From Clavaria fumosa (taxonomy: Eukaryota > Basidiomycota > Agaricomycetes > Agaricales > Clavariaceae): a stretch of DNA of 64,000 bases. Under the pieces are notes generated by a model that made no database searches, had not been told where the DNA came from, and saw only the letters and a list, made by a program, of their open reading frames with translations. The first letter of the stretch is position 1. Every line of letters begins with the position of its first letter. The stretch lies in NCBI GenBank assembly GCA_951802425.1, contig OX637798.1, positions 3,596,001 to 3,660,000 on the forward strand, in the 5' to 3' direction. This document shows, piece after piece, positions 1 to 64,000 of this stretch. The position numbers and the translations under genes are program-made.

Positions 1-24
1 GAAGACCTTGAAGAAAAAGAATGA

Positions 25-3000
25 AAGTTTGACGAGTACAAGCAAAAAGAATATAGTGCCCAGCACATATTACTTACTACGGTATCACCGTGTCTCGCAA
101 CAGTCATCAAGTCCTTGTCAGCATCTGAGATGTGGAAGGCAATACGCACTGATGCTACACGAAAGAGCCAACTTCACAAAGTTGACACGCGCCGCAGGTT
201 ACAGTCCATGACCTGTGCTGAGGACGGTGACATCAAAGCTCACCTAAATGCAATGATAAAGATTCGAGACGAACTTGAAGGCATCGGTGCATCAGTCATG
301 GACGATGATTTCACGACCATGATACTTACTTCCTTGCCGCCTAGCTATCGCAGCCTCCTTCACTCAATCACGCACACCACAAGCCTGTCATCTACGGAGA
401 TCTCTCCAAATGACCTTATGCATATTGTTTTAGAGGAAGCAAGACAGCGCGAAATAGCAGACCTTGCATCGAAATCTGGTGACGCAGCCCTTCATGTTAA
501 AAAGGGTAAAGGCTGCAAGGGAAAATCAGATGACTCAAGCACGAAAACACCCTGTGAAAACTGTAAACGCACCAATCACAAGACCGAAAACTGCTACTCT
601 GACGGCGGAGCGAAGCAAGGCCAAGCGCCCTGGCAAAAGAAAAAGGAAAAAGCCAATACCGCAGCCACACAGGCCAAAAAGCAAGAAAATGACGAGGAAT
701 ATCTTGCATTTACTTGCCTAGGGAATCCGCACGAAGTCACAGCCGCTATATCTCCGGCAGGTAAACTGCACGATATCATCCTTGACAGCAGCACGACAGC
801 GCATTTCTGTCCAGACAGGTCAATGTTCGTAAGCTACTCTACTACCAGTCCGACCACTATCACCGCTGCCGACGGACGCAAGCTGAAAGCCGTTGGTCGC
901 GGCGACATTGTTCTACAAACGCAAAATGGTGAGCGCATAAGCACACTAAGACTCAGAAACGTCGCACACGCACCTAGCATGGCATTTACTCTTGTATCTG
1001 TTGGGAAACTGGACGACGCCGGCTATGCTGCGGAGTTCACCGACAATCTTTGCCAGATAAAGGACCCCCAAGGCAAAGTGCTTGCACAAATCCCTAAAGT
1101 GAACGGGTTATACTGCATAAAGACATTATCTTTAGAAGCCCACCTAGCCAAGAAGCAACAAACGCTTACATTGTTCGAAGCCCACTGTGCCTTGGGTCAT
1201 ATAAACTACGCCGCAGTCAAACACGCCGTATCTTCGGGCAAAGTGCTCGGGATCTCCATAGACAATACGTCTGAAGAAATATTCTGTGATGCATGTGCTC
1301 AGGCAAAACTGCACCGTTTACCATTTCCTGATAAGGCCACTAACCGTGCAAAAACCTATGGGGAACGCATCCATGCTGATGTCTGGGGCCCTGCCTCCAT
1401 CGCATCACTCGGCGGTAGCCGCTATACAGTCGACTTCGTCGATGATGCAACTCGCTGGACCGAAATCTCCCTCCTGCACAGAAAGTCAGACGCTTTCAAT
1501 GCTTACACAAGATTAGAGGCACAAATAAGTACTCACAACAATACAAAGATAAAGTTCTTACACTCTGATCGAGGAGGGGAATTCAACAGTGACGCATTCT
1601 CAGACCATCTAGCCGAGAAGGGTACGAAACGTGAGCTCACCACGCACGACACCCACGAGCAGGTGGGAGCAGTCGAATGCTGGAACCGAACCAAAGCAGA
1701 GCTTGCGAGAGCAATGCTTATTGATTCTAACCTCCCAAAATTTCTCTGGGGTGAAGCTATGACTCACGCAGCTTGGATAAAGAACAGATCACCTACTCGT
1801 GCACTCGAAGGCGAAACTCCGTTCTATGCTCGCTACGCTAAGCACCCCAATCTGTCTAAATTAGTGCCCTTCGGCACACCAGCATGGGTAAAAATTGCTG
1901 ATGCCGGCAAGCTCGAACGACGAGCGCGCAAGGGCCATTTCCTTGGGATCGACTCAACAAGTACAGGGTACAGGATCTACTTTCCTGATACTAAACAGAT
2001 CAGGATCGAACGTGAGGTTGTGTTTAATCTAGATGAAAACACTGATGCTATCGTTTGGACTGGTGAACTGCCGCTTGAGGGGAGAACGATGACAAGGCTC
2101 ATTCAGCACTCCACCGCTCAGCCTGACTGCCCTCCGATGGCCGACGTCCAGCCAGACAACGTCCATCAGCCCGATTCCCCGAACGAAGAATCACAAATGA
2201 ACTTACACGTTGCACCCTCACTCGACGACGACCCACTTCCCAGTCGTACCCGCCCTCAACCCGGTTTTTACAAAAACCTGGCCGGCTACGCACCACGAGG
2301 GCATGCCGCAAACTTAGCCGATGTGCAAACCGACGACCACCCACCGCTGTTCGCCTTACTTGCAGGTTCTATTGGAAACGAGCCACGCTCTATAGCGCAA
2401 GCGCTAGCTGGTCCGGATGCTAACCAATGGAAAAGGGCCTATCAGATCGAGCTGGACCAGTTGAACCGATCACGCACCTGGGACATTGTTGACCGACCTC
2501 TGGACAAACCAGTTATTCTGTGCGGTTACGTCTTCAGGCTAAAACTGGGACCAAAAGGCGAAATCGTCAAATACAAGGCTCGCGTCGTTGCAGGAGGACA
2601 CAGGCAAACGAAAGGGACGGACTATAATGAAACCTTCGCCGCAGCGGCGAAGATTGCGTCGATACGAGTCCTACTTTCCCTAGCTGCGCAATGTGACTGG
2701 GAGATAGACCAAGTGGACGTAGCAGCTTACCTCAATGCCGAGCTTGAGGAAGAAGTGTACATGGAGCTACCGCACGCGGTACTCAGCGCGAATGACAGAC
2801 GAAAAGTTTGCAGGCTGCGAAAGGGGCTGTACAGGCTGAAACAGTCAGGATGCATGTGGTATCAAAAAATGGCCGTGACCTTTATATCCCTCGGCTTCAA
2901 CGTGTCCAAACTAGACCAATCAGCGTTCATCCGGGTGCAACAAAACGAAAACGAAAACGTACATGTGACAGTCTCCACGGATGACATGGTCATGATGGGG

Positions 3001-3906
3001 AGCATGTGTGCCGCTGTCAACCGAGTGAAAAACGAACTGCGAAACTCTTTTAAAATTACGGATCAGGGCGAGTTGTCATGGCTCCTGGGATTCGAAATCA
3101 GAAGAGACAGGGCCACAAGGACAATAGCACTAAACCAACGGGGGTACCTCGAGGTTCTAGCCCAACGATTCGGTCTACAGGACGGACACCCCGTCCATAT
3201 CCCGATGGATCCGTGCGCTGTCCTATCGAAAGATCAATGCCCTGCTGAACCGATTGACGTACCTTATCAAGAGGCTTGCGGCGGCGTGCTGTGGCCAGCC
3301 GTCATATCCCGTCCAGATGTTCAATTGGCTGTCGGGATTTTATCCCAATTTACAATAAACCCCGCCCGTGTGCATTGGGAAGCGCTGAAGCGTCTGATAA
3401 GGTATTTGAGCACAACAAAAGACTTGTGGCTCACCCTAGGAGGCAAAGGGACACGCCCCGAGGTCTTCTCAGACGCCGATTGGGCATCGCAACCCGATCG
3501 CCATTCGATATCCAGCTTCGTTATGCGTATCGGATGTGGAGCTGTCAGCTGGTCCTCGAAGCGGCAAACCCTGGTCGCGCAATCCAGTACCGAAGCGGAA
3601 TATATTGCAGCTGCCATCGCTGCGAGGGAGATACTTTGGATAAGGAGTTTTCTGTCGGAGGTAGGAGCGACGAGATTATGGCTGGACAACATGTCCACTA
3701 TCGCAATAACGAAAAACAACAAATTCCATGCACGCACCAAGCACATCGACATCCGTCACCACTTCATTCGTGAGGCCGTCGAGCAGGGCACAATACGAGT
3801 GGAATACGTGCTGACAAGCGAAAACATAGCTGATGGTTTCACGAAGCCACTCCTGCGACCCGCATTCGAAACGTTCATTCGGGAACTCGCGCTTCTGCCC
3901 GTTTGA
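25..3906 (+). CDS. Copia gag-pol polyprotein, 3' part, nearly intact
   Basis: The frame encodes capsid, protease, integrase and RT-RNase H for copy-and-paste transposition. It is open from 25 to the stop at 3904-3906. The same frame continues upstream but is cut by TGA at 22-24, so the Gag start is missing or damaged. Visible in order: a UBN2-type Gag segment; a CCHC knuckle (CENCKRTNHKTENCY); a protease site reading DSST where DSGA/T is usual, probably inactive; an integrase zinc region (HCALGH and CDACAQAK); integrase acidic residues in HADVWGP, LHSDRGGEF and GAVECWNRT; RT with QVDVAAYLNA and the catalytic pair in VSTDDMVMMG; and RNase H with STEAEYIAA. The active-site Tyr of YxDD is Ser here, as in the second copy. 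About 1290 codons without a stop is unusual for this window and suggests a fairly recent insertion. Confidence 0.92.
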   Translation, partial: KFDEYKQKEYSAQHILLTTVSPCLATVIKSLSASEMWKAIRTDATRKSQLHKVDTRRRLQSMTCAEDGDIKAHLNAMIKIRDELEGIGASVMDDDFTTMILTSLPPSYRSLLHSITHTTSLSSTEISPNDLMHIVLEEARQREIADLASKSGDAALHVKKGKGCKGKSDDSSTKTPCENCKRTNHKTENCYSDGGAKQGQAPWQKKKEKANTAATQAKKQENDEEYLAFTCLGNPHEVTAAISPAGKLHDIILDSSTTAHFCPDRSMFVSYSTTSPTTITAADGRKLKAVGRGDIVLQTQNGERISTLRLRNVAHAPSMAFTLVSVGKLDDAGYAAEFTDNLCQIKDPQGKVLAQIPKVNGLYCIKTLSLEAHLAKKQQTLTLFEAHCALGHINYAAVKHAVSSGKVLGISIDNTSEEIFCDACAQAKLHRLPFPDKATNRAKTYGERIHADVWGPASIASLGGSRYTVDFVDDATRWTEISLLHRKSDAFNAYTRLEAQISTHNNTKIKFLHSDRGGEFNSDAFSDHLAEKGTKRELTTHDTHEQVGAVECWNRTKAELARAMLIDSNLPKFLWGEAMTHAAWIKNRSPTRALEGETPFYARYAKHPNLSKLVPFGTPAWVKIADAGKLERRARKGHFLGIDSTSTGYRIYFPDTKQIRIEREVVFNLDENTDAIVWTGELPLEGRTMTRLIQHSTAQPDCPPMADVQPDNVHQPDSPNEESQMNLHVAPSLDDDPLPSRTRPQPGFYKNLAGYAPRGHAANLADVQTDDHPPLFALLAGSIGNEPRSIAQALAGPDANQWKRAYQIELDQLNRSRTWDIVDRPLDKPVILCGYVFRLKLGPKGEIVKYKARVVAGGHRQTKGTDYNETFAAAAKIASIRVLLSLAAQCDWEIDQVDVAAYLNAELEEEVYMELPHAVLSANDRRKVCRLRKGLYRLKQSGCMWYQKMAVTFISLGFNVSKLDQSAFIRVQQNENENVHVTVSTDDMVMMGSMCAAVNRVKNELRNSFKITDQGELSWLLGFEIRRDRATRTIALNQRGYLEVLAQRFGLQDGHPVHIPMDPCAVLSKDQCPAEPIDVPYQEACGGVLWPAVISRPDVQLAVGILSQFTINPARVHWEALKRLIRYLSTTKDLWLTLGGKGTRPEVFSDADWASQPDRHSISSFVMRIGCGAVSWSSKRQTLVAQSSTEAEYIAAAIAAREILWIRSFLSEVGATRLWLDNMSTIAITKNNKFHARTKHIDIRHHFIREAVEQGTIRVEYVLTSENIADGFTKPLLRPAFETFIRELALLPV

Positions 3907-3916
3907 GAGGGAGTAT

Positions 3917-4145
3917 TGGTAATCACCCGGACAGATTACGTAACACGTATGTTTATTTGGTTGCGAGTTAGCAGTGCCACAGCTCAGTCTTCTATTTGAC
4001 TGAGCTGTGAGTTTGTCTTTTTTACTTCGCATTATAACCGTACTGATGGCCTAGGATAGAACAGAGTAATCCTAGGTACTACAACAAATAGATACAGTCT
4101 TCTATTTGACTGAGCTAACGGAGTAATCCTAGATTTCTATAAGCA
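3917..4145 (+). repeat. Probable 3' LTR of copia copy 1
   Basis: The LTR starts with TGGTAATC directly after the purine tract and probably ends in TAAGCA. Copy 2 has the same arrangement (TGGTAATC at 27457). Inside are a perfect hairpin (3978-4009) and a second partial copy of the hairpin sequence (4095-4116), followed by GGAGTAATCCTAG. Boundaries are inferred, because the 5' LTR is not in the window for comparison. Confidence 0.6.
3978..4009 (+). other. Perfect 12-bp stem hairpin in copia 3' LTR
   Basis: CACAGCTCAGTC, an 8-nt loop TTCTATTT, then GACTGAGCTGTG. The same stem with a different 8-nt loop is found in copia copy 2 at 27519-27550. The partial second copy here (4095-4116) repeats the loop TTCTATTT. 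Confidence 0.85.
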
Positions 4146-5499
4146 GCAGTGTTCAATGGCTTTGTCACATTTGAACCCAGGACACTCAGCTCAGATCTGT
4201 TGAACACCCTCAAAACCCCACACCTCCAAGATGATGGCCATCCCTTTGAAAGCTCCAGCTTGTGCATGGCCTAGCGGGAAATAGAAGGACTGTGGTGTAC
4301 CATCAGCAAAATGACCATCTGCCATTGGGACCTTCTTCTTTGCCAGCTTTCCCTCAGTGTAAAAACTGGCTGCCCAGTCTTACTCATCACATTTCTGGAG
4401 ACACCAAAGATGGGTTTACCAGGTTTTGTGGGTCCTTTAGACATTTTGCAAGCAGAGAGTGTGTCATCTGCACATTTCAGGTGGGTGGTTGCATTATCAA
4501 AAACAAAAACATGGCATTCATTGGGAAAGTGCTTGTCAAGTATATCCTTGGCTGTGGATGCATGCTTCAAGATGTCCTCATTTGTAAAATACCCTTTGCA
4601 TGCCTTTCCCGCCTTGAAGAGCACTTGTGCAGCATCTTCTCCACTTGCTGACTGAAGCCATCTGTAGTCTGCAGAGACAAAATCAGCCACCATCAATGAT
4701 GCACCTTCTCCTTTCAGTCATGGAACTGCAGTTTTGTCTGGATGCACCCAGTATACCTTTTGCTGATCATTTGCATAAAATGTTGATTCATCATGCCACC
4801 AGATGACAATGACACAGCAGTTTAGGAGTCCATCACTCTTTGCCTCCTTGATCCCATCCTTCCAAGTTTGTAGATTCCACTCAAGTTTGGCAATGGTAGG
4901 GAGGAATTTGCCCTGCTGGTATGTCACCACATCATCACATTTGTGTCTGTCAACATATTGGCCTGATGGCATCTTTGTCCACCAATAATCCATCATGTGC
5001 ATCCACCTTTGGGCTGTGGCAAGTGAGATTGTTTTTTTCAGTGAGTACCACTCCTTGATTTCAGGAGTGTCAAGGAAGTGAACAATGTCCAGGGCTTTCA
5101 CCCACTTGCCCTTCTCCTGGAGATGGAAATGGATTTCATGCACAAGCTCACCATTATCAAGAAGGGAGATATTCCATGGGAAGATTTGAACAGTCTTCAA
5201 TAAATGATCAGGCCCATTTGCGAATCTGTTTGCTGTGTGTGAACTCTTTTGAAATGAGTGCGCCATTTTCAGTGATGCATCAATCCATCCTGCAGGCTTA
5301 GACATGTCAGTGTACATCCAAAGCATCATTTTCACCATCTGCAGCCTCTGTCAAAGCAATTCATCACTTTCAAATGGATTATGACCCAGGCCAGATTTGT
5401 GTTTTGGACTCGAGACTGAGGTGACATCAGTGAGTGCAGATTGTGCAGCTGATTTATCAGGTGGGGGTTGGAAAATCTTCTTCTCATGATTGGGATTCT
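4146..5499 (-). pseudogene. DDE-type DNA transposase relic, truncated at both ends
   Basis: This minus-strand frame resembles a DDE transposase family that I recognise from basidiomycete genomes but cannot name precisely. From the N-terminal side: a segment ending EKKIFQPPPDKSAAQ; a Trp-rich middle (WMHMMDYWWTKMPSGQYVD); the first acidic motif WWHDESTFYAND; MVADFVSADY; the second acidic motif VFDNATTH; and a tail with FKGMAIILEVWGFEG, then a Cys motif FKCDKAIEHCC. Two long blocks (5338-4718 and 4696-4271) are in one frame, separated by a single TGA. A frameshift lies near 4390 and another stop near 4200. The tail is cut by the copia LTR and the N-terminus by the H1 LTR. Confidence 0.75.
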
Positions 5500-6211
5500 T
5501 GTCACAGTCCTATCAAGTTAGTAGCAGGGAAGTTAGCAGAGCCAAGCAGAGATATATAGATCGGAGTCTGATCAGAGTCCATATCGGACAAATGGGAAAA
5601 CAGATAGCAGAAGTAGAAACTTATGGGACTTTGGCCTCAATGTATGTGTTGTGCCACCACATATATACATGTCCCTTTTTGTCAGACAGAAACAATACCC
5701 AAGAAGGAAGTCAGAACAGAAGTCAAAACTCCCAATTCCATTGGAGTCCACTGGAGTTACTCAGAGTTGTTCAGATGACATGGAGAACATTGAGGATGAT
5801 GAGGACAAAAGCTCAGAGATGTTTGGAGTCAAGAGATGTTAATATTTGAACTGCAGAACAGGGAAATACAGGTGGGATCTTATACTACAAGGACAGGAGT
5901 ATAGGAGTACTTTGAAACATAGTATATATCAAATTACTAGGAGAGTTTCACCACTTGTGCCTGTGCAATTTTCATGGAACAAAGAAACAATAACAAAAGA
6001 TGACTCCCATGGGTTGTGGGCATCCTCCCATTGGTAGACAGAATGAGGGGATGAAGGGAGAAGGTTCTAGAACAAAGTCCAAAAGGTCCAAAGGACAGCA
6101 GAGTGGAGGGTGTGGAGTTATGGAGGAGCAGATCAGAGATGGCCAGAGTTGGTATAGGCCCCGGAGTCCAGAGCGGGGATCATGCTTATGTGATCAGATG
6201 GGGTCATAACA
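5500..6211 (-). repeat. LTR of family H (copy H1), minus orientation
   Basis: The LTR starts TGTCACAGTCCTATC at 5500 and ends GGTCATAACA at 6211. Immediately right is TATCCCCCTCTTAGG, the complement of a polypurine tract (CCTAAGAGGGGGATA). This makes it a 3' LTR of a minus-strand element. Relatives are at 27860-29517, about 46020-47206 and 50631-51446. All share a conserved core around GTTGTGCCACCA (5634-5675 here) and a second block near 5840-5950 (AATATTTGAACTG, then GAAACATAG). On the minus strand the core contains a TATA-like GTATATAC/T stretch. Confidence 0.7.
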
Positions 6212-6648
6212 GTATCCCCCTCTTAGGGTCGAACCCCTGAGACCCTGTGGCCAAAGTCCGTGTGAACACATGTCCTCCATAACAAGTTAGTCTCAGAGTT
6301 TCACGGCACATCAAGCAGAGTCCAAAATTTTTTTGGGGGTCAAAAGGCTGCACACATTGCACACCCTTCTTTTTTTCCCTTAACCCAATACCATCACCAC
6401 TAGCCCCTAGCATGGGCAAAACTCTCTAAATTCTTTCTACTTGATGTCAAACATTCCTACAACCCCTGGAGCAGGGCCCAGTTGCCCCTCCCACCCTTGA
6501 CCATGTCCCGTGGTCGCTGTCCCCATGCATCCACACACAGAGGATGAAGATCCTGAGATTGCAGCCCTCACAAAACAGCTGAAGGTGTTGCAAGAGAAGA
6601 AGGCACAGGAGGAGGACAAGTGAAGGAAGAGGGAGGAAGTAGATCAGG
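6212..6648 (+). pseudogene. H1 internal remnant with antisense accessory ORF fragment
   Basis: Right of the H1 LTR and its purine tract are about 230 nt of non-coding sequence (CGAACCCCTGAGACCCTG and onward). Then an ATG at 6444 opens a plus-strand frame, antisense to the element. It reads MSNIPTTPGAGPSCPSHP, a TGA, then HTEDEDPEIAALTKQL and LQEKKAQEEDK, a TGA, and is cut at about 6648 by the LTR of element B. The copy at 30124 keeps the same peptide pattern (PSTPGAGPS, TEEEDPE, HEKKA). Function is unknown; the charged Glu/Lys stretch looks like coiled coil. Confidence 0.5.
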
Positions 6649-6873
6649 TGTGGCACTATGTATCCCTCAGTAGAACTGGACTCAACTGTATATTGAGTGT
6701 ATAGTTCAGGGTAGAGGGATCTACCCTCTCTGTACAGTCGCAATGTTGTATATATAGGCAAGCGGCCCTCCAGAGGGCCGCTGATGTAAGCATAGCCAAG
6801 CGGCTATGCTTATTGAACTAAATATGGTATGTAGATTATGTAATAGGAAATATAGAAGGCCTGGGGCCTTACA
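6649..6873 (-). repeat. 3' LTR of gypsy B
   Basis: On the minus strand the LTR begins TGTAAGGCCCCAGGCC at 6873, right after a purine tract (GGTGGGGGAGGG). It contains several short GC-rich inverted repeats, for example GCGGCCCTC and GAGGGCCGC near 6763-6782. The left end at TGTGGCAC (6649) is inferred from loss of the H1 ORF frame. The length is about 225 nt. Confidence 0.6.
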
Positions 6874-6899
6874 CCCTCCCCCACCAGAGAGGCCCCTAA

Positions 6900-9227
6900 C
6901 TGGAGACAATGCATGGGCAGTGCGGGACAATGAGCAGGATTGTAAAATAATATTAAAGGGGCGTGTCCCCTTGGGCAGGGTTGTCGCCATGTCACCAGGT
7001 GCGATCCTCTCCTGGGGCCTTTGCCTGGTGCTGATGGGTCTGGCCCAGTGGTCTGCACAACCTGCCCCCAGTTGGACAGCATGTCACGAGCAGCATGCCC
7101 TGGTGGGGGGTGCCCCAAGTGCCACTGTCTCATCCTGCGAGGTAGGCAATTTTTTAAAAAAAGGCTCGGATGCTTAGTCCAAGCCCTGCTTGTAGTCACA
7201 TGGCAGCTTGCCCTTGTCATCACTCCAGTTGGGTGACAACACAACAGGCCTCTTCGTGGCCTTAGCGGCAGATGACTTAGCTGCTTTCTTTCTTTGTTTT
7301 TGAGAGGGCCCTGCACCCTCTGTTTGGGATATTGTTAAACCCCCAATAAGCAGCCCTAGGGGGTTTCAGACAGTGGATGTACTTCCACTGTCTTCCAGGG
7401 GCATGTCACCCCTCCATTCATCCCCCATCCTCTCCCCTGGAGGCGGCACAGACACGTGCCATGCCCTATGCACTCTAGCAGTGCATATGTTCAGGGGGGT
7501 ATGGGAGGCTTCTCCCATTCAGCCAGCACTAGCTGGATGTCATTGTCCAAGGGGGCATTCCCCTTTTGCACATACTTGCATGGGCATGTGCGTATGAATT
7601 CATCCCAGAGCTCTGCTTCTTCAATGGAGACTCTGGCATCAGCAAATGCCTCGATCGTCTGTGTAACCGTCAGCATTACTTTTGTGGTCCAGAGTCGGGA
7701 CTGTCACACCAGGAGGACTCTCCCTTTGATGGCCTGCACATACACCCCCTTTGAGACAAAGAGGGCCATGGCCATGGCCTGGAACAGGTGCCACATCCAG
7801 GCCTGGGATGGTGCACATGCCATTATGGTGCGCCAGATGGCCACCTTGCATGCAAAAGACAGGGGTGAGTCCCCATCTTTATCAATGCCAAGGATGGCCA
7901 CTCTGCCCATCCTTATTTCCTCAACATAGCAGTGCAGGTCTGACACTGCACCTCTGTCACCTTTCAGATTCATAGGGGGAATTTCCCCCTTCTCTCCTAC
8001 AAAGGAGAGCCACAACTCTTGGGGGAGCAATGGCTTCCCAACCTCTATGAACTCCCTAATGGGAGGCGCAACTACTCTTGTCATTGCCAGTGGCAATGTC
8101 TGGTACAATGGATAGGAGGGTACTACCCCTCCTGCGACTTCCAAGGGTCCTGCCCTCAGGGATGGGTCACCCATCCCTCCGCTCTCTCGCAACATCTGCC
8201 CATGCAGATGGCAGGCTACCCAGTCTGCCAATTTCTTCACCCTGGCAGGAACTCTCCAGTTCCTCAGCAGCCAGTCCTCCACTGGCATAGGCAGCTTCAC
8301 TCCATGATGCACCTGTTGGTTGAGGGCAATCACCTCCTCAACCATCTTCAACTTGATGACCCATGCACCAGGTTTCATGGACACCCCAGATGGCCACGGG
8401 TAGCCATCCAGAGCTCTGTCTGATCAGGTGGCATTAAAGGGGTAACCCCTTGTCAGAGGCATGAGAATCATCTCCCCAAAAGTTCGTTTATGCCTCAGTG
8501 AGGCATCAGGATTCTGCTGACTGACACCAGCAGGTGGAAGAGGGAGATATCCCTCTTCAAAACCCATGGGGATGTCAACATCCCCCATAGGCAACACTAT
8601 GTCTGCATATGAGATGGTGGTGCAAGCCTGTTTTGGGTCCTGCTCCAAGGGGTCCCTTTCAGGTCCCTTTCCCTTTGCTGTGGTTCGCAGCATGGCGAGT
8701 TCCTCATTGGCACTTGCCAACTTTTCTGTCAAGGAGAGAATCTTCTCCTGTGCCCCTCTAAGGTCTTCTTCGACCTTGTCCAAATTATCATAAGCTTTTT
8801 CAAGCTTTTGCTGATGACCCATGCAAAGGGCACTGCCCTTCTCATTATCCTTGTGCAAGTCTTCCAGCTTGAACTGCATCACCTTGAGCTCCAGCCTGAG
8901 TTCGTGCTTAGCGCTTTCCTGCACTTCCTTAAGTGTTTGCTGAAATGCATCATCCAAGTGCAACAGTGACTCAAAGATGTGACAACAGAACCCAATGCAC
9001 TGAGGGCACTGGAATCCATGAGTGATTGCATGAATCATGCAATCCTGGACCCAGGGGAGGGCCTCCTCCCCTTGTGACAACAATGGCTGGGATAACCCAG
9101 CCATTCCGACAATGCTCATCAGCAATGAGTTCCCTGGTGCAAGGCCAGGGACAGCGGTGGTAGCAGTGGTGGCAGCAGCAGCATGGGTAGCACAAGGAGA
9201 TGGGGTCTCCCCCATCAGATCATCCAT
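6900..9227 (-). pseudogene. Accessory ORF of gypsy B, sense, between pol and 3' LTR
   Basis: One long minus-strand frame begins at an ATG at 9227 (MDDLMGETPSPC), about 155 nt past the pol stop. It stays in register through 8424, 7704 and 7491, interrupted by TGA/TAG-type stops (the first stop codon is TGA at 8424-8426). Residues 75-190 form a heptad-rich segment (LKEVQESAKHELRLELKVM, then LSLTEKLASANEELAML), so a coiled coil is likely. Next come WLLRNWRVPARVKKLADWV, WLSFVGEKGEIPP, VAILGIDKDGDSPLSFACK and ELWDEFIRTCPCKYVQKG. The tail is Lys/Ala-rich (KKAAKSSAAKATKRP). No enzyme motif is visible. I recognise the layout from basidiomycete gypsy elements but know no function. Confidence 0.65.
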
Positions 9228-9381
9228 GGTTATGGCTGATGGAGAAAAGAGAAAAAGAGGGCAGACCCTCTTAAGGTTTTGTACCTGAGCCACCACATGA
9301 CTCAGTCACTGTGGCTAACAACCCTGTGGTCTGGCTTGATCGTGTTTACTACTCTGCATGGGCACTCCATCTGTGCTCTGC

Positions 9382-10285
9382 TCAAGGGCACCTAGGCAGC
9401 ACCCTCCATGATTCCACACCTTGCAATTCAAGGTAGTGGTCTAGAGCTGCTAGCTCTTTGACTCCCATATATGGCTCCCAAGTCATATCCCCGAGGTTCC
9501 ATCAGACCTCACATTCTAGGTGGCATCCTTCCCACCTATGGCCAATAATGGCATTGACCAGCCATTCCTCCTTCAGATCCATTCCAAAGTCATAGAAGAC
9601 TTTCACTTCATGATGCAGAAACAATGCATTGTTGTTTGGCTCATGTTGCCATAGCCAGCTGACATGGAACATCAGGTGGATTCTCCTTGACTTTAGCGAG
9701 TCAGGGAGCTCCAGCTCATACATGGATGATTCTGGTCTACATGACCATATTGGGTAAGGCCCAATAAACTTGGGCATGAGCTTTCTAGCTTGCCTTTTAG
9801 GGAGATTTAGGTTCTCCATTGAGAGGTAGACTAATTCTCCCTCTTTAAACAGGTGCTCTTCCCATCTACACTGATTAGCATAAAACGTCTGGTGGATGCA
9901 ACTTTCTATGATCATGTCATGTGCCATTGAAAGGTTGAGCACAGCCTTCTCCACAAACATCCTTACTCCTCTGGGCACAGCCTGGAGGTCGTCTGGCAAC
10001 TCTGCCATCATCTGGGGCATATACCCATAGGTTAATTCAAATGGGGTGAACCCTGTAGACATGCTTATTGATGCATTAATGGCGAACTCGACTGTTGGGA
10101 TTCACTCTGCCCAATCTGTCTGGTCTGGCTGGACCACAGATCAGATTGACCGCTCTGTCACTCCATCCGTCTGTGGATGGAAAGCTGTGGACATCTGCAG
10201 CTTAACACTGAGTAATCAGTGAGTTTCCTGCCAAAAGGCAGATGTGAATCTAGGATCACAGTTGGACACAATTGATCCTGGCAAC
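9382..10285 (-). pseudogene. Gypsy B pol, integrase C-terminus and chromodomain
   Basis: This is the continuation of the integrase after the solo LTR at 10286-11719. It carries the target-capture and host-like region MSTGFTPFELTYGYMPQMMA, the GPY/F-type segment KLMPKFIGPYPI, and IHLMFHVSWLWQHEPN. It then has a chromodomain-like tail (EWLVNAIIGHRW, then a DMTWEPY stretch and LAALDHYLEL), ending at TGA 9382-9384. Stops and frameshifts near 9500 and 10080-10200 make it non-functional. Joined across the solo LTR, the integrase reads LHGLPGSIVSNCDPRFTS. The usual catalytic Asp of SDRD is Asn. Confidence 0.85.
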
Positions 10286-11719
10286 TGTCAGGACCCATTC
10301 ATTTTTCCCTTACCCAAGCCGACTCTACCAGCATCTACAAACCTCCCAATGACCCTCTACAACCTCGCAAGCCCCTCCACACGCTTCCGGAACCCACTAT
10401 CCTCTTCCGAAAGCCTCTCCGACCTTCCCTGCGCTCGCACGACACCATACCATACTCGCGATGCCTCCTACTACATCACCCCACATGTATACTCTGCCCG
10501 CACCCACCAATTCTACGCGCAACACGCCGTTGCATGTTCTCTTCAGCCAGTGCCAATACGTTACAAGCGTTACGGCCGTTGCCTGTGTTACTACCGTTAC
10601 CCATGTGATTTCCCACCCAAGGTCACCTGCGTCACTAGCGTCACCCACATGACCATTCCTATGACCTCACAACCTTAATGCTCAAATGTGCCACTGACGG
10701 TCAGATGTGTACACCTTTCAAATTATGTTCCCCTTCTTCTCCTCAGTCGACTATAACTATGTAGCTCATGATCCGAGGATCCCCCCGTAGTTATAGTTAT
10801 GTGTACACTTATTTAACTAGGTTGTGACCCATGACAGGTCATCTTCGTGACCTTACCTATGCATTCCCAACCCCTCACGACCTTAGTAGAACATGCGCAT
10901 GGTCACTCCCTGACTAGTTATACCCCATACTACTATAGTTCTGTCGCCTGGCGACCTTTGTACTATTCCTTTTCTGTTACGCTCTCTGTACGCATGTATA
11001 TAAGTCTTGCATGTACATACAGTACGGTAGACTTGATATTGATGCATTTTGGTTTAAGCTTGAGGCATGATGCCCTTTGAGCTTGGAATCATCGTGATTG
11101 ATAGGTCTTGTCTCACTTGGTGACCTTGACAACACCAAGACCACTCTACTTCTCTCTACTTTTGTCCTCCGCGCTTGTACAACTCGCGTGCCTAAGTATT
11201 TCCTTTACTTCATCTTGGTACTGACTTCTTCGAACCCTACAGGTTCTCCCGTCGGTTGGCAAAGTCATCGCCTTCACCAACACACTTCTTAAACACTGTC
11301 GCAACTACCCATGACTCTTCCAACATTGTCTCTTTCCTTCACCTCATCTTTTTCTCTCTTACGCTTCGTCGGTCAACTTCGCGACCTTCTCAGCGTCACC
11401 TATTTCTCCCACCTCATCTATTCCTTTCTTCACACTTCATCGGTCGACCTTGCGACCTTCTCAGCGACATCTCTTGTCTCCTCACTTGTCCCTTTCCATC
11501 CTACACCTTGTCTACCAACTTCGTGACCTTCCTAGTGACGTCTCCCATCTTGCTACTTGTTCGTGTCCATTCTCACATCTTCCCAGATGTCTACGCGACC
11601 CTCCAGGACTGAGCATTCTCGACTGTGCTCAACAGTTGATTGGTCTTAGCAAGTTTCCAGGACCAGTCACCAACAAGTCGACCTCCAGCATCACTTTTGA
11701 GATGGGACAAGCCCTAACA
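10286..11719 (+). repeat. Solo LTR of the element C family
   Basis: The 1434-nt LTR starts TGTCAGGACCCATTCATTTT and ends GACAAGCCCTAACA. It is flanked by the direct repeat GCAAC (10281-10285 and 11720-11724). The same LTR borders element C at 53097-54392 and 62405-63890. Deleting the LTR and one repeat rejoins the gypsy B integrase frame exactly, so the insertion and the later LTR-LTR recombination happened in B. Repeated TCGCGACC/TCGTGACC motifs run along the LTR. Confidence 0.92.
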
Positions 11720-14499
11720 GCAACCCATGTAGTCTCACTACATGTGTTAGAAAGAGCCAGGCTAGCTCTGCTGCCATTACTGACATGGTGACTGGTACTA
11801 GGTGTACCAGTGAGGTGAGGTGGCAAATCACCACCCAGAGGTAGTCCGCCTCTTTTGACATAGGAAATGGACCTACAAAGTCCATTCCTATTGATTCCCA
11901 GGGCCACCTGGGAGTTGGGAGGGTATGTAGAAGCCCTTGCGGCTTCTGAGGGGAAGTCTTGCTCGTTTGGCACACACTGCATGACAAGCAAAACTTCTTG
12001 ATGTCCTTAGACACTGATTGCCACCAATAATAGTGGCAGACATAGTCCGTCATTATCTGCAACCCCATGTGTCCTAGGACCGCATGGGCCTCCTGGATTA
12101 CTATTCCAGGGATGCTTTTCCCTTCATGAAGGGTATGAGGCACACAGAGCACCTCATCTCCCTTTCTGTTCTCCATGAAGATCAGGTCATCCCTGATCTT
12201 GAAACTGGTGTAATTCCCTGGTTTTTCCTGTATTATTTTAAACAGGCAATCCTGTTTGTAGACATCATAGATGCTTTGCAGCACCCTGTCATCCCCCCCT
12301 TCCATGCAGGGCCTTAATGGCATGAGCATCTCATCCTGTACATCCCCGTCCACTTGGGGCTCATGCAGTGGCTGCTCCTGCTCAGTCTCCTGGTCCATGG
12401 CAGGTGCGTGTACTCGTAGTGCGTGCACCTCCTCCAGGCATCTGCAGGGCAGCTCGTCCCCTTTGGGGTCAAGGCGGATATCCACCTTCACATACTCATG
12501 ATCCAGATGAATCTCATCTGTCGCATCACTCATATGGTAACGCGAGAGGCAATCTGCAACTTTGTTGTGCTTGCCTTTAATGTAAGTAATGGAGTAGTCA
12601 AACCTCTCCATATCTTCCATCCACCTGCTGGTCAGACAAGCATGTTTGGTTCTTGAAGAACCCCAGTGCTTCGTGGTCTGTGACCACATTGATCTGTCTG
12701 CCAAGGAGTTTATCCTCCCATTTCTGCAGCAATTCAACAATCACTAAAGCCTCCCAGCCCCAAGTTTTATAACTAAACTGGGCCAGGCTGAACCTTTTAG
12801 ACATAAACCCCACCAGGTGGCAGGTTTTCCATGTCTTCCCCTGGCCATACATGGCCCCTACACCTGACACTGAGGCATCGCACATGAGCCATATTGGCTC
12901 CTGTACCACCGCATCTACCAGGCATAATATTGGTGTCTTACATGCCAATGCCTTGATCATCTCCATGCATCTATCATGGAGCAGCCTCCAGTGAAACGTT
13001 CACATTTCACTACACAGACTGGCTAACAGGCCAGTATATGTGGACAGATCGGGCAGGAACTGTCTGATGTACTGTACTAACCTGAGGAACCTTTGTACCT
13101 CATTAATGCTTGTCAGCATTTTCCAATTATGGATTTTTCCACTGTAACGTGGATTCCCCAGGCATCTATTATGTGCCCTAAGCAGTCTATGCTCTTTGAA
13201 TATAACAAGCACTTTTTCTTGCTCAAGAAAAGGCTTGCGCCTTTGAGGGTCTCAAAGACTGTCCTTAAGTGATGCTCATGGTCCTCCAAGGTCTTGGAGA
13301 AGATGAATACATCGTCTAAGTACACATGCACGTACTTCCCCAGCTGATGATGAAATATGTGCATCATCAGGCACTGAAAGGTAGCAGGGGCATTACAATC
13401 CCCTATCTGCATCACCTGTGAGAACGTGGTGCCCAAGACAGTCATGAACACCGTCTTCACATGTCCTCAGGCTCTATGCGTACTTGTTCGTATGCATCTG
13501 ATAGGTCAATCTTTGAACTATACACAGCTCTAGCCATGTCCTGTCTGATCTTATCTTGATCAGGCAATGGGGTAATATCCTGTATGGTGTTCGCATTCCG
13601 TTTCTGGCAGTCTACAAGACTACAACTGTCCGTAGCAGCGGGTTCCGGCTGCTTTTCAGTATACACAGCATAGGAGCTGCCTGCGATGCTGCTCCTGCTT
13701 CCCACCAACTGTTAGTAATGTAATGGTTCACTTTCTCAAGGAATTGTTCCTTGAATGCCTTGGCACACCAAGGCAGGTAATAGTTATAGACTTTCTTTTC
13801 ATCTATCAAGGGTATATGGTGGTTTACTGCACGAAATGGAGGCAGTCTGGGGGGGACTCCCCCAAGGAGTACGGCATACTGGTTAAACCAGTACTCATGC
13901 CTGCCCTTGAGGTAGGCATTGTCTTTCAATTTTACAGAGGCATTAGCCTCTCCCCCCTTCCAGGGCTCACCCTTGTCACAGGGGCCCAAGTGTAGTCAGC
14001 TCTTTGGAGCTTCCTTCCTCAGCACACTCTTTGCCAATACATGGAGGCATAATGCTTCTGTTTCCTCACTCAGCAACATAGCCTGAAGGGTTTTTCCCTT
14101 TCCTTTGCAAATACGGATTGCACATTGGTGCACATCCAATATCATGCGGCATTCGTACATGAACGCCATCCCAACTATGATGTCATAGTGATCAATTTTC
14201 ACTATATCAAAATACTGGTCTTCCACTGCTATGTGGCATCTGTGTGTGATCATTGATTGGCTGCCAATGCAGCTGAGTTGGATTGGAACTGGGTTATCCA
14301 GTTGGAAGGTTGGTATCTTCATCACCCAGGCGAAGTCCAGGCTCATTAAGTCTGGGGTGCTTCCCGAATCAAAAAGTGTGTACGCTTTTACACTGTTCAT
14401 GGTGATATAGGCTGCAAGGCATTGTCTTGCCTCCTTTGTTACTACCCAGACACGATCCTGTCCATTCTTTCTGGGCATGCACCCAGAACGGCCTGTCAT
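11720..14499 (-). pseudogene. Gypsy B pol: protease, RT, RNase H, integrase N-part
   Basis: Minus strand, right to left. Protease around 14400 has FDSGSTPDLMSLDFA with the DSG intact. RT blocks lie at 13989-13612 and 13460-13113, with NAPATFQCLMM and the intact active site VYLDDVFIFS. RNase H lies at 12966-12598 (PIWLMCDASVSGVGA, FSLAQFSYKTWGWEAL) and continues in 12740 (FDYSITYIKGKHNKVAD). The integrase zinc region and core show VLGHMGLQIMTDYVCHYYWW, CLSCSVCQTSK, and GMDFVGPFP carrying the first catalytic Asp. At least five frame breaks separate these blocks. The last exon-like block runs straight into the solo LTR at 11719. Confidence 0.88.
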
Positions 14500-16612
14500 T
14501 CACATGTCTGACATGCACTTCTGTCGCATAGAGGACATTGTCTTCTTCCACTTCACAGATTCCAGTGACCTGGTCGCTTTCTGTCTCTTCCTCGAGCTCT
14601 TCGAGGATGAAGAGCTCGTCTGAATTGTACTGGTCCCCACAACCAGCATAGTCATCTTCCGCAACTTCCTCCAGTAGGTTTTCGCCCTCTGGCTCCTCAC
14701 TTTCAACTGCAGGTGTCTCCTGTGGTTTATTGGGCTCTGCCTCACCCAGATCCTCCTGTAAGGTGTAGTTCCTTACATTTCCCCTAAAAGCCTCTGGCTT
14801 TTGCTGCAACTGCAGACATGCATTCACATAGTGCCCTGCTTTCCTGCAGGTATAACATGTTAGAGGAGCTTTCTGCTCCTCTCTGATTCACAGCCCAGCC
14901 TTAGGTGGTTCTAGCCAGGGTTTACTCCCTCTGGCTGGGGCGCATTCATCCTGCACATGGTCAATCCGCAGGGGAACAGGTTCCCCTGGCCTGCAGTCTG
15001 TGTGCAGCCAATATGGCTGCAGTCTCACAAACCGCTGCCCCACAGGTACTCTACCTGTGGGCGGGTTTCCTTTGGTACCTGCTGGGTTCCCTGATGAAGG
15101 CACTGCCCTCCACTGCTGGAGGTAGTGGAGGGTTGCTTCCACATGGCGACTAGTGTTGATAATATCCTTGACAGAGGATAACTTGATGCTAATCATGTGA
15201 GTTTTGAAGATGGCCTCCACCATCTAGTTAGGCAGTCTGTTAAGGAACTGCCTCTTCATTGTACTGGCCCAGGTGGCTGAGCAAATGCTCAGCCGCCTGG
15301 GCCAGTTCATTCCAGAATCCCAAGGTGCCCTTTGCCTTTGTGAACTTCACCTGGTAGAAGGTGTCCACTGCCTTCTGGGCTGTTACCTTCATCAGGAACT
15401 GCTTAAACATAGCGGTTATCAATTCCTCAAAGGTGGACCTTCGAGGAGCATGGGACAGTCCTGTTACTTCTTGGGTATACCAAGTAGTGGCTATTCTGCT
15501 CAGTTGCGAACCCGCTAACATGATGCATTGGTTCTCCAACTGTGGTCCAACTACTCTATAAAAGTAGAAGTAGTTAAGGAGGCCATCAAGCCACCTTTCC
15601 CAGATGACAAGGTCATCTCATCCATCATAGAGCTCAGGGGGCTCAATCTTAATCCCCTTAATCTTGGCTATTGCCTTGGGCAATAGCGAGGTTTTATCTT
15701 GTATCATCACAAGATAGCAATGTAACACATCACTTTGGTAGTTGGTAGAACTCGGGGATACTTCCTGAGTAATCTCCCACTCCTTCTGAGGCAGTTCCAT
15801 TCATCTGAACAGGCCCATTCGACCTGTTGGCTCTCACTGACCCAACTGCGGGTAACATGGGGTAGGCCATGGTTTTGGCCCTGCTGTCTCTCGAGGGCAA
15901 CCGCCCTCCAATCCTGGTTTTCCAGGGGTTTGAGAACCATCTGCATGGTTCTCCCTTCGCCACCCTTCCTCGTGGTCAGCTGGCGCCGTCCATCCAGCCT
16001 CCAGGGCTACCCCTAAGAGCGCCTGGCTAGGTGGGACAAATCCCACCTCATGTTCCAACGATTCACAGCATTGCCACTGTAAGGGAGCCGCTAGCGCTGC
16101 TCCCTGATTGTCTAGCAAGTCCAATACCTGCCTAACATGGGTAGCTTCCTCGCTTAGATACTGGCCTGGCGATTTTTCATCACCCTTACAAGAGCATCGA
16201 ACTCTTTGTCCTGGCAGGAGAGCTCTGCCTGAATATCTGAGAGTCTCTTGGCTACAGTGTTAGCTCGCACTATCACTGTTTGCTCATCTCTGATGTTAGA
16301 GGGAGCCTGCAAGCTTGAGTGGTCTTGCAACCACCTCTCATGAGTTTCTAAGGGCTCTTTGCCCTTTCCTTTGGAAGGCCCAGCCTTCCCGACCGATGGT
16401 GCCTTGCCAGTGACTTGGTGTGTTGTGGCACCATCCTTGTGGCAATTGCCATGTGTTGATGGCATTTTGGACCTAATGCTGTCATCAGGGGCCAGTGATG
16501 CCACATCAGCCCTTAGCAGTGGTTCACCGCTGGGCTCGACAGAGGGTCCTATCCCCTCTGGCTGCATGATGCTCATGTTGCGCAGGGGTCCTACCAAGGG
16601 AGGAGTCTCCAC
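14500..16612 (-). pseudogene. Gypsy B gag
   Basis: Blocks at 16612-16154 (N-terminal, low-complexity PSVGKAGPSKGKGKEPLE, then charged), 16124-15618, 15539-15240 (capsid-like: SRIATTWYTQEV, TFEELITAMFKQF, AVDTFYQVKFTKAKGTLGFW) and 15223-14888 follow one another in shifting frames. A CCHC knuckle CYTCRKAGHYVNAC is encoded near 14860-14820. A long acidic linker then leads to the protease. Several stops and shifts make it a relic. No LTR is found upstream before gypsy D. Confidence 0.75.
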
Positions 16613-16661
16613 TCCCTTTCAGTTGTGCTTTTTTGGTGCAGCTGTATGGGGGTGACCCACT

Positions 16662-16848
16662 TTCACATGACCCAGGCCCGGGCACATCACATGACTCACG
16701 GGGTCCGAGTGTGGGAACACCAGCAACTCCTGGGGTTCCCGCTATATATACTATGTCTTTTTCCTATTTGTACCCTTTTCCCCTTATGTTAGTATCATCA
16801 TCATTGACCTTACGTTAAGCTGTGTGAAGTGTGAGACTAAGTCTGACA
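16662..16848 (+). repeat. Truncated 5' LTR of gypsy D
   Basis: From TTCACATGACCCAGGCC to AAGTCTGACA it matches the last ~190 nt of the 3' LTR at 21740-22052. It includes a TATATATAC box (16742-16750), CCTTATGTTAGTATCATCAT and TTACGTTAAGCTGTGTG. The first 120 nt are absent. Confidence 0.85.
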
Positions 16849-17447
16849 CAATACTAACATCACACCCATCCACCCTAGCCTTGTGTCCTAACCCAGCTAG
16901 CCTGGACCCCTATCTCAAACTGTCACACTCTGTCACAGCTTATCCCCCTCATCCTCTATCTCTTTACCCTGCTCGTGGTGTGCAACAGAACCATGTGAAA
17001 TTCTTACTGTGTATAGATACACGTGACCCAACCCGGAGCACAGCCACTGTACTCCTCCCAGTGAATTGTTTAGTGTACAGGGCAAGAAAGGCCCTCTACA
17101 TAGTCTTCTAGTCGTTTCCTGGTCCAGTGGACAGGGCCCTTGCTCTGTGACCATTGTCAGAAGGGCACATGGGCAACTCATTAAGAGTTGTGGAGCGACC
17201 ACCTGGGACACCATTTGGGCCCCACGCTAGCAATAGCTTCATAGAATAAGAGTTCTATAGGTACCTAAGTACATAGAAGAGCAGCCTGAGAGGACAGGAC
17301 TGCTAAGAGATTGAAGAAATCCTGAGTGCCCAAGGCCCAGAACTTTATTTACAGCATCTAAGACTGAGACCGGGTCGAGCCCAGCTCCCCCCTGATTCAC
17401 CAGTAACTGACGTACCCCAGACCCCATCACTGCAACCAGGGTCTGAG
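16849..17447 (+). other. Gypsy D 5' leader, non-coding
   Basis: No supported gene lies here. The leader is shared with E, where it lies on the other strand at 22600-22896. It contains CTGTCACACTCTGTCACAGC and GTTTCCTGGTCCAGTGGACAGGG. No clear TGG-type tRNA primer site directly follows the LTR. Confidence 0.6.
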
Positions 17448-18440
17448 ATGGCAGACCATGTTGCCCCACCTGCAGCCCCACCGATGAGGCTTGACTTATC
17501 TGTTGCCCCCTTCAATGGGCAGAAAAAGAACTTCTGCATGTTCCTCCATTCGCTTCACCTCCAGTTTATGGCGAATCCGACCATCTATGCCACGGACCTG
17601 GCAAAGGTCCTCTACACCCTCAGCAAAATCGCTGGAGATGGGTTTGCCGCTGAGTGGGCAAATATGAAGGGAGAGGAAATCCTGGGCAATGACAAGGTTG
17701 GAACCTGGGTAGAATTCATGGAGGAGATGAAGCGGGCCTTCGACAACCCGAATGACCACACGACTGCGCTCGCCAACATCACTAAGCTGAAACAGGGCCT
17801 TACAACTGCACCTGAATTCTTCGCAAAATTCGAGACACTGTTCTGGAGAGCAGAGTTGGATGAAGTGAGGGATTCAGACATCTTGGTCCACTGGATGGAG
17901 CTGAACCTCAGCAGGAGATTGGTGGTGAGGATCTATGGTGTCTCTCTGATGCCAGAAGACTACAGAGGGTGGAAGGCACTTGCTGAGAGGCTGGATGCCC
18001 AGCAGCGATGGTTCGACAGCGTTATTGCCCAGCAGAACTCTGCGTGCCCTACCCCACCCACTGCCAACCAACCCCTCCCCCAACAAACCTGCTTCACCCC
18101 AGCCCCTCGCCCCTTCCTGGCCCAGCCACAGGCCCGCACCCCAGCCCCTCCCATCATGCTGTGTCCTGCCAGTGCTGGTGATGCCATGTTGGTTGATTGT
18201 GCCCATGCTCCTGGAGTAGGATGCACCTGTTTCCGATGTGGCCAAACTGGCCACATGCCTCCTCCCAGACACATGCCCACAGATCCCGAGACTGCAGGTC
18301 CATGCCGTGGAAAGCCAGACAAGAAATGCCAAGGACTATGAGAATGAGATCGCGTTGCTCCAAGACCATGTGGAGTTGCTTGAGAGAGAGAAGAGGGCTC
18401 CTGTTGAGGAGCCGGATTTTGGAGATGAGGTCCAGTGAGT
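17448..18440 (+). pseudogene. Gypsy D gag
   Basis: The frame opens at ATG 17448 and encodes a capsid-like protein: LDLSVAPFNGQKKNFCMFLH, DGFAAEWANMKGEEIL, WVEFMEEMKRAFDNPND, and LKQGLTTAPEFFAKFETLF. A Pro/Ala-rich linker and a knuckle CFRCGQTGHM follow, but the fourth ligand (Cys) is missing. The frame ends at TGA near 18339. A shifted continuation with ENEIALLQDHVELLEREK runs to 18438. The relic E at 22270-22548 encodes the same capsid on the minus strand. Confidence 0.85.
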
Positions 18441-21400
18441 CCAAACTGGTGCCTCGGGAGTAGATATCCCAGCCCCCCTCCCATCCCTGTATCCGCAGCT
18501 AGTATTCCAAAATACACTATCTTGCAGCAGAGATACACCCAGATTGGGGCTGAGATGAAGGACAAAGTGGAAATGGAAACCACTAAGAGTGAAATACTGA
18601 AAAGCGAAATGGGGACCATCAGGAAAGGGGAGCCAACAAAGCACCTTGCAGAGGTGCTGAAGGACACCCTATCGCATATGCCCCAAGAGCTCTCCATCTG
18701 GGTGCACCTGGAAGCTCTCAGCACTGGCAAATGGGCAACTACGAAAGCCCTTGTCAACTCAGGCTGCACCAACTGCTTTATGGATTTGGAGTGCCCGAAA
18801 ACAAGTACCCTGGCCTCTGCCAGTAATCCAGACACCTGTTTTCCCAACACTGGCCCCACTCCTGATTGGCCCCTTGGTCTTTAGCAAAGCAAAGTGGGAT
18901 GAGCTCCCCTGCTCCCACCCTGACTTTGATATTAAAATTGAGTTCAAGACTGATCCTGGGCACCTCTCCACTAAGCTATACTCACTAACGTGAGAAGAGA
19001 TGGCGGAGATGAACTGATGGGTGGATGAGCAGTTGGCATCTGGATGTATCCAACCTTCGAAATCCACATATGTGAGCCCCTTCTTCAAATGCAAGAAGGA
19101 CAAACTGCAACCAATTATCAACTACTTGAGGCTTAATGCACATCTGATTAAAGACAAGTACCCCCTCCCCCTCATCCGAGACACTGTGGATGTGTTGAAG
19201 GGGGCAACCATCTATTCCAAGATTGATGCAAAGGGAGGTTTCCCATCCATGCAGGTCTGGCCAGAGCACCAGCACCACTGTGCCTTCTTGATGCCTTGTG
19301 GACTCTTTGAACCAGCTGTCATGTGGTTTGGACTGCAGAATGCACCAGCCACCTTCCAGTGCTTCATGAATCATGTGTTGAGGGAGGAGATTGTGGGAGG
19401 ACATGTCCGAGCTTATGTGGATGATGTGATTGTGTTTGCAGAGGATTTGGCAACACATCAGTACTGGATGGATTGGGTCTTGTGGAAGTTCAGGGAGAAT
19501 GGGCTGTGCCTCAGACTCAGCAAGTGTGAGTTTGAGAAGGACAAGGTCCTCTTCCTTGGGATGAAAATTTCCCACAACTGTTTGGAGCATGACCCAGCTA
19601 AAGGCGTGGCGGTCTGTAACTGGCCATGACTGAGGAATGTGAAGGAGGTCCAGAGGTTTAGCGGGATGCTAAACTACCTCTGTCGACACATCCTGAACCT
19701 CTCTGCTCGTGCTAAACCACTGTTCCAGCTGACTGGGAAGGTCCCATAGAAATGGGAGGAGGAGGAGGAAGCAGCCTTCCAAGATCTTTGCCTGGCACTC
19801 ATATCAGCCCCAGTCTTGGCTCTGCCACAAGATAAAGGGAGATGGAAGGTAGAGACAGATGTGAGTAACTTGGCGACTGGTGGAGTCCTTTTGCAGCAGC
19901 AGATGGATGGGACCTGGAGGGTTGTGGACTACATATCCAAGGCCCTCACTGCAGCTGAGAAGAACTATGACATGTATGACAAGGAGTTCTTAGCTGTGAT
20001 TTGGGCACTTCGCAAGTGGTGGGCATACCTCATTGGAGTGGATGAGACAATTGAGATCTGGATGGACCATGCAAACCTCCAGTACTTCCAGAAGCCCCAG
20101 AAGTTGAAACCAAGACAAGTCCGTTGGGTTGGGGAGCTCCAGTGCTTTGACTTTGAGATAAAATATTGCACTGGCAAGTCAAACACGAAGGCAAATGCAC
20201 TCTCCTGGAGACCGGACTATGGAGAGATGGTAGAGGAGGATGCACTGGTGTGGGTATTCCTGGAAACAGAAGTCCATGTGTCATTCACATTGGAAATGGA
20301 GATGCTACTCCAGAAAAACAGCACAGTACATGTGCAGAAGCCAGAGGAGCTTGACGATGAGTGGATGAGAGATCAGATAGGACTCTGGCAGAAGGCAGAA
20401 ATCACATGGGTGCCCCCAGAAGCATGTGAGGCAGTGCTCACCTTTGAGCATGACCTCCCCATCGCTGGGCACCCTGGTCCATGAAAGCTGAGGGCAGCAC
20501 TGTTGAGGTCCTACTGGTGGGTGGGCATGGTGAAGGATTCCAATTGATATGCAGGTGGATGTGAGACATGCCAATGAGTAAAGCCCAACAATACCAGGTG
20601 TGCTGCCCCACTCCATCCACACCCTGTCCCTGAGAGCCTCTGGGCAGTTATCTCTTGGGACATTGTTGGGCCTTTCCCCCTCTCATGTGGTCACAATGTG
20701 ATCCTTGTCATTGTCGACAAGTTCACAAAGCGAACTCTCATTGAGGCGATTGGCCTTGACCTCATGGGACTTGGTGCTGCTTGGATCCTCCAAGACTGGG
20801 TCTTCCGCGACCATGGAGTCCCACAGAAAGTTGTGAGTGACTGGGGAACCCAATTCATGTCCAGATTCATGAAGGAGTTCTATGGGATGATTGGGGTCAA
20901 GGTGAACCCAAGTACAGCCTTCCACCCACAAATGGATGGGCAGACAGAATGGGTCAACCAGGAAGTGGAAGTGTATCTCCAGGCCTATGTTGACCATCTG
21001 CAGGATGATTGGGCAGAGTGGCTGTCTACAGCAGAGTTTGCGCTCAATAACCATGAGCACTCAGCCACTGGATTCATGCTTTCTATCTGGAGTATGGCCA
21101 GCACCCTTGGAATGGCGGTATCTGGCCACCTACTGAAGTGAACCCTGTGGCAGACAAGTGGATGGCCAAGCTCACGGAATCCTGAAGAGCAGCCAGAGAA
21201 GCAATGGGGAAGGCAGCAGATGTGATGAAGGCCAGCTATGATAAGGGAAAGTGCCCGAGTCATGAATACTCAAAGGTGGACTTAGTCTGGCTGGACACTC
21301 GGAACCTGAAAATGGATCAACCCTCCAAGAAGCTTGATAACAAGCGTGCTGGACCCTTTGCCATTGAAGAAAAGGTCGGACCAGCTGTGTACCAGCTCAA

Positions 21401-21728
21401 GCTCCCTCGAGCATGGTGCATTCACTGGGTTTTCAACAAGCTGCTACTCACTCCATATGTTGCCCCCTCTTTCCCTTCCCAGAACTTGCCTCCACCCCCA
21501 CCCCCCATGATTGACGATGACCACTTGGAGTATGATGTGGAGGCAATTCTTGATGTCAAGAAGGTTGGACAGGGAGTGAAGTATTTGGTGAAGTGGTTGG
21601 GATACCCAGTGGAGGAGAACACTTGGGAGCCTCGTCACAACCTCACTAATGTTATGCTGTTGCTCCAGGACTTCTTCCAGCAACACCCCAACAAAGCAAA
21701 ATTGGCTGGTCAAGATGCCCAGCCTTAA
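18441..21728 (+). pseudogene. Gypsy D pol: PR, RT, RNase H, integrase, chromodomain
   Basis: The protease reads ALVNSGCTNCFMDLE, with the catalytic Asp replaced by Asn (18750-18790). RT runs 19021-19629 with YSKIDAKGGF, NAPATFQCFMN and intact AYVDDVIVFA. RNase H lies near 19816-20200 (VETDVSNLATGGVLLQQ, NYDMYDKEFLAVIWAL). The integrase core runs 20690-21141 (FTKRTLIEAIG, VSDWGTQFMSRF, HPQMDGQTEWVNQE). The C-terminal part runs 21204-21728, with FAIEEKVGPAVYQLKLP and a chromodomain EAILDVKKVGQGVKYLVKWL. Stops at about 18882, 18991, 19015, 19627, 19747, 20482 and 20546 are mostly TGA, with TAG also present; several replace Trp or Arg. Confidence 0.9.
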
Positions 21729-21739
21729 GAGGGGGGTGA

Positions 21740-22052
21740 TGTCAGGACTGCTTACATAAGCACCAGAGAAGCAAGAGGGAGGGTTGCAAAAGAGATGCGG
21801 GAAGATCGCAGGAAAGTCACATGACCCGGACAGGTGGCGGATTATGTAATGTGAAATTCACATGACCCAGGCCTGGGCGCATCACGTGACTCACGGGGTC
21901 CGAGCGTGGGAACACCAGCAACACCAGCAACTCCCGGGGTTCCCGCTATATATACTATGTCTTTTTCCTACTTGTACCCTTTTCCCCTTATGTTAGTATC
22001 ATCATCATCAACCTTACGTTAAGCTGTGTGAAGCGTGAGACTAAGTCTGACA
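21740..22052 (+). repeat. 3' LTR of gypsy D
   Basis: The 313-nt LTR starts TGTCAGGACTGCTTACATAAG and ends AAGTCTGACA, after the tract AAGAGGGGGGTGA. It has a TATATATAC box at about 21949-21957. The inverted ends TGTCAG and CTGACA are visible. Compared with the 5' fragment it carries an extra ACACCAGCA repeat. Confidence 0.92.
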
Positions 22053-23187
22053 ATGGTAGGGTTGCAGCAGGTTGTGGGGATCATTCCATGACTATTGCAT
22101 CAAATCACCTTTGCTGGGCATCAAGTCTTTCTGCCAGCACTTTCCATCCTCCATATGTCTCTGGCATTGGGGAGACACCATAGATCTTCCCCACCAACCT
22201 CCTACTCAGGTTCAACTCCAGCCAATGGACTAGGATTCCTGAGTCCTTCTCTTCACACATCTCTGCCCATCAGAACAGTGTCTCAAACTTCACAAAAAAC
22301 TCCAGTGCTGTCATGGCACCCTGTTTCAACCCTGCAATGTCTGCAAGGGCAGTCACATGGTCATTTGGGTCATCAAATGCCCACTTCATTCCCTCCATAA
22401 ACTCTGCCCAGGTTCCAGCCTTGCCATTACACAGGATCTCTTCTGCCTTCATATTCACCCATTCTGCAGCAAATCCTTCTCCAGTAATTTTGCTCAGAGC
22501 AAAGAGGACCTTCACCAGGTCCATAGCATAGGTAGTTGGGTTCACCATAAACAGGAGGCAAAGTGATCAGAGGAATGTACAAAAGTTCCTTTTCTGCCCA
22601 TTGAAGGGGGCAACAGCTAGGTCCAGCATTGTTCTATGGCACTGTAAAATAAGGTTCCAGGCCTTGGGCACTCAGTATCACTCAGAGAGGTTCACAGTAG
22701 TTGTCCTCCAGGTTGGGTCACATGTATCTACACACAGTAAAAATTTTGCGTGGTTCTGTTACACACCATGGGCAAGGGAAAGGAGAAGAGGATGATAGGG
22801 GCTGAGCTGTGACAATGTGTCACAGTTTGAAATTAAGGGTACAGGCTAGCTGGGTTAGGACATGGGGCTAGGGCAGATGGGCAGATCTTAGTATTATATC
22901 AGACTGGGTCTCACACAACTTAAAGGTAAGGTCATGACAACAATACTAAGATAAGGGGAAAGGAGTACAAAATAGGAAAAGCAAAAGTATATATACTGAA
23001 TGCTTTGGCACTTGCTGGCATTCCCACACTTGGACCCTTGGATCATGTGATGCACCAAGCTGAAGGTCAGGTGACTTTGAAGATTATGTAATCTGATCCT
23101 CCACCATGGGTCATGTGACCTTCCATCAACCCTCCCCAGTTTCTCCACAACTCCTCGTTAGGATGGCTTATGTAAACAATCCTAACA
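22053..23187 (-). pseudogene. Gypsy E: 5' LTR, leader and gag fragment
   Basis: This minus-strand, decayed relative of gypsy D holds an LTR (22897-23187), a leader with the complement of the D leader, and a gag block at 22548-22270. The gag block reads YAMDLVKVLFALSKITGEGF, AEEILCNGKAGTWAEFMEGM and LEFFVKFETLF. The gag continues degraded to 22053, where the 3' LTR of D abuts. Whether D inserted into E or a rearrangement joined them cannot be decided. Confidence 0.8.
22897..23187 (-). repeat. LTR of gypsy E
   Basis: On the minus strand it runs from TGTTAGGATTGTTTACATAAG at 23187 to CAGTCTGATA at 22897. It is about 291 nt, parallel to the D LTR including the TATATATAC box (about 22988-22995). 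Its outer edge joins copia copy 2 at 23188. Confidence 0.8.
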
Positions 23188-23328
23188 GCTAGCCAGCCAA
23201 GCACCTTGAAAAAACAACATTAACATTGCAGTCAACACTCCAAACAAGGAACCAAATGATGTACCATGTTCATGCTCCTTGCAGGTGCCATCAGAGACAA
23301 GCCACACACTCTTGCACAGGCTCTCACA

Positions 23329-23930
23329 TAGTGTTGCCACAGCTATGACTAGTAGCTGACTAATAGCCATAGCCTTAGCTGATTGTAGCTGTAGCCTAGC
23401 TGGCAATCAGCTATGGCTACAAAGCAGCTATGACTATGGCTATTGATATTTCCATAGCTGATAGCCGCAGCTAAGCTATGGCTAGGTTTGATGTAAAGTT
23501 TCAAGTGAAATAAGTTGAGAATAGCACTTTATCTTTCAAATATTTCACTGTTAGATGCTCTATTATCTTGTTAGCCATGTTGTAACTCACCTCTTTATCC
23601 CTGCTGTGCTGACTTTATCATTCTTAGACTTGTTGCATATGAACCAGCTTATGAACTGACAGTGACAGTGGTTGTAACTGGTGATAGTAGTGGCATTGCA
23701 TTATTAGTCAAAGTAGCAGTACCACAGTGTCATGGCCACCAGGGCATTACAGCAGTGAAAATGAACACATAATTATAATATAAGAGTTGGCAGCTAAGCC
23801 ATGACTATAGTCAGCTAAACTCACCAGCTGCAGCTATGACTACAGCTAAGACAAATTGAGACCAGCTAGAGTAGTCACTAGCAGCAGCTGGTCTAGCTGG
23901 CTCATGACTAGTCTAGCCATGGCAACACTG
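23329..23930. mobile_element. Non-autonomous hAT-type MITE
   Basis: A 602-nt insertion is flanked by the 8-bp repeat CTCTCACA (23321-23328 and 23931-23938). The ends are TAGTGTTGCCA and TGGCAACACTG, inverted repeats of (T/C)AGTGTTGCCA, followed by ACTAGT on both sides. The subterminal 150 nt on each side are packed with AGCTATGGCT / AGCCATAGCT-type motifs in both orientations. An 8-bp duplication and a YAGTG end are typical of hAT. There is no coding capacity. Removing it with one repeat restores the copia frame. Confidence 0.9.
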
Positions 23931-24528
23931 CTCTCACAAGCCCCAATGCACACAAGTGGAAGGAAGCCTACCAGATTGAGCTTAACCAACTGAGCAAGCT
24001 ACACACCTGGGACATCATTGACTGCCCCCATGATAAACCCATCATCCCCTGTGGCTATGTTTTCAAGATAAAGCTTGGTCCAGTGGGTGAAGTTCTGAAG
24101 TACAAAGCCCAAGTCATTGCAGGCAGTCACAGACAGAAGAAAGGTGTCAACTACAATGAAATGTTCACAGCCACAGCAAAAATTGTGTCGATTCATGTCC
24201 TCCTTGCCCTGGCAGCTCAGTGTGATTGGGAAATCAACCAAATTGACGTAGTAAGTGCTTACCTCAATGCTGACCTTGTAGATGAGGTCTACATGGAGGC
24301 ACCAGATGGTGTTCTGGATGAAGGCAAGCAAGGGAAGGTCTGTTGCTTGTGAAAGGACTGTATGGTCTTAAGCAAGCAGGAAGGCACTGGTATGAATGCA
24401 TGGCCCACATGTTCAAAACTTTGGGGTTCAATATATCCAAACTTGACCAATCAGTCTTTATTAGGACAAAAGGAGATGAAACAGTGCATGTACCTGTGTC
24501 AATGGATGACATGATCATGATGGGAAAC

Positions 24529-26532
24529 TGTTATGGATCTGGTACTGAATGCAGTCAGAAATGAGTCACTGAGAGTCAGGATGACTCAGACAGGTCCTCA
24601 ATTCCTTATGCAGTTGGTCTACAGGACTAGTAGATCCTCCAGTTCCATACCTTCCTGCTAACAGTATTGAAACCAACACTGCTAGCAAGGCATTGCTTTG
24701 GGCAGATATTATTATTATTAGTTAGTAACCTAAGTCACAACATCCCATGGGCTTAGCCATTGACTCCCATGGTCTGCCTCAACCTAGTATCACTCCACAG
24801 ATTGATACCATGGCTCAATGACTGACCACTCCATAGGTATTGCACATTTAAGCCAAATTAATGTAGATAGGTCAAAATAGATCAGTGAATATGTAGCTTA
24901 CTAGACATAGGAAAAACAAGCTAAAGAGTTCATGAGATTCTCCTGGTCTTGTAGACCATTCTACCTCTATAAACCTCTGCCTAATTCTCAGTACTTGGCT
25001 AGCTATTCACTACTTACTCTGATGAATACACTGGTACATTGTACAGTAGAACACCTTGTACCCTATATCAAAATATTCATAACTTGCTCAATACTTACTG
25101 CACTGAGGGAAGCCGGCACAGGGCAGCTCATCCGAAGCCTGGGTACCTTTGCGTACCCAGATCACTTGACTCGACTAAGTCCTTAGTCGGCAGATACTAC
25201 ATTTAGCTTAACTAGACCCTGTCCTTAGTTTAGCTAAATATGTCCTTAGCTCCGTGGGGAGCTAGACTCAGACTTAGTCCTCTTAGAGGATAGTGTAATC
25301 GATGTATGGGTAGGTAAAATGATGCCTGGAATGTGAAGTTCCACTGGCTATTTATACTCAAATTCGTGTATCTACTACATTTGGAAGAATACAGCATAGC
25401 TCCTTAACTAGTAATCCTAACATACTGTTTAAGGACTCTAAATTAAGGAGGATTCAGTGGCTTTACATATCAGGTAAGATCATAATTTTATCTCATGTCC
25501 TCACTGAGATATTCCTTCTCGAAGGTTCTACATATTCTAAGAATAATCAAATGAGTCATGATGACTCATTTCTTGGGTCCCAGTCGTCGGGGTTTGTGGG
25601 GAAGGACCCCACGATCACCCCCGATCGCTTCTATGACGTTCCGCGACTTTCCGCGACATTCCGCGACATTCCTGGCCTTGATCGCGTCATTATCTCATCT
25701 ATACTTCCTCTGTCTCCTCTTATCTCCCCCAGACTAGTCATAATTAAGCATACTAGCCCTATTTAGCATGTGTTTCAGCTGTACTCTATGCCAGATATAT
25801 GCTAGTAACACCCTAGTACAAAGGGAGATGAGGGGAAGGCTGAGGGACTGCACACAAAGGTCATGGGTGCACAGTCTGCTCATGAGGATGACTAGTCCAT
25901 ACCTGGAAGTGCAGCAGCATTGGCCATTACTGCTGAGTGCTGCCCCTACCACTGTGAGAACTGGGCCAAACTGTCAGTCCTCGATCGCTCAATTGAGGTC
26001 CAATCATGATTGGGACTGCCCCACAATGCCAGAGTGGTGCCAAACTCGCACCAGCGAGTTCGCGACCCTGTAGCTCAGCCGCAAGTGCTCCGCGTCTCTC
26101 GTAAACTCGCGGGTATGACCTTACAGACCTTCCCAACATTTCTGTCTGTTCAGACTTTCCATTTAAAACCTCCCCTTTAGCGTTATTTTAGTAATACTAG
26201 GATGTAGCCTACAGAGTAGTAAAACCAGCTTGAGGGAGTAAATAATGGTTATTTCCTTTTGCCTTTATGCATATAAGGGTAACAAGGCAGTGGAAATTCA
26301 ATGGTAAAAACCGTTTGTTTGTGCGGTTTTTGTTCCTACTGTAGAGCCATTTCTTTCCCTCCTAGTGCCACTTTCCATAGCTTAAGTCATATTGGGAGTA
26401 TGTTTACATAGTAAGTAGTACAGAACAGGTTGAGGACTAAGAGAGGGCATAGGGGATAATTAAAGAGACACATAAGGTGCTGAACCACTTGCTCAAGGGG
26501 CTAGGTACTATAGACCATTAAGTACCCTAACA
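24529..26532 (+). repeat. 2.0-kb solo LTR or LTR-like insertion in copia copy 2
   Basis: The 2004-nt insertion begins TGTTATGGATCTGG and ends TACCCTAACA, with the 5-bp duplication GAAAC on both sides (24524-24528, 26533-26537). Removing it restores the copia frame (MMGN then TRAAMVK). There is no credible ORF. Inside are TTCCGCGACATTCCGCGACA tandem units (25635-25670), several TGASTCA sites, and a 10-bp-arm palindrome (25550-25570). It is unusually long for a fungal solo LTR. Orientation is given by the TG...CA ends only. Confidence 0.8.
25550..25570. promoter_or_regulatory. Palindrome with twin AP-1/Gcn4-like sites
   Basis: AATGAGTCAT, a G, then ATGACTCATT. Each arm holds a TGASTCA core, the known binding core of fungal Gcn4/AP-1 type bZIP factors. 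Two more cores lie near the LTR start (TGAGTCA 24562-24568, TGACTCA 24582-24588). Regulatory use is inference. Confidence 0.4.
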
Positions 26533-27456
26533 GAAACACCAGGGCTGCGATGGTAAAGTTGGAACAGGAATTCTTTGAAATAACAGATCAAGGGGAGCTG
26601 ACTTGGCTCCTTGGGTTCGAGGTGTGGCAGGACATAGCAGTGAGGACTGTGAGCATTAATCAAAGAGCATACATTGATGTGCTAGCATGACATTTTGGGC
26701 TTGAAGATGCATGCACAGTCTGGATACCCATGGATCCTGCGATCCTGCTGTCAAACGACCAGTGCCCAGAGAAACCAATAGACATACCTTACCAAGAGGC
26801 CTAGGGCGGCGTACTCTGGCCAGGCATCATCACCCACCCAGACATACAACTCTCTGTCAGGATCCTATCGCAGTTCACACAGAACCTGGCTCATGAGCAC
26901 TGGGAGGCTTTAAAACAAGTTATCACTTATCTCCACACAACCAAAGACTTGTGGCTCACCCTAAGTGGGCATAGCTCACACCCTCAGATCTTTTCAGGCA
27001 CCAACTGGGCATTGCAGGCGGATCGGCACTCGATTTCAGGATTCATTGCAAGAGTAGGATGTGGTGCTGTCATCTGGTTGTTGAAGTGCCAAATGTTGGT
27101 TGTGCAGTCAAGCACAGAAGCAGAGTACATAGTGGCTGTGCATACTGCACAAGAAATTTGCTGGTTGAGGAGTTTCTTAGAGGAGCTAGACATGTGGGAA
27201 ACCAGCCCAACTGTCTTGCTATTGGACAATCAATCAACGATCACTATTGTACAGAATAACAAATTCCATGTGCAGACAAAACATATCAACATAAGGTACC
27301 ACTTTATTTGTGAGGCTGTCGAGCAAGGAATGATCATGGTCAGCTATGTACCCACAAGTGAGAATGTAGCTGATGGATTCACAAAGCTGCTGGCTCACCT
27401 GGCATTCGAGATATTTGTCCAAGAGCTAGTGCTGTTGTCCACTTGAAAGGGAGTGA

Positions 27457-27692
27457 TGGTAATCAAACTGCCACTTATGTAATTGTCTTGCCTTTTTAGT
27501 CATGCCCATTTGTGCCATCACAGCTCAGTCCATACTATGACTGAGCTGTGAGTAATTTTGATTTTCATCAATCATTTCAAATTTCCTGATGTCCAAATGT
27601 AGAACAGATATCCTTTAGGTAGTTTGCAATACAGTCCATACCACAACTGAGCTAATGGATATCCTTTAGCCTTAATTTCTTTATTTCTTACA
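27457..27692 (+). repeat. Probable 3' LTR of copia copy 2
   Basis: It starts TGGTAATCAAAC after the tract GAAAGGGAGTGA. The right edge near TTTCTTACA is a guess. It holds the hairpin 27519-27550 and, as in copy 1, a second partial copy of that sequence (27632-27653) followed by GGATATCCTTTAG. Confidence 0.55.
27519..27550 (+). other. Perfect 12-bp stem hairpin in copia copy 2 LTR
   Basis: CACAGCTCAGTC, loop CATACTAT, then GACTGAGCTGTG. The stem is identical to copy 1 and the loop is different. Confidence 0.85.
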
Positions 27693-27859
27693 CTTGAATT
27701 GAGTCCTTCTCCCCTCTATACCCTCCATAGTGGAACTTGAGTTGACATTCTCAGCCCATACTGCTTTCAAGGCCTGGAAGAATCATGGGACACCAAGGGA
27801 TGCCCCAACTCAAATTCCAAGTAAACATTTCCCCCCTGCATTCCCAAACTGGTCCACAA
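27693..27859. other. Unassigned spacer
   Basis: Short sequence between the copia LTR and the H2 LTR. Nothing is recognised; a 60-codon plus frame at 27730 has no family features. Confidence 0.4.
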
Positions 27860-29517
27860 TGTCATGGTCCTATCTGGTTAGCACACAAAGTTTAGTGAGA
27901 ACAGAGAAGTAGAGTGGAGTCCAGTTGGAATTTGAGATCAAGAAAGTGGAGTGGCATCTAGAGAAGTCAGAACAGAATGAGACTGCAGCCTCAATGTATG
28001 TGTTGTGCCACCATGTATATACTTGTCCCATATTTACCAGAACAACTCAATGCCTGAGGTAAATGTCAGGAGTACAAGGTGACTCTGGAGTCTGTCAGAG
28101 TTGATTGGAGTTGATTGAATAATATTGAGGATGTTGAGATCAATGAGGATGAAAACTCAGAGGAGTTCAGGAGGAAGAGACAATAATATTTAAACTGGAG
28201 AACAAGGAGATACATGGGGCTTCTTATACTGCAAAGATAGGGGTACAGGAACAATTCTGAAACATAGTGCATATCAAATATCAAGGAGGAGTTTCACCAC
28301 AAGAGCCTGTGCATAATCTATACTGCAGTTTGACATCGATCAGGTGACACAAGACAAAAGCATGTGATACAAACAACAAACCTTGAACCTCGAGCCTCAC
28401 CTTGGTGGGCCCCCCCAAGCACAGTGAGGGTGGGAAGATCCAGGTCAACAACAAATAGTGTAGCACAGGCTGCAACCATAGTGTAGCATGGTCAGCTGCT
28501 AGTAATAGATGAAAGTATAATATACATGTACCAAAACAAGCATTGTCATTCACAATTCCTCAAGTTGATCAAACAATGGGGCCTCAGGCCAAGGAAATGG
28601 AATAGATCATCATACATTCAGACTTTGCAAGACTTTGGCACCATTCATACTACTTGGACAGTGTAAGTTCTCAACCCTCTCCTGGACCAACTGCTCAAAC
28701 TGTATATCAATAGGAAACACACCCCTGTGGCCATTTGCAAGCACAAGGGTCCTTGCACAAACCATAGGGTTTCAGAGGGCAGATATGTGAAGACATCAAC
28801 TCTACATCATGAAAGTCTTATGGCTCTGGGAGGTGAATTACAAGGTCATGGTTCCTGGTCTGGCATGTGATCAAAGGATATGAGAAGTCACAGCCAAGTC
28901 GATGGACTTCTTGAATGGGTGAGTGTCCTGAGTGTGTAGTCCAGACCAGTATTGAGTGCCCACATCAAGGCTCACAATGTCATTGGTATGAGCAGTCCTT
29001 CCCCAGTCAACATGTTAGCATTCCAAATGACAATACCAACACAACCTCCCCATCCTCCATGGCCACTGTGGCCTTTGCTGCCAAACTTTCTCAGTGTACT
29101 CAAGAGCTTGCTGGCCTCATATCTTCACTTCATGACCAACAATTCACATCTGGTACTGTTTGTGCCCAATCCCACAATAGTGATCTGCAATTGAATAATC
29201 CATGGACTCCAGTGTCCCATAATGCTGAAACACAAGCCCACTTAGAAAGTCCAACACCTTCTCCTAACTGCATATATTCCCTCCAACTTGCTCACTTGAC
29301 AATTCAATACTCTGCAGCAGATATCCCTGATCCACCAGCAGTGTCCTTTGTTTGGGACCTGGCTTGGCTTGATAGGATATGGGATGATGGTTCATCCTAA
29401 TGGGATGGTTGGGTACTGTGGACTTGTGATGGACTGGATCAGAGGAGGCTGGAGTTGACTTGGAGTCTGGAGTCTGGAGCAGGGATAGTGATCATGTAGT
29501 TGGATAAGATCATTACA
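27860..29517 (-). repeat. LTR of family H (copy H2), with internal insertion
   Basis: The left end TGTCATGGTCCTATC and right end GATCATTACA are followed by TATCCCCCTCTTATGG, the complement of the polypurine tract. The conserved core lies at 27988-28030 and the AATATTTAAACTGGAG block near 28190. Alignment by eye with H1 and H4 is lost from about 28313 to 29395, which I read as a secondary insertion. The 3' LTR lies on the minus strand. Confidence 0.6.
28313..29395. other. Insertion of unknown type inside H2 LTR
   Basis: About 1.08 kb has no counterpart in H1 or H4. A plus frame at 28915-29400 encodes 161 residues (Ser/Thr/Pro-rich, including NTTSPSSMATVAFAAKLSQC), but no family is recognised and it runs back into LTR sequence at its end. 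No convincing terminal repeats were found. Confidence 0.35.
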
Positions 29518-30123
29518 GTATCCCCCTCTTATGGTCAAATCCCTGAGACCCTGTGGCCAAAGTCTGCATGGTCACACCTACATGTACATTACTTCTGGCC
29601 ATGGAAAATTCAGTTTGCTGATAACAATGTGAAAATTGATAAAATATTTTTGACTCTTATACCATGCCCTCCAGCTCATCATTGCCCACAGAATGAGTAT
29701 AATATCATGGAAATTCATGTAGAATTGGGTGAGAAATTGCTGTTTGAAGTTTTTAACCAACTTGCTCAAAACCCTTCAAAATCGCTTCATTCTTTTTACA
29801 AGGCCCTAGAGCCCTTTTTTTCATGAAGAATGGCTGCTTTCACTCATTGATATCTTCAAAATTGAGTGAGTAATGATTAAAATACTTTCAAGTGAAAAAA
29901 AGTGCATTGTGCCACAGTCTCCAAAACATTTGCAAACAGCTGTAAGCTTCATGCCTGTAATGAAGCATTTGGAGTTTGAGGCACAGCAAAGAAGCATCAG
30001 GGGCCTTGTGGAGAACAGGACAATGTCCAAAATAAATTGTCTGTTTGGATCCAAAGTTATTATTTTTCTTATGCAGGGGATGCAAGTCATGCCTCAAATT
30101 CTAAATAATTGCAAACAGCTGTA
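29518..30123. other. H2 internal non-coding stretch
   Basis: The first 60 nt match H1 after its LTR (TCCCTGAGACCCTGTGGCCA). From about 29580 to 30115 the sequence is AT-rich, absent from H1, and without a supported gene. A repeated TTGCAAACAGCTGTAA occurs at 29931 and 30109. Confidence 0.4.
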
Positions 30124-30780
30124 ATGTCTACTCAACCCTCAACACCTGGAGCTGGGCCCAGCCACCCTCATCCAAAACCCTGCCCCCAGGTCACCATCCC
30201 CATGTGACTGTGCACAGAGGAGGAGGACCCAGAGGTTGTGCTGCTCATGCAGCATATTGATTTGATACATGAGAAGAAGGCATGAGAGGAGGAGCAGGAG
30301 GAGGAGAAGTGGAGAGACAGAGGGACCAAAGCAGAAGAGACTCCACTCTGCACAGTCAAAGAAGACCATGGAGTTGGAGTTGGAGGAGTGGGAGGTGCAG
30401 GTGCCACAGGGTCTGTGGGGACTCAGAGTGGATGCAAGTGGTGTGGGCCACCTATGACTTGGTGGTGTATGGGGTGGTGGAGCTGGAGGAGTGGAGGAAG
30501 GAGGTGAGGGTGGATCAGAAGGCAGCAGTGGAGGATCAGAGAATCCTCTGGGAGTTTTTGATGGGGAGGGGGGAGAGGAGGCAGAGAAGATGGTGGTGGA
30601 GGTGACAGTGTTGGAGAAGGAGAAGGAGACAGAGACAGGAGCAGAGACAGAGAGGATGGAGAGGATGGAGGTGGAGAAGGTGGTGGAGGCAGAAGATGGA
30701 GAAGTGGGAGTGGAGTCCAGGCTTAACAAGCCTGAAGGTGCTTTACAAGCCTCACCTGGCTCACCCCCCTCTGCCTAGAA
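30124..30780 (+). pseudogene. Antisense accessory ORF beside H2 LTR, decayed
   Basis: ATG at 30124 opens MSTQPSTPGAGPSHPHPKPC, then VTIPM and a TGA. The same frame continues as CTEEEDPEVVLLMQHIDLIH, then EKKA, a TGA, and EEEQEEEKW. Later segments in shifted frames read VELEEWRKEVRVDQKAAVED and a Glu/Lys-rich stretch. It points away from the LTR, opposite to the element's own direction. The parallel with H1 (6444) in position and peptide suggests a real ancestral gene. Strong purine bias (GGA-rich) makes frames look open by chance here, so only the N-terminal 60 residues are trusted. Confidence 0.5.
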
Positions 30781-31048
30781 TATATATATATTGTTTACAA
30801 AGTGAGAAGTAAATGGAGTGAAACAGAAATGGAGAACAAGAAAAAGTTTATGGAGCTGAACTTAGAACAAGCATAACAAAATTTCAGAGTTTGGAGAATA
30901 TGGAGAAAACAAGATGGAGTAGTATAGAACAAAGTAATATTTTTTAAGAGTTTTGGAGAGTATGGAGCAAACAAAATGCAGTAGTGCAATGGAAATGTAT
31001 GTAAACAGAAAAAATAAACTGATTGACAGGGTATTGGATGGTGCAGAG
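30781..31048. other. AT-rich tail, probable LTR remains of gypsy G
   Basis: No gene. It starts with a TATATATATATATTG run and contains repeated TTTTGGAGARTATGGAG (about 30890 and 30952). It lies directly downstream (minus strand) of the G pol tail, so it may be the G 3' LTR, but no TG/CA ends are clear. Confidence 0.35.
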
Positions 31049-31537
31049 TTAAGATTGAAGGGTAGGGAGGGGTCCTGGCTTGTTTGGATAGGCATGATGG
31101 AAGTCTGAGACAACTTCAGAGGTGTAACTGAGTTCTGTAGCTAGTAACCATGACATTTCCTTCTTGGTTCCCTCACAACCAGCCCAACAGACCAAGTATA
31201 GGAGTTTGCACATGCAGCATTTGTCAATCTTAGAGTTGAGCACTTTGGAGATTTCATGCTCAAGTTCTCTGTTGGTCTTTGACTGGTGGCAGTAGAGGGA
31301 TGATGCAAGTTGGAATTGTGTTTGGAGTTGCAGGCTTCAGCATGGAGATGTGGAAGACAGGGTGGACCACTCACATTGCATCAGGGAGTCAGAGAGTGAA
31401 GGAGTGTGAGCTGGCTCTAGCAATGATTTTGAAGGGTCCATAGAACTTCTCAGACAACTTCCAGGAGGGTTGGAAATACTTTGCCTTAATGTAAATGAGG
31501 TTTCTGACCTTGAACTTCAGTACTAGAGTCTGACAGG
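31049..31537 (-). pseudogene. Gypsy G pol tail (integrase C-terminus, chromodomain)
   Basis: The minus strand reads LKFKVRNLIYIKAKYFQPSW, KLSEKFYGPFKIIARASSHS and VVHPVFHISMLKPATPN. A shifted chromodomain-like end follows: LLYLVCWAGCEGTKKEMSW, then LLATELSYTSEVVSDFHHAY. Stops lie inside. F inserted at its upstream side (31538). It is a different family from D. Confidence 0.75.
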
Positions 31538-31813
31538 TGTTATCAGACTTGTCTCACACAACTAAATATGAGGTCAATGATGATGATACCAACATAAGGG
31601 GAAAAAGGTACAAAAGTGGAAATGGTGGAGCTCCAGGACTTGCCAGCACTCCCATGCTTGGACCTTTCCAGGTCATGTGATATTTGTACACCTTTGTACA
31701 CACCATCTGATGGTGCCCCTCCACATTTGGCAGTTGGATCACATGACCTTCTCACAATCTTTCCCACAATTCTCTGTGACCATGACTGGGTGGCTTATGT
31801 AAGCCATCCTGAC
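31538..31813 (-). repeat. 3' LTR of gypsy F
   Basis: On the minus strand it runs from TGTCAGGATGGCTTACATAAG at 31813 to GTCTGATAACA at 31538. It is about 276 nt and parallel to the D and E LTRs. The tract CCCTAAGAGGGGGG (complement at 31817-31830) separates it from the F chromodomain. Confidence 0.8.
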
Positions 31814-31825
31814 ATAACCCCCCTC

Positions 31826-32104
31826 TTAGGGCAGGGTGTCCTGACCTGCTAGTTTCACCTTGTTGGGGTATTGCTGGAAGAAATCTTGGAGCAACAGTGT
31901 CATGTTGAGGTTCCTGCAAGGCTCCCAAGTATTCTCCTCCACTGGGTATCCTGACCACTTCACCAAGTACTTCACCCCATGCCTGACCTTCTTGACATCA
32001 AGGATTGCTTCAACCTCATACTCCAAGTGGTCATCCTCAATAGTTGGAGGAGGGGGAGGAGGCAAGTCTTGGGAAGGGAAGGAAGGGGGATGGTACAGTG
32101 TCAA
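31826..32104 (-). pseudogene. Gypsy F chromodomain fragment
   Basis: The minus strand reads SLPPPPPP-like linker, then DDHLEYEVEAILDVKKVRHG, VKYLVKWSGYPVEENTWEPC and LLLQDFFQQYPNKVKLAGQD, ending TAA/TAG beside the purine tract. This is nearly the same as the D C-terminus (21520-21728). Only the last part of pol survives; upstream (right) it is replaced by unassigned sequence. Confidence 0.85.
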
Positions 32105-32346
32105 CAGCCATCTGACTGGACTTCATTTCATCTGCTCACCCCTTCTCAGCATGCTCCTAACAGGTAGTGGGTAAATATCTTTGATGCATTATGAATTGAG
32201 TTTCTTATTGTCAATAATTTGTCCCCTTCATTTTTGAAGAATGTGGGGCTCATGTAGTCTGACTCTCACCATTCTATGTTCTTCTTGAGCACTCATTTAA
32301 TGCCTGTTGTTCTTTCCATGTGAGGGGGTACACTTTGGATTGGAGG
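32105..32346. other. Unassigned sequence left of pogo element
   Basis: A minus frame reads YMSPTFFKNEGDKLLTIRNS without a recognised family. It was contiguous with 33573 onward before the pogo insertion at a TA site. Confidence 0.35.
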
Positions 32347-32348
32347 TA

Positions 32349-33570
32349 CAGTGTACCGACACCATTTTTCCCACCAACTAGATAATTTGTCTGCTGCTGC
32401 CACAACTCTTCAATTTTGGTAACTCTGAGTTGGCAGGAATCTTCTCAGGTATTTTAAGAGGTCTAAAATGATTTTTACCTATTTTTATATGCATCTGGAA
32501 CTCAAGGGCGAGTGATCCGGGATGGTGAGGCAGATTGTGGCCAAAATGGCCACTTTTCCCACCCGTGGGAACATGGCTAGTCATTGTCCTCCCTGCCACT
32601 CGTGTCCTCTCCCTCCTCTCCTTCTGCACCGGCAACCGAATCTAGTGTGCCTCTGATGGGCTTTGGCTTCAGTGGGCGCTTTGGCTTTGTTGGCAGGTCC
32701 TTCGCACGAGGTTTGCTCCAATGTGTTTGAAGGACATTGCGATGGCAATCCAAGAAGCGGGAAGCCCAATCCCGACCCACGTCCACACAATCAGGTCCAA
32801 GGTGACCTTTTCGGATGAGGTTTGCGTACTGTGCAACATCTCGGATTGATTGTGGAAGACCACGTTCTGCTGACTCCTCGAGGAAATTAACCAGCGTGAT
32901 CTCTTCGGTGGGAGTAAGGTTCTGCTGTTTCTCATGTGCTTCGCGTGCACTCTGTCCACCTTGATACCTATTCCGTATTGTTTTGTACTGCTCAGGAATG
33001 CCATATTCTCTGGCAATTGTCCGAGCCCCCTTCCTTGTCTCTGATGGGTGTTCTTGTTCCCTTCGGTATGCAGTGATAGCAGCCTGCAGCTTTTCCTGCT
33101 TGAGTTTGCTTTTTTTTTTGTGCTTTGACACGCTCAGAAAGAGCTTTGTTGGGCATTTTGGAAGCCTAAAAAAATGAGGGGGCAAGAGGGAGCCAATGTC
33201 GTGGTAGGAGGCAGCACGTGTTCCTGTCGAATTTCACTCATTTTTGCACTGATCTCCCCCAAATAAAGACAAATTTTGTGAAGTATGAAGCACCCTGTTC
33301 AGTCAGATGAGGTAGTTTTATTGTAACAGTTCCCCAGGCTGAGCTTTAGATCAAATGGAAGTAGGTTGAATCAGGAAATTCAGCCCAAGGACCTTAAATT
33401 GACCATCAAATCAGAACCACTGATCTGATTCCCTTCAAATTTTGTACAGACATGGATATAACAACTAGGATATTGTAGAAAAATCATGAGATGCATTGGC
33501 AAAGATCTCACATAGTTTTACTACAAGTGGGAAAAATGGTGCAGGTGGGAAAAATGGTGTCGGTACACTG
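32349..33570 (-). mobile_element. Pogo/Tc1-mariner-type element, non-autonomous
   Basis: The 1222-nt element is bounded by perfect 27-bp terminal inverted repeats (32349-32375 and 33544-33570) that begin CAGTGTACCGACACC. TA dinucleotides flank both sides. A CAGT start plus TA target is usual for fungal pogo/Fot elements. Near the right end GTGGGAAAAATGGTG occurs twice in tandem. It holds one ORF with only a DNA-binding region and no DDE catalytic domain. Confidence 0.93.
32577..33185 (-). CDS. CENP-B/pogo-type DNA-binding protein, no DDE domain
   Basis: The 202-residue ORF is intact. Residues 25-75 form a psq-like helix-turn-helix (KLKQEKLQAAITAYRREQEH, then GARTIAREYGIPEQYKTIRN). Residues 90-170 match the Tc5/CENP-B type HTH of pogo transposases (LTPTEEITLVNFLEESAERG, GRDWASRFLDCHRNVL, HWSKPRAKDL). 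The tail is short, basic, then acidic (GEEGEDTSGREDND). An autonomous pogo transposase would continue with about 250-300 residues of DDE domain. None is here. It could bind the element ends and act as a repressor or as a source of domestication; that is inference. A run of A residues in the Lys-rich part could hide a frameshift. Confidence 0.8.
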   Translation of the reverse strand: MPPHFFRLPKCPTKLFLSVSKHKKKSKLKQEKLQAAITAYRREQEHPSETRKGARTIAREYGIPEQYKTIRNRYQGGQSAREAHEKQQNLTPTEEITLVNFLEESAERGLPQSIRDVAQYANLIRKGHLGPDCVDVGRDWASRFLDCHRNVLQTHWSKPRAKDLPTKPKRPLKPKPIRGTLDSVAGAEGEEGEDTSGREDND

Positions 33571-33572
33571 TA

Positions 33573-34050
33573 ACCAGAGTCATTTTTAAATTTGATTTCA
33601 TAGTCAACTCTTGGTCATGAATCATGATGGAGGTTGTTGGACTGCAGGAGATCCAATCTGGTTGGTCTGGACTGTCTGAAGTAGGATTGCTATTGCTAGC
33701 ATTGCATCTGCTCTGGTTTTGGGGATTCTGGTTCCAGTGTATAGCTTGTTTGATAGTGGTAGCCATGTCTGAGACAGTGACTGGTCCTTCTGCAATGTGG
33801 GTGCTGGCTCTCTGAGGGTTGTTCTCAAAGTTGTGACATCCTGTATTCCATTATTTCAGTTTGAGCCTGTTGCTGGGTTTATTAGAACTTGGAGTGAGGA
33901 CAGGGGTTGGGGGCAAGTTGGAGGTGGAAGTCAGTGGTGACATGTGTGCTGCTGGTGCCAGCACACAGTTCCCTGGTCCTGCTTGGGCTCCCCTGCAGTT
34001 GGTAGACATTTCTCCACCTCCAGAATATAGATAGATGTTACAGTGATGGT
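33573..34050. other. Unassigned degraded sequence, possible gag start
   Basis: The minus strand opens at about 34006 with MSTNCRGAQAGPGNCVLAPA, then a Pro/Ser-rich stretch and stops. It may be a gag remnant; no family is assigned. The change to unique, GC-richer host sequence occurs near 34100. Confidence 0.3.
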
Positions 34051-34099
34051 CAGGCTATGCTAGGGGAGAATTATAAAGGACTGGGATACTAGGCAATTT

Positions 34100-35352
34100 T
34101 GCAGGTGATGTGGTTCACTAGAAAGGACCCGATGTGATGACAATTGTAGCTCCTGTGGAGCTTTGCCAGTCTCACCATCGAAGCGGATATAAGACATTAT
34201 GCAGTCACCAGTCCCGCTTCCATATTTAGGGGGGCTACATGAGCAAGCTGTTACGTCACGTCGCCGATTTTTCAACAGGGAATGCGTACCACTATACCCA
34301 CTTGCTTACATAATGTCTATCGACACCGCAGCGGATCAACGGTCATCATGAACGGAAGACATACAATGGTTCGTATGTCAGGGTACTCAGCGAGGTGATT
34401 GTAATGATGCAATCTTTGGTGCTGAGTACTGGGTACTGAGAGTGTGGAGCGTTCATCCGGTGCTATCAGTCTCTGTCTCTGAGACGTGAGAACCACTTTC
34501 ACTGATCTGGTGTTGGCCCTGGCCTTCGCGTGTATATGCTGTCATTGTCCCGTCATCGTCGCCGTTGCTATCGTTGCTGCCATGTTGGTGAGAAATCGCC
34601 CTGATATGATCTGACAGCGGGATCTGACCGAGATCATTGCCTGTCACTGCGGATGATCAGTGGCGATCTGAGAAGAGCGGACGATGGACAGGACGGGGAG
34701 AGATTGATAGAAACACAAAATTGTCGAGCAACCAACAGAAGGTGGCATTCGGCTGTCAGGCAAAGAACTAACAGGATAATTTTCCTTTGAGGCACGGAAG
34801 GGGATCCATCAACGATCACTGTAAGCGAACGCCGTTGGCTGGATGTCCGCTCGGGTTCAACGTTGCAAGCACTGCCCCGGCGCGGATGAATGGGCGCAAA
34901 AGGAGAATAAAAACACCGCTCATTTTTGCCCTTGCGCTCATTCCATTCGGAGAGAGAAAAATCAAAGATCGATGTCTATCTTTTGATGACGGCGACGTTT
35001 TATCCGAGAACGTCGTTAACATTGGCAGGGCAGGTAGACATCCACCGCCAAGATCAGGACTGCGACGTGTACTATATATTTATTATAACGCGGGAGACAC
35101 TGATTTACACGTTTTGCCCCGAATTCCACCGTTGCGACGACCCTTTTTTTGTTGTCTCCTCTAGCTAATCGCTTGTGGACTTCGAAGAAGACTTCGGTCT
35201 CAGTACAGACTCCTTTTTTTCTCTCCTGGAGACCATATTTATAGCGAGGAAAGGGGAAAAAGGCAACTCCCGCACGCCACTCGGCTCTTCTGCTTTTATA
35301 CCGACGCGGTTCAACGCTGCTTATCGTCGCCTTTTCCCCTCCCTCGCTCAGC
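34100..35352. other. Upstream region of host gene at 35353, non-coding
   Basis: No conserved ORF is supported on either strand. Several open frames (34787-35164 plus, 35016-35627 minus) have no family features and overlap the next gene's 5' end. A TATA-like CTTTTATACCG lies about 60 nt upstream of the ATG at 35353. Confidence 0.5.
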
Positions 35353-36326
35353 ATGTCTTTCCACCTCCGCCCCGTCTCAGACTCCTCCGCCTCCCCATCG
35401 CCCGTTCTTGAGTCCCCAGACGAGGACCACTCTCCCTTCCCAGATGCCATCGTAGCCAACCCACCGTACATCCCATCGCACCGTCCTTCTACCTCAACCG
35501 TTGTCCGATCTCCGAGTCGGCGGCCCTTGTCGCCCACGTCTATCCGTGGTGAGTTTGACAACGCCTTGCACACATTAAACCCCAAGTGACGAACAGCATC
35601 CCTCTGACTCGAATTCTGGTGTACCATTGTTTCATCGGTCCTTCACTTGCACGCATAGAACTCGACCTTAGCCACGTTATTGCGCCCGGCACTCCGCGCA
35701 ACAAGTTCCCACCTCCGCCCACCGGCCACGACCTCATGAGTCTCTTTCCCGTGCCTTCCCCGTACCCGCGCAACGGGAGCACCAGCAACTTTTTCCGGGA
35801 ACAAGAGATTTCCTTCTTCTCTGGCAGCGGCAATGGCAAGGTGGCCCAGCCGTCATCTCATTTTACCCCTCACCGCACTGCCTCCGGCCCCGCGTCTGGC
35901 CCCGCATCCGCGCCGACCACCCACACGACCGCTGCCACAACCAACAGTAGCACCGCCGCGAGCAGTGGCAGCCCGCCTGTGACGCTCTCACAGGTCACCC
36001 CGCTGCACCTACCTCTCCAGTCTTCCCCTGCAGCGCCCGTATCCACGCTTCCACCGCCCCCACCACCACTCGCGCCGCCGACCCCCGGAGGACCAGGGGC
36101 AGGCCCAATCGCAACGCACGCACCGCTGCCGCCGCGCCCGCCACAGCCGTCTATGCGCGGTGGCCCTGGTCCTGGTGACGAAGAGGCGTGGCGGTCTCCG
36201 ATGCCTCCCCGCCCTCCGCCCCCGTTGCGCGGTGCTCCTGTCGAGGAAGAGGCATGGCGGTCTCCGATGCCGTACTCGGACCGCCGCCGCGCAGGGAAAC
36301 ATACGCGCCGTGTTATCGTAAGGTAG
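35353..36326 (+). CDS. Conserved proline-rich hypothetical protein, two exons
   Basis: Exon 1 is 35353-35548 and exon 2 is 35659-36326. The 110-nt intron (GTGAGT...TAG) joins in phase 1, giving TSIRELDLSHVIAPGTPRNK. The product is about 287 residues. It has a Ser/Pro-rich N-terminus, then FPPPPTGHDLMSLFPVPSPY, FFREQEISFFSGSGNGK, a long Ala/Thr/Pro low-complexity part, and a C-terminal motif that occurs twice in part (DEEAWRSPMP and EEEAWRSPMPYSDRRRAGKH), ending TRRVIVR. The conserved blocks resemble a basidiomycete family I recognise without a known function. There are no membrane segments or enzyme motifs. The clean splice junction and absence of stops argue for a live gene. Confidence 0.75.
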
Positions 36327-36329
36327 AAA

Positions 36330-37490
36330 ATGGGCTGTTGAGCCGGGTGCGCGACAGAAATGCCTGGCATTTTTCAACTTCGTTGCATTTTTTTTTGGTT
36401 GGGCACAGCCGCTGCTGTGTAATATGGGTTGGGGTTTCCTCCCTCCGCGTCCATGCCTACGGCCTTGCCCTGAAACAGGACATGCATAGAGTGCGGCCTG
36501 GATCCTTCTCCCCTTCCCAGTGCCGTCCCCCGTGGCATCTATCTCAAACATGCTGAAACCGTATTTTTCTCATCCTGCCTTTCACGTTCTGTATCTTGTT
36601 TCTTCTACTTGCTATCCCCGAGACTTATGCTGCCCTAATCCGATCTGCTCATGTTAAATTGCCCACCTCCCTCTTCGACTTGACTGCGTCCGATATGAAA
36701 CTAATCTAGGATGGCAATATGTAATTTGTAATGTCGCATGGTCATGGCACATACATAGCCCGACCTGACCCCCCAAAGCCTAGAATATTGTCTCTTCATT
36801 TCTGCCCTGGTGTCCGTCTGAATATGAAGCCTGAGGGTTTCCTTGTTTATTGCTATTATATCTTTGGGTGCCTCTGGGTTTTCTTGGTTTAACCTACAGT
36901 GTCTGTCATTACAGTTGCATTTCCTTACTCATTGCACAAGTTCTAAGGAATGATGCTACCCATCACAACTAGCCCACTGCCATAGTCTAGCACCTGTTGT
37001 CAGATTATGAGGAGTGGGTAGGCATGAACTCCACCTTTCAGATTGGCAAATATGGTTGGCTTGACACTATTTGCACCCAAGGTGTGGATATGGCATTGTA
37101 AGCCCAAGTCCCCACTGTGGAGATTGTGGTATGTGGCAAAGTTTGATTTCAATCCTTATCATCCTTCCCCATCTGTACTGCCTCATGGCTGTGTTCTCCC
37201 TTCCTATGCATAGCCTTGCCCACATGACCCTTTGATACATACAGTTGCATTCCCTTGCATGTTTATACTTGTAGTAGTCTAGTTTCTCTATAGGGGATGA
37301 GGTAAGTGAGCAGCAACAGCCAGCAGGAGAGACAGATGGAATGCTTGATTGGGATATATTGACTGATAGGGACTTGGCAGTGATGCTGCATTCAGATATA
37401 CACCTCCATTCTGAGAATTATGAAAACTAGAGTATGTGAAGTTCACCATAACCTTTGGGGGTAGGTGCACATCCATTTGAAAACTTTTAT
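36330..37490. other. Intergenic region
   Basis: No gene is supported. A short plus frame near 37290-37430 reads DGMLDWDILTDRDLAVMLHS and stops; it may be a transposon scrap. GC content falls after about 36700, suggesting older repeat sequence. Confidence 0.4.
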
Positions 37491-37492
37491 TT

Positions 37493-38900
37493 ACAACATG
37501 TGCTGTAATGAGATGTATAACAAAAGAAAAAGGGGGGGACTAGACATCTTGTACCAGCCAAAAGCATGCTCTGGGGTTGCTGCAAGAAGAGCCTCAAGGA
37601 TGACTTCATGGGACTCAGCATCACCCATCTCTGTCATCACCATTCAAACATAGTGACCAGCATGACAGAGATTGTATTTCATAAAGGAAAAGGTGAGCTC
37701 AATGAGGTTGAGGTTGGGAGAATAGGGAGGCAAAATATGCAATGCATGCCCCTACAATGGAACATTAGCAAATTATAATGTAGAATTGAAAAATAGACAT
37801 ACTGTTGATGAATTAGCTGCTGGATCTCCAGATGCTTGTGGATCTGGCAATTATCCATAACAACAACAGAGTTTGGAGCTGGGAAAGGCTGCATGGAGTC
37901 CAAGAGGGTGTTGATGAAGTTGCAAATGATCCTATTGCAGAAGGAGCCTTCAACAATGTCACAATGTATAATTCCAGTCAAAGAGAGTGCTAGGAGGACA
38001 GAAAAACTTCAAGCAAAACATCATAAGCTGCTAAATCTACTATAATATGACAACTTACCACTTTCCATGTACATACAAAATATGCCTTGCATTTCACTTG
38101 CATCCCATGAGAAGCTCATGTGTATGTGTGGTAAGAAGTACAATAGTCAACAGAACTCTCATCAATAAAAACAAGCTGCTCTGGATCATATTTGCCAATT
38201 TTTGAAAAGTAATTGAGCTTTTCTTCAGATCATCCTGCTGCAACATGGGAGAGCTGGTATTGAGAATTTGGAAAAATAATCTTGTATCAACAGAAACAGG
38301 CTGCATACCTTCTTCTTTGTGAGTCCAGCCAGTTTCAGCTTCCTCCAAACTGTTGCTATAGAAGCAGCAGCCCCACAGTGTGAGAGTGATCTGAGTGAGA
38401 CCAGATATCCTCAGTCACAAGTGCATTAGCACCCTGTTTATAGCAGTAGTTACACAGTCATAGTGACAGTAGTAGGATAGATGTGGCTGATTATCTAAGT
38501 GTCCAAGGGAAAACCCTTCACATCTAGGGTGGACCCTTACACAGTCTCTGGCCAGCAGCTCTTGCAGCTCATCAAGGTACAAACCAGGGTAATGTTTGAC
38601 ATGATAGTGGAGATACTAGCATTCAGGTTAGCATAGAATGAAAATGATGATTGCAGTAACACACCTGGGCATCAACATCTCTCAGCTGTCTTTGTGATTT
38701 CTTCCTCTCCTTATCTTTGCCATCTTCACATGCTCTGATTGTCTGGTACTTCTCAAAGTAATTGAGGATATTGTGAATGGCAGTGATTGAGATCTCAGTG
38801 TATGTTGAGATCTGTTCCCAGGTAAGGATTTCTGACAGTCAAACTACTATCCAGTGGACCTCTGACCATTTTCAGGATGTCATGGTTGTTGAATGAGAGC
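37493..38900 (-). pseudogene. Tc1/mariner transposase relic with an intron
   Basis: The minus strand, N to C: a helix-turn-helix part near 38860-38680 (YTEISITAIHNILNYFEK in decayed form); KHYPGLYLDELQELLARDC near 38590; TGWTHKEEG near 38330; the first acidic motif LVFIDESSVDYCTSY near 38150; the second, VVMDNCQIHKHLEIQQL, near 37860; and the third region YSPNLNLIELTFSFMKY near 37700. A 51-nt intron at 37752-37802 (GTATGT...TAG) joins the second and third catalytic parts. Stops and shifts are scattered. Terminal repeats were not found by eye. Confidence 0.8.
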
Positions 38901-39330
38901 TAAATGCATGATACACATCATGGTTGATGCTGTGACATTCAGGTTCAAATTGCCAAAAAAAAACCATTCAAATTTCATTGTTGCTCTAATTTTACAGGAT
39001 ATTGCTGATCTGTGCAATCATTTTCCACTAATTTTTATGCAATTAGCTTCAGTCATTGTCAAGATATCACAGTGCCAACATTTGACCACAGAATAGTCAT
39101 GTGTTTTATGATTTATAAGGTTTCCTGAAAAAGACAGTAACTTGTTGAAATCCGGAATTATAATGACATGGGATTGTGTATGAGAGCATACACTGAGTGG
39201 GGTAATCATTTGTCACACATAAAATTAGTTTATCATGTGATGATGTAACTGTTTGTGAATGCAGTCTACCTTATCTAGTGTCTTGTTCTCAGCTAGTATG
39301 GAATGATAGAGATATGCTCATTTATCTATC

Positions 39331-39785
39331 TAGTGAATTGCGTGGGTATTGGTACCCGCACAGGTTTTCTTCATGGGTATGGGTAGGTGTGGGTATGGGT
39401 AATGGATTCTGGACCCTTCCAAAACCCATACCCTTCATAGGGGTACACGGGTAGCCAGTCAGCGTGGATCCTATTGTCGCATGTCCAGATTTGGCTGTCA
39501 GCTCAGTCAACTTGGGCATTGATTTGCATTGGTATGTGGAGTAAGTTAGGTCTAGTGAAGGACAATGATGTTATGGGTGTCACAGTACTGGCTGAAGTTG
39601 AAGGAGATGAGGAGGAGATGGCAGATGGGTGGGACACCATTGTATTTGTGCATAGCGTAGTTAGAAGTACAAACCCATACCCGTACCCAGCAGTTTAGTG
39701 GACCTGTACCCATGGGTAAGGGTACTGTCAGGTGCGGGTATGGGTACAGTCAAATTTACCCATGGGTTACCCATGCCATTCACTA
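39331..39785. mobile_element. Second hAT-type MITE
   Basis: The 455-nt insertion is flanked by the 8-bp repeat TATCTATC (39323-39330, 39786-39793). The ends are TAGTGAATTGCGTGGGTA and its inverted partner TACCCATGCCATTCACTA. The subterminal parts are full of GGGTATGGGTA / TACCCATACCC motifs. There is no ORF. The 8-bp duplication, TAGTG end and subterminal repeats fit hAT; the motif differs from the MITE at 23329. Confidence 0.85.
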
Positions 39786-39828
39786 TATCTATCTTAGCTG
39801 GTTGTGACAATGACACAAGCCTACTATA

Positions 39829-39870
39829 GAGAGAGAAGGAAAGAGAGAGGGAGAGAGAGAGAGAGAAGGG
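39829..39870 (+). repeat. GA-rich microsatellite
   Basis: About 42 nt of nearly pure (GA)n with a few G/A interruptions. Confidence 0.9.
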
Positions 39871-40314
39871 ATCAGGTGTGGCCAGAACCTCCAGGAATCA
39901 CAATTAATTCAAAAGATATACAGCTACAGCAGTCCCTACGCCAATGTCAAAGTCTTGATATACAAGATTGTCTGTCTGTATGATATAGCACACTCAAAGC
40001 AGTCACGGAATAGGGCGTAAGGTCATCATTGCAGACCGGCTGGCCATTCCTTGCGTGGCATAAGTCGGCCGTCCTTGTCAAACCGAGGGTTGGTAGGGTA
40101 ACTCAGACCGTCACTCTCGCTTCGGCCGATAGGCACTGGGAAATATCAAGGGGTGGATCATAGGAAAACGTCGAACCGTAGATGCAAGATTTGCTTACAG
40201 AACCACCTGAAGACGTTCTTGCCCATCACCGATTCCCAATTCGCTCTGGCACTTCCCAACCACCAGAGATTCCCCTCCTTGTCGACATCACCCCATTCCG
40301 TGCGCCGTGCTCTT
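39871..40314. other. Intergenic, 3' side of the DHHC gene
   Basis: No ORF with family features. The sequence becomes GC-richer near 40020. It probably includes the 3' UTR of the minus-strand gene ending at 40315. Confidence 0.4.
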
Positions 40315-41802
40315 TTAGTAATCTTTCTCGCCCTTGAAGTGATATGTAAGCACCTTAGAGGAGAGGTGAGCGGGAGGATCAAACCGGAATTTGTACCACG
40401 GGTACATCCGATCCAAGATGTCGTCTTCTCGGTTTTTTACGTCTCGCGCCTCTAAGGACTCAACAGTTGTTTGATTACGGGAAATGAGCCACACATGGGT
40501 TAGCAGCATTGCCACAGTGAAAACACCGAAGAATCCCGCACTATACGAGGGTGTCAACTGGAAGTGTAATTTCGAATATTACCGACGTACACAATGATGA
40601 TGACGATGATCTGAGGGTCACTTTCGATGCCTGCTTTGTTTGTGCCCTTGATGAACGGGCCGAGCGTGGATCCAAAGATCCAGACGCAATACAAAGATAT
40701 CCACTGCAGGAAATTAACGAAGAACTGGGCGCGATTGTTGGCTCCAGCATTGCATTAGCAAAAGTGGATAAAATACCTTGTGATTACGAGCCCCGACACA
40801 TTGTCCGACCCCTGAAAATAATATCAGAATTGCCAGAACAAAGGCCTAGAGAATGACTGACATGGACAGTGATGATCGTACTTGAGAACGCAGGTGCCAC
40901 ACTGCCGACAATGATGCGCTCTGACGGGCCTGATTATACCATCGCGAGAGCAGAACCTCTGCGCCGATGACAGGACGGAAAATTGTGCCGCACTGAAGAT
41001 TCGGGGCCATTCAAACACCGGAAATTAGTAAGAAACGACGAATCCGGGGTGCGACATGCAAACCTTGGAGAATATATCGACGCTGAGACCATGACGGCAC
41101 TCTCCACGTCGGTAGTGCCCGACATCCGGGGCTGGATTTCTTGAGCTAAGGCAGCAGACGCCCCAAACGTTGGCCCCTGCGTTCGATCGGGCGCCGTTGA
41201 AAGATTTGGGACAGAGGCCTTCTCTGCGGAGCTAACTGGTGGGCCCTGGTGGTACTCGGGCCCTTCGAGCTCGATGGAGCATGATGCGGACTCAGGATGA
41301 CGAGGCATTGTCTGGGTAGCATTGTATTAGTCTCGTCTCTCATGGGCAGCGTCGGGCAATTACGCACATCTATGGCATAACCTGGTGAGGTACAGATAAC
41401 CTGCGGCAAGACAGATGTCATGATATAGCAATGGACAGGCGGGGTCTCTCGTCTCACCTTCACATAAGTCCATATCGACATAAGAAGCAGAACTGAGAAG
41501 ATGGATAAGAAGGCGACTGTAGTCATCAGGTCAGGAAAAAAAAAGTGGTAGAATAGACCGAAAGCGCACTCACTTCCCATGGCCCTTGAGCCAAGGGCAT
41601 TGTGTTGTCGCAAAACCATGGGTACGGACAACCTCCCGACATAAACGTACGCAGCGTATATGATGACTGCGCTTGCGAACCCGACCATGAATTTGCGAAC
41701 TAGCCATGGCTGCGGAGTGTCCCCCTGTTTACGTCGGTGGCGCTTTCCTTCGACGACGTCGCAGCATGCCTGTTCCTTGGGCGTTTTGCTAAGCTTCGCC
41801 AT
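40315..41802 (-). CDS. DHHC-type protein S-palmitoyltransferase, eight exons
   Basis: Palmitoyltransferases transfer palmitate to Cys residues of proteins at internal membranes. Exons (minus strand): 41802-41574, 41516-41458, 41400-41368, 41311-41064, 40956-40862, 40811-40777, 40724-40593, 40557-40315. They total 358 codons with all phases consistent. Features: two N-terminal membrane segments ([17 protein letters not shown] and [17 protein letters not shown]), ICTSPGYA, a variable linker, the Cys-rich domain ([20 protein letters not shown]), the active site [19 protein letters not shown], two more membrane segments, and the TTxE motif [10 protein letters not shown]. All residues expected for activity are present. 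Intron 7 is only 35 nt with donor GTGTAC, the weakest junction. The gene diverges from the Rpp14-like gene at 42161. Confidence 0.92.
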
Positions 41803-42160
41803 GGCTGAGAAAGTGAAAGGAGGGTGAAAGTGGTACAAGACGTCGTCAACGATGGGCGGTCCCAGCGGTCTCTGTCATGGAGCCTTGTATGCCGTTTCAG
41901 CTCCAAGGGCGGAGCTCGAATTGCGTCAATGACTTAGTAACAACGCTGATGGCCAGACTGACCACCTCAGGCCTCAGCGGCCTCAGCAGTTCAAAGCAAG
42001 CGTTCAAATTTGAACTTTCAAACGTTCACCAGTGTTCGTTCACTTATCTGTAGCCACCTCCTTCAGACAATTAATTTAGAAGTGGACATGATCCATTATG
42101 CAAGCAATTGATTTATCATCATGATGTTTCCAATCGATCTACGAACTCCATTGCTTCCAG

Positions 42161-42478
42161 ATGTTACGGAGCGAACGCCCCAGTGCGCTGCAACAGCGCG
42201 AAGTCCCTCGAATCTATCACTACGTCTGCTTCTCGATCTCTCCGTCGAATGAGGACACCCTGACGCTGCGAAAAATTCTCCAAGACGCCCTCGCAAGCGT
42301 CTTCGGGAGCACCCGTTCCGGCGCCTATCTCGACCTGCTGTGGGTCAATGAGGACGGATCAGAAATGGTCGTGCGGATTGGAAACGCGTACGTCCCGACG
42401 TTTCATGTCCAGTTTGCATTGAAAGATATACGTGCACGCTTGCCGACAGCCGGAATGCCAGCGACGCTGGGGGCATAG
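42161..42478 (+). CDS. RNase P/MRP Rpp14/Pop5-like subunit (tentative)
   Basis: The 105-codon frame reads PRIYHYVCFSISPSNEDTLT, LRKILQDALASVFGSTRSGA, YLDLLWVNEDGSEMVVRIGN. A ferredoxin-like fold protein with a beta start, an 'ILQDAL..FG' helix, and an L-L-W-V strand then VVRI strand is the pattern I associate with the Rpp14/Pop5 subunits of RNase P/MRP, which process tRNA and rRNA precursors. Rpp14 proteins are about 120 residues and Pop5 longer. A GTACGT donor after GGAAACGC (near 42390) leaves room for a different spliced C-terminus. The call rests on pattern only. It converges with DCN1, whose stop is at 42680. Confidence 0.5.
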   Translation: MLRSERPSALQQREVPRIYHYVCFSISPSNEDTLTLRKILQDALASVFGSTRSGAYLDLLWVNEDGSEMVVRIGNAYVPTFHVQFALKDIRARLPTAGMPATLGA

Positions 42479-42679
42479 CGGGCGCCGTGGGGGCTCACAT
42501 CTCACATCCCAAATTGTCAACAGTGAAGGAGTCACCGTTCCTCCCCTCTTTATTACCATATTGAATGCACGGCGGCTCTGAGATCCGATACAGTTGTGCT
42601 AGTCGACACAGAAACCGTAAACGTCGGACGTCCTATCAAGATGGCCAACTTGCTGCTCCAGCTGGTTATAGTCCGTACA

Positions 42680-43967
42680 TCATCCTGGCGGACTAGCCAA
42701 GCGCTTCCTGGCGTATTCCACAAAATCATCAATGGTCGAGGGCCACGCAGCTGAAGACAGAACAGAGAAAATGAGAATGAGCGATCTACAAAAAAATCGG
42801 ACTCACCTTCAGAGTCGTAGTGTGTAAAATTCGAGTCGATCGTTTGTAAAAAGTCCAAAAACTGAAACCCAGTCAGCACCTTAGAAATGGCCAACATAAC
42901 ACATCCACACCATTATCCAGGTATCCTTACTAATACCCTTAGTGCCTTTTTCGTTTAAGAAATCAAACCACCACTGCGTGTATTCATGCTTCCACCCTTC
43001 CTCACCATCCATATCGTCGTTATCTCCTTCCTCCACCTGCTGCACGTGAGCAACCGCACCTCCCTGTAAGCCATGTGGTAGAAGTAGACTCCAGAACGCC
43101 TGCGCGGTCTCCAAGGCTGTGGTTATGGTTGTATTGAAAAAATAGTCCCATCAGCAAGCCTCACGCGAACAATGCAACCGCGCACCTAGGCTCCGCTGGC
43201 CCTCCCCCTTCGCAAACTCGAATGTCTGGTTATAGACGCGCTGGAAATAAGTCGGGTCCGACCCTAGTTTCTCCCGCAGGCGCGGCAAGGTGGCCTGCAT
43301 CGCGGCTAGCGTGTCGCAGCTGCAGTAATTCATCCATTCATCAGCCCTTTAAGAATGGAGCCCGACCGAGGGATAGAAGGAGCGGCCCCATCCAACACTT
43401 CAAACGGACGAAGAAAGGAAAATGGGCACGAACCGGAGGCTTTTCCACCCGTCGATCCAGCCCTTCCGGGGCCATTGTCCTACTCGGGGCGATTTCAGCT
43501 CATACGCGACGGCGAGCATGACCACGTCTTCGAGCGGCACGTCAAGGTCATCGCATAGTTTGATGGTCCCGTCGATCATGATCTCCTCGCCGTCTGGATC
43601 TGGGCAATGCATCACGCACAAAAAGAATTCGAGTTTCTTAGAGGGATGATCACGTCGGACCGCACCTTTGAATTTATCGAAGAGGGTGTTCAACTTCGTC
43701 GTCGAGAAGTGAGAGCCTTCACTTCTAGAGATGGGTTCATTATAGTACGCATTGATTGCGGCGTCCATGTGCCTGCCGCTCGCCTCGAGGTACCGCTTAG
43801 CTTCCTTGATGCTAAGATGACCATAGGCATCATCGGACATTTTGGACGCGAAAGATAAGGTAAGAGGACACGAATGAAGCAGAGTGCACTTACGAGGCGC
43901 CTGTGACGGAACAGAACTGCGCAATTTCCGTCTCCGAAAGCCTGGACGCGCCCGACTTTGGCCTCAT
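42680..43967 (-). CDS. DCN1: DCN1-like cullin neddylation co-E3, seven exons
   Basis: DCN1 helps transfer NEDD8/Rub1 from Ubc12 to cullins. Exons (minus strand): 43967-43894, 43811-43666, 43599-43434, 43319-43186, 43116-42911, 42861-42807, 42750-42680. They total 284 codons, with all junctions GT-AG and phases consistent. The N-terminus is a UBA-like domain (ETEIAQFCSVTGASIKEAKR, DAAINAYYNEP). The PONY domain follows (LNTLFDKFKD, DLDVPLEDVVMLAVAYELKS, GWIDGWKSLRCDTLAAM, LETAQAFWSLLLPHGL, DTWIMFLDFLQTIDSNFTHY, AWPSTIDDFVEYARKRL). The length of 283 residues fits the family. Adjacent ORF fragments in the raw frames are explained by the introns. Confidence 0.92.
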
Positions 43968-44661
43968 AGTTCTAGACTGTGCAAAGCGACAGTGAATATA
44001 TGAGTATAAGCTAGAGTGGTCAGCGACGAAATTGGAGAACAGAGGAAGATGGCTGACCATGATAAAACGCCCGACTGCCTGGAAGATCAAGAGAAGTGGA
44101 CGGAACAACGAGCAGAGTAAGGCCCTGCCTGGAAGTGTGCGTGGAACGACCGTCTCTGTCAGCGTGATCCACTCGAGGAGGATACTATATTATTGTTTCG
44201 TGTGCGAGGTGTAATGGATTGTGAGTTCAGATTGCAGTCACACGCATCACATGGTGTCTTGTTATCATCGGGTCCATTCACAGGCAAAAGATTGGGAGTA
44301 ACGCAGCCTCCCCGGCAGCCGGCGGCCGCCCAGGGGGCCCAGGTCGTGTATGGTAACGGTGCGGTAATGGTACGGATACATACAAGTTCATATCAGGAGA
44401 GGAGGGATAAGTGTAATTACGTAAGTCAGTTTTGATGACTGCATTATAAAACGATTTTTCAATTTCTTTTTGGTAGTGGTCGTCGCCGATTCCGGCGCCT
44501 CCGGGAACCTTGCTCCATCGACTCAAAATTTGACAAGACATCACAGTGTGTTTGCTTATGTAACCAGTCGATACAAACATGAACAACGCATATTAATTAC
44601 ATAATGTGTGCGGGAGAGACCTTGCAAGAGCAAGGTGACTCCGAGCAAATGAAAAATTGCT
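43968..44661. other. Divergent intergenic region between DCN1 and MPP6-like genes
   Basis: About 690 nt, presumably carrying both promoters. A GC-only block CCCGGCAGCCGGCGGCCGCC lies near 44311-44330. No gene is supported. No strong TATA box was picked out. Confidence 0.5.
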
Positions 44662-45552
44662 ATGTCTACCACTAAACCTCTCAGCAAAGGCACTCTCAGC
44701 TTGCGCTTCATGCAGAATGCGCAACGGGCCAAGGCTCTCACACCTGTCGAGCCGGATAGGGCCATTACCAAAGACACAGAGGACACCGAGTGGGAGGTGG
44801 CGAGAGAAGTCTGGGAGGCCTGGGGTCAAATTGAGACTGGCGCCCCTTCGATGAGGTGCGCTCTTCCTGTCTCTCCATCTTACTATAAACTCGCTCGTAT
44901 TTTCTCTCAGCTTAATTTTATCTTTGTCCTTCATTGCACTAGGCCGACTATTATTTACGAGGCTTCTTATATTCCCTTTCTTTTCCCGTCAACTCGCGAC
45001 CAGGAGCTGGTAAACAAGCCACTGCTAGTAAATGTAACCGGTCGGAATGGAAGGAGAACTTTTGGCATGCAGACATGTGCGGCAGACCAGGTGTGTGTCT
45101 ATCAAAGCGTCCCGGCGCTGGTCGGTTCACATCCTTGCTACGTGCAGCCGCACGCCACACCATCAGACCAAGGACAAGACGAGGAAGAAGCCGTTGAGCC
45201 TCCTATGGACGTACCGGAAACACGGCCCAAGAAACCGCTACCTCGGACTATCTCAGGCTTTTCGTCCACGCCAAACATGGTTCCGAGGATGAAGAACCCG
45301 ATGGATTCGTCGATGCTCGCCCAGAACGTCATCCACGACCATGCTAGGGTAGGTATCGACGTGCGCCCGCCGAAGCCTACACATATGATGTCAACATCAG
45401 AGGCGGGGTTCATAAGACCTGGGGTGTTCGCGACATCTACGATGAACGTCTCCGCTGGTGCGGCTGCACCTGCCATAAGGGGGAGGTGGAAAGCCAATGC
45501 AGCCGTACCAGCGCACGGAACTGGTAACAAGAGAAGGAAAGGTGATGATTGA
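44662..45552 (+). CDS. MPP6-family protein (nuclear exosome cofactor)
   Basis: The N-terminus reads LSKGTLSLRFMQNAQRAKAL, the conserved start of M-phase phosphoprotein 6 (MPP6), an RNA-binding helper of the nuclear exosome. Exon 1 is 44662-44855. A probable 87-nt intron, 44856-44942 (GTGCGC...CTAG), joins in phase 2 to give APSMRPTIIYEASYIPFLFP, the second conserved MPP6 block. Further on NVTGRNGRRTFG resembles the third. A second in-frame intron of 57 nt is likely at 45092-45148 (GTGTGT...GCAG). Both introns are multiples of three with no stop, so the unspliced frame is open too. The C-terminus is rich in Pro and basic residues (GTGNKRRKGDD). The product is about 250 residues after splicing. 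Confidence 0.75.
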   Translation: MSTTKPLSKGTLSLRFMQNAQRAKALTPVEPDRAITKDTEDTEWEVAREVWEAWGQIETGAPSMRCALPVSPSYYKLARIFSQLNFIFVLHCTRPTIIYEASYIPFLFPSTRDQELVNKPLLVNVTGRNGRRTFGMQTCAADQVCVYQSVPALVGSHPCYVQPHATPSDQGQDEEEAVEPPMDVPETRPKKPLPRTISGFSSTPNMVPRMKNPMDSSMLAQNVIHDHARVGIDVRPPKPTHMMSTSEAGFIRPGVFATSTMNVSAGAAAPAIRGRWKANAAVPAHGTGNKRRKGDD

Positions 45553-46019
45553 AAGGGCTGTTTCAGTTTGTGCTGGGTCTATGTCTTCCATAATGTTAGC
45601 ACTTCTCCCAGCATCTTATGTCATGTCCCCAGGTCAAACCTTCATCACATATGATGCACTCAGGACAGTGTTGGGTGATGAAGACACCATCACAAGGCAT
45701 CCTCAGGCTGATGCTTCCTTCAGGCATGTCAATGGTTTGAGAATCACATAGTTCAGTTGGATGTTGTAGTATATAATAGGGTGCCATGCTGCAAATCCTG
45801 TGTATAATGGGGTACCAGATTCTGCCAGAGATATGATTTTGGGTATAACACAAATCTGCTGGAGGACATGATATCCTCTAGCAAATTAAATGTGAATGTC
45901 TTCACAACCATCATTCAGTCAGATAGCCTGCCAGATCAGCCACAAGAGTGAGACAAATAATCCCAGCTGTCAGGCCAATAGCTCCAATCCCTCAGGGTAC
46001 AACATTCACCATCTTGCTC
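45553..46019. other. Unassigned, transition to repeat region
   Basis: No supported gene. The base composition drops to the AT-richer level of the neighbouring H3 LTR, so the host island ends about here. Confidence 0.4.
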
Positions 46020-47206
46020 TGTTGGCAAGGTCTGGTTGGATACAAGGTCAAAGTTGAGCTGAACAGAGATAGGATTGGAGTCTGTTTGGAGTCCAGTTTT
46101 GGAAAACAATACAAGTAGACTACTAGATAGAACAGAACAGACTGTGGCCTCAACATATGTGTTGTGCCACCATGTATATACATGTCACAAATTTACCAGA
46201 TATCACAATGCCTTATGACAAAGATCAGAGACAGAAGATAACTCTGGAGTCTCTCAGAGATAAGTGGAGATCATCAAGGACATCAGGGACAATGAGGACA
46301 CATTATAGCAAGGTGTCTGGTCCCACAGTGGGTAACTGTAAGGACAGTAACCTAAATCTCAGTCTTAAAAGAGAGAACTGAATCTTTTTGCCTGTAAAGA
46401 CAGTAAGCTAAATCTTAAGGACAGGCTATTAGTTAGGACTGATATAATGAATGTGATAGGGAGTCATACCTCAGTCTCAAAAGAGGGAACTGAGGTTAGA
46501 TGGTGTGAGTGTCCAATGATATATATGTTACATGAAGTTGCCCAGTTGGAGTGTTGCAGACACTAAGATGAGATGAGGGACATGGTGCAGTCTTCAATAT
46601 TATGTCATGGTCAAACCAAAAGTTGAGGACAGAAGTGTCATGGTGTTGTGGTTGATCCAAATATGGAAGGACAAAGGTTGTGGTGAAGTCATGAAAAGGT
46701 CACAAGAATCATGTGATAAGTTGCCTTAGTCTAACTTTGGAGTAGAAAGGTGTGAGTGGAAAATATCAAAGTCTATGGAATATATATGACTGTAGACTAG
46801 TATATATACTGAGTCAGAATCCATGGAGATGAATAATGAACAAGGTAGAGAGGGGATGGCTAGTGGAATGCAACTGTAGGGGAGGAACAAATGTATCTGG
46901 GGAATGACCATGACAATGCCATGGTGGTGGGAAGTATGAGGGCAGTAGGTGGGGTGACACAAGGCCATCATGGGAAAACACAAGAATGCCAAGGGGATGG
47001 GATAGTGGTAACACAGGGGAGTGGGAGAGAACAAGGTTGAGATAGGGATAGTTGTTTGATGGAAGGTGACAGTCAGAGCATTGACAGGGTGATGGCATCC
47101 TGCTTGATGTGCCATCATACATCTGGGCCATACTGTCAGTAGGGTCACATGGGTCCCATGACTTACCAGTCATGTGACTGCAGCCTTTGGAGATGTCACT
47201 GTGACA
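46020..47206 (-). repeat. 3' LTR of gypsy I (family H-related, copy H3)
   Basis: The right end is TGTCACAGTGACATC on the minus strand at 47206, next to the tract CTTAGGAAGGGGGATA. The left end at TGTTGGCAAGG (46020) is tentative. It shares the conserved core at 46146-46188 with H1, H2 and H4. It lies directly downstream of the gypsy I chromodomain and so belongs to that element. An internal repeat GACAGTAACCTAAATCT / GACAGTAAGCTAAATCT occurs near 46342 and 46400. Confidence 0.6.
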
Positions 47207-47518
47207 TATCCCCCTTCCTAAGATTTATTCTCCTGAATAAACTCCACAATTGCCTCCTTCACATTCACAAGGTTTTCATGTGGCTCCCATGTGTTCTCTT
47301 TGGGAGGGTATCCAACCCAGCTTACCAAGTATTGGACCTTCCCTCTACATTTCCTCTTTGCAAGAACTTTGTCAATGTTGTACCATTTTCTGCCTTTGAT
47401 GAGTTCTGGGGGAGGTTGGACAGTGGCAGGATCACTGTGGAAGGGTTTGAGTAGGGTCTCATTAAAGACCAGGTGTATGCACCAACTGGGGGAGAGTGAG
47501 CCAGTAGCCAGAGGCACC

Positions 47519-47610
47519 TAGGCCCTGTGGCCAAGTGGTTTAACGCGTCACTTGCGGAATCACTGAAGTCACAAGGTTCAGTCACGAGTTCGAACCTGTG
47601 GGGGGGCAAA
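47519..47610 (+). promoter_or_regulatory. tRNA-like head with pol III A and B boxes
   Basis: An A box TGGCCAAGTGG (47528-47538) and a B box GAGTTCGAACC (about 47587-47597) are spaced about 50 nt apart, as in a class II tRNA (Leu/Ser type). The pattern fits an internal RNA polymerase III promoter. The fold is imperfect, so this is a SINE head and not a working tRNA gene. Confidence 0.75.
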
Positions 47611-48565
47611 ATAAATTCCCAACAAAGTGACCGGAAGGCTATATGCCATAGCACCTGGGCATTCCTATATATGGTAGTTACACAAGACTGGGTTCCCTTG
47701 GATCCTATGCAGGGGTGGCGAGGGACCCGGACCACGTGCATGACAGCAGGCGTGGACCGTTCTTCCCGGCTCCTGGGTTGTCTCATGGCAGAGACGTAAA
47801 GGTGGCAGCTTCTCGCCAACACTGTGGAACCCTGTAACGAAATGGGCTTAGCCCTGGATGTAACCATTATAGGAGGGAGGGCCGGAAAGGGAGTGGCCAT
47901 GGACTCGCTCGGACAGTAAATGGTCCGGGCCCTTACCTTGGGTTGGTGGACAGCGATGTCCAGCACGACCTGGGGGGGTGGGTGGTGCCAGGGGAGCCTC
48001 CTCGTGACCTCCAGCGCACTCATGTGGCACGAGGCCCCATTACCCACTTAGCTAGTGTGCAGGCTTGTTGAACGCACGCAGTACCATCCGGGTCCATGGC
48101 ATGCTGGGAACGATCGAGACGGTGTGGGCAAGGGTACCACCAACTACACTGACCTTGGTCCTCGACTCAGGGATGCGCCGAACAGAGGCTGCACCTGTGA
48201 CATGACGAGACGGACCCTGCAAATAGAAGGGTTGTAACGACTGCGGACGGGCCCGATTTGGACTGGAAGGAGGGTAGCTGCTGAGGTGCGGTGAGCCGTG
48301 GGTAAAAGATTCCGGTGCGGAATTCGCCACGAGCCTGTATCCGAGGCAGGTAAACCTGTCCCCACGTTGTGGGACGGGCCCAATAGGGATGGAAGAGGGG
48401 TAACCTCGACCGAGGCAGGTAGACCTGTCCCAAAGTTGTCACGAGGCTGGTAAACCAGTCCTTATCATATCACTCTGTACCCTCGCATGGTCTATATACT
48501 TAGATCATCTGTGTAACATGACCATGATAAAATAAACGGGATACAACAACAACAACAACAACAAC
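47519..48565 (+). mobile_element. tRNA-derived SINE, about 1 kb, in gypsy I
   Basis: A 1047-nt insertion is flanked by the 13-bp direct repeat AGCCAGAGGCACC (47506-47518, 48566-48578). It begins with a tRNA-like head and ends in an (ACA)n tail (48542-48565). Removing it with one repeat rejoins the gypsy I frame (QQRRRLVPLA then TGSLSPSW). Duplications of 10-20 bp and a short-unit tail are typical of LINE-mobilised SINEs. The body is longer than usual SINEs (100-600 nt), GC-rich, and contains two imperfect tandem units starting ACGGGCCC (about 48247 and 48375). No ORF is convincing. Confidence 0.82.
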
Positions 48566-50395
48566 AGCCAGAGGCACCAACCTTCTCCTCTGCTGGGAAA
48601 GGTCCAATGGAGTGGGGGCCAAGTTTTGGAGAGAGGGGAGTTTAAGAGGGAGGTTTTGTGAGTCAAGGTAGGCAAGATCACCTTTCTGATAACTCTCTGG
48701 TTTCTGTGAGTGAGAGTCATATGTGGCTTGTCTGTTACCTATGCTTCTTCAAGTAGATGACGAAGATGGTTGCAAGTTTGGGACAAGGTTGCGAGGTAGG
48801 TGTCTGTGGCTGGGACCTGTGAACCAATGGGGAAATTTGGGAGGGAGGCAGGAGTGTAACCATGGAGGGCAGAAAATCTGAGTCATGGAGGGTCCTAGTG
48901 TTGAGTGTGAACTGTACCAGTGGGAGCATAGCAGCCCAGTCTGATTGGTCCTCTTTAATCAAAGTTTTCTGAGGATGACCTTGACTTCATGGTTCATGCA
49001 TTTCACCAATCCATCAGTTTGGGGATGGTAGGTGGTTGAAGGGGCAGATTTGATTCCAAGTTTGTTGTTGACCTCATGCATAAACTTTGAGACAAACAGA
49101 CTTCCCTGGTCAGACACAACTTGCTCTGGTAACCTGTAGAAAGCATAAATGCAGTCCAAGAGGATGGAGGCAGCCCCTTTGGAAGTAATCTCCTTCTGAG
49201 TTGGAACTAGGATTACTGATTTAGTAAAATAATCCTTAATTATCAAGGCGTCATAGCCAGTGGAATCAGCAAGGGGGCCAATGAGATCCCATCCAATTAT
49301 CTGCCATGGTTGACTGGGAACAGGGAGTGGGTGGAGGGGAGCAGGTTTCCACCTCACCAGGGTTTTGTTCTTTGACAGGTGTCACATGCAATGACATAGG
49401 CATGGGTATCCTTTTTAAGCATTGGCCAGTACCAATATTTGGCAATTGCAACCTGTGTTTTTGTAATCCCTGGGTGGGCTGCAGATCAGGATGAGTGGTG
49501 GAGGCTGAGGACTTCCCGTACAAAGGTCTCAGGTACCCATATTCTGTCACAGACTTGGGCAATTCCCTTGTTATCCTTTTCAGCTTCCTTGGGCATCTGA
49601 AAAAGGGCCTGCTCTTCCTTGAGACATTCCATGAGCAAGGTAGTCTTGGTAGCATGGAAGTAATGGGTTGAGAGCAGGACAGCATCAGGTTGCAGAAGAG
49701 ATTCATTGAAATCAGGATGTTGGGAGAGTGTGTCAGCTGCAGCATTATATTTTCTGGAGTGAGGCACTATCTTGAAATTGAAGAGGGATAAAAATTGGTG
49801 CCATTGGTTTTGTCTGCCATTGAGCAGGTTGGGCTTCTGGAAATACAAGAGGTTCTTATGGTCCATAGATTTCAAATTCTTGTGACTCCCCTGGCATCTG
49901 TCTCAATCTTCCACAGCATCCCATCCTGGGGGATCACAACATGTACAGAGTTACAGATGGCATCTTTGATATTGTAGAAAGACTTGAGAGCTGCCTCAGT
50001 CATCTTGAACTCACCCTTTCCTGTGAGTGTGTGGAGGGGAGCCATGAGTTTTGCATAGTTCAGAATGAATTGTTGATAATAGGATCTGATGCTGGTGATT
50101 CCCCTAGCACTTCAAGCATTTGTCAGAATGGGCCAATTGTCAATTACCAAGAATCAATGGTTACTCTTCTTGATATGTCCTTGGGAGACCACATTTCCAA
50201 GGAAAAGTACCTGAGGTAGTCAGTTGTAATACTCTTCTCCAAATACTTGTGGGAAGATAGTTGGCTGTAATGATCAGGAGCCTTGTTCCAAAACCTACCA
50301 AACAAAACTGGGTAGACCACACTTTTGTCAATAGGAATGAAGGATGATGAGCATTGGAACAGATAGAAGCACAGTGACAGGGAAGGGACCCCACC

Positions 50396-50630
50396 ATGAT
50401 GTACTTCCTCAAGTTGGAACAGCTAGCAGCAGCAGCAGGAATCAACCTGTACATGGACCCACAGGCGATACTGTGCTGCGAGCAAGAGCTCAACAACAAC
50501 TTGGTGGAAAGGATCTATATGGCAGGAATGGCCCCAAACACCTACATGACCTACAAGGACAGAGCTGTCAGAAAGGTTGATGCCATGCAGGTCAATAGGT
50601 TCTTTGCACCAAGGGGAAATTGCTACAACT
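50396..50630 (+). pseudogene. Gag fragment of another gypsy element (J)
   Basis: A plus frame reads FLKLEQLAAAAGINLYMDPQ, AILCCEQELNNNLVERIYMA, AVRKVDAMQVNRFF. The pattern resembles the C-terminal capsid of fungal gypsy Gag proteins. It is cut on the right by the H4 LTR at 50631 and joins gypsy I on the left near 50340-50396. Confidence 0.5.
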
Positions 50631-51446
50631 TGTTAAGATCTGATTCTTTGCTTCAAAGCAGGAGTAGGGGTAGTGTAGAGGAGACCAAAAAGGGGTGGCA
50701 AAGGCGAAGCCGGAGCAGAGCAGAGTCCGGTCGGAGTCCGGATCGGAGTTGCGCAAGGACTTCTCCTCTACACAAAGGAGAAGGACTAGAAGGGGGTCAA
50801 AGGGGTTGGGACTATGGCCTCAACTTATGGGTTGTGCCACCACATGTATACGTGTCCCAATTTAACCTTGCTGGTACTTTGCTTTCCAGGACAAGGAAGG
50901 ACAAAGTCTGAAGGGAAATTGCCCGGAGTCTGTTGGAGTCCACCGGAGTTTTGCAGAACTTGTCGGGACTGTCGAGAACAGTGAGGACGAAGTCCCTTAA
51001 TGCACGGACCAAGTGGCAAGGACCAGAAATAACGTTAATATTTGAACTGAGGATCATGGAGATACATGGGGGCTTATATGCTACTAGGGTAGGGCATAGG
51101 GCAGACTGTGAAACATGAATATATCAAATATCTACAATAATTTCACCTGAGGAGTGAGAAAGGCATAGATGATACATGTAAGGCAAAGAATAAGTTCCCA
51201 TGGGTAGTGGGCATTGTCCCAATGATTACTAACCATGGACTAGCACCAAGGAACATGCTAGAAACAAAGTCCATTCGGTCCGAAGGACCAATATCGAAGT
51301 CCGACGAAAGTCTGGACCGGAGCTTCGGAGTTGGAGCCGGAGTGGAGATGGAGTGGAGTGGAGTTCAGGCAGAACTGTGTTGGAGAGGCCGGAGATGCTT
51401 TGGAGGTGCTTTGGAGGTGATTAGGTGACTGGATAGGACCGTGACA
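50631..51446 (-). repeat. LTR of family H (copy H4)
   Basis: The left end is TGTTAAGATCTGATTC and the right end GGATAGGACCGTGACA, followed by TATCCCCCTCTTAGGG (complement of the polypurine tract). It is 816 nt. The conserved core lies at 50817-50858 and the AATATTTGAACTGAGGATC block near 51032. Repeated GGAGTCCGGA-type motifs are dense. It is a 3' LTR of a minus-strand element; beyond about 51490 the internal region has been replaced by purine-rich repeats. Confidence 0.65.
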
Positions 51447-51489
51447 GTATCCCCCTCTTAGGGTCGAGCCCTTGAGACCCTTAAGTGAC

Positions 51490-52110
51490 AGTATTTCACT
51501 GTGGGTTGGAGAGAGTTGGAGTTAGAGGTGGGTGGAACTGGAGCTGGAGTTGGAGTCAGAGGTCTGGAGCAGGTCGGAGATGGTGCAGATGGGTCAGAGG
51601 GTGTCGGAGATGTGAAGCAGAGGTGTGGAGCTGAGAGAATAGGAGTTTTGGGAGCTTCGGAGTTTTTGAGCAGAGGTGTGGAGGTGAGGGAGTCAGAGTT
51701 TTGGAGATTCAGAGTGGAGGTACAAGATCGGAGTTTTGGAGTGGAGGAGCAGAGGAGCAGAGGTAAGGGAATCGGAGTTTTGGAGGTTAGGAAAACAGAT
51801 TTTTTTTTTTAGGGTCAGAGTGGAGTTGCAGAGGGAGCAGAAGTGTGGAGGAAGGAGGTGTGGAATTGGAGTCGGAGTGGAGGAGTGGTGTGTGGAGGTG
51901 CAAAATCGGAGTAGGAGTGGAGGTAGCGGAGTCGGAGCAGCAGAGCGGAGGTGCAGAGGTATGGAGGTGCGGAGGTAGCAGATTCGGAGTCGGAGCAGCA
52001 ATGTGGAGGTATCAGAGTCGGAGTCAGAGCAGTGGAGCAGAGGTGCAGATGTGAGGTGCGGAGGTGCAGAGTGGAGGTGCAGAGGTAGCAGAGTGTGGAG
52101 GGGGGGAGCA
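51490..52110 (+). repeat. Purine-rich minisatellite-like array
   Basis: About 620 nt of irregular repeats of GGAGTCGGAG, GTGGAGGTGC and GCAGAGGT, with very few pyrimidine runs. Open frames here (51501, 51736, 51845 plus; 51693 minus) are composition artefacts. A similar GGA-rich stretch lies at 30478-30720. Confidence 0.7.
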
Positions 52111-53096
52111 GAAAAAGTTGGAGATGCTGGGAGGCTGTGAGGACCTATTGTAAGTTCACTCACCCCCCCCTCCTACAAAATTTTTTATCTTAAGAAAAAA
52201 TTTCTATGTTTTACTAAGGAATTTGTCAAGAAGTGGGCTAGAGTGGACAGAAGAGTCAAACAAAAGGAGGAAACAAGGAGTGTTGGAGTTGTACAAAAGG
52301 CAACAATGTATGGAACAAGATTTCAGAGTTTTGTAAGTCAAGAGAAGTGAGGGAATCAAAAGTATCAAAAATGAAAAAACAGAGTTTTGGAGATTCAGAA
52401 TTCATGGGGATTGGATTAACAGGAAACATAAGGACATAGGAAGCATAATAATGTAGCAAAGGAACATAATTTTGGAATTTCGGAGTCTTTGGAGCATCAG
52501 AGGAGGGCGGAATCTCGGAGTTTCGGAGATGCGGAGTCCGAGAATGTGAGTGTGGAGTGGTCTGGAGATGTGCGGAGATGTGGCGTGGAGGTCCGAGACC
52601 ATGTCAGAGGAGTTTGGAGTAGTTCAGAGTAGCAAGGAGTGTGTGAGCAACCTCGCTGGACAGATGTGTTCACAAGATAGCAATCCTGAGAACTGGTGAT
52701 GCAACCACAGTGGGGAGCATCCAGAATCAGGTCCAGATTCAGACTTGCTGCAGCAAGGATAGAATTGGAGTCCCGGAGTCGGAGTTCCGGAGTAGGTCCA
52801 GAGTATGCGCTGGCCAAGCACCCATCGGAGTCCGTGCCCGGATCAGGCCGGAGTCAGATTTCCGCAAGTGCAGGAGTCCTCAAATTGTTAGGCTTGTACA
52901 CTGGACAATCAGCAGATTGTATATGGTACAGCCAGGTGTCCAAAGGACCAAGTCACACAAGGGGACAAGATCAGAGTTCAGAGGGCCATGTCGAGACAAG
53001 ACAGTGGGCCACAAAGCAAGACAAAGTGTCTGGAGTTCGGAGTTCCAGATTTCGGAGGTCCGGAGTTTGGGGGTCTGGGGTTTGGAACTTCCAAGC
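52111..53096. other. Repeat-derived spacer, target of element C
   Basis: No gene. It contains many GGAGTYCGGAG words like the H LTRs and a purine tract complement ACTCACCCCCCCCTCC at about 52158. The last five bases, CAAGC (53092-53096), are the target duplication of element C. Confidence 0.5.
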
Positions 53097-54392
53097 TGTC
53101 AGGACCCATTCATTTTCCCATACCCAAGCTGACTCTACCAACATCTATGACCCTCCCAACGACCCTCTACCACCTTGCGAGCCCCTCTACATGCTTCCGA
53201 AACCCGCTGCCCCCTTCCGGAAGCCTGCCCAACCGTTCCCGCGCTCACACGACACTCGCAACCACCATGCTGTACTTGCGACGCTTCCTACTACTTCACC
53301 CTACGCGCATACTTCGCCTGGACCCACCAATCCTACGCGCGACACACCGATATGCGTCTACTTCCACCAGCACGTGACTTGCCATGCGGCACCCCTGGTG
53401 CTACCACTACCAGCGCCAATACGTTACTAGTGTTACGACTGTTACTTGCATTACCAGTGTTACCCACGTGACTACCCACCCATAGGTCATCTGCGTTACT
53501 AGCGTCACCTGCATCACCTGCATCACTCATGTGATCGCTCTTATGATCTCGCAACCTTAACACTCAAACGCGCCACCAACAGTCAGCTGTATGTACACTT
53601 CAAATATGCGTCCCTTCTTCTCCTCAGTCGTCTATAATTACGTTACTTATGATCCGAGAATCCCTCTGTAGTTATAGCAACGTATATACTTATGGTACTC
53701 TAGACTTGATATTGACGCACATTGGTTTAAGCTTGAGGCTAGTACGCCCTTTGAGCTTGGAACCACTGCGATTGATAGGTCTTGTCCCTCTTGGTGACCA
53801 CAAGATCACCAAGACACACTCTACTCTATTCTAACTCACTCTCTGCGCTTGTACAACTCGCGCAATCTAAGTATCCTCTCTTATTCATCTTGGTACTGAT
53901 CTTGGAACCCTACAGGTTCTCCAGTCAGTTGGCAAAGTCATTACCTTCAACCGACTTACTTATCAATATCGTCGCAATCTCTTGCGACCTTCTCTATGTC
54001 GTCTATTTCCTTCACCTCATCCTTTCCCTTTCTTACGCTTCGTTGGTCGATCTCGCGACCCTCTCAGCATTACCAGTCTCCCCCACCTCATCTATTCCTT
54101 TCTTCATGCTTTGTCGGTCGACTTCGCGACCCTCTCAGCGTACTCATTTCCCCCTCCTCGTCAATTTCCTGCTCTACACTTCGTCTACCAATTTCGCAAC
54201 CTTCCCAGTGACGTCTTCTCTTTTTATACTTATCTTCCTTTGCTCTTACATCTTCTGAGACGTCTTCGCGACCTTCCGGGACCGAGCATTCTCGACTGTG
54301 CTCAACAGTTGATTGGTCTTAGCGAGTTTTCAGCATAGGTCACCAACAAGTCAATCTCCGGCACTATTATCGAGATGGGACAGGCCCTAACA
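53097..54392 (+). repeat. 5' LTR of element C, with internal deletion
   Basis: 1296 nt. Compared with the 3' LTR it lacks about 190 nt between two copies of TACTTAT, leaving one copy (near 53690). This looks like a slippage or short-homology deletion after insertion. Most other differences between the LTRs are C/T or G/A changes, many at CpG sites. Confidence 0.93.
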
Positions 54393-54446
54393 TAATATCA
54401 AGTCTCCCCCTTGCCCCACCACTCAACACCCGGATAGCACCCTATT

Positions 54447-56304
54447 ATGTCTTCTAGTCACACTCCTCCCCAACCAACCACTCATCACTTCCAGACATGC
54501 ACAGGTAGCCGCGCGATCACTCCAATGATCTTGGAGACTACTCACGAGCCGCCTACCACCATACAAGAACGACCCACATCCGTTGTTCAATCGCAGCCTG
54601 AAGAACCCGCCCAAATCGTACCTAGCCACACCTCGTCACTGCGAGAAGAGGCCGAATCGCTCGTGGAGCAGCTCGGCTACCCGCACTTCGATCGCCCTCG
54701 CCACTGCACCTACCAAATCCTTAACAATACTCGCCGCCAATACGAGGCCGGAACTCTCGATGAAGAACTTGCATATCTCATTGAGACAATGAACCTCTAC
54801 GAGGCATTGGTACGATTGACGGATGGATTCCGAGCTAACCCACAGAACCGGTTATACAAGAGTCAGCATCAGTATCCAGGAACTACCGACTGTGGAGTTC
54901 CAACTCCTCCTGATCTGGATACCCCCTCGCGACCTCCAAGACAGGTTCAACCCACCAGAGGACCCCGGGATATGGCCCTGCTTTTCCTGGTCATGGCCCA
55001 ATCTCTTCAGAATTTCGCGAATCCTGCTGCGCCCGATGAGCAACCAGCCATTCTCTCCAGGATCCCAAGGTACACCACCCCTCGCAGTAGCTGGCCAACA
55101 TGGATGCAGCCAGCCACTACTCCGAGTAGGGCACTCCCTCGCGACCCTATAGGGACCGAAGCAACACTTCAACCTGCCCCTCGCCTTGAGATTCCGGTCG
55201 AGCCATTCCGTATTCCACAACCAGAAGTGCGACCAGTACCTCCGATCGAGACACGACCAGCATCTCGCCCCCCGTCTCAGGCTGAAGCCCCGCAAGTCCC
55301 TCCGATCCCCCCTATGCCTCCACACCCTGCCGCCGTGCTTCGAGATGAGGCCCCTGGTACCCACCACCACCATTACTATTACCAGGCTCCTCCCTCCGAA
55401 GGACCATTGACCCAAGATGCCTTTGCTCGAGAATCCAAACTCAACACCAGATGCCCCGAGCCGTTTAATGGTCATGACCAGCGTAGATGGAAACCCTTTG
55501 TCACAGAATGTCTTATGACTTTCTTTGCAAAACCCATAACCTTCCAAGGCGACCATGAGAACGTTACTTTTGCAGCCTCTTATCTCACGGACACCGCACA
55601 GAGCCACTACACCTCCCTCCTTCAATTCAATCCCTACCACCTGGCCTTACACTCGTGGGAAGGCTTTATCCGCGAGTTTGGAGGGATGTTTGGAGTGGTT
55701 AATATGCAGATCGAGGTGGACCAGAACCTCCGCATGTTGCAAATGGCCGAAAACGAGCGCTTCTCGAACCACATCATCCGCTTTGAGTTGTTCGCCTTCG
55801 AATCCAACTGGAATTTGGCCGCCTTGCAGTCAGAGCTCTACTGCTCGATGTCCACGCGTATTAAAGAGGCCATGAAAGTCATTCCGCGACCTACGACGTA
55901 TCAGGAACTTCGTGATTTGGCCATGCAGATTGACCAGAGGCACTGGGAATATGAGAGTGAGACTCGCTGAACTCAATTCCGTGCTAACCCTCCTGCTCCC
56001 CGTCCCCCTGCCCAACAAGGTGGAAATTGCCTCTTGGCTCAACAAGGCGGAAATCGCAACTACCAGACGACGTTGCGACCTTATCCAGCTGCTGGCAATA
56101 ATCCTATGATGCCCCGACCAGCCGCAGGGAATCCCGTGACTTTGCCGCGACCCGCTAATCCACCCTGTCAGCCGAATCCGAATCTGAATCCGCCCTACGT
56201 CCCCCTCAGCAATGAGGAATGAGAACGTTGTCATCAGGGAAATCTTTGTTTGAGATGTGGAAAGTCGGGACATTACAGCATTGCATGCCCCAATTGATGA
56301 TTAG
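54447..56304 (+). pseudogene. Element C gag
   Basis: ATG at 54447 opens a 507-codon frame ending in TGA at 55968. It has a Pro-rich N-terminal half, then a capsid-like domain (CPEPFNGHDQRRWKPFVTEC, HSWEGFIREFGGMFG, ERFSNHIIRFELFAFES, LYCSMSTRIKEAMKVI). The frame continues past the TGA (likely CGA originally) with Gln/Asn/Pro repeats and, after another TGA, the knuckle CLRCGKSGHYSIAC (about 56250-56290). Capsid and nucleic-acid-binding parts are thus present but interrupted. Confidence 0.88.
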
Positions 56305-59300
56305 CCGGACGAGCCGTCTTCACACTAGAGGAAGGAGAAGAAGACTTACAGGAAGAGTACGAAGTTGAGGAAGAAGTAGAAGAGGATGTGGATGACCCAC
56401 ACGAAGAGTTAAACGAGGAAGCGACTCAGGAGCTTCCAGGGGAACTCTGAGTCGCAACGATCCAACCCCCATACTCGCACACGGGCCGCGACTAGTTTCT
56501 CTTCCCCTCAGTTTCCTCACGACCTTTCTAATACTCCCATTGCTTCCCAGTCTTCCCAATCCTTCCTCATAAAGACACAAATACCAGATTTCAGCTCGAT
56601 TCCCTTAAATACTCTTGTTGATTGTGGCGCATCAATGAATTTCATCGATTTCACCCTTGCGAACTCCCGTCCAAACCTCTTAATGCCACTTCCACAACCT
56701 CTACCGCTTCAATACTTCAACGGAAGTTCCTCCAGCTCCAATATAACCCACTACGTCCATGCTAATATGAAATTCCCTGACGATACTATCCAATCCATTA
56801 AGTTCCTCATCACTAAAACTCATCCTCTCACTCCTGTGGTTCTAGGGCTCGATTGGTTGCGAACCTGGAACCCTAGGATCAATTGGACCAACCTCACTTT
56901 TAGTTTCGGACAGACAGCCTGCTCCGCGACTATCCCTCTCACCCTTCTGGACACAAAACCCCCGAATAAACCTCTCCCTGACCTCGTGAACTCAGCACTG
57001 AAACCCTCTAAACCCCCGCGAGTTCAATTGGTCAAGGCCACCATGCTTTGCCGCTTGGAGCAACAAGGAGAATTTATAGGTCTCCTATACTTCCAACCTG
57101 TGAACAACCCCCACGACGACGAATCCATACTCGCGAGTTCCGCGACCACTCAACCCCCTCTGAAACCCGAAGAAACAGTACCGCACGAGTACCATGACTT
57201 TATGGACATATTTTCCGAAGATTTAGCCCAGGAATTACCTCCGCACTGCGACTATGACCACCAAATTGAACTTGAGGAAGGTGAAACACCTCCTCACGGG
57301 AAGCTGTACAACATGTCAGAAGTAGAGTTAAAGACGTTGAAAGATTATTTGGATGACATGTTGGACAAAGGCTTCATTCGGCCGTCGAAATCCCCTGCAG
57401 GTGCACCGGTACTCTTTGTGAAGAAGAAAGATGGAGGCCTTCGCCTTTGTGTCGACTATCGAGGTCTCAACAAGATCACCCGCAAAAATCGCTACCCTAT
57501 TCCCCGAATTGAGACCCTCGTCGACCAGTTACGATCGGCCAAAATCTACTCCAAGATCAACCTCCATGTTGGATATAATAACGTAAGGATAGCTGAAGGA
57601 GACGAGTGGAAAACTGCATTCCACACTCACTATGGCGCGTTTGAATATCTTGTCATGCCTTTTGGACTCACGAACGCACCTGCGACCTTTCAGCACCTCA
57701 TGAATGATATCTTCCATGATTTGGTTGACGTGAATGTGGTAGTCTACCTTCACGACATCCTAATCTACTCGGACAACCTCGAACAACATCGCAACCACGT
57801 CCAGGAGGTTCTACGACGTCTACAAAAGGCAGACCTGCATGCGCGACCGAGAAGTGTGATTTCCACACCGCGACAGTCAAATATCTCGGAGTTATAGTGT
57901 CCCCCAACAGAATTGCCATGGACCCTTCGAAGATACAGGCCATCCTAAGTTGGCCTGTACCTACGAAGATCCATGACCTTCAGAGCTTTTTAGGCTTTGC
58001 TAACTTTTATCGACGATTCATAGACAACTATTCCGGCATCGTTATTCCACTTATGTGACTCCTCCACAAGGACACACCATGGAAATGGAGCCTGCGATGC
58101 CAAGAAGTCTTTGATATCCTCAAACAAGCCTTTACCAAAGCTCCCATCCTCTGGCACTACGACCCCGATCACCCCATTACTCTTGAATGCAATGCTTCCG
58201 ACTACGTGATAGCAGCCATTCTCTCTCAAACCGATCCCGCGACTAATGAGCTACGTCCCATTGCTTTCCATGCACGTACAATGATCGCCACAGAGCTCAA
58301 CTACAACATTTATGACAAAGAGCTACTCACGATACATGATGCTTTCAAGCAATGGAGAGCGTACCTCAAAGGTGCATGATACCAAATTCAGGTCTTTTCA
58401 GACCACAACAACCTGCGATATTTTACCACCATGAAGCAACTCAGCTGTCGACAAGCCCGCTGGGCAGAGTACCTTTCCAGTTTCGACTATGTAATTCATT
58501 ATTGAGCAGGAAAGCTAGGCGCGAAGCCAGATGCCCTCATGCGACGACCCGATGTCTACCCGAAGAAGTCCGACCAACCCGCGACTAATGCGCAAAACAA
58601 CAAGGTCGCGATACCGCCGGAACTACTTCAAGCAGCCATTATCCTCAACAAAGAAGCCCTGATTTCGCGAATTCGACACACCCCTTGTGACTCCTACTTC
58701 TCCAAGAAATTACAGGGCGCTTCTCAAGGTTGCGACAAGGTGTTCTCGCTCTTGCCTGAAGGCTCACTACTACTTCACAACAGTAAAATATATGTCCCCA
58801 ACCACGACTCCCTCCAATTCGATATCCTATGCTCCAACCACAACCACAAACTACGAGGACATCCAGGTATAAGGAAGACAACCCAACTAATAAATAGGTT
58901 GTTTTTCTGGCCAGGACTCTGAAAAGACGTAACCGTCTACGTCCGTGGTTGTCACACCTGCGCAAGGGCAAAACCCGTCCGGCACAAACCCTACGGACTC
59001 CTCAAGCCCTTGCCTATAGGCAAGCGACCTTGGTCTTCGATTTCGATGGACCACATCGAAGCCCTCCCCCTCTCAGCGACCTTTGACTCGATTCTCGTTG
59101 TCGTCTGCCGACTTATGAAACAAGCAATTTTTATCTCCACCAACACTACTGACACTGCGAAAGAGTTAGCTCAACATTTTGTCACCCACGTTTTCTCAAA
59201 ACATGGGCTACCCGCGGACATAGTGTCAGATAGAGGAAGATTATTCGTTTCTAAGTTTTGGTCTTCGTTATGTCAGGCTTTGGATATTACTTCAAATCTT

Positions 59301-60110
59301 TCCACAGCCTATCATCCCGAGACCAACGGACAAACCGAATGAGTCAACCAGATCTTGGAGCAATATATCCAAATATATACGAACTACCAGCAAGACGACT
59401 GGAATTACCAACTCCTGTTCGCCGAGTTCGCATACAATAACACCCCTCACAGCACGACTGGTGTCTCCCCATTCTTCGTGAACAAGGGATACCACCCTAG
59501 ACTCACGGTTTCTCTCGACGACGTACCCGCGCATGAAGCTCACATGGTCGCAACCGATCTCAAGATGCTTCACCAGCATCTACGAGACCAACTCAAGGTC
59601 GCGAATGAGGCCTACTCACGCTTTGCGGACAGGAAGAGAGAGATTACACTGGATTGGAAAGAAGGAACGAAAGTGTGGTTAGATTTGCGGAATGTGAAGA
59701 CGAAGAGACCAATGAAAAAATTGGACTCGAAACGAGCCAGACCTTTCCCCATACTCGCGAAAGTTTCGACTCACACATATTGTCTCCAGTTACCGAAATC
59801 GATGCGAGAAATTCACGATGTCTTCCATGTTTCGTTACTCAAAAAGGTCTATGACGACGCTTTCCCCCAGTGGCAACAGCAACCCCCGCCCCCTATCGAG
59901 GTCGATGGTGAACAACATTACGAAGTTGCTGACATACTAGATTCTCGAAGGAGGGGTAGGAAAGTGCTTTACCTCGTATGATGGGAAGGTTACAGACCCG
60001 AGGATGACACCTGGGAACCCATAGAATCACTTTCCAGCTCGAAGGAACTCCTCAAGGACTTCCACGCGACCTACCCGGAAAAACCTCGCGCAACTTGCGC
60101 AACTCAATAA
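56305..60110 (+). pseudogene. Element C pol: PR, RT, RNase H, integrase, chromodomain
   Basis: An acidic linker (56330-56450) leads to the protease NTLVDCGASMNFIDFTLA (near 56610). RT runs 57230-57900 with DKGFIRPSKSPAGAPVLFVK, LRLCVDYRGLNKITRKNRYP, NAPATFQHLMND and an active site reading [11 protein letters not shown], where the first Asp of YLDD is His. A 1-nt shift lies near 57845. RNase H, about 58180-58550 (NYNIYDKELLTIHDAF). Integrase 58800-59700 (HNHKLRGHPGIRKTTQLINR, CHTCARAKPVRHKPYGL, ISMDHIEALPLSATFDSILV, DIVSDRGRLFVSKF, STAYHPETNGQTE). Chromodomain 59900-60060. Stops at about 58056, 58377, 58503, 58919, 59340 and 59979 are all TGA. Confidence 0.92.
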
Positions 60111-60209
60111 TTTTCCTCACCTCTTTCTTGTTTTTTCTTCACTTTCTCACTTTGGATTTCACAGCAATTCATATATACGCAATAAAAATACAATAAGAAA
60201 ATTTTCTAT
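60111..60209. other. Short convergent gap between pol and the antisense gene
   Basis: The pol stop (TAA, near 60108-60110) and the antisense gene's stop (60210-60212) are about 100 nt apart, tail to tail. The plus strand has CAATAAAAATACAATAAG, which could serve as a poly(A) signal for the sense transcript. Confidence 0.55.
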
Positions 60210-62288
60210 CTACTGGTTGCAAGCTTTTTCCTTCCCCTTTCGCAACCCTTCTGCTCCTTCCCCGCCTTCCACACTCACAACTTTTTCCTTTTCCCCCTTC
60301 TCCTCCTCTCCAGCCTCAGGAGCCTTCAACTCAAAACCCCAATTGTCCACCCTTGGAATATCCAACAGCTCCCTCCTCACACGACGCTGCTCCTGCTCTG
60401 CCCATTGCTCTACCCACAACAGGAGTTCTTCCAGTGACTTCATCAAGAGGTCTTCGTAGGCGAAGAAGACTGTCTTGAGGCCTCGCCGTCCTCGAAAGCG
60501 AGCCTTGCGGAGTTCACCGACCATACTCGCACATTGGTCGCGCAACCCTAAAAACCAATCTTTAGTTTGTTGCCAAAAACAAAAATAAAAATAAAACCCG
60601 TGAAGACTTACCTTTTTCCCGCTCCCTCGATGCCCTCAACTCCTTTTCCATCCTCTCTACAGTCGCGAACAAATCTACAAAACAAAAATTAGTTTGTGTT
60701 ATACTTGCGACTATGGAACTTACTTCGTTCCGATTCCTCAGCCTCCTCCAGTTCGACCTTATGGTCTAGATAAACACAAATGTCAGCTTATAACGTCGCG
60801 AGATGAAATCATGACTTACTGGTCCCTTCCTTTTTCATTGTTGCTATTACCTCCTCAAACTCGTTGCGAGTCTTCTCCACCGTCACCAACTATCCTACGA
60901 ACGAGGATCAGCTCATTTTATACTCGTGACTGTTGACTTACCCTCTTTTTCCTTTTTCAACTCCTTCACCTCACCTCGCGCCTCCCTCAATTTGACTTCC
61001 TGGTCTGGTTCACAACAAGATTAGTCCGCGACACTATAAAATAGAATGACTACTCACCTTGCCACTCCCATTCGAGCGCCGAGAAATCCTTCTTGGTATC
61101 CACTATCTGCACTCTCAATTTCGCATTCTCTGCCTCTATGTTGATGGGCGTGGACACCTTCATCATGTCACCCTGCGCCCTCTCCACTTCTTTACCTTTT
61201 CCTACGAATCCGCAAGTTCAGTAAGACCGCAAATCGATAAAGAAAATTTAGGACTCACCTTTCTTGCCCCACCGCAACTCCTCCAACTCACGCTTAGCTG
61301 CCACCAATTCCACCTCCAATTCCGTCTCCCGATGCGACTTGTATACCCACACTATCTTCTTCGTGGGTTCCGCGAGTTGCTGATGGAGCGTTGCGAGCTC
61401 CCATTCCAGATCTGTCCTGGGGACCAAGGCCCCCACAACCTTTCCTCCTCCCTCCACCAACCCCTTCGATGATGACGACTTCGCCACTCGCCTCCTTGTT
61501 GACGGACCAGGCATCAGCGACTGCGATCTTGTCCTTGCTCGCTTTCCGTGTACTGCTTGCATTGGGGTCCCCGGAATCGAAATAGTGGGGAGCTTGGCTC
61601 CCACTCGACTCGCTGTCGCAGCTGATCCTGGTGCCTCTGCCCGTCGCAGAGCCTCATCGATTCGCGTGTTGCTCCACCCGAATTCGGCCTTGATGCGCCA
61701 TCTACGAAATTCCTGGACCCAGGAACACTTCCCATGGTCCTCTGTGCACTGGCAACACTTGCCGGCAGTGCTGCGCACACACTGTTGGCCCTTTGCGACG
61801 CAGTTGTTGCAATCCTGGGGTTTTAACAATCAGAAGGAACGAATAGGGATGAGAACTATTATTACGCACCTCTCGCCCCCTTTCGTTCCACTCTTTGTTT
61901 TCCTTTACTGACCCGATTTTCTTCCAAGCTTTTATGAAATCTGCAGGCGACGGGTCAACCTCACTTGCGACGTTGCCCTCCACCTCGCTGGGGCCCGCGA
62001 CGTTCTCCACTGACCCGCAACATTTTCCACCAACCCGCTTGGGCCCGCGACGTCCTCCCTCGCTTTGTTGGGACCCACGGCTTTCCCCCTCCTTTTTTCA
62101 CGCCTCGTGACTTCTTCTCGGGAGTGCGCACATTGCGCCTGTTCAGCCTTTTGACGGGCCAACACGTCTTCCAAGATCCCCAGGTTGAGACCGGGTTCCG
62201 TTGCGTTGTAGATCTCCATTTCGCGCGCAACTTTGTTTGTATTCTTGCTGGTTTTGGTTTCATGTTGTTTGATGAAAGCAGAGACCAT
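60210..62288 (-). pseudogene. Antisense Zn2Cys6-like coiled-coil gene in element C, eight exons
   Basis: ATG at 62288 in a CACCATGG context. Exons (minus strand): 62288-61870, 61814-61259, 61201-61058, 61004-60942, 60894-60820, 60765-60724, 60674-60612, 60547-60210. All seven introns are 47-64 nt with GTRNGT...AG ends; the first is phase 0, the rest phase 1. The product is about 566 residues. Exon 1 has repeated REDVAGPSGLVENVAG units. Exon 2 starts with DCNNCVAKGQQC and continues to HGKC; the spacing C-X2-C-X6-C-X7-C-X2-C-X6-C is exactly that of fungal Zn(II)2Cys6 clusters, but the loop between Cys2 and Cys3 is less basic than usual. Exons 2-7 encode Glu/Lys-rich heptads (LEVELVAAKRELEELRW, EVKLREARGEVKELKKEKE). 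Exon 8 ends EGLRKGKEKACNQ. Lesions: a 1-nt loss near 62010-62020 and a TAG starting exon 5 (likely former CAG). Function is not known. Confidence 0.78.
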
Positions 62289-62404
62289 GGTGGTTGGACT
62301 TAGAGAAAGATTTCGGGTGTTGTGACCTGATCAACAAACATCATGCTGACTAATCATCACGTGATCTCCACTCTCACAGGGCTCGAGGCTTGAAGGGGGG
62401 GTAA
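62289..62404 (-). promoter_or_regulatory. Putative promoter of antisense gene, with CACGTG palindrome
   Basis: Only 116 nt separate the antisense ATG from the 3' LTR. This interval holds the sense purine tract (near 62391-62400) and the palindrome ATCACGTGAT (62355-62364), an E-box core recognised by bHLH factors. The antisense promoter must lie here, in the LTR, or both. Inference from position. Confidence 0.4.
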
Positions 62405-63890
62405 TGTCAGGACCCATTCATTTTTCCCATACCCAAGCTGACTCTACCAACATCTACAACCCTCCCAATGACCGTCTACCACCTCACGAGCCCCTCTACA
62501 CACTTCTGAAACCCGCTGCCCCTTTCCGGAAGCCTGCCCAACCGTTCCCACGCTCACACGACACTCATGACCACCATGCTGTACTCGCGACACTTCCTAC
62601 TACTTCACCCTACGCACATACTTCACCCGGACCCACCAATCCTATGCGCAACACACCGATATGCATCTACTTCTACCAGCACGTGACTTGCCACAGCACC
62701 CCCGGTGCTACCACTACCAGCGCCAATACGTTACTAGTGTTACGACTGTTACTTGTGTTACCAGCGTTACCCACGTGACTACCCACCCATAGGTCATCTG
62801 CATTACTAGCGTCACTCACGTGATCGCTCTTATGATCTTGCGACCTTAACACTCAAATGCACCACCAATGGTCAGCTGTATGTACACTTCAAATATGCAT
62901 CCCTTCTTCTCCTCAGTCGTCTATAATTACGTTACTTATGATCTGAGAATTCCTCTGTAGTTATAGCGATGTATATACTTATTTAACTAGGTCGCGACCC
63001 GTGACAGGTCATCTTCACGACCTTACCTATGCATACCTAACCCCTCGCGACCTTAGTAGAACACGCGCCTAGTCACTTTACGACTAAACATACTCCGTAC
63101 TACTATAGTCTTGTCGCCTGGCAACCTCTGTACTTTCCCTTTTTCGTTATACTCTCTGTACGTACATATATAAGGTCTCACATGTACTTATGGTACTCTA
63201 GACTTGATATTGACGCACATTGGTTTAAGCTTGAGGCTAGTACACCCTTTGAGCTTGGAACCACTGCGATTGATAGGTCTTGTCCCTCTTGGTGACCACA
63301 AGATCACCAAGACACACTCTACTCTATTCTAACTTGCTCTCTGCGCTTGTACAACTCACGCAATCTAAGTATCCTCTCTTATTCATCTTGGTACTGATCT
63401 TGGAACCCTACAGGTTCTCCAGTCAGTTGGCAAAGTCATTACCTTCAACCGACTTACTTATCAATATCGTCGCAATCTCTCGCGACCTTCTCTACGTCGT
63501 CTATTTCCTTCACCTCGTCCTTTCCCTTTCTTACGCTTCATTGGTCGATCTCGCAACCCTCTCAGCATTACCAGTCTCCCCCACCTCATCTATTCCTTTC
63601 TTCACGCTTCGTCGGTCGACTTCGCGACCCTCTCAGCCTACTCATTTCCCCCTCCTTGTCAATTTCCTGCTCTACACTTTGTCTACCGATTTCGCAACCT
63701 TCCCAGCGACGTCTTCTCTTTCTATACTTATCTTCCTTTGCTCTTACATCTTCTGAGACATCTTCGCGACCTTCTGGGACTGAGCATTCTCGACTGTGCT
63801 CAACAGTTGATTGGTCTTAGCGAGTTTTCAGCATAGGTCACCAACAAGTCGATCTCTGGCACTATTATCGAGATGGGACAGGCCCTAACA
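62405..63890 (+). repeat. 3' LTR of element C
   Basis: The 1486-nt LTR begins TGTCAGGACCC after GAAGGGGGGGTAA and ends GGCCCTAACA. It carries repeated TCGCGACCTT/TTCGCGACC words along its second half and a TACATATATAAGG TATA-like box near 63163-63175. The CAAGC duplication follows. Confidence 0.95.
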
Positions 63891-63895
63891 CAAGC

Positions 63896-64000
63896 TTGGA
63901 ATTTGGCATTTCCCATCTTGGAGTTTCACAACATGGTAATCCATGAAGGAAACGAGCACAAGGAAAGCTCAAAAAGGAGCAATATCGGAGTGGTTCAGAG
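63896..64000. other. Right flank of element C
   Basis: It continues the pre-insertion target sequence (TTGGAATTTGGCATTTCCC). No feature is recognised before the window ends. Confidence 0.5.

Follow-up and report, generated by a model that had tools for sequence, protein, structure and literature searches.

An intron-rich antisense gene with a Gal4-like cysteine motif in a Ty3/gypsy retrotransposon lineage of Clavaria fumosa

Introduction

Antisense genes situated between pol and the 3' LTR are already known from plants and from the Boty elements of Botrytis and Sclerotinia. Boty-like elements of Botrytis cinerea contain at this site an extra antisense gene, brtn (Zhao et al. 2011, Virology 417:248, as cited in PMC7264820), and the brtn-bearing Boty has been placed in the BcGypsy1 subfamily (PMC8365987). 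The plant antisense ORFs (aORFs), namely gene23 of Grande, that of RIRE2 and TRP28 of Retand, have the same position and orientation and are present in most copies; the Grande protein is nuclear, TRP28 is predicted to bind DNA, and a regulatory role has been proposed (PMC11963269, PMC7264820). Retroviruses offer a parallel in the antisense product of HTLV-1, which is nuclear and has its promoter within the 3' LTR (PMC11963269, PMC7264820). The VANC protein of Arabidopsis VANDAL elements acts in anti-silencing, in association with a short motif that is dense in non-coding DNA, introns and tandem repeats (PMC5735166).

Here we describe a gene at the site already known for antisense genes which is intron-rich and has a Gal4-like cysteine motif. 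It was found in a window of 64,000 nucleotides of the basidiomycete Clavaria fumosa (assembly GCA_951802425.1, contig OX637798.1, positions 3,596,001 to 3,660,000), and all coordinates without a contig or locus name refer to this window.

Results

The element in the window

The element at 53097-63890 is a Ty3/gypsy LTR retrotransposon, with an LTR pair, a target duplication, and gag, reverse transcriptase and integrase end in gypsy order. Comparison of the LTR pair delimits the 5' LTR at 53097..54392 and the 3' LTR at 62405..63890, both on the plus strand with TG...CA ends, and the duplicated target site CAAGC is read directly on either side (53092..53096 and 63891..63895). Tandem repeats of 71 bp in the 5' LTR (54013..54185, plus strand) carry TCGCGAC or a decayed form of it every 71 bp, and a second array of the 71-bp repeat occupies 63525-63664 within the 3' LTR. 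The gag-like frame (54438..55970, plus strand) matches Retrotrans_gag with E 6.6e-05, just under the Pfam cut-off; pol (56413..60110, plus strand) shows protease-like, reverse transcriptase and integrase-end (SH3) regions in open pieces, of which Pfam places the reverse transcriptase within 56413-57897 and the SH3 region within 59343-59981. In this copy stops interrupt the pol frame, whose last codon is TAA at 60108-60110. The first part of the 3' LTR (~62405-63000) diverges with the type of the antisense gene, while the distal part is common to the types.

The window also holds another LTR-like copy at 10286-11719, detected by similarity to locus L064, an open copia-type gag-pol frame of 1293 amino acids at 25-3906, and at 17307-21728 the strongly CpG-depleted remains of a different gypsy element with Ty3_capsid, Retrotrans_gag and RNase H.

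The antisense gene

The preliminary description had claimed a gene of eight exons and seven canonical introns opposite to pol and inside the LTR pair, and direct reading of the coordinates confirms it: eight exons can be joined over seven GT-AG introns of 47-64 nt on the minus strand between pol and the 3' LTR. Exon 1 (61870..62288) begins with the ATG at 62288, and exon 2 (61259..61814) encodes the cysteine cluster (61725..61811), a basic, Arg/Ser-rich linker and the start of a helix. They are followed by exon 3 (61058..61201), exon 4 (60942..61004), exon 5 (60820..60894), exon 6 (60724..60765; 42 nt here vs 63 nt in L002, L005 and L014), exon 7 (60612..60674) and exon 8 (60210..60547), which ends with the TAG at 60210-60212. 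The gene and pol thus stand tail-to-tail, with stop codons about 100 bp apart, and 116 bp separate the antisense start codon from the 3' LTR, a non-coding stretch (62289..62404) that includes a purine-rich tract at ~62392-62404 and has a mean identity of 0.898 between gene types.

The window copy does not have a single open frame: exon 1 is frameshifted, so that its start frame differs from that of the cysteine motif, and a TAG in frame opens exon 5. The spliced frame is open through all eight exons in L005, L006, L008 and L014, the first three being near-identical to one another and 575 amino acids long, and L007 has a frameshift in exon 2.

The predicted protein

Fungal Zn(II)2Cys6 clusters have the spacing C-X2-C-X6-C-X5-12-C-X2-C-X6-8-C. 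The spacing C-X2-C-X6-C-X7-C-X2-C-X6-C, which had been noticed earlier, was found again in exon 2 and falls within this pattern, and its six cysteines are invariant in all 13 sequences that we picked by hand from several types, including the relative P0001 from outside this genome. Among decayed copies, one cysteine is changed to Tyr in L002 and L024 and a stop lies within the cluster in L009 and L021, as would be expected of decay after insertion.

In profile comparison the cluster stays under the threshold of the zinc-cluster family. Pfam Zn_clus (PF00172) reached 10.5 bits in one scan, under the gathering cut-off of 21 bits; with E values of up to 10 admitted, 9 of 13 members have a Zn_clus match, the best at 0.15 and likewise under the cut-off, and the window copy itself gives none. 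Pfam detects no further transcription-factor domain. An hhalign comparison with GAL4 pairs all six cysteines, with E 0.0032 and a probability of 9.9%, while PDB sequence searches returned no significant relative and a viral_contigs scan no relative. Structure prediction was uninformative for the cysteine cluster: pLDDT there is about 41, in an AlphaFold model that averages 52.6 and is poor as a whole. The model does show a helix at residues 153-184, in exon 2, with a block confidence of 78-82 over residues 161-180.

The tail that follows the cluster is highly charged and probably helical. That it forms coiled coils, as had been proposed, can be upheld just tentatively: the heptad score of residues 331-490 of L005 is reached by 0.053 of 300 shuffles, which is marginal, and that of residues 263-345 by 0.167 of 300, and to this may be added that exons 4-7 of L005 measure 63, 84, 63 and 63 nt, each a multiple of seven codons.

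The gene family in the genome

We searched the genome (48.8 Mb, 17 contigs) with the DNA of the gene and obtained 81 matches, which by visual grouping come to about 38 loci. L001-L060 represent 40 separate places, all of which have pol or an LTR beside the gene. At 29 of them pol lies on the 3' side of the gene and an LTR on the 5' side, in the expected orientation; six have pol only, among them the near-identical L005-L008, five have an LTR only, and none has neither. The gene is found antisense between gypsy pol and LTR at many loci and does not represent a lone capture.

Separate protein searches for the integrase end and for exons 1 and 2 (at least 150 or so matches each) were joined by coordinates, and 14 exon-1 matches that by eye had no adjoining exon-2 match were added, which gives at least 156 gene places. 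At 67 of these 156 a listed integrase match lies within 3.5 kb in antisense relation, at one it has the other orientation, and at 88 there is no integrase among the matches listed within 3.5 kb. Two representatives of groups among these 88, L064 and L065, each read over 10 kb, consist of pieces of both gene and LTR; L005-L008 belong both to the 88 and to the 40 places described above.

Seen from the integrase side, the association follows the lineage. Among the integrase matches listed, an antisense gene stands alongside in 65 of 81 with at least 75% identity, where exon 2 is mostly 1.2-1.6 kb away, in the single match at 60-75%, in 1 of 12 at 48-60% and in 0 of 56 below 48% (1 of 68 for everything under 60%). 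Of the 16 exceptions in the closest class, three hold pieces of the gene by DNA search, and four appear from their table rows to be one group, whose member L067 has a shortened gene abutting the LTR; L071 by eye has an apparent diverged 3' end of the gene, and L068-L070 gave no gene or LTR match within the 2.2 kb read. No full-length copy clearly devoid of the gene, which would have spoken against the preliminary description, was seen among 11 of the 16 exceptions, L067 being read for its group of four. The gene has the antisense orientation, the position between pol and 3' LTR and the retention in most copies of its lineage that are expected of an antisense accessory gene of the aORF-3R kind, for which a promoter of its own and a nuclear protein would be further marks.

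Locus L067 itself (C7:254817-257016) has an internal deletion, by which the antisense gene is reduced to its coil end, next to the LTR. Four blocks of 98.5-99.9% identity, C4:8199-10704 (L061, L062) and L006-L008, lie about 4 to 152 kb from contig ends and comprise the antisense gene and a 234 bp end of pol, with no matching LTR; three of the four gene copies are fully open. We considered a host-gene origin for these four copies and discarded it, because the 234 bp pol end that they carry derives them from the element. On C4 there is in addition an ORF at 2497-4710 that looks helicase-like by eye, and adjoining the C4 gene copy a second Zn2Cys6-like ORF (L061:7036-7746; CSRC...CDRC...) with a charged tail, for which Pfam Zn_clus is also under its cut-off.

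Outside this genome relatives were met in P0001, P0002, P0003 and P0004; of the first three only P0001 has the cysteine cluster, and between its exon 1 and exon 2 homologies it shows, by eye, residues resembling an unspliced intron at the position of intron 1. No cellular parent gene stood out among the matches listed, and the suggestion that the element had captured its gene finds no clear donor there.

Selection and conservation

Pairwise dN/dS values, calculated with our own NG86 script with stop codons excluded, are 0.18-0.29 between gene types over 360-569 codons, which indicates purifying selection across copies, and 0.31-0.54 within one type, where post-insertion decay has a greater weight. 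Intron positions are kept between gene types that differ by about 25% and are shared with relatives of about 70-85% DNA identity, and most splice sites are preserved in 22 aligned copies; the exceptions are one changed site each in L002, L016 and L017, damaged sites in L009 and L023, and the L011 group, in which neither the region of exon 6 nor the acceptor of intron 2 agrees with the projected boundaries. Exons are not much more alike than introns (0.765 vs 0.740 between L005 and L014), and between L001 and L002 exon identity (0.866) is even below that of introns (0.938), so the constraint becomes visible in codon position and not in overall identity: the L005-L014 differences at codon positions 1, 2 and 3 number 98, 104 and 199. 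By these comparisons of sequence the antisense gene is under selection, linked to its lineage and conserved in protein sequence between subfamilies.

Exchange between pol and the 3' module

The relation of the gene to its surroundings was followed at 13 loci, L015, L018 and L019 of an initial 16 being left out for their rearranged flanks. The identity of pol in these 13 is equal within and between gene types (means 0.909 and 0.912) and uncorrelated with that of the gene (Mantel p 0.43-0.47), while the gene itself has 0.94-0.96 identity within types vs 0.69-0.78 between them, and therefore pol and the 3' module have separate histories. Judged from these identities, pol and the antisense gene recombine independently, which suggests that the 3' module has been exchanged between elements, and such separate histories are what may be expected from template switching.

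At the same 13 loci the first part of the LTR tracks the gene (r 0.94-0.97) and the distal part tracks pol (r 0.67), and the former relation looked like a locked co-adaptation of gene and U3. In the larger set of 34 loci nothing remains of it beyond linkage. There the near U3 correlates most strongly with exon 1 (0.75), then with coil A (0.66), the zinc segment (0.45), the linker (0.43) and coil B (0.34). Once exon 1 is controlled for, the partial r stays slightly positive for coil A (+0.13 and +0.14) and turns negative for coil B (-0.19 and -0.12) as well as for the linker and zinc segment (-0.20 to -0.08). Since the zinc segment and the linker do not track U3 beyond exon 1, a cognate recognition of the LTR by its gene is unsupported. 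One locus, L043, combines a type I gene with a different U3 type.

A dispersed TCGCGA motif

In comparison with 100 shuffles, the window element contains 31 CGCGAC (mean 4.3, maximum 9) and 19 TCGCGA (mean 2.5, maximum 7), the latter spread over LTRs, coding sequence and introns of 53097-63890, and thus shows the element-wide dense short motif that is typical of VANC-like systems. The motif is oriented, CGCGAC lying mostly on the pol strand (25 v 6). Over the whole genome GGTCGCGA has 3465 occurrences and its reversed control 1738; for TTCGCGACC the two figures are 1138 and 588. TCGCGA occurs in six of the seven introns of L005 and in 3, 1 and 1 introns of L002, L014 and L010. Introns 4 and 6 of L002 resemble each other with z 9.2 and some introns may be copies of one another, and therefore the six TCGCGA-bearing introns of L005 do not count as six independent gains.

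It is an unlikely, though not negligible, explanation that a local bias in mutation or methylation, with no relation to the gene, has brought about this enrichment. The decay forms TCGCAAC and TTGCGAC are common, sites turn over between gene types, and the rest of the window is also in some excess: its 41 kb from 12000 to 53000 hold 9 CGCGAC (shuffle mean 2.6, maximum 9) and 4 TCGCGA (mean 1.6, maximum 6). Against such a bias, the other three palindromes of the form NCGCGN are not enriched: TCGCGA stands at 19 vs 1, 1 and 1 in the window element, 25:1:1:1 in L002, 13:0:2:1 in L014 and 16:0:0:1 in L066, and an equal bias was found in L002, L010, L011, L014, L063, L066 and a chunk of L005, in comparison with 5 vs 2, 4 and 3 in 13.5 kb near the C4 end. 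Against it are also the presence of the motif in LTR, coding sequence and intron alike and two small controls that are not depleted in CpG, a copia region (4.0 kb, CpG o/e 1.00) with no TCGCGA and 2.0 kb of gypsy pol from an element that lacks the gene (CpG o/e 1.21) with none of the four palindromes; a second gypsy stretch, CpG-poor and 4.4 kb long, has no TCGCGA either. Conservation between types is mildly positive, 18 of 49 TCGCGA sites being kept vs 128 of 567 other two-CpG hexamers, as summed over six ordered pairs that are not independent. The tie that we propose between TCGCGA and the antisense protein consists in no more than their co-occurrence in one lineage, as compared with a few controls.

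Discussion

From the analysis presented above we lean, with some reserve, towards the view that one Ty3/gypsy lineage has long carried the gene in an accessory role, and that its spliced protein would work in the nucleus as a regulator, on the DNA of the element itself. In the genomic RNA antisense introns stand in reverse-complement form and are left in place by the spliceosome, and by this established reasoning they would survive each round. Transcription of the mRNA would start at a promoter within the 3' LTR or next to it, and the spliced protein, with its six-cysteine cluster, basic linker and helical tail, would enter the nucleus as a dimer and act there on element DNA. The likeliest targets would be the TCGCGA(CC) sites in LTRs and body, and the likely effects control of element transcription or protection from silencing.

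The idea of a regulator-like gene carried by the element thus holds in its lineage linkage, in the introns that are carried along and in the purifying selection, and is weakened by a Zn_clus score under the cut-off. A DNA-acting role via TCGCGA is proposed because of the analogy with VANC and with retroviral antisense genes. Its most specific form, that an antisense-encoded, intron-rich Gal4-like dimer reads the dispersed TCGCGA(CC) and activates or un-silences element copies, would be a form of self-recognition that we regard, on this analogy, as an attractive but rather doubtful proposition; if true, it would make the system a convergent counterpart of VANC and HBZ.

The product might instead be a functional accessory protein at the level of RNA or particle, taking part in genomic RNA export, packaging or capsid assembly, and not a DNA-binding regulator. 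CERV of Cer1 is such an accessory protein and is needed for export of genomic RNA (PMC10309623), and the highly charged, probably helical tail, the cysteine cluster under the Zn_clus cut-off and the orientation of TCGCGACC with the genomic RNA (the 25 v 6 of CGCGAC) would all suit this role. We nevertheless hold it to be fairly unlikely, as the Gal4-like spacing of the cysteines is kept and TCGCGA sites occur also within the introns of the antisense gene and in the LTR repeats.

Still less probable, in our opinion, is that the antisense transcript is the active part, which would pair with gag-pol RNA or interfere with transcription and so lower copy number, the protein being secondary. The antisense position would allow this, and the possibility is discussed for plant antisense ORFs (PMC7264820); against it are codon-level purifying selection (dN/dS 0.18-0.29 between types), the concentration of change at third positions, and introns, cysteine spacing and frame that are kept between types. 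A recent capture of a host zinc-cluster gene, carried as a passenger, would match the intron-rich structure and the four near-identical copies (three open) outside complete elements near contig ends, but is very improbable in view of the tens of loci with many diverged types and low dN/dS, the 234 bp pol end in those same copies and the absence of a cellular homologue that stood out among the matches listed.

Returning to the accessory gene with a nuclear, DNA-acting product, we see its importance on several levels. It is a clear case of how a gene rich in introns can outlast reverse transcription in a retroelement, by lying on the strand opposite to the genomic RNA, with selection visible at the codon level. 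Kept under selection in many copies, the antisense gene may help the element to recognise or regulate itself, and together with the dispersed TCGCGA signature it offers a concrete and inexpensive way to ask whether retrotransposons carry sequence-specific self-regulators. In a literature search that covered mainly openly accessible papers and few subscription ones, we met, among the papers listed, no report of a Gal4-like cluster or of seven conserved introns in an antisense retroelement gene, nor of an element-wide TCGCGA signature or of TCGCGA in connection with Zn2Cys6.

Comparison with known systems

Like Boty with brtn, the Clavaria element is an LTR element of a fungus that bears one more gene, in antisense, in the interval from pol to the 3' LTR; the descriptions of brtn in citing papers mention neither a Zn2Cys6-like motif nor seven introns. 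With the plant aORFs it has in common the antisense gene between pol and the 3' LTR that is kept in most copies; for these, the descriptions name TRP28 or SMC domains and no six-cysteine cluster, and the words "zinc" and "intron" are absent from both texts (PMC11963269, PMC7264820).

The antisense product of HTLV-1 is HBZ, which is spliced and has a bZIP domain; it comes from a retrovirus of people, and it has a bZIP where the Clavaria protein has a zinc-cluster-like motif. Gal4-type Zn(II)2Cys6 factors (PF00172) share with our protein the spacing and order of the cysteines, the basic residues between them and a probably helical tail, whereas the latter stays under the Pfam cut-off and has no other transcription-factor domain by Pfam. 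VANDALs are DNA transposons, and their VANC system is similar in combining an element-encoded protein with a dense short motif that extends to introns and tandem repeats; it is dissimilar in that the protein is a different one and the Clavaria element is an LTR element, and binding of the motif, shown for VANC, is proposed for the Clavaria element.
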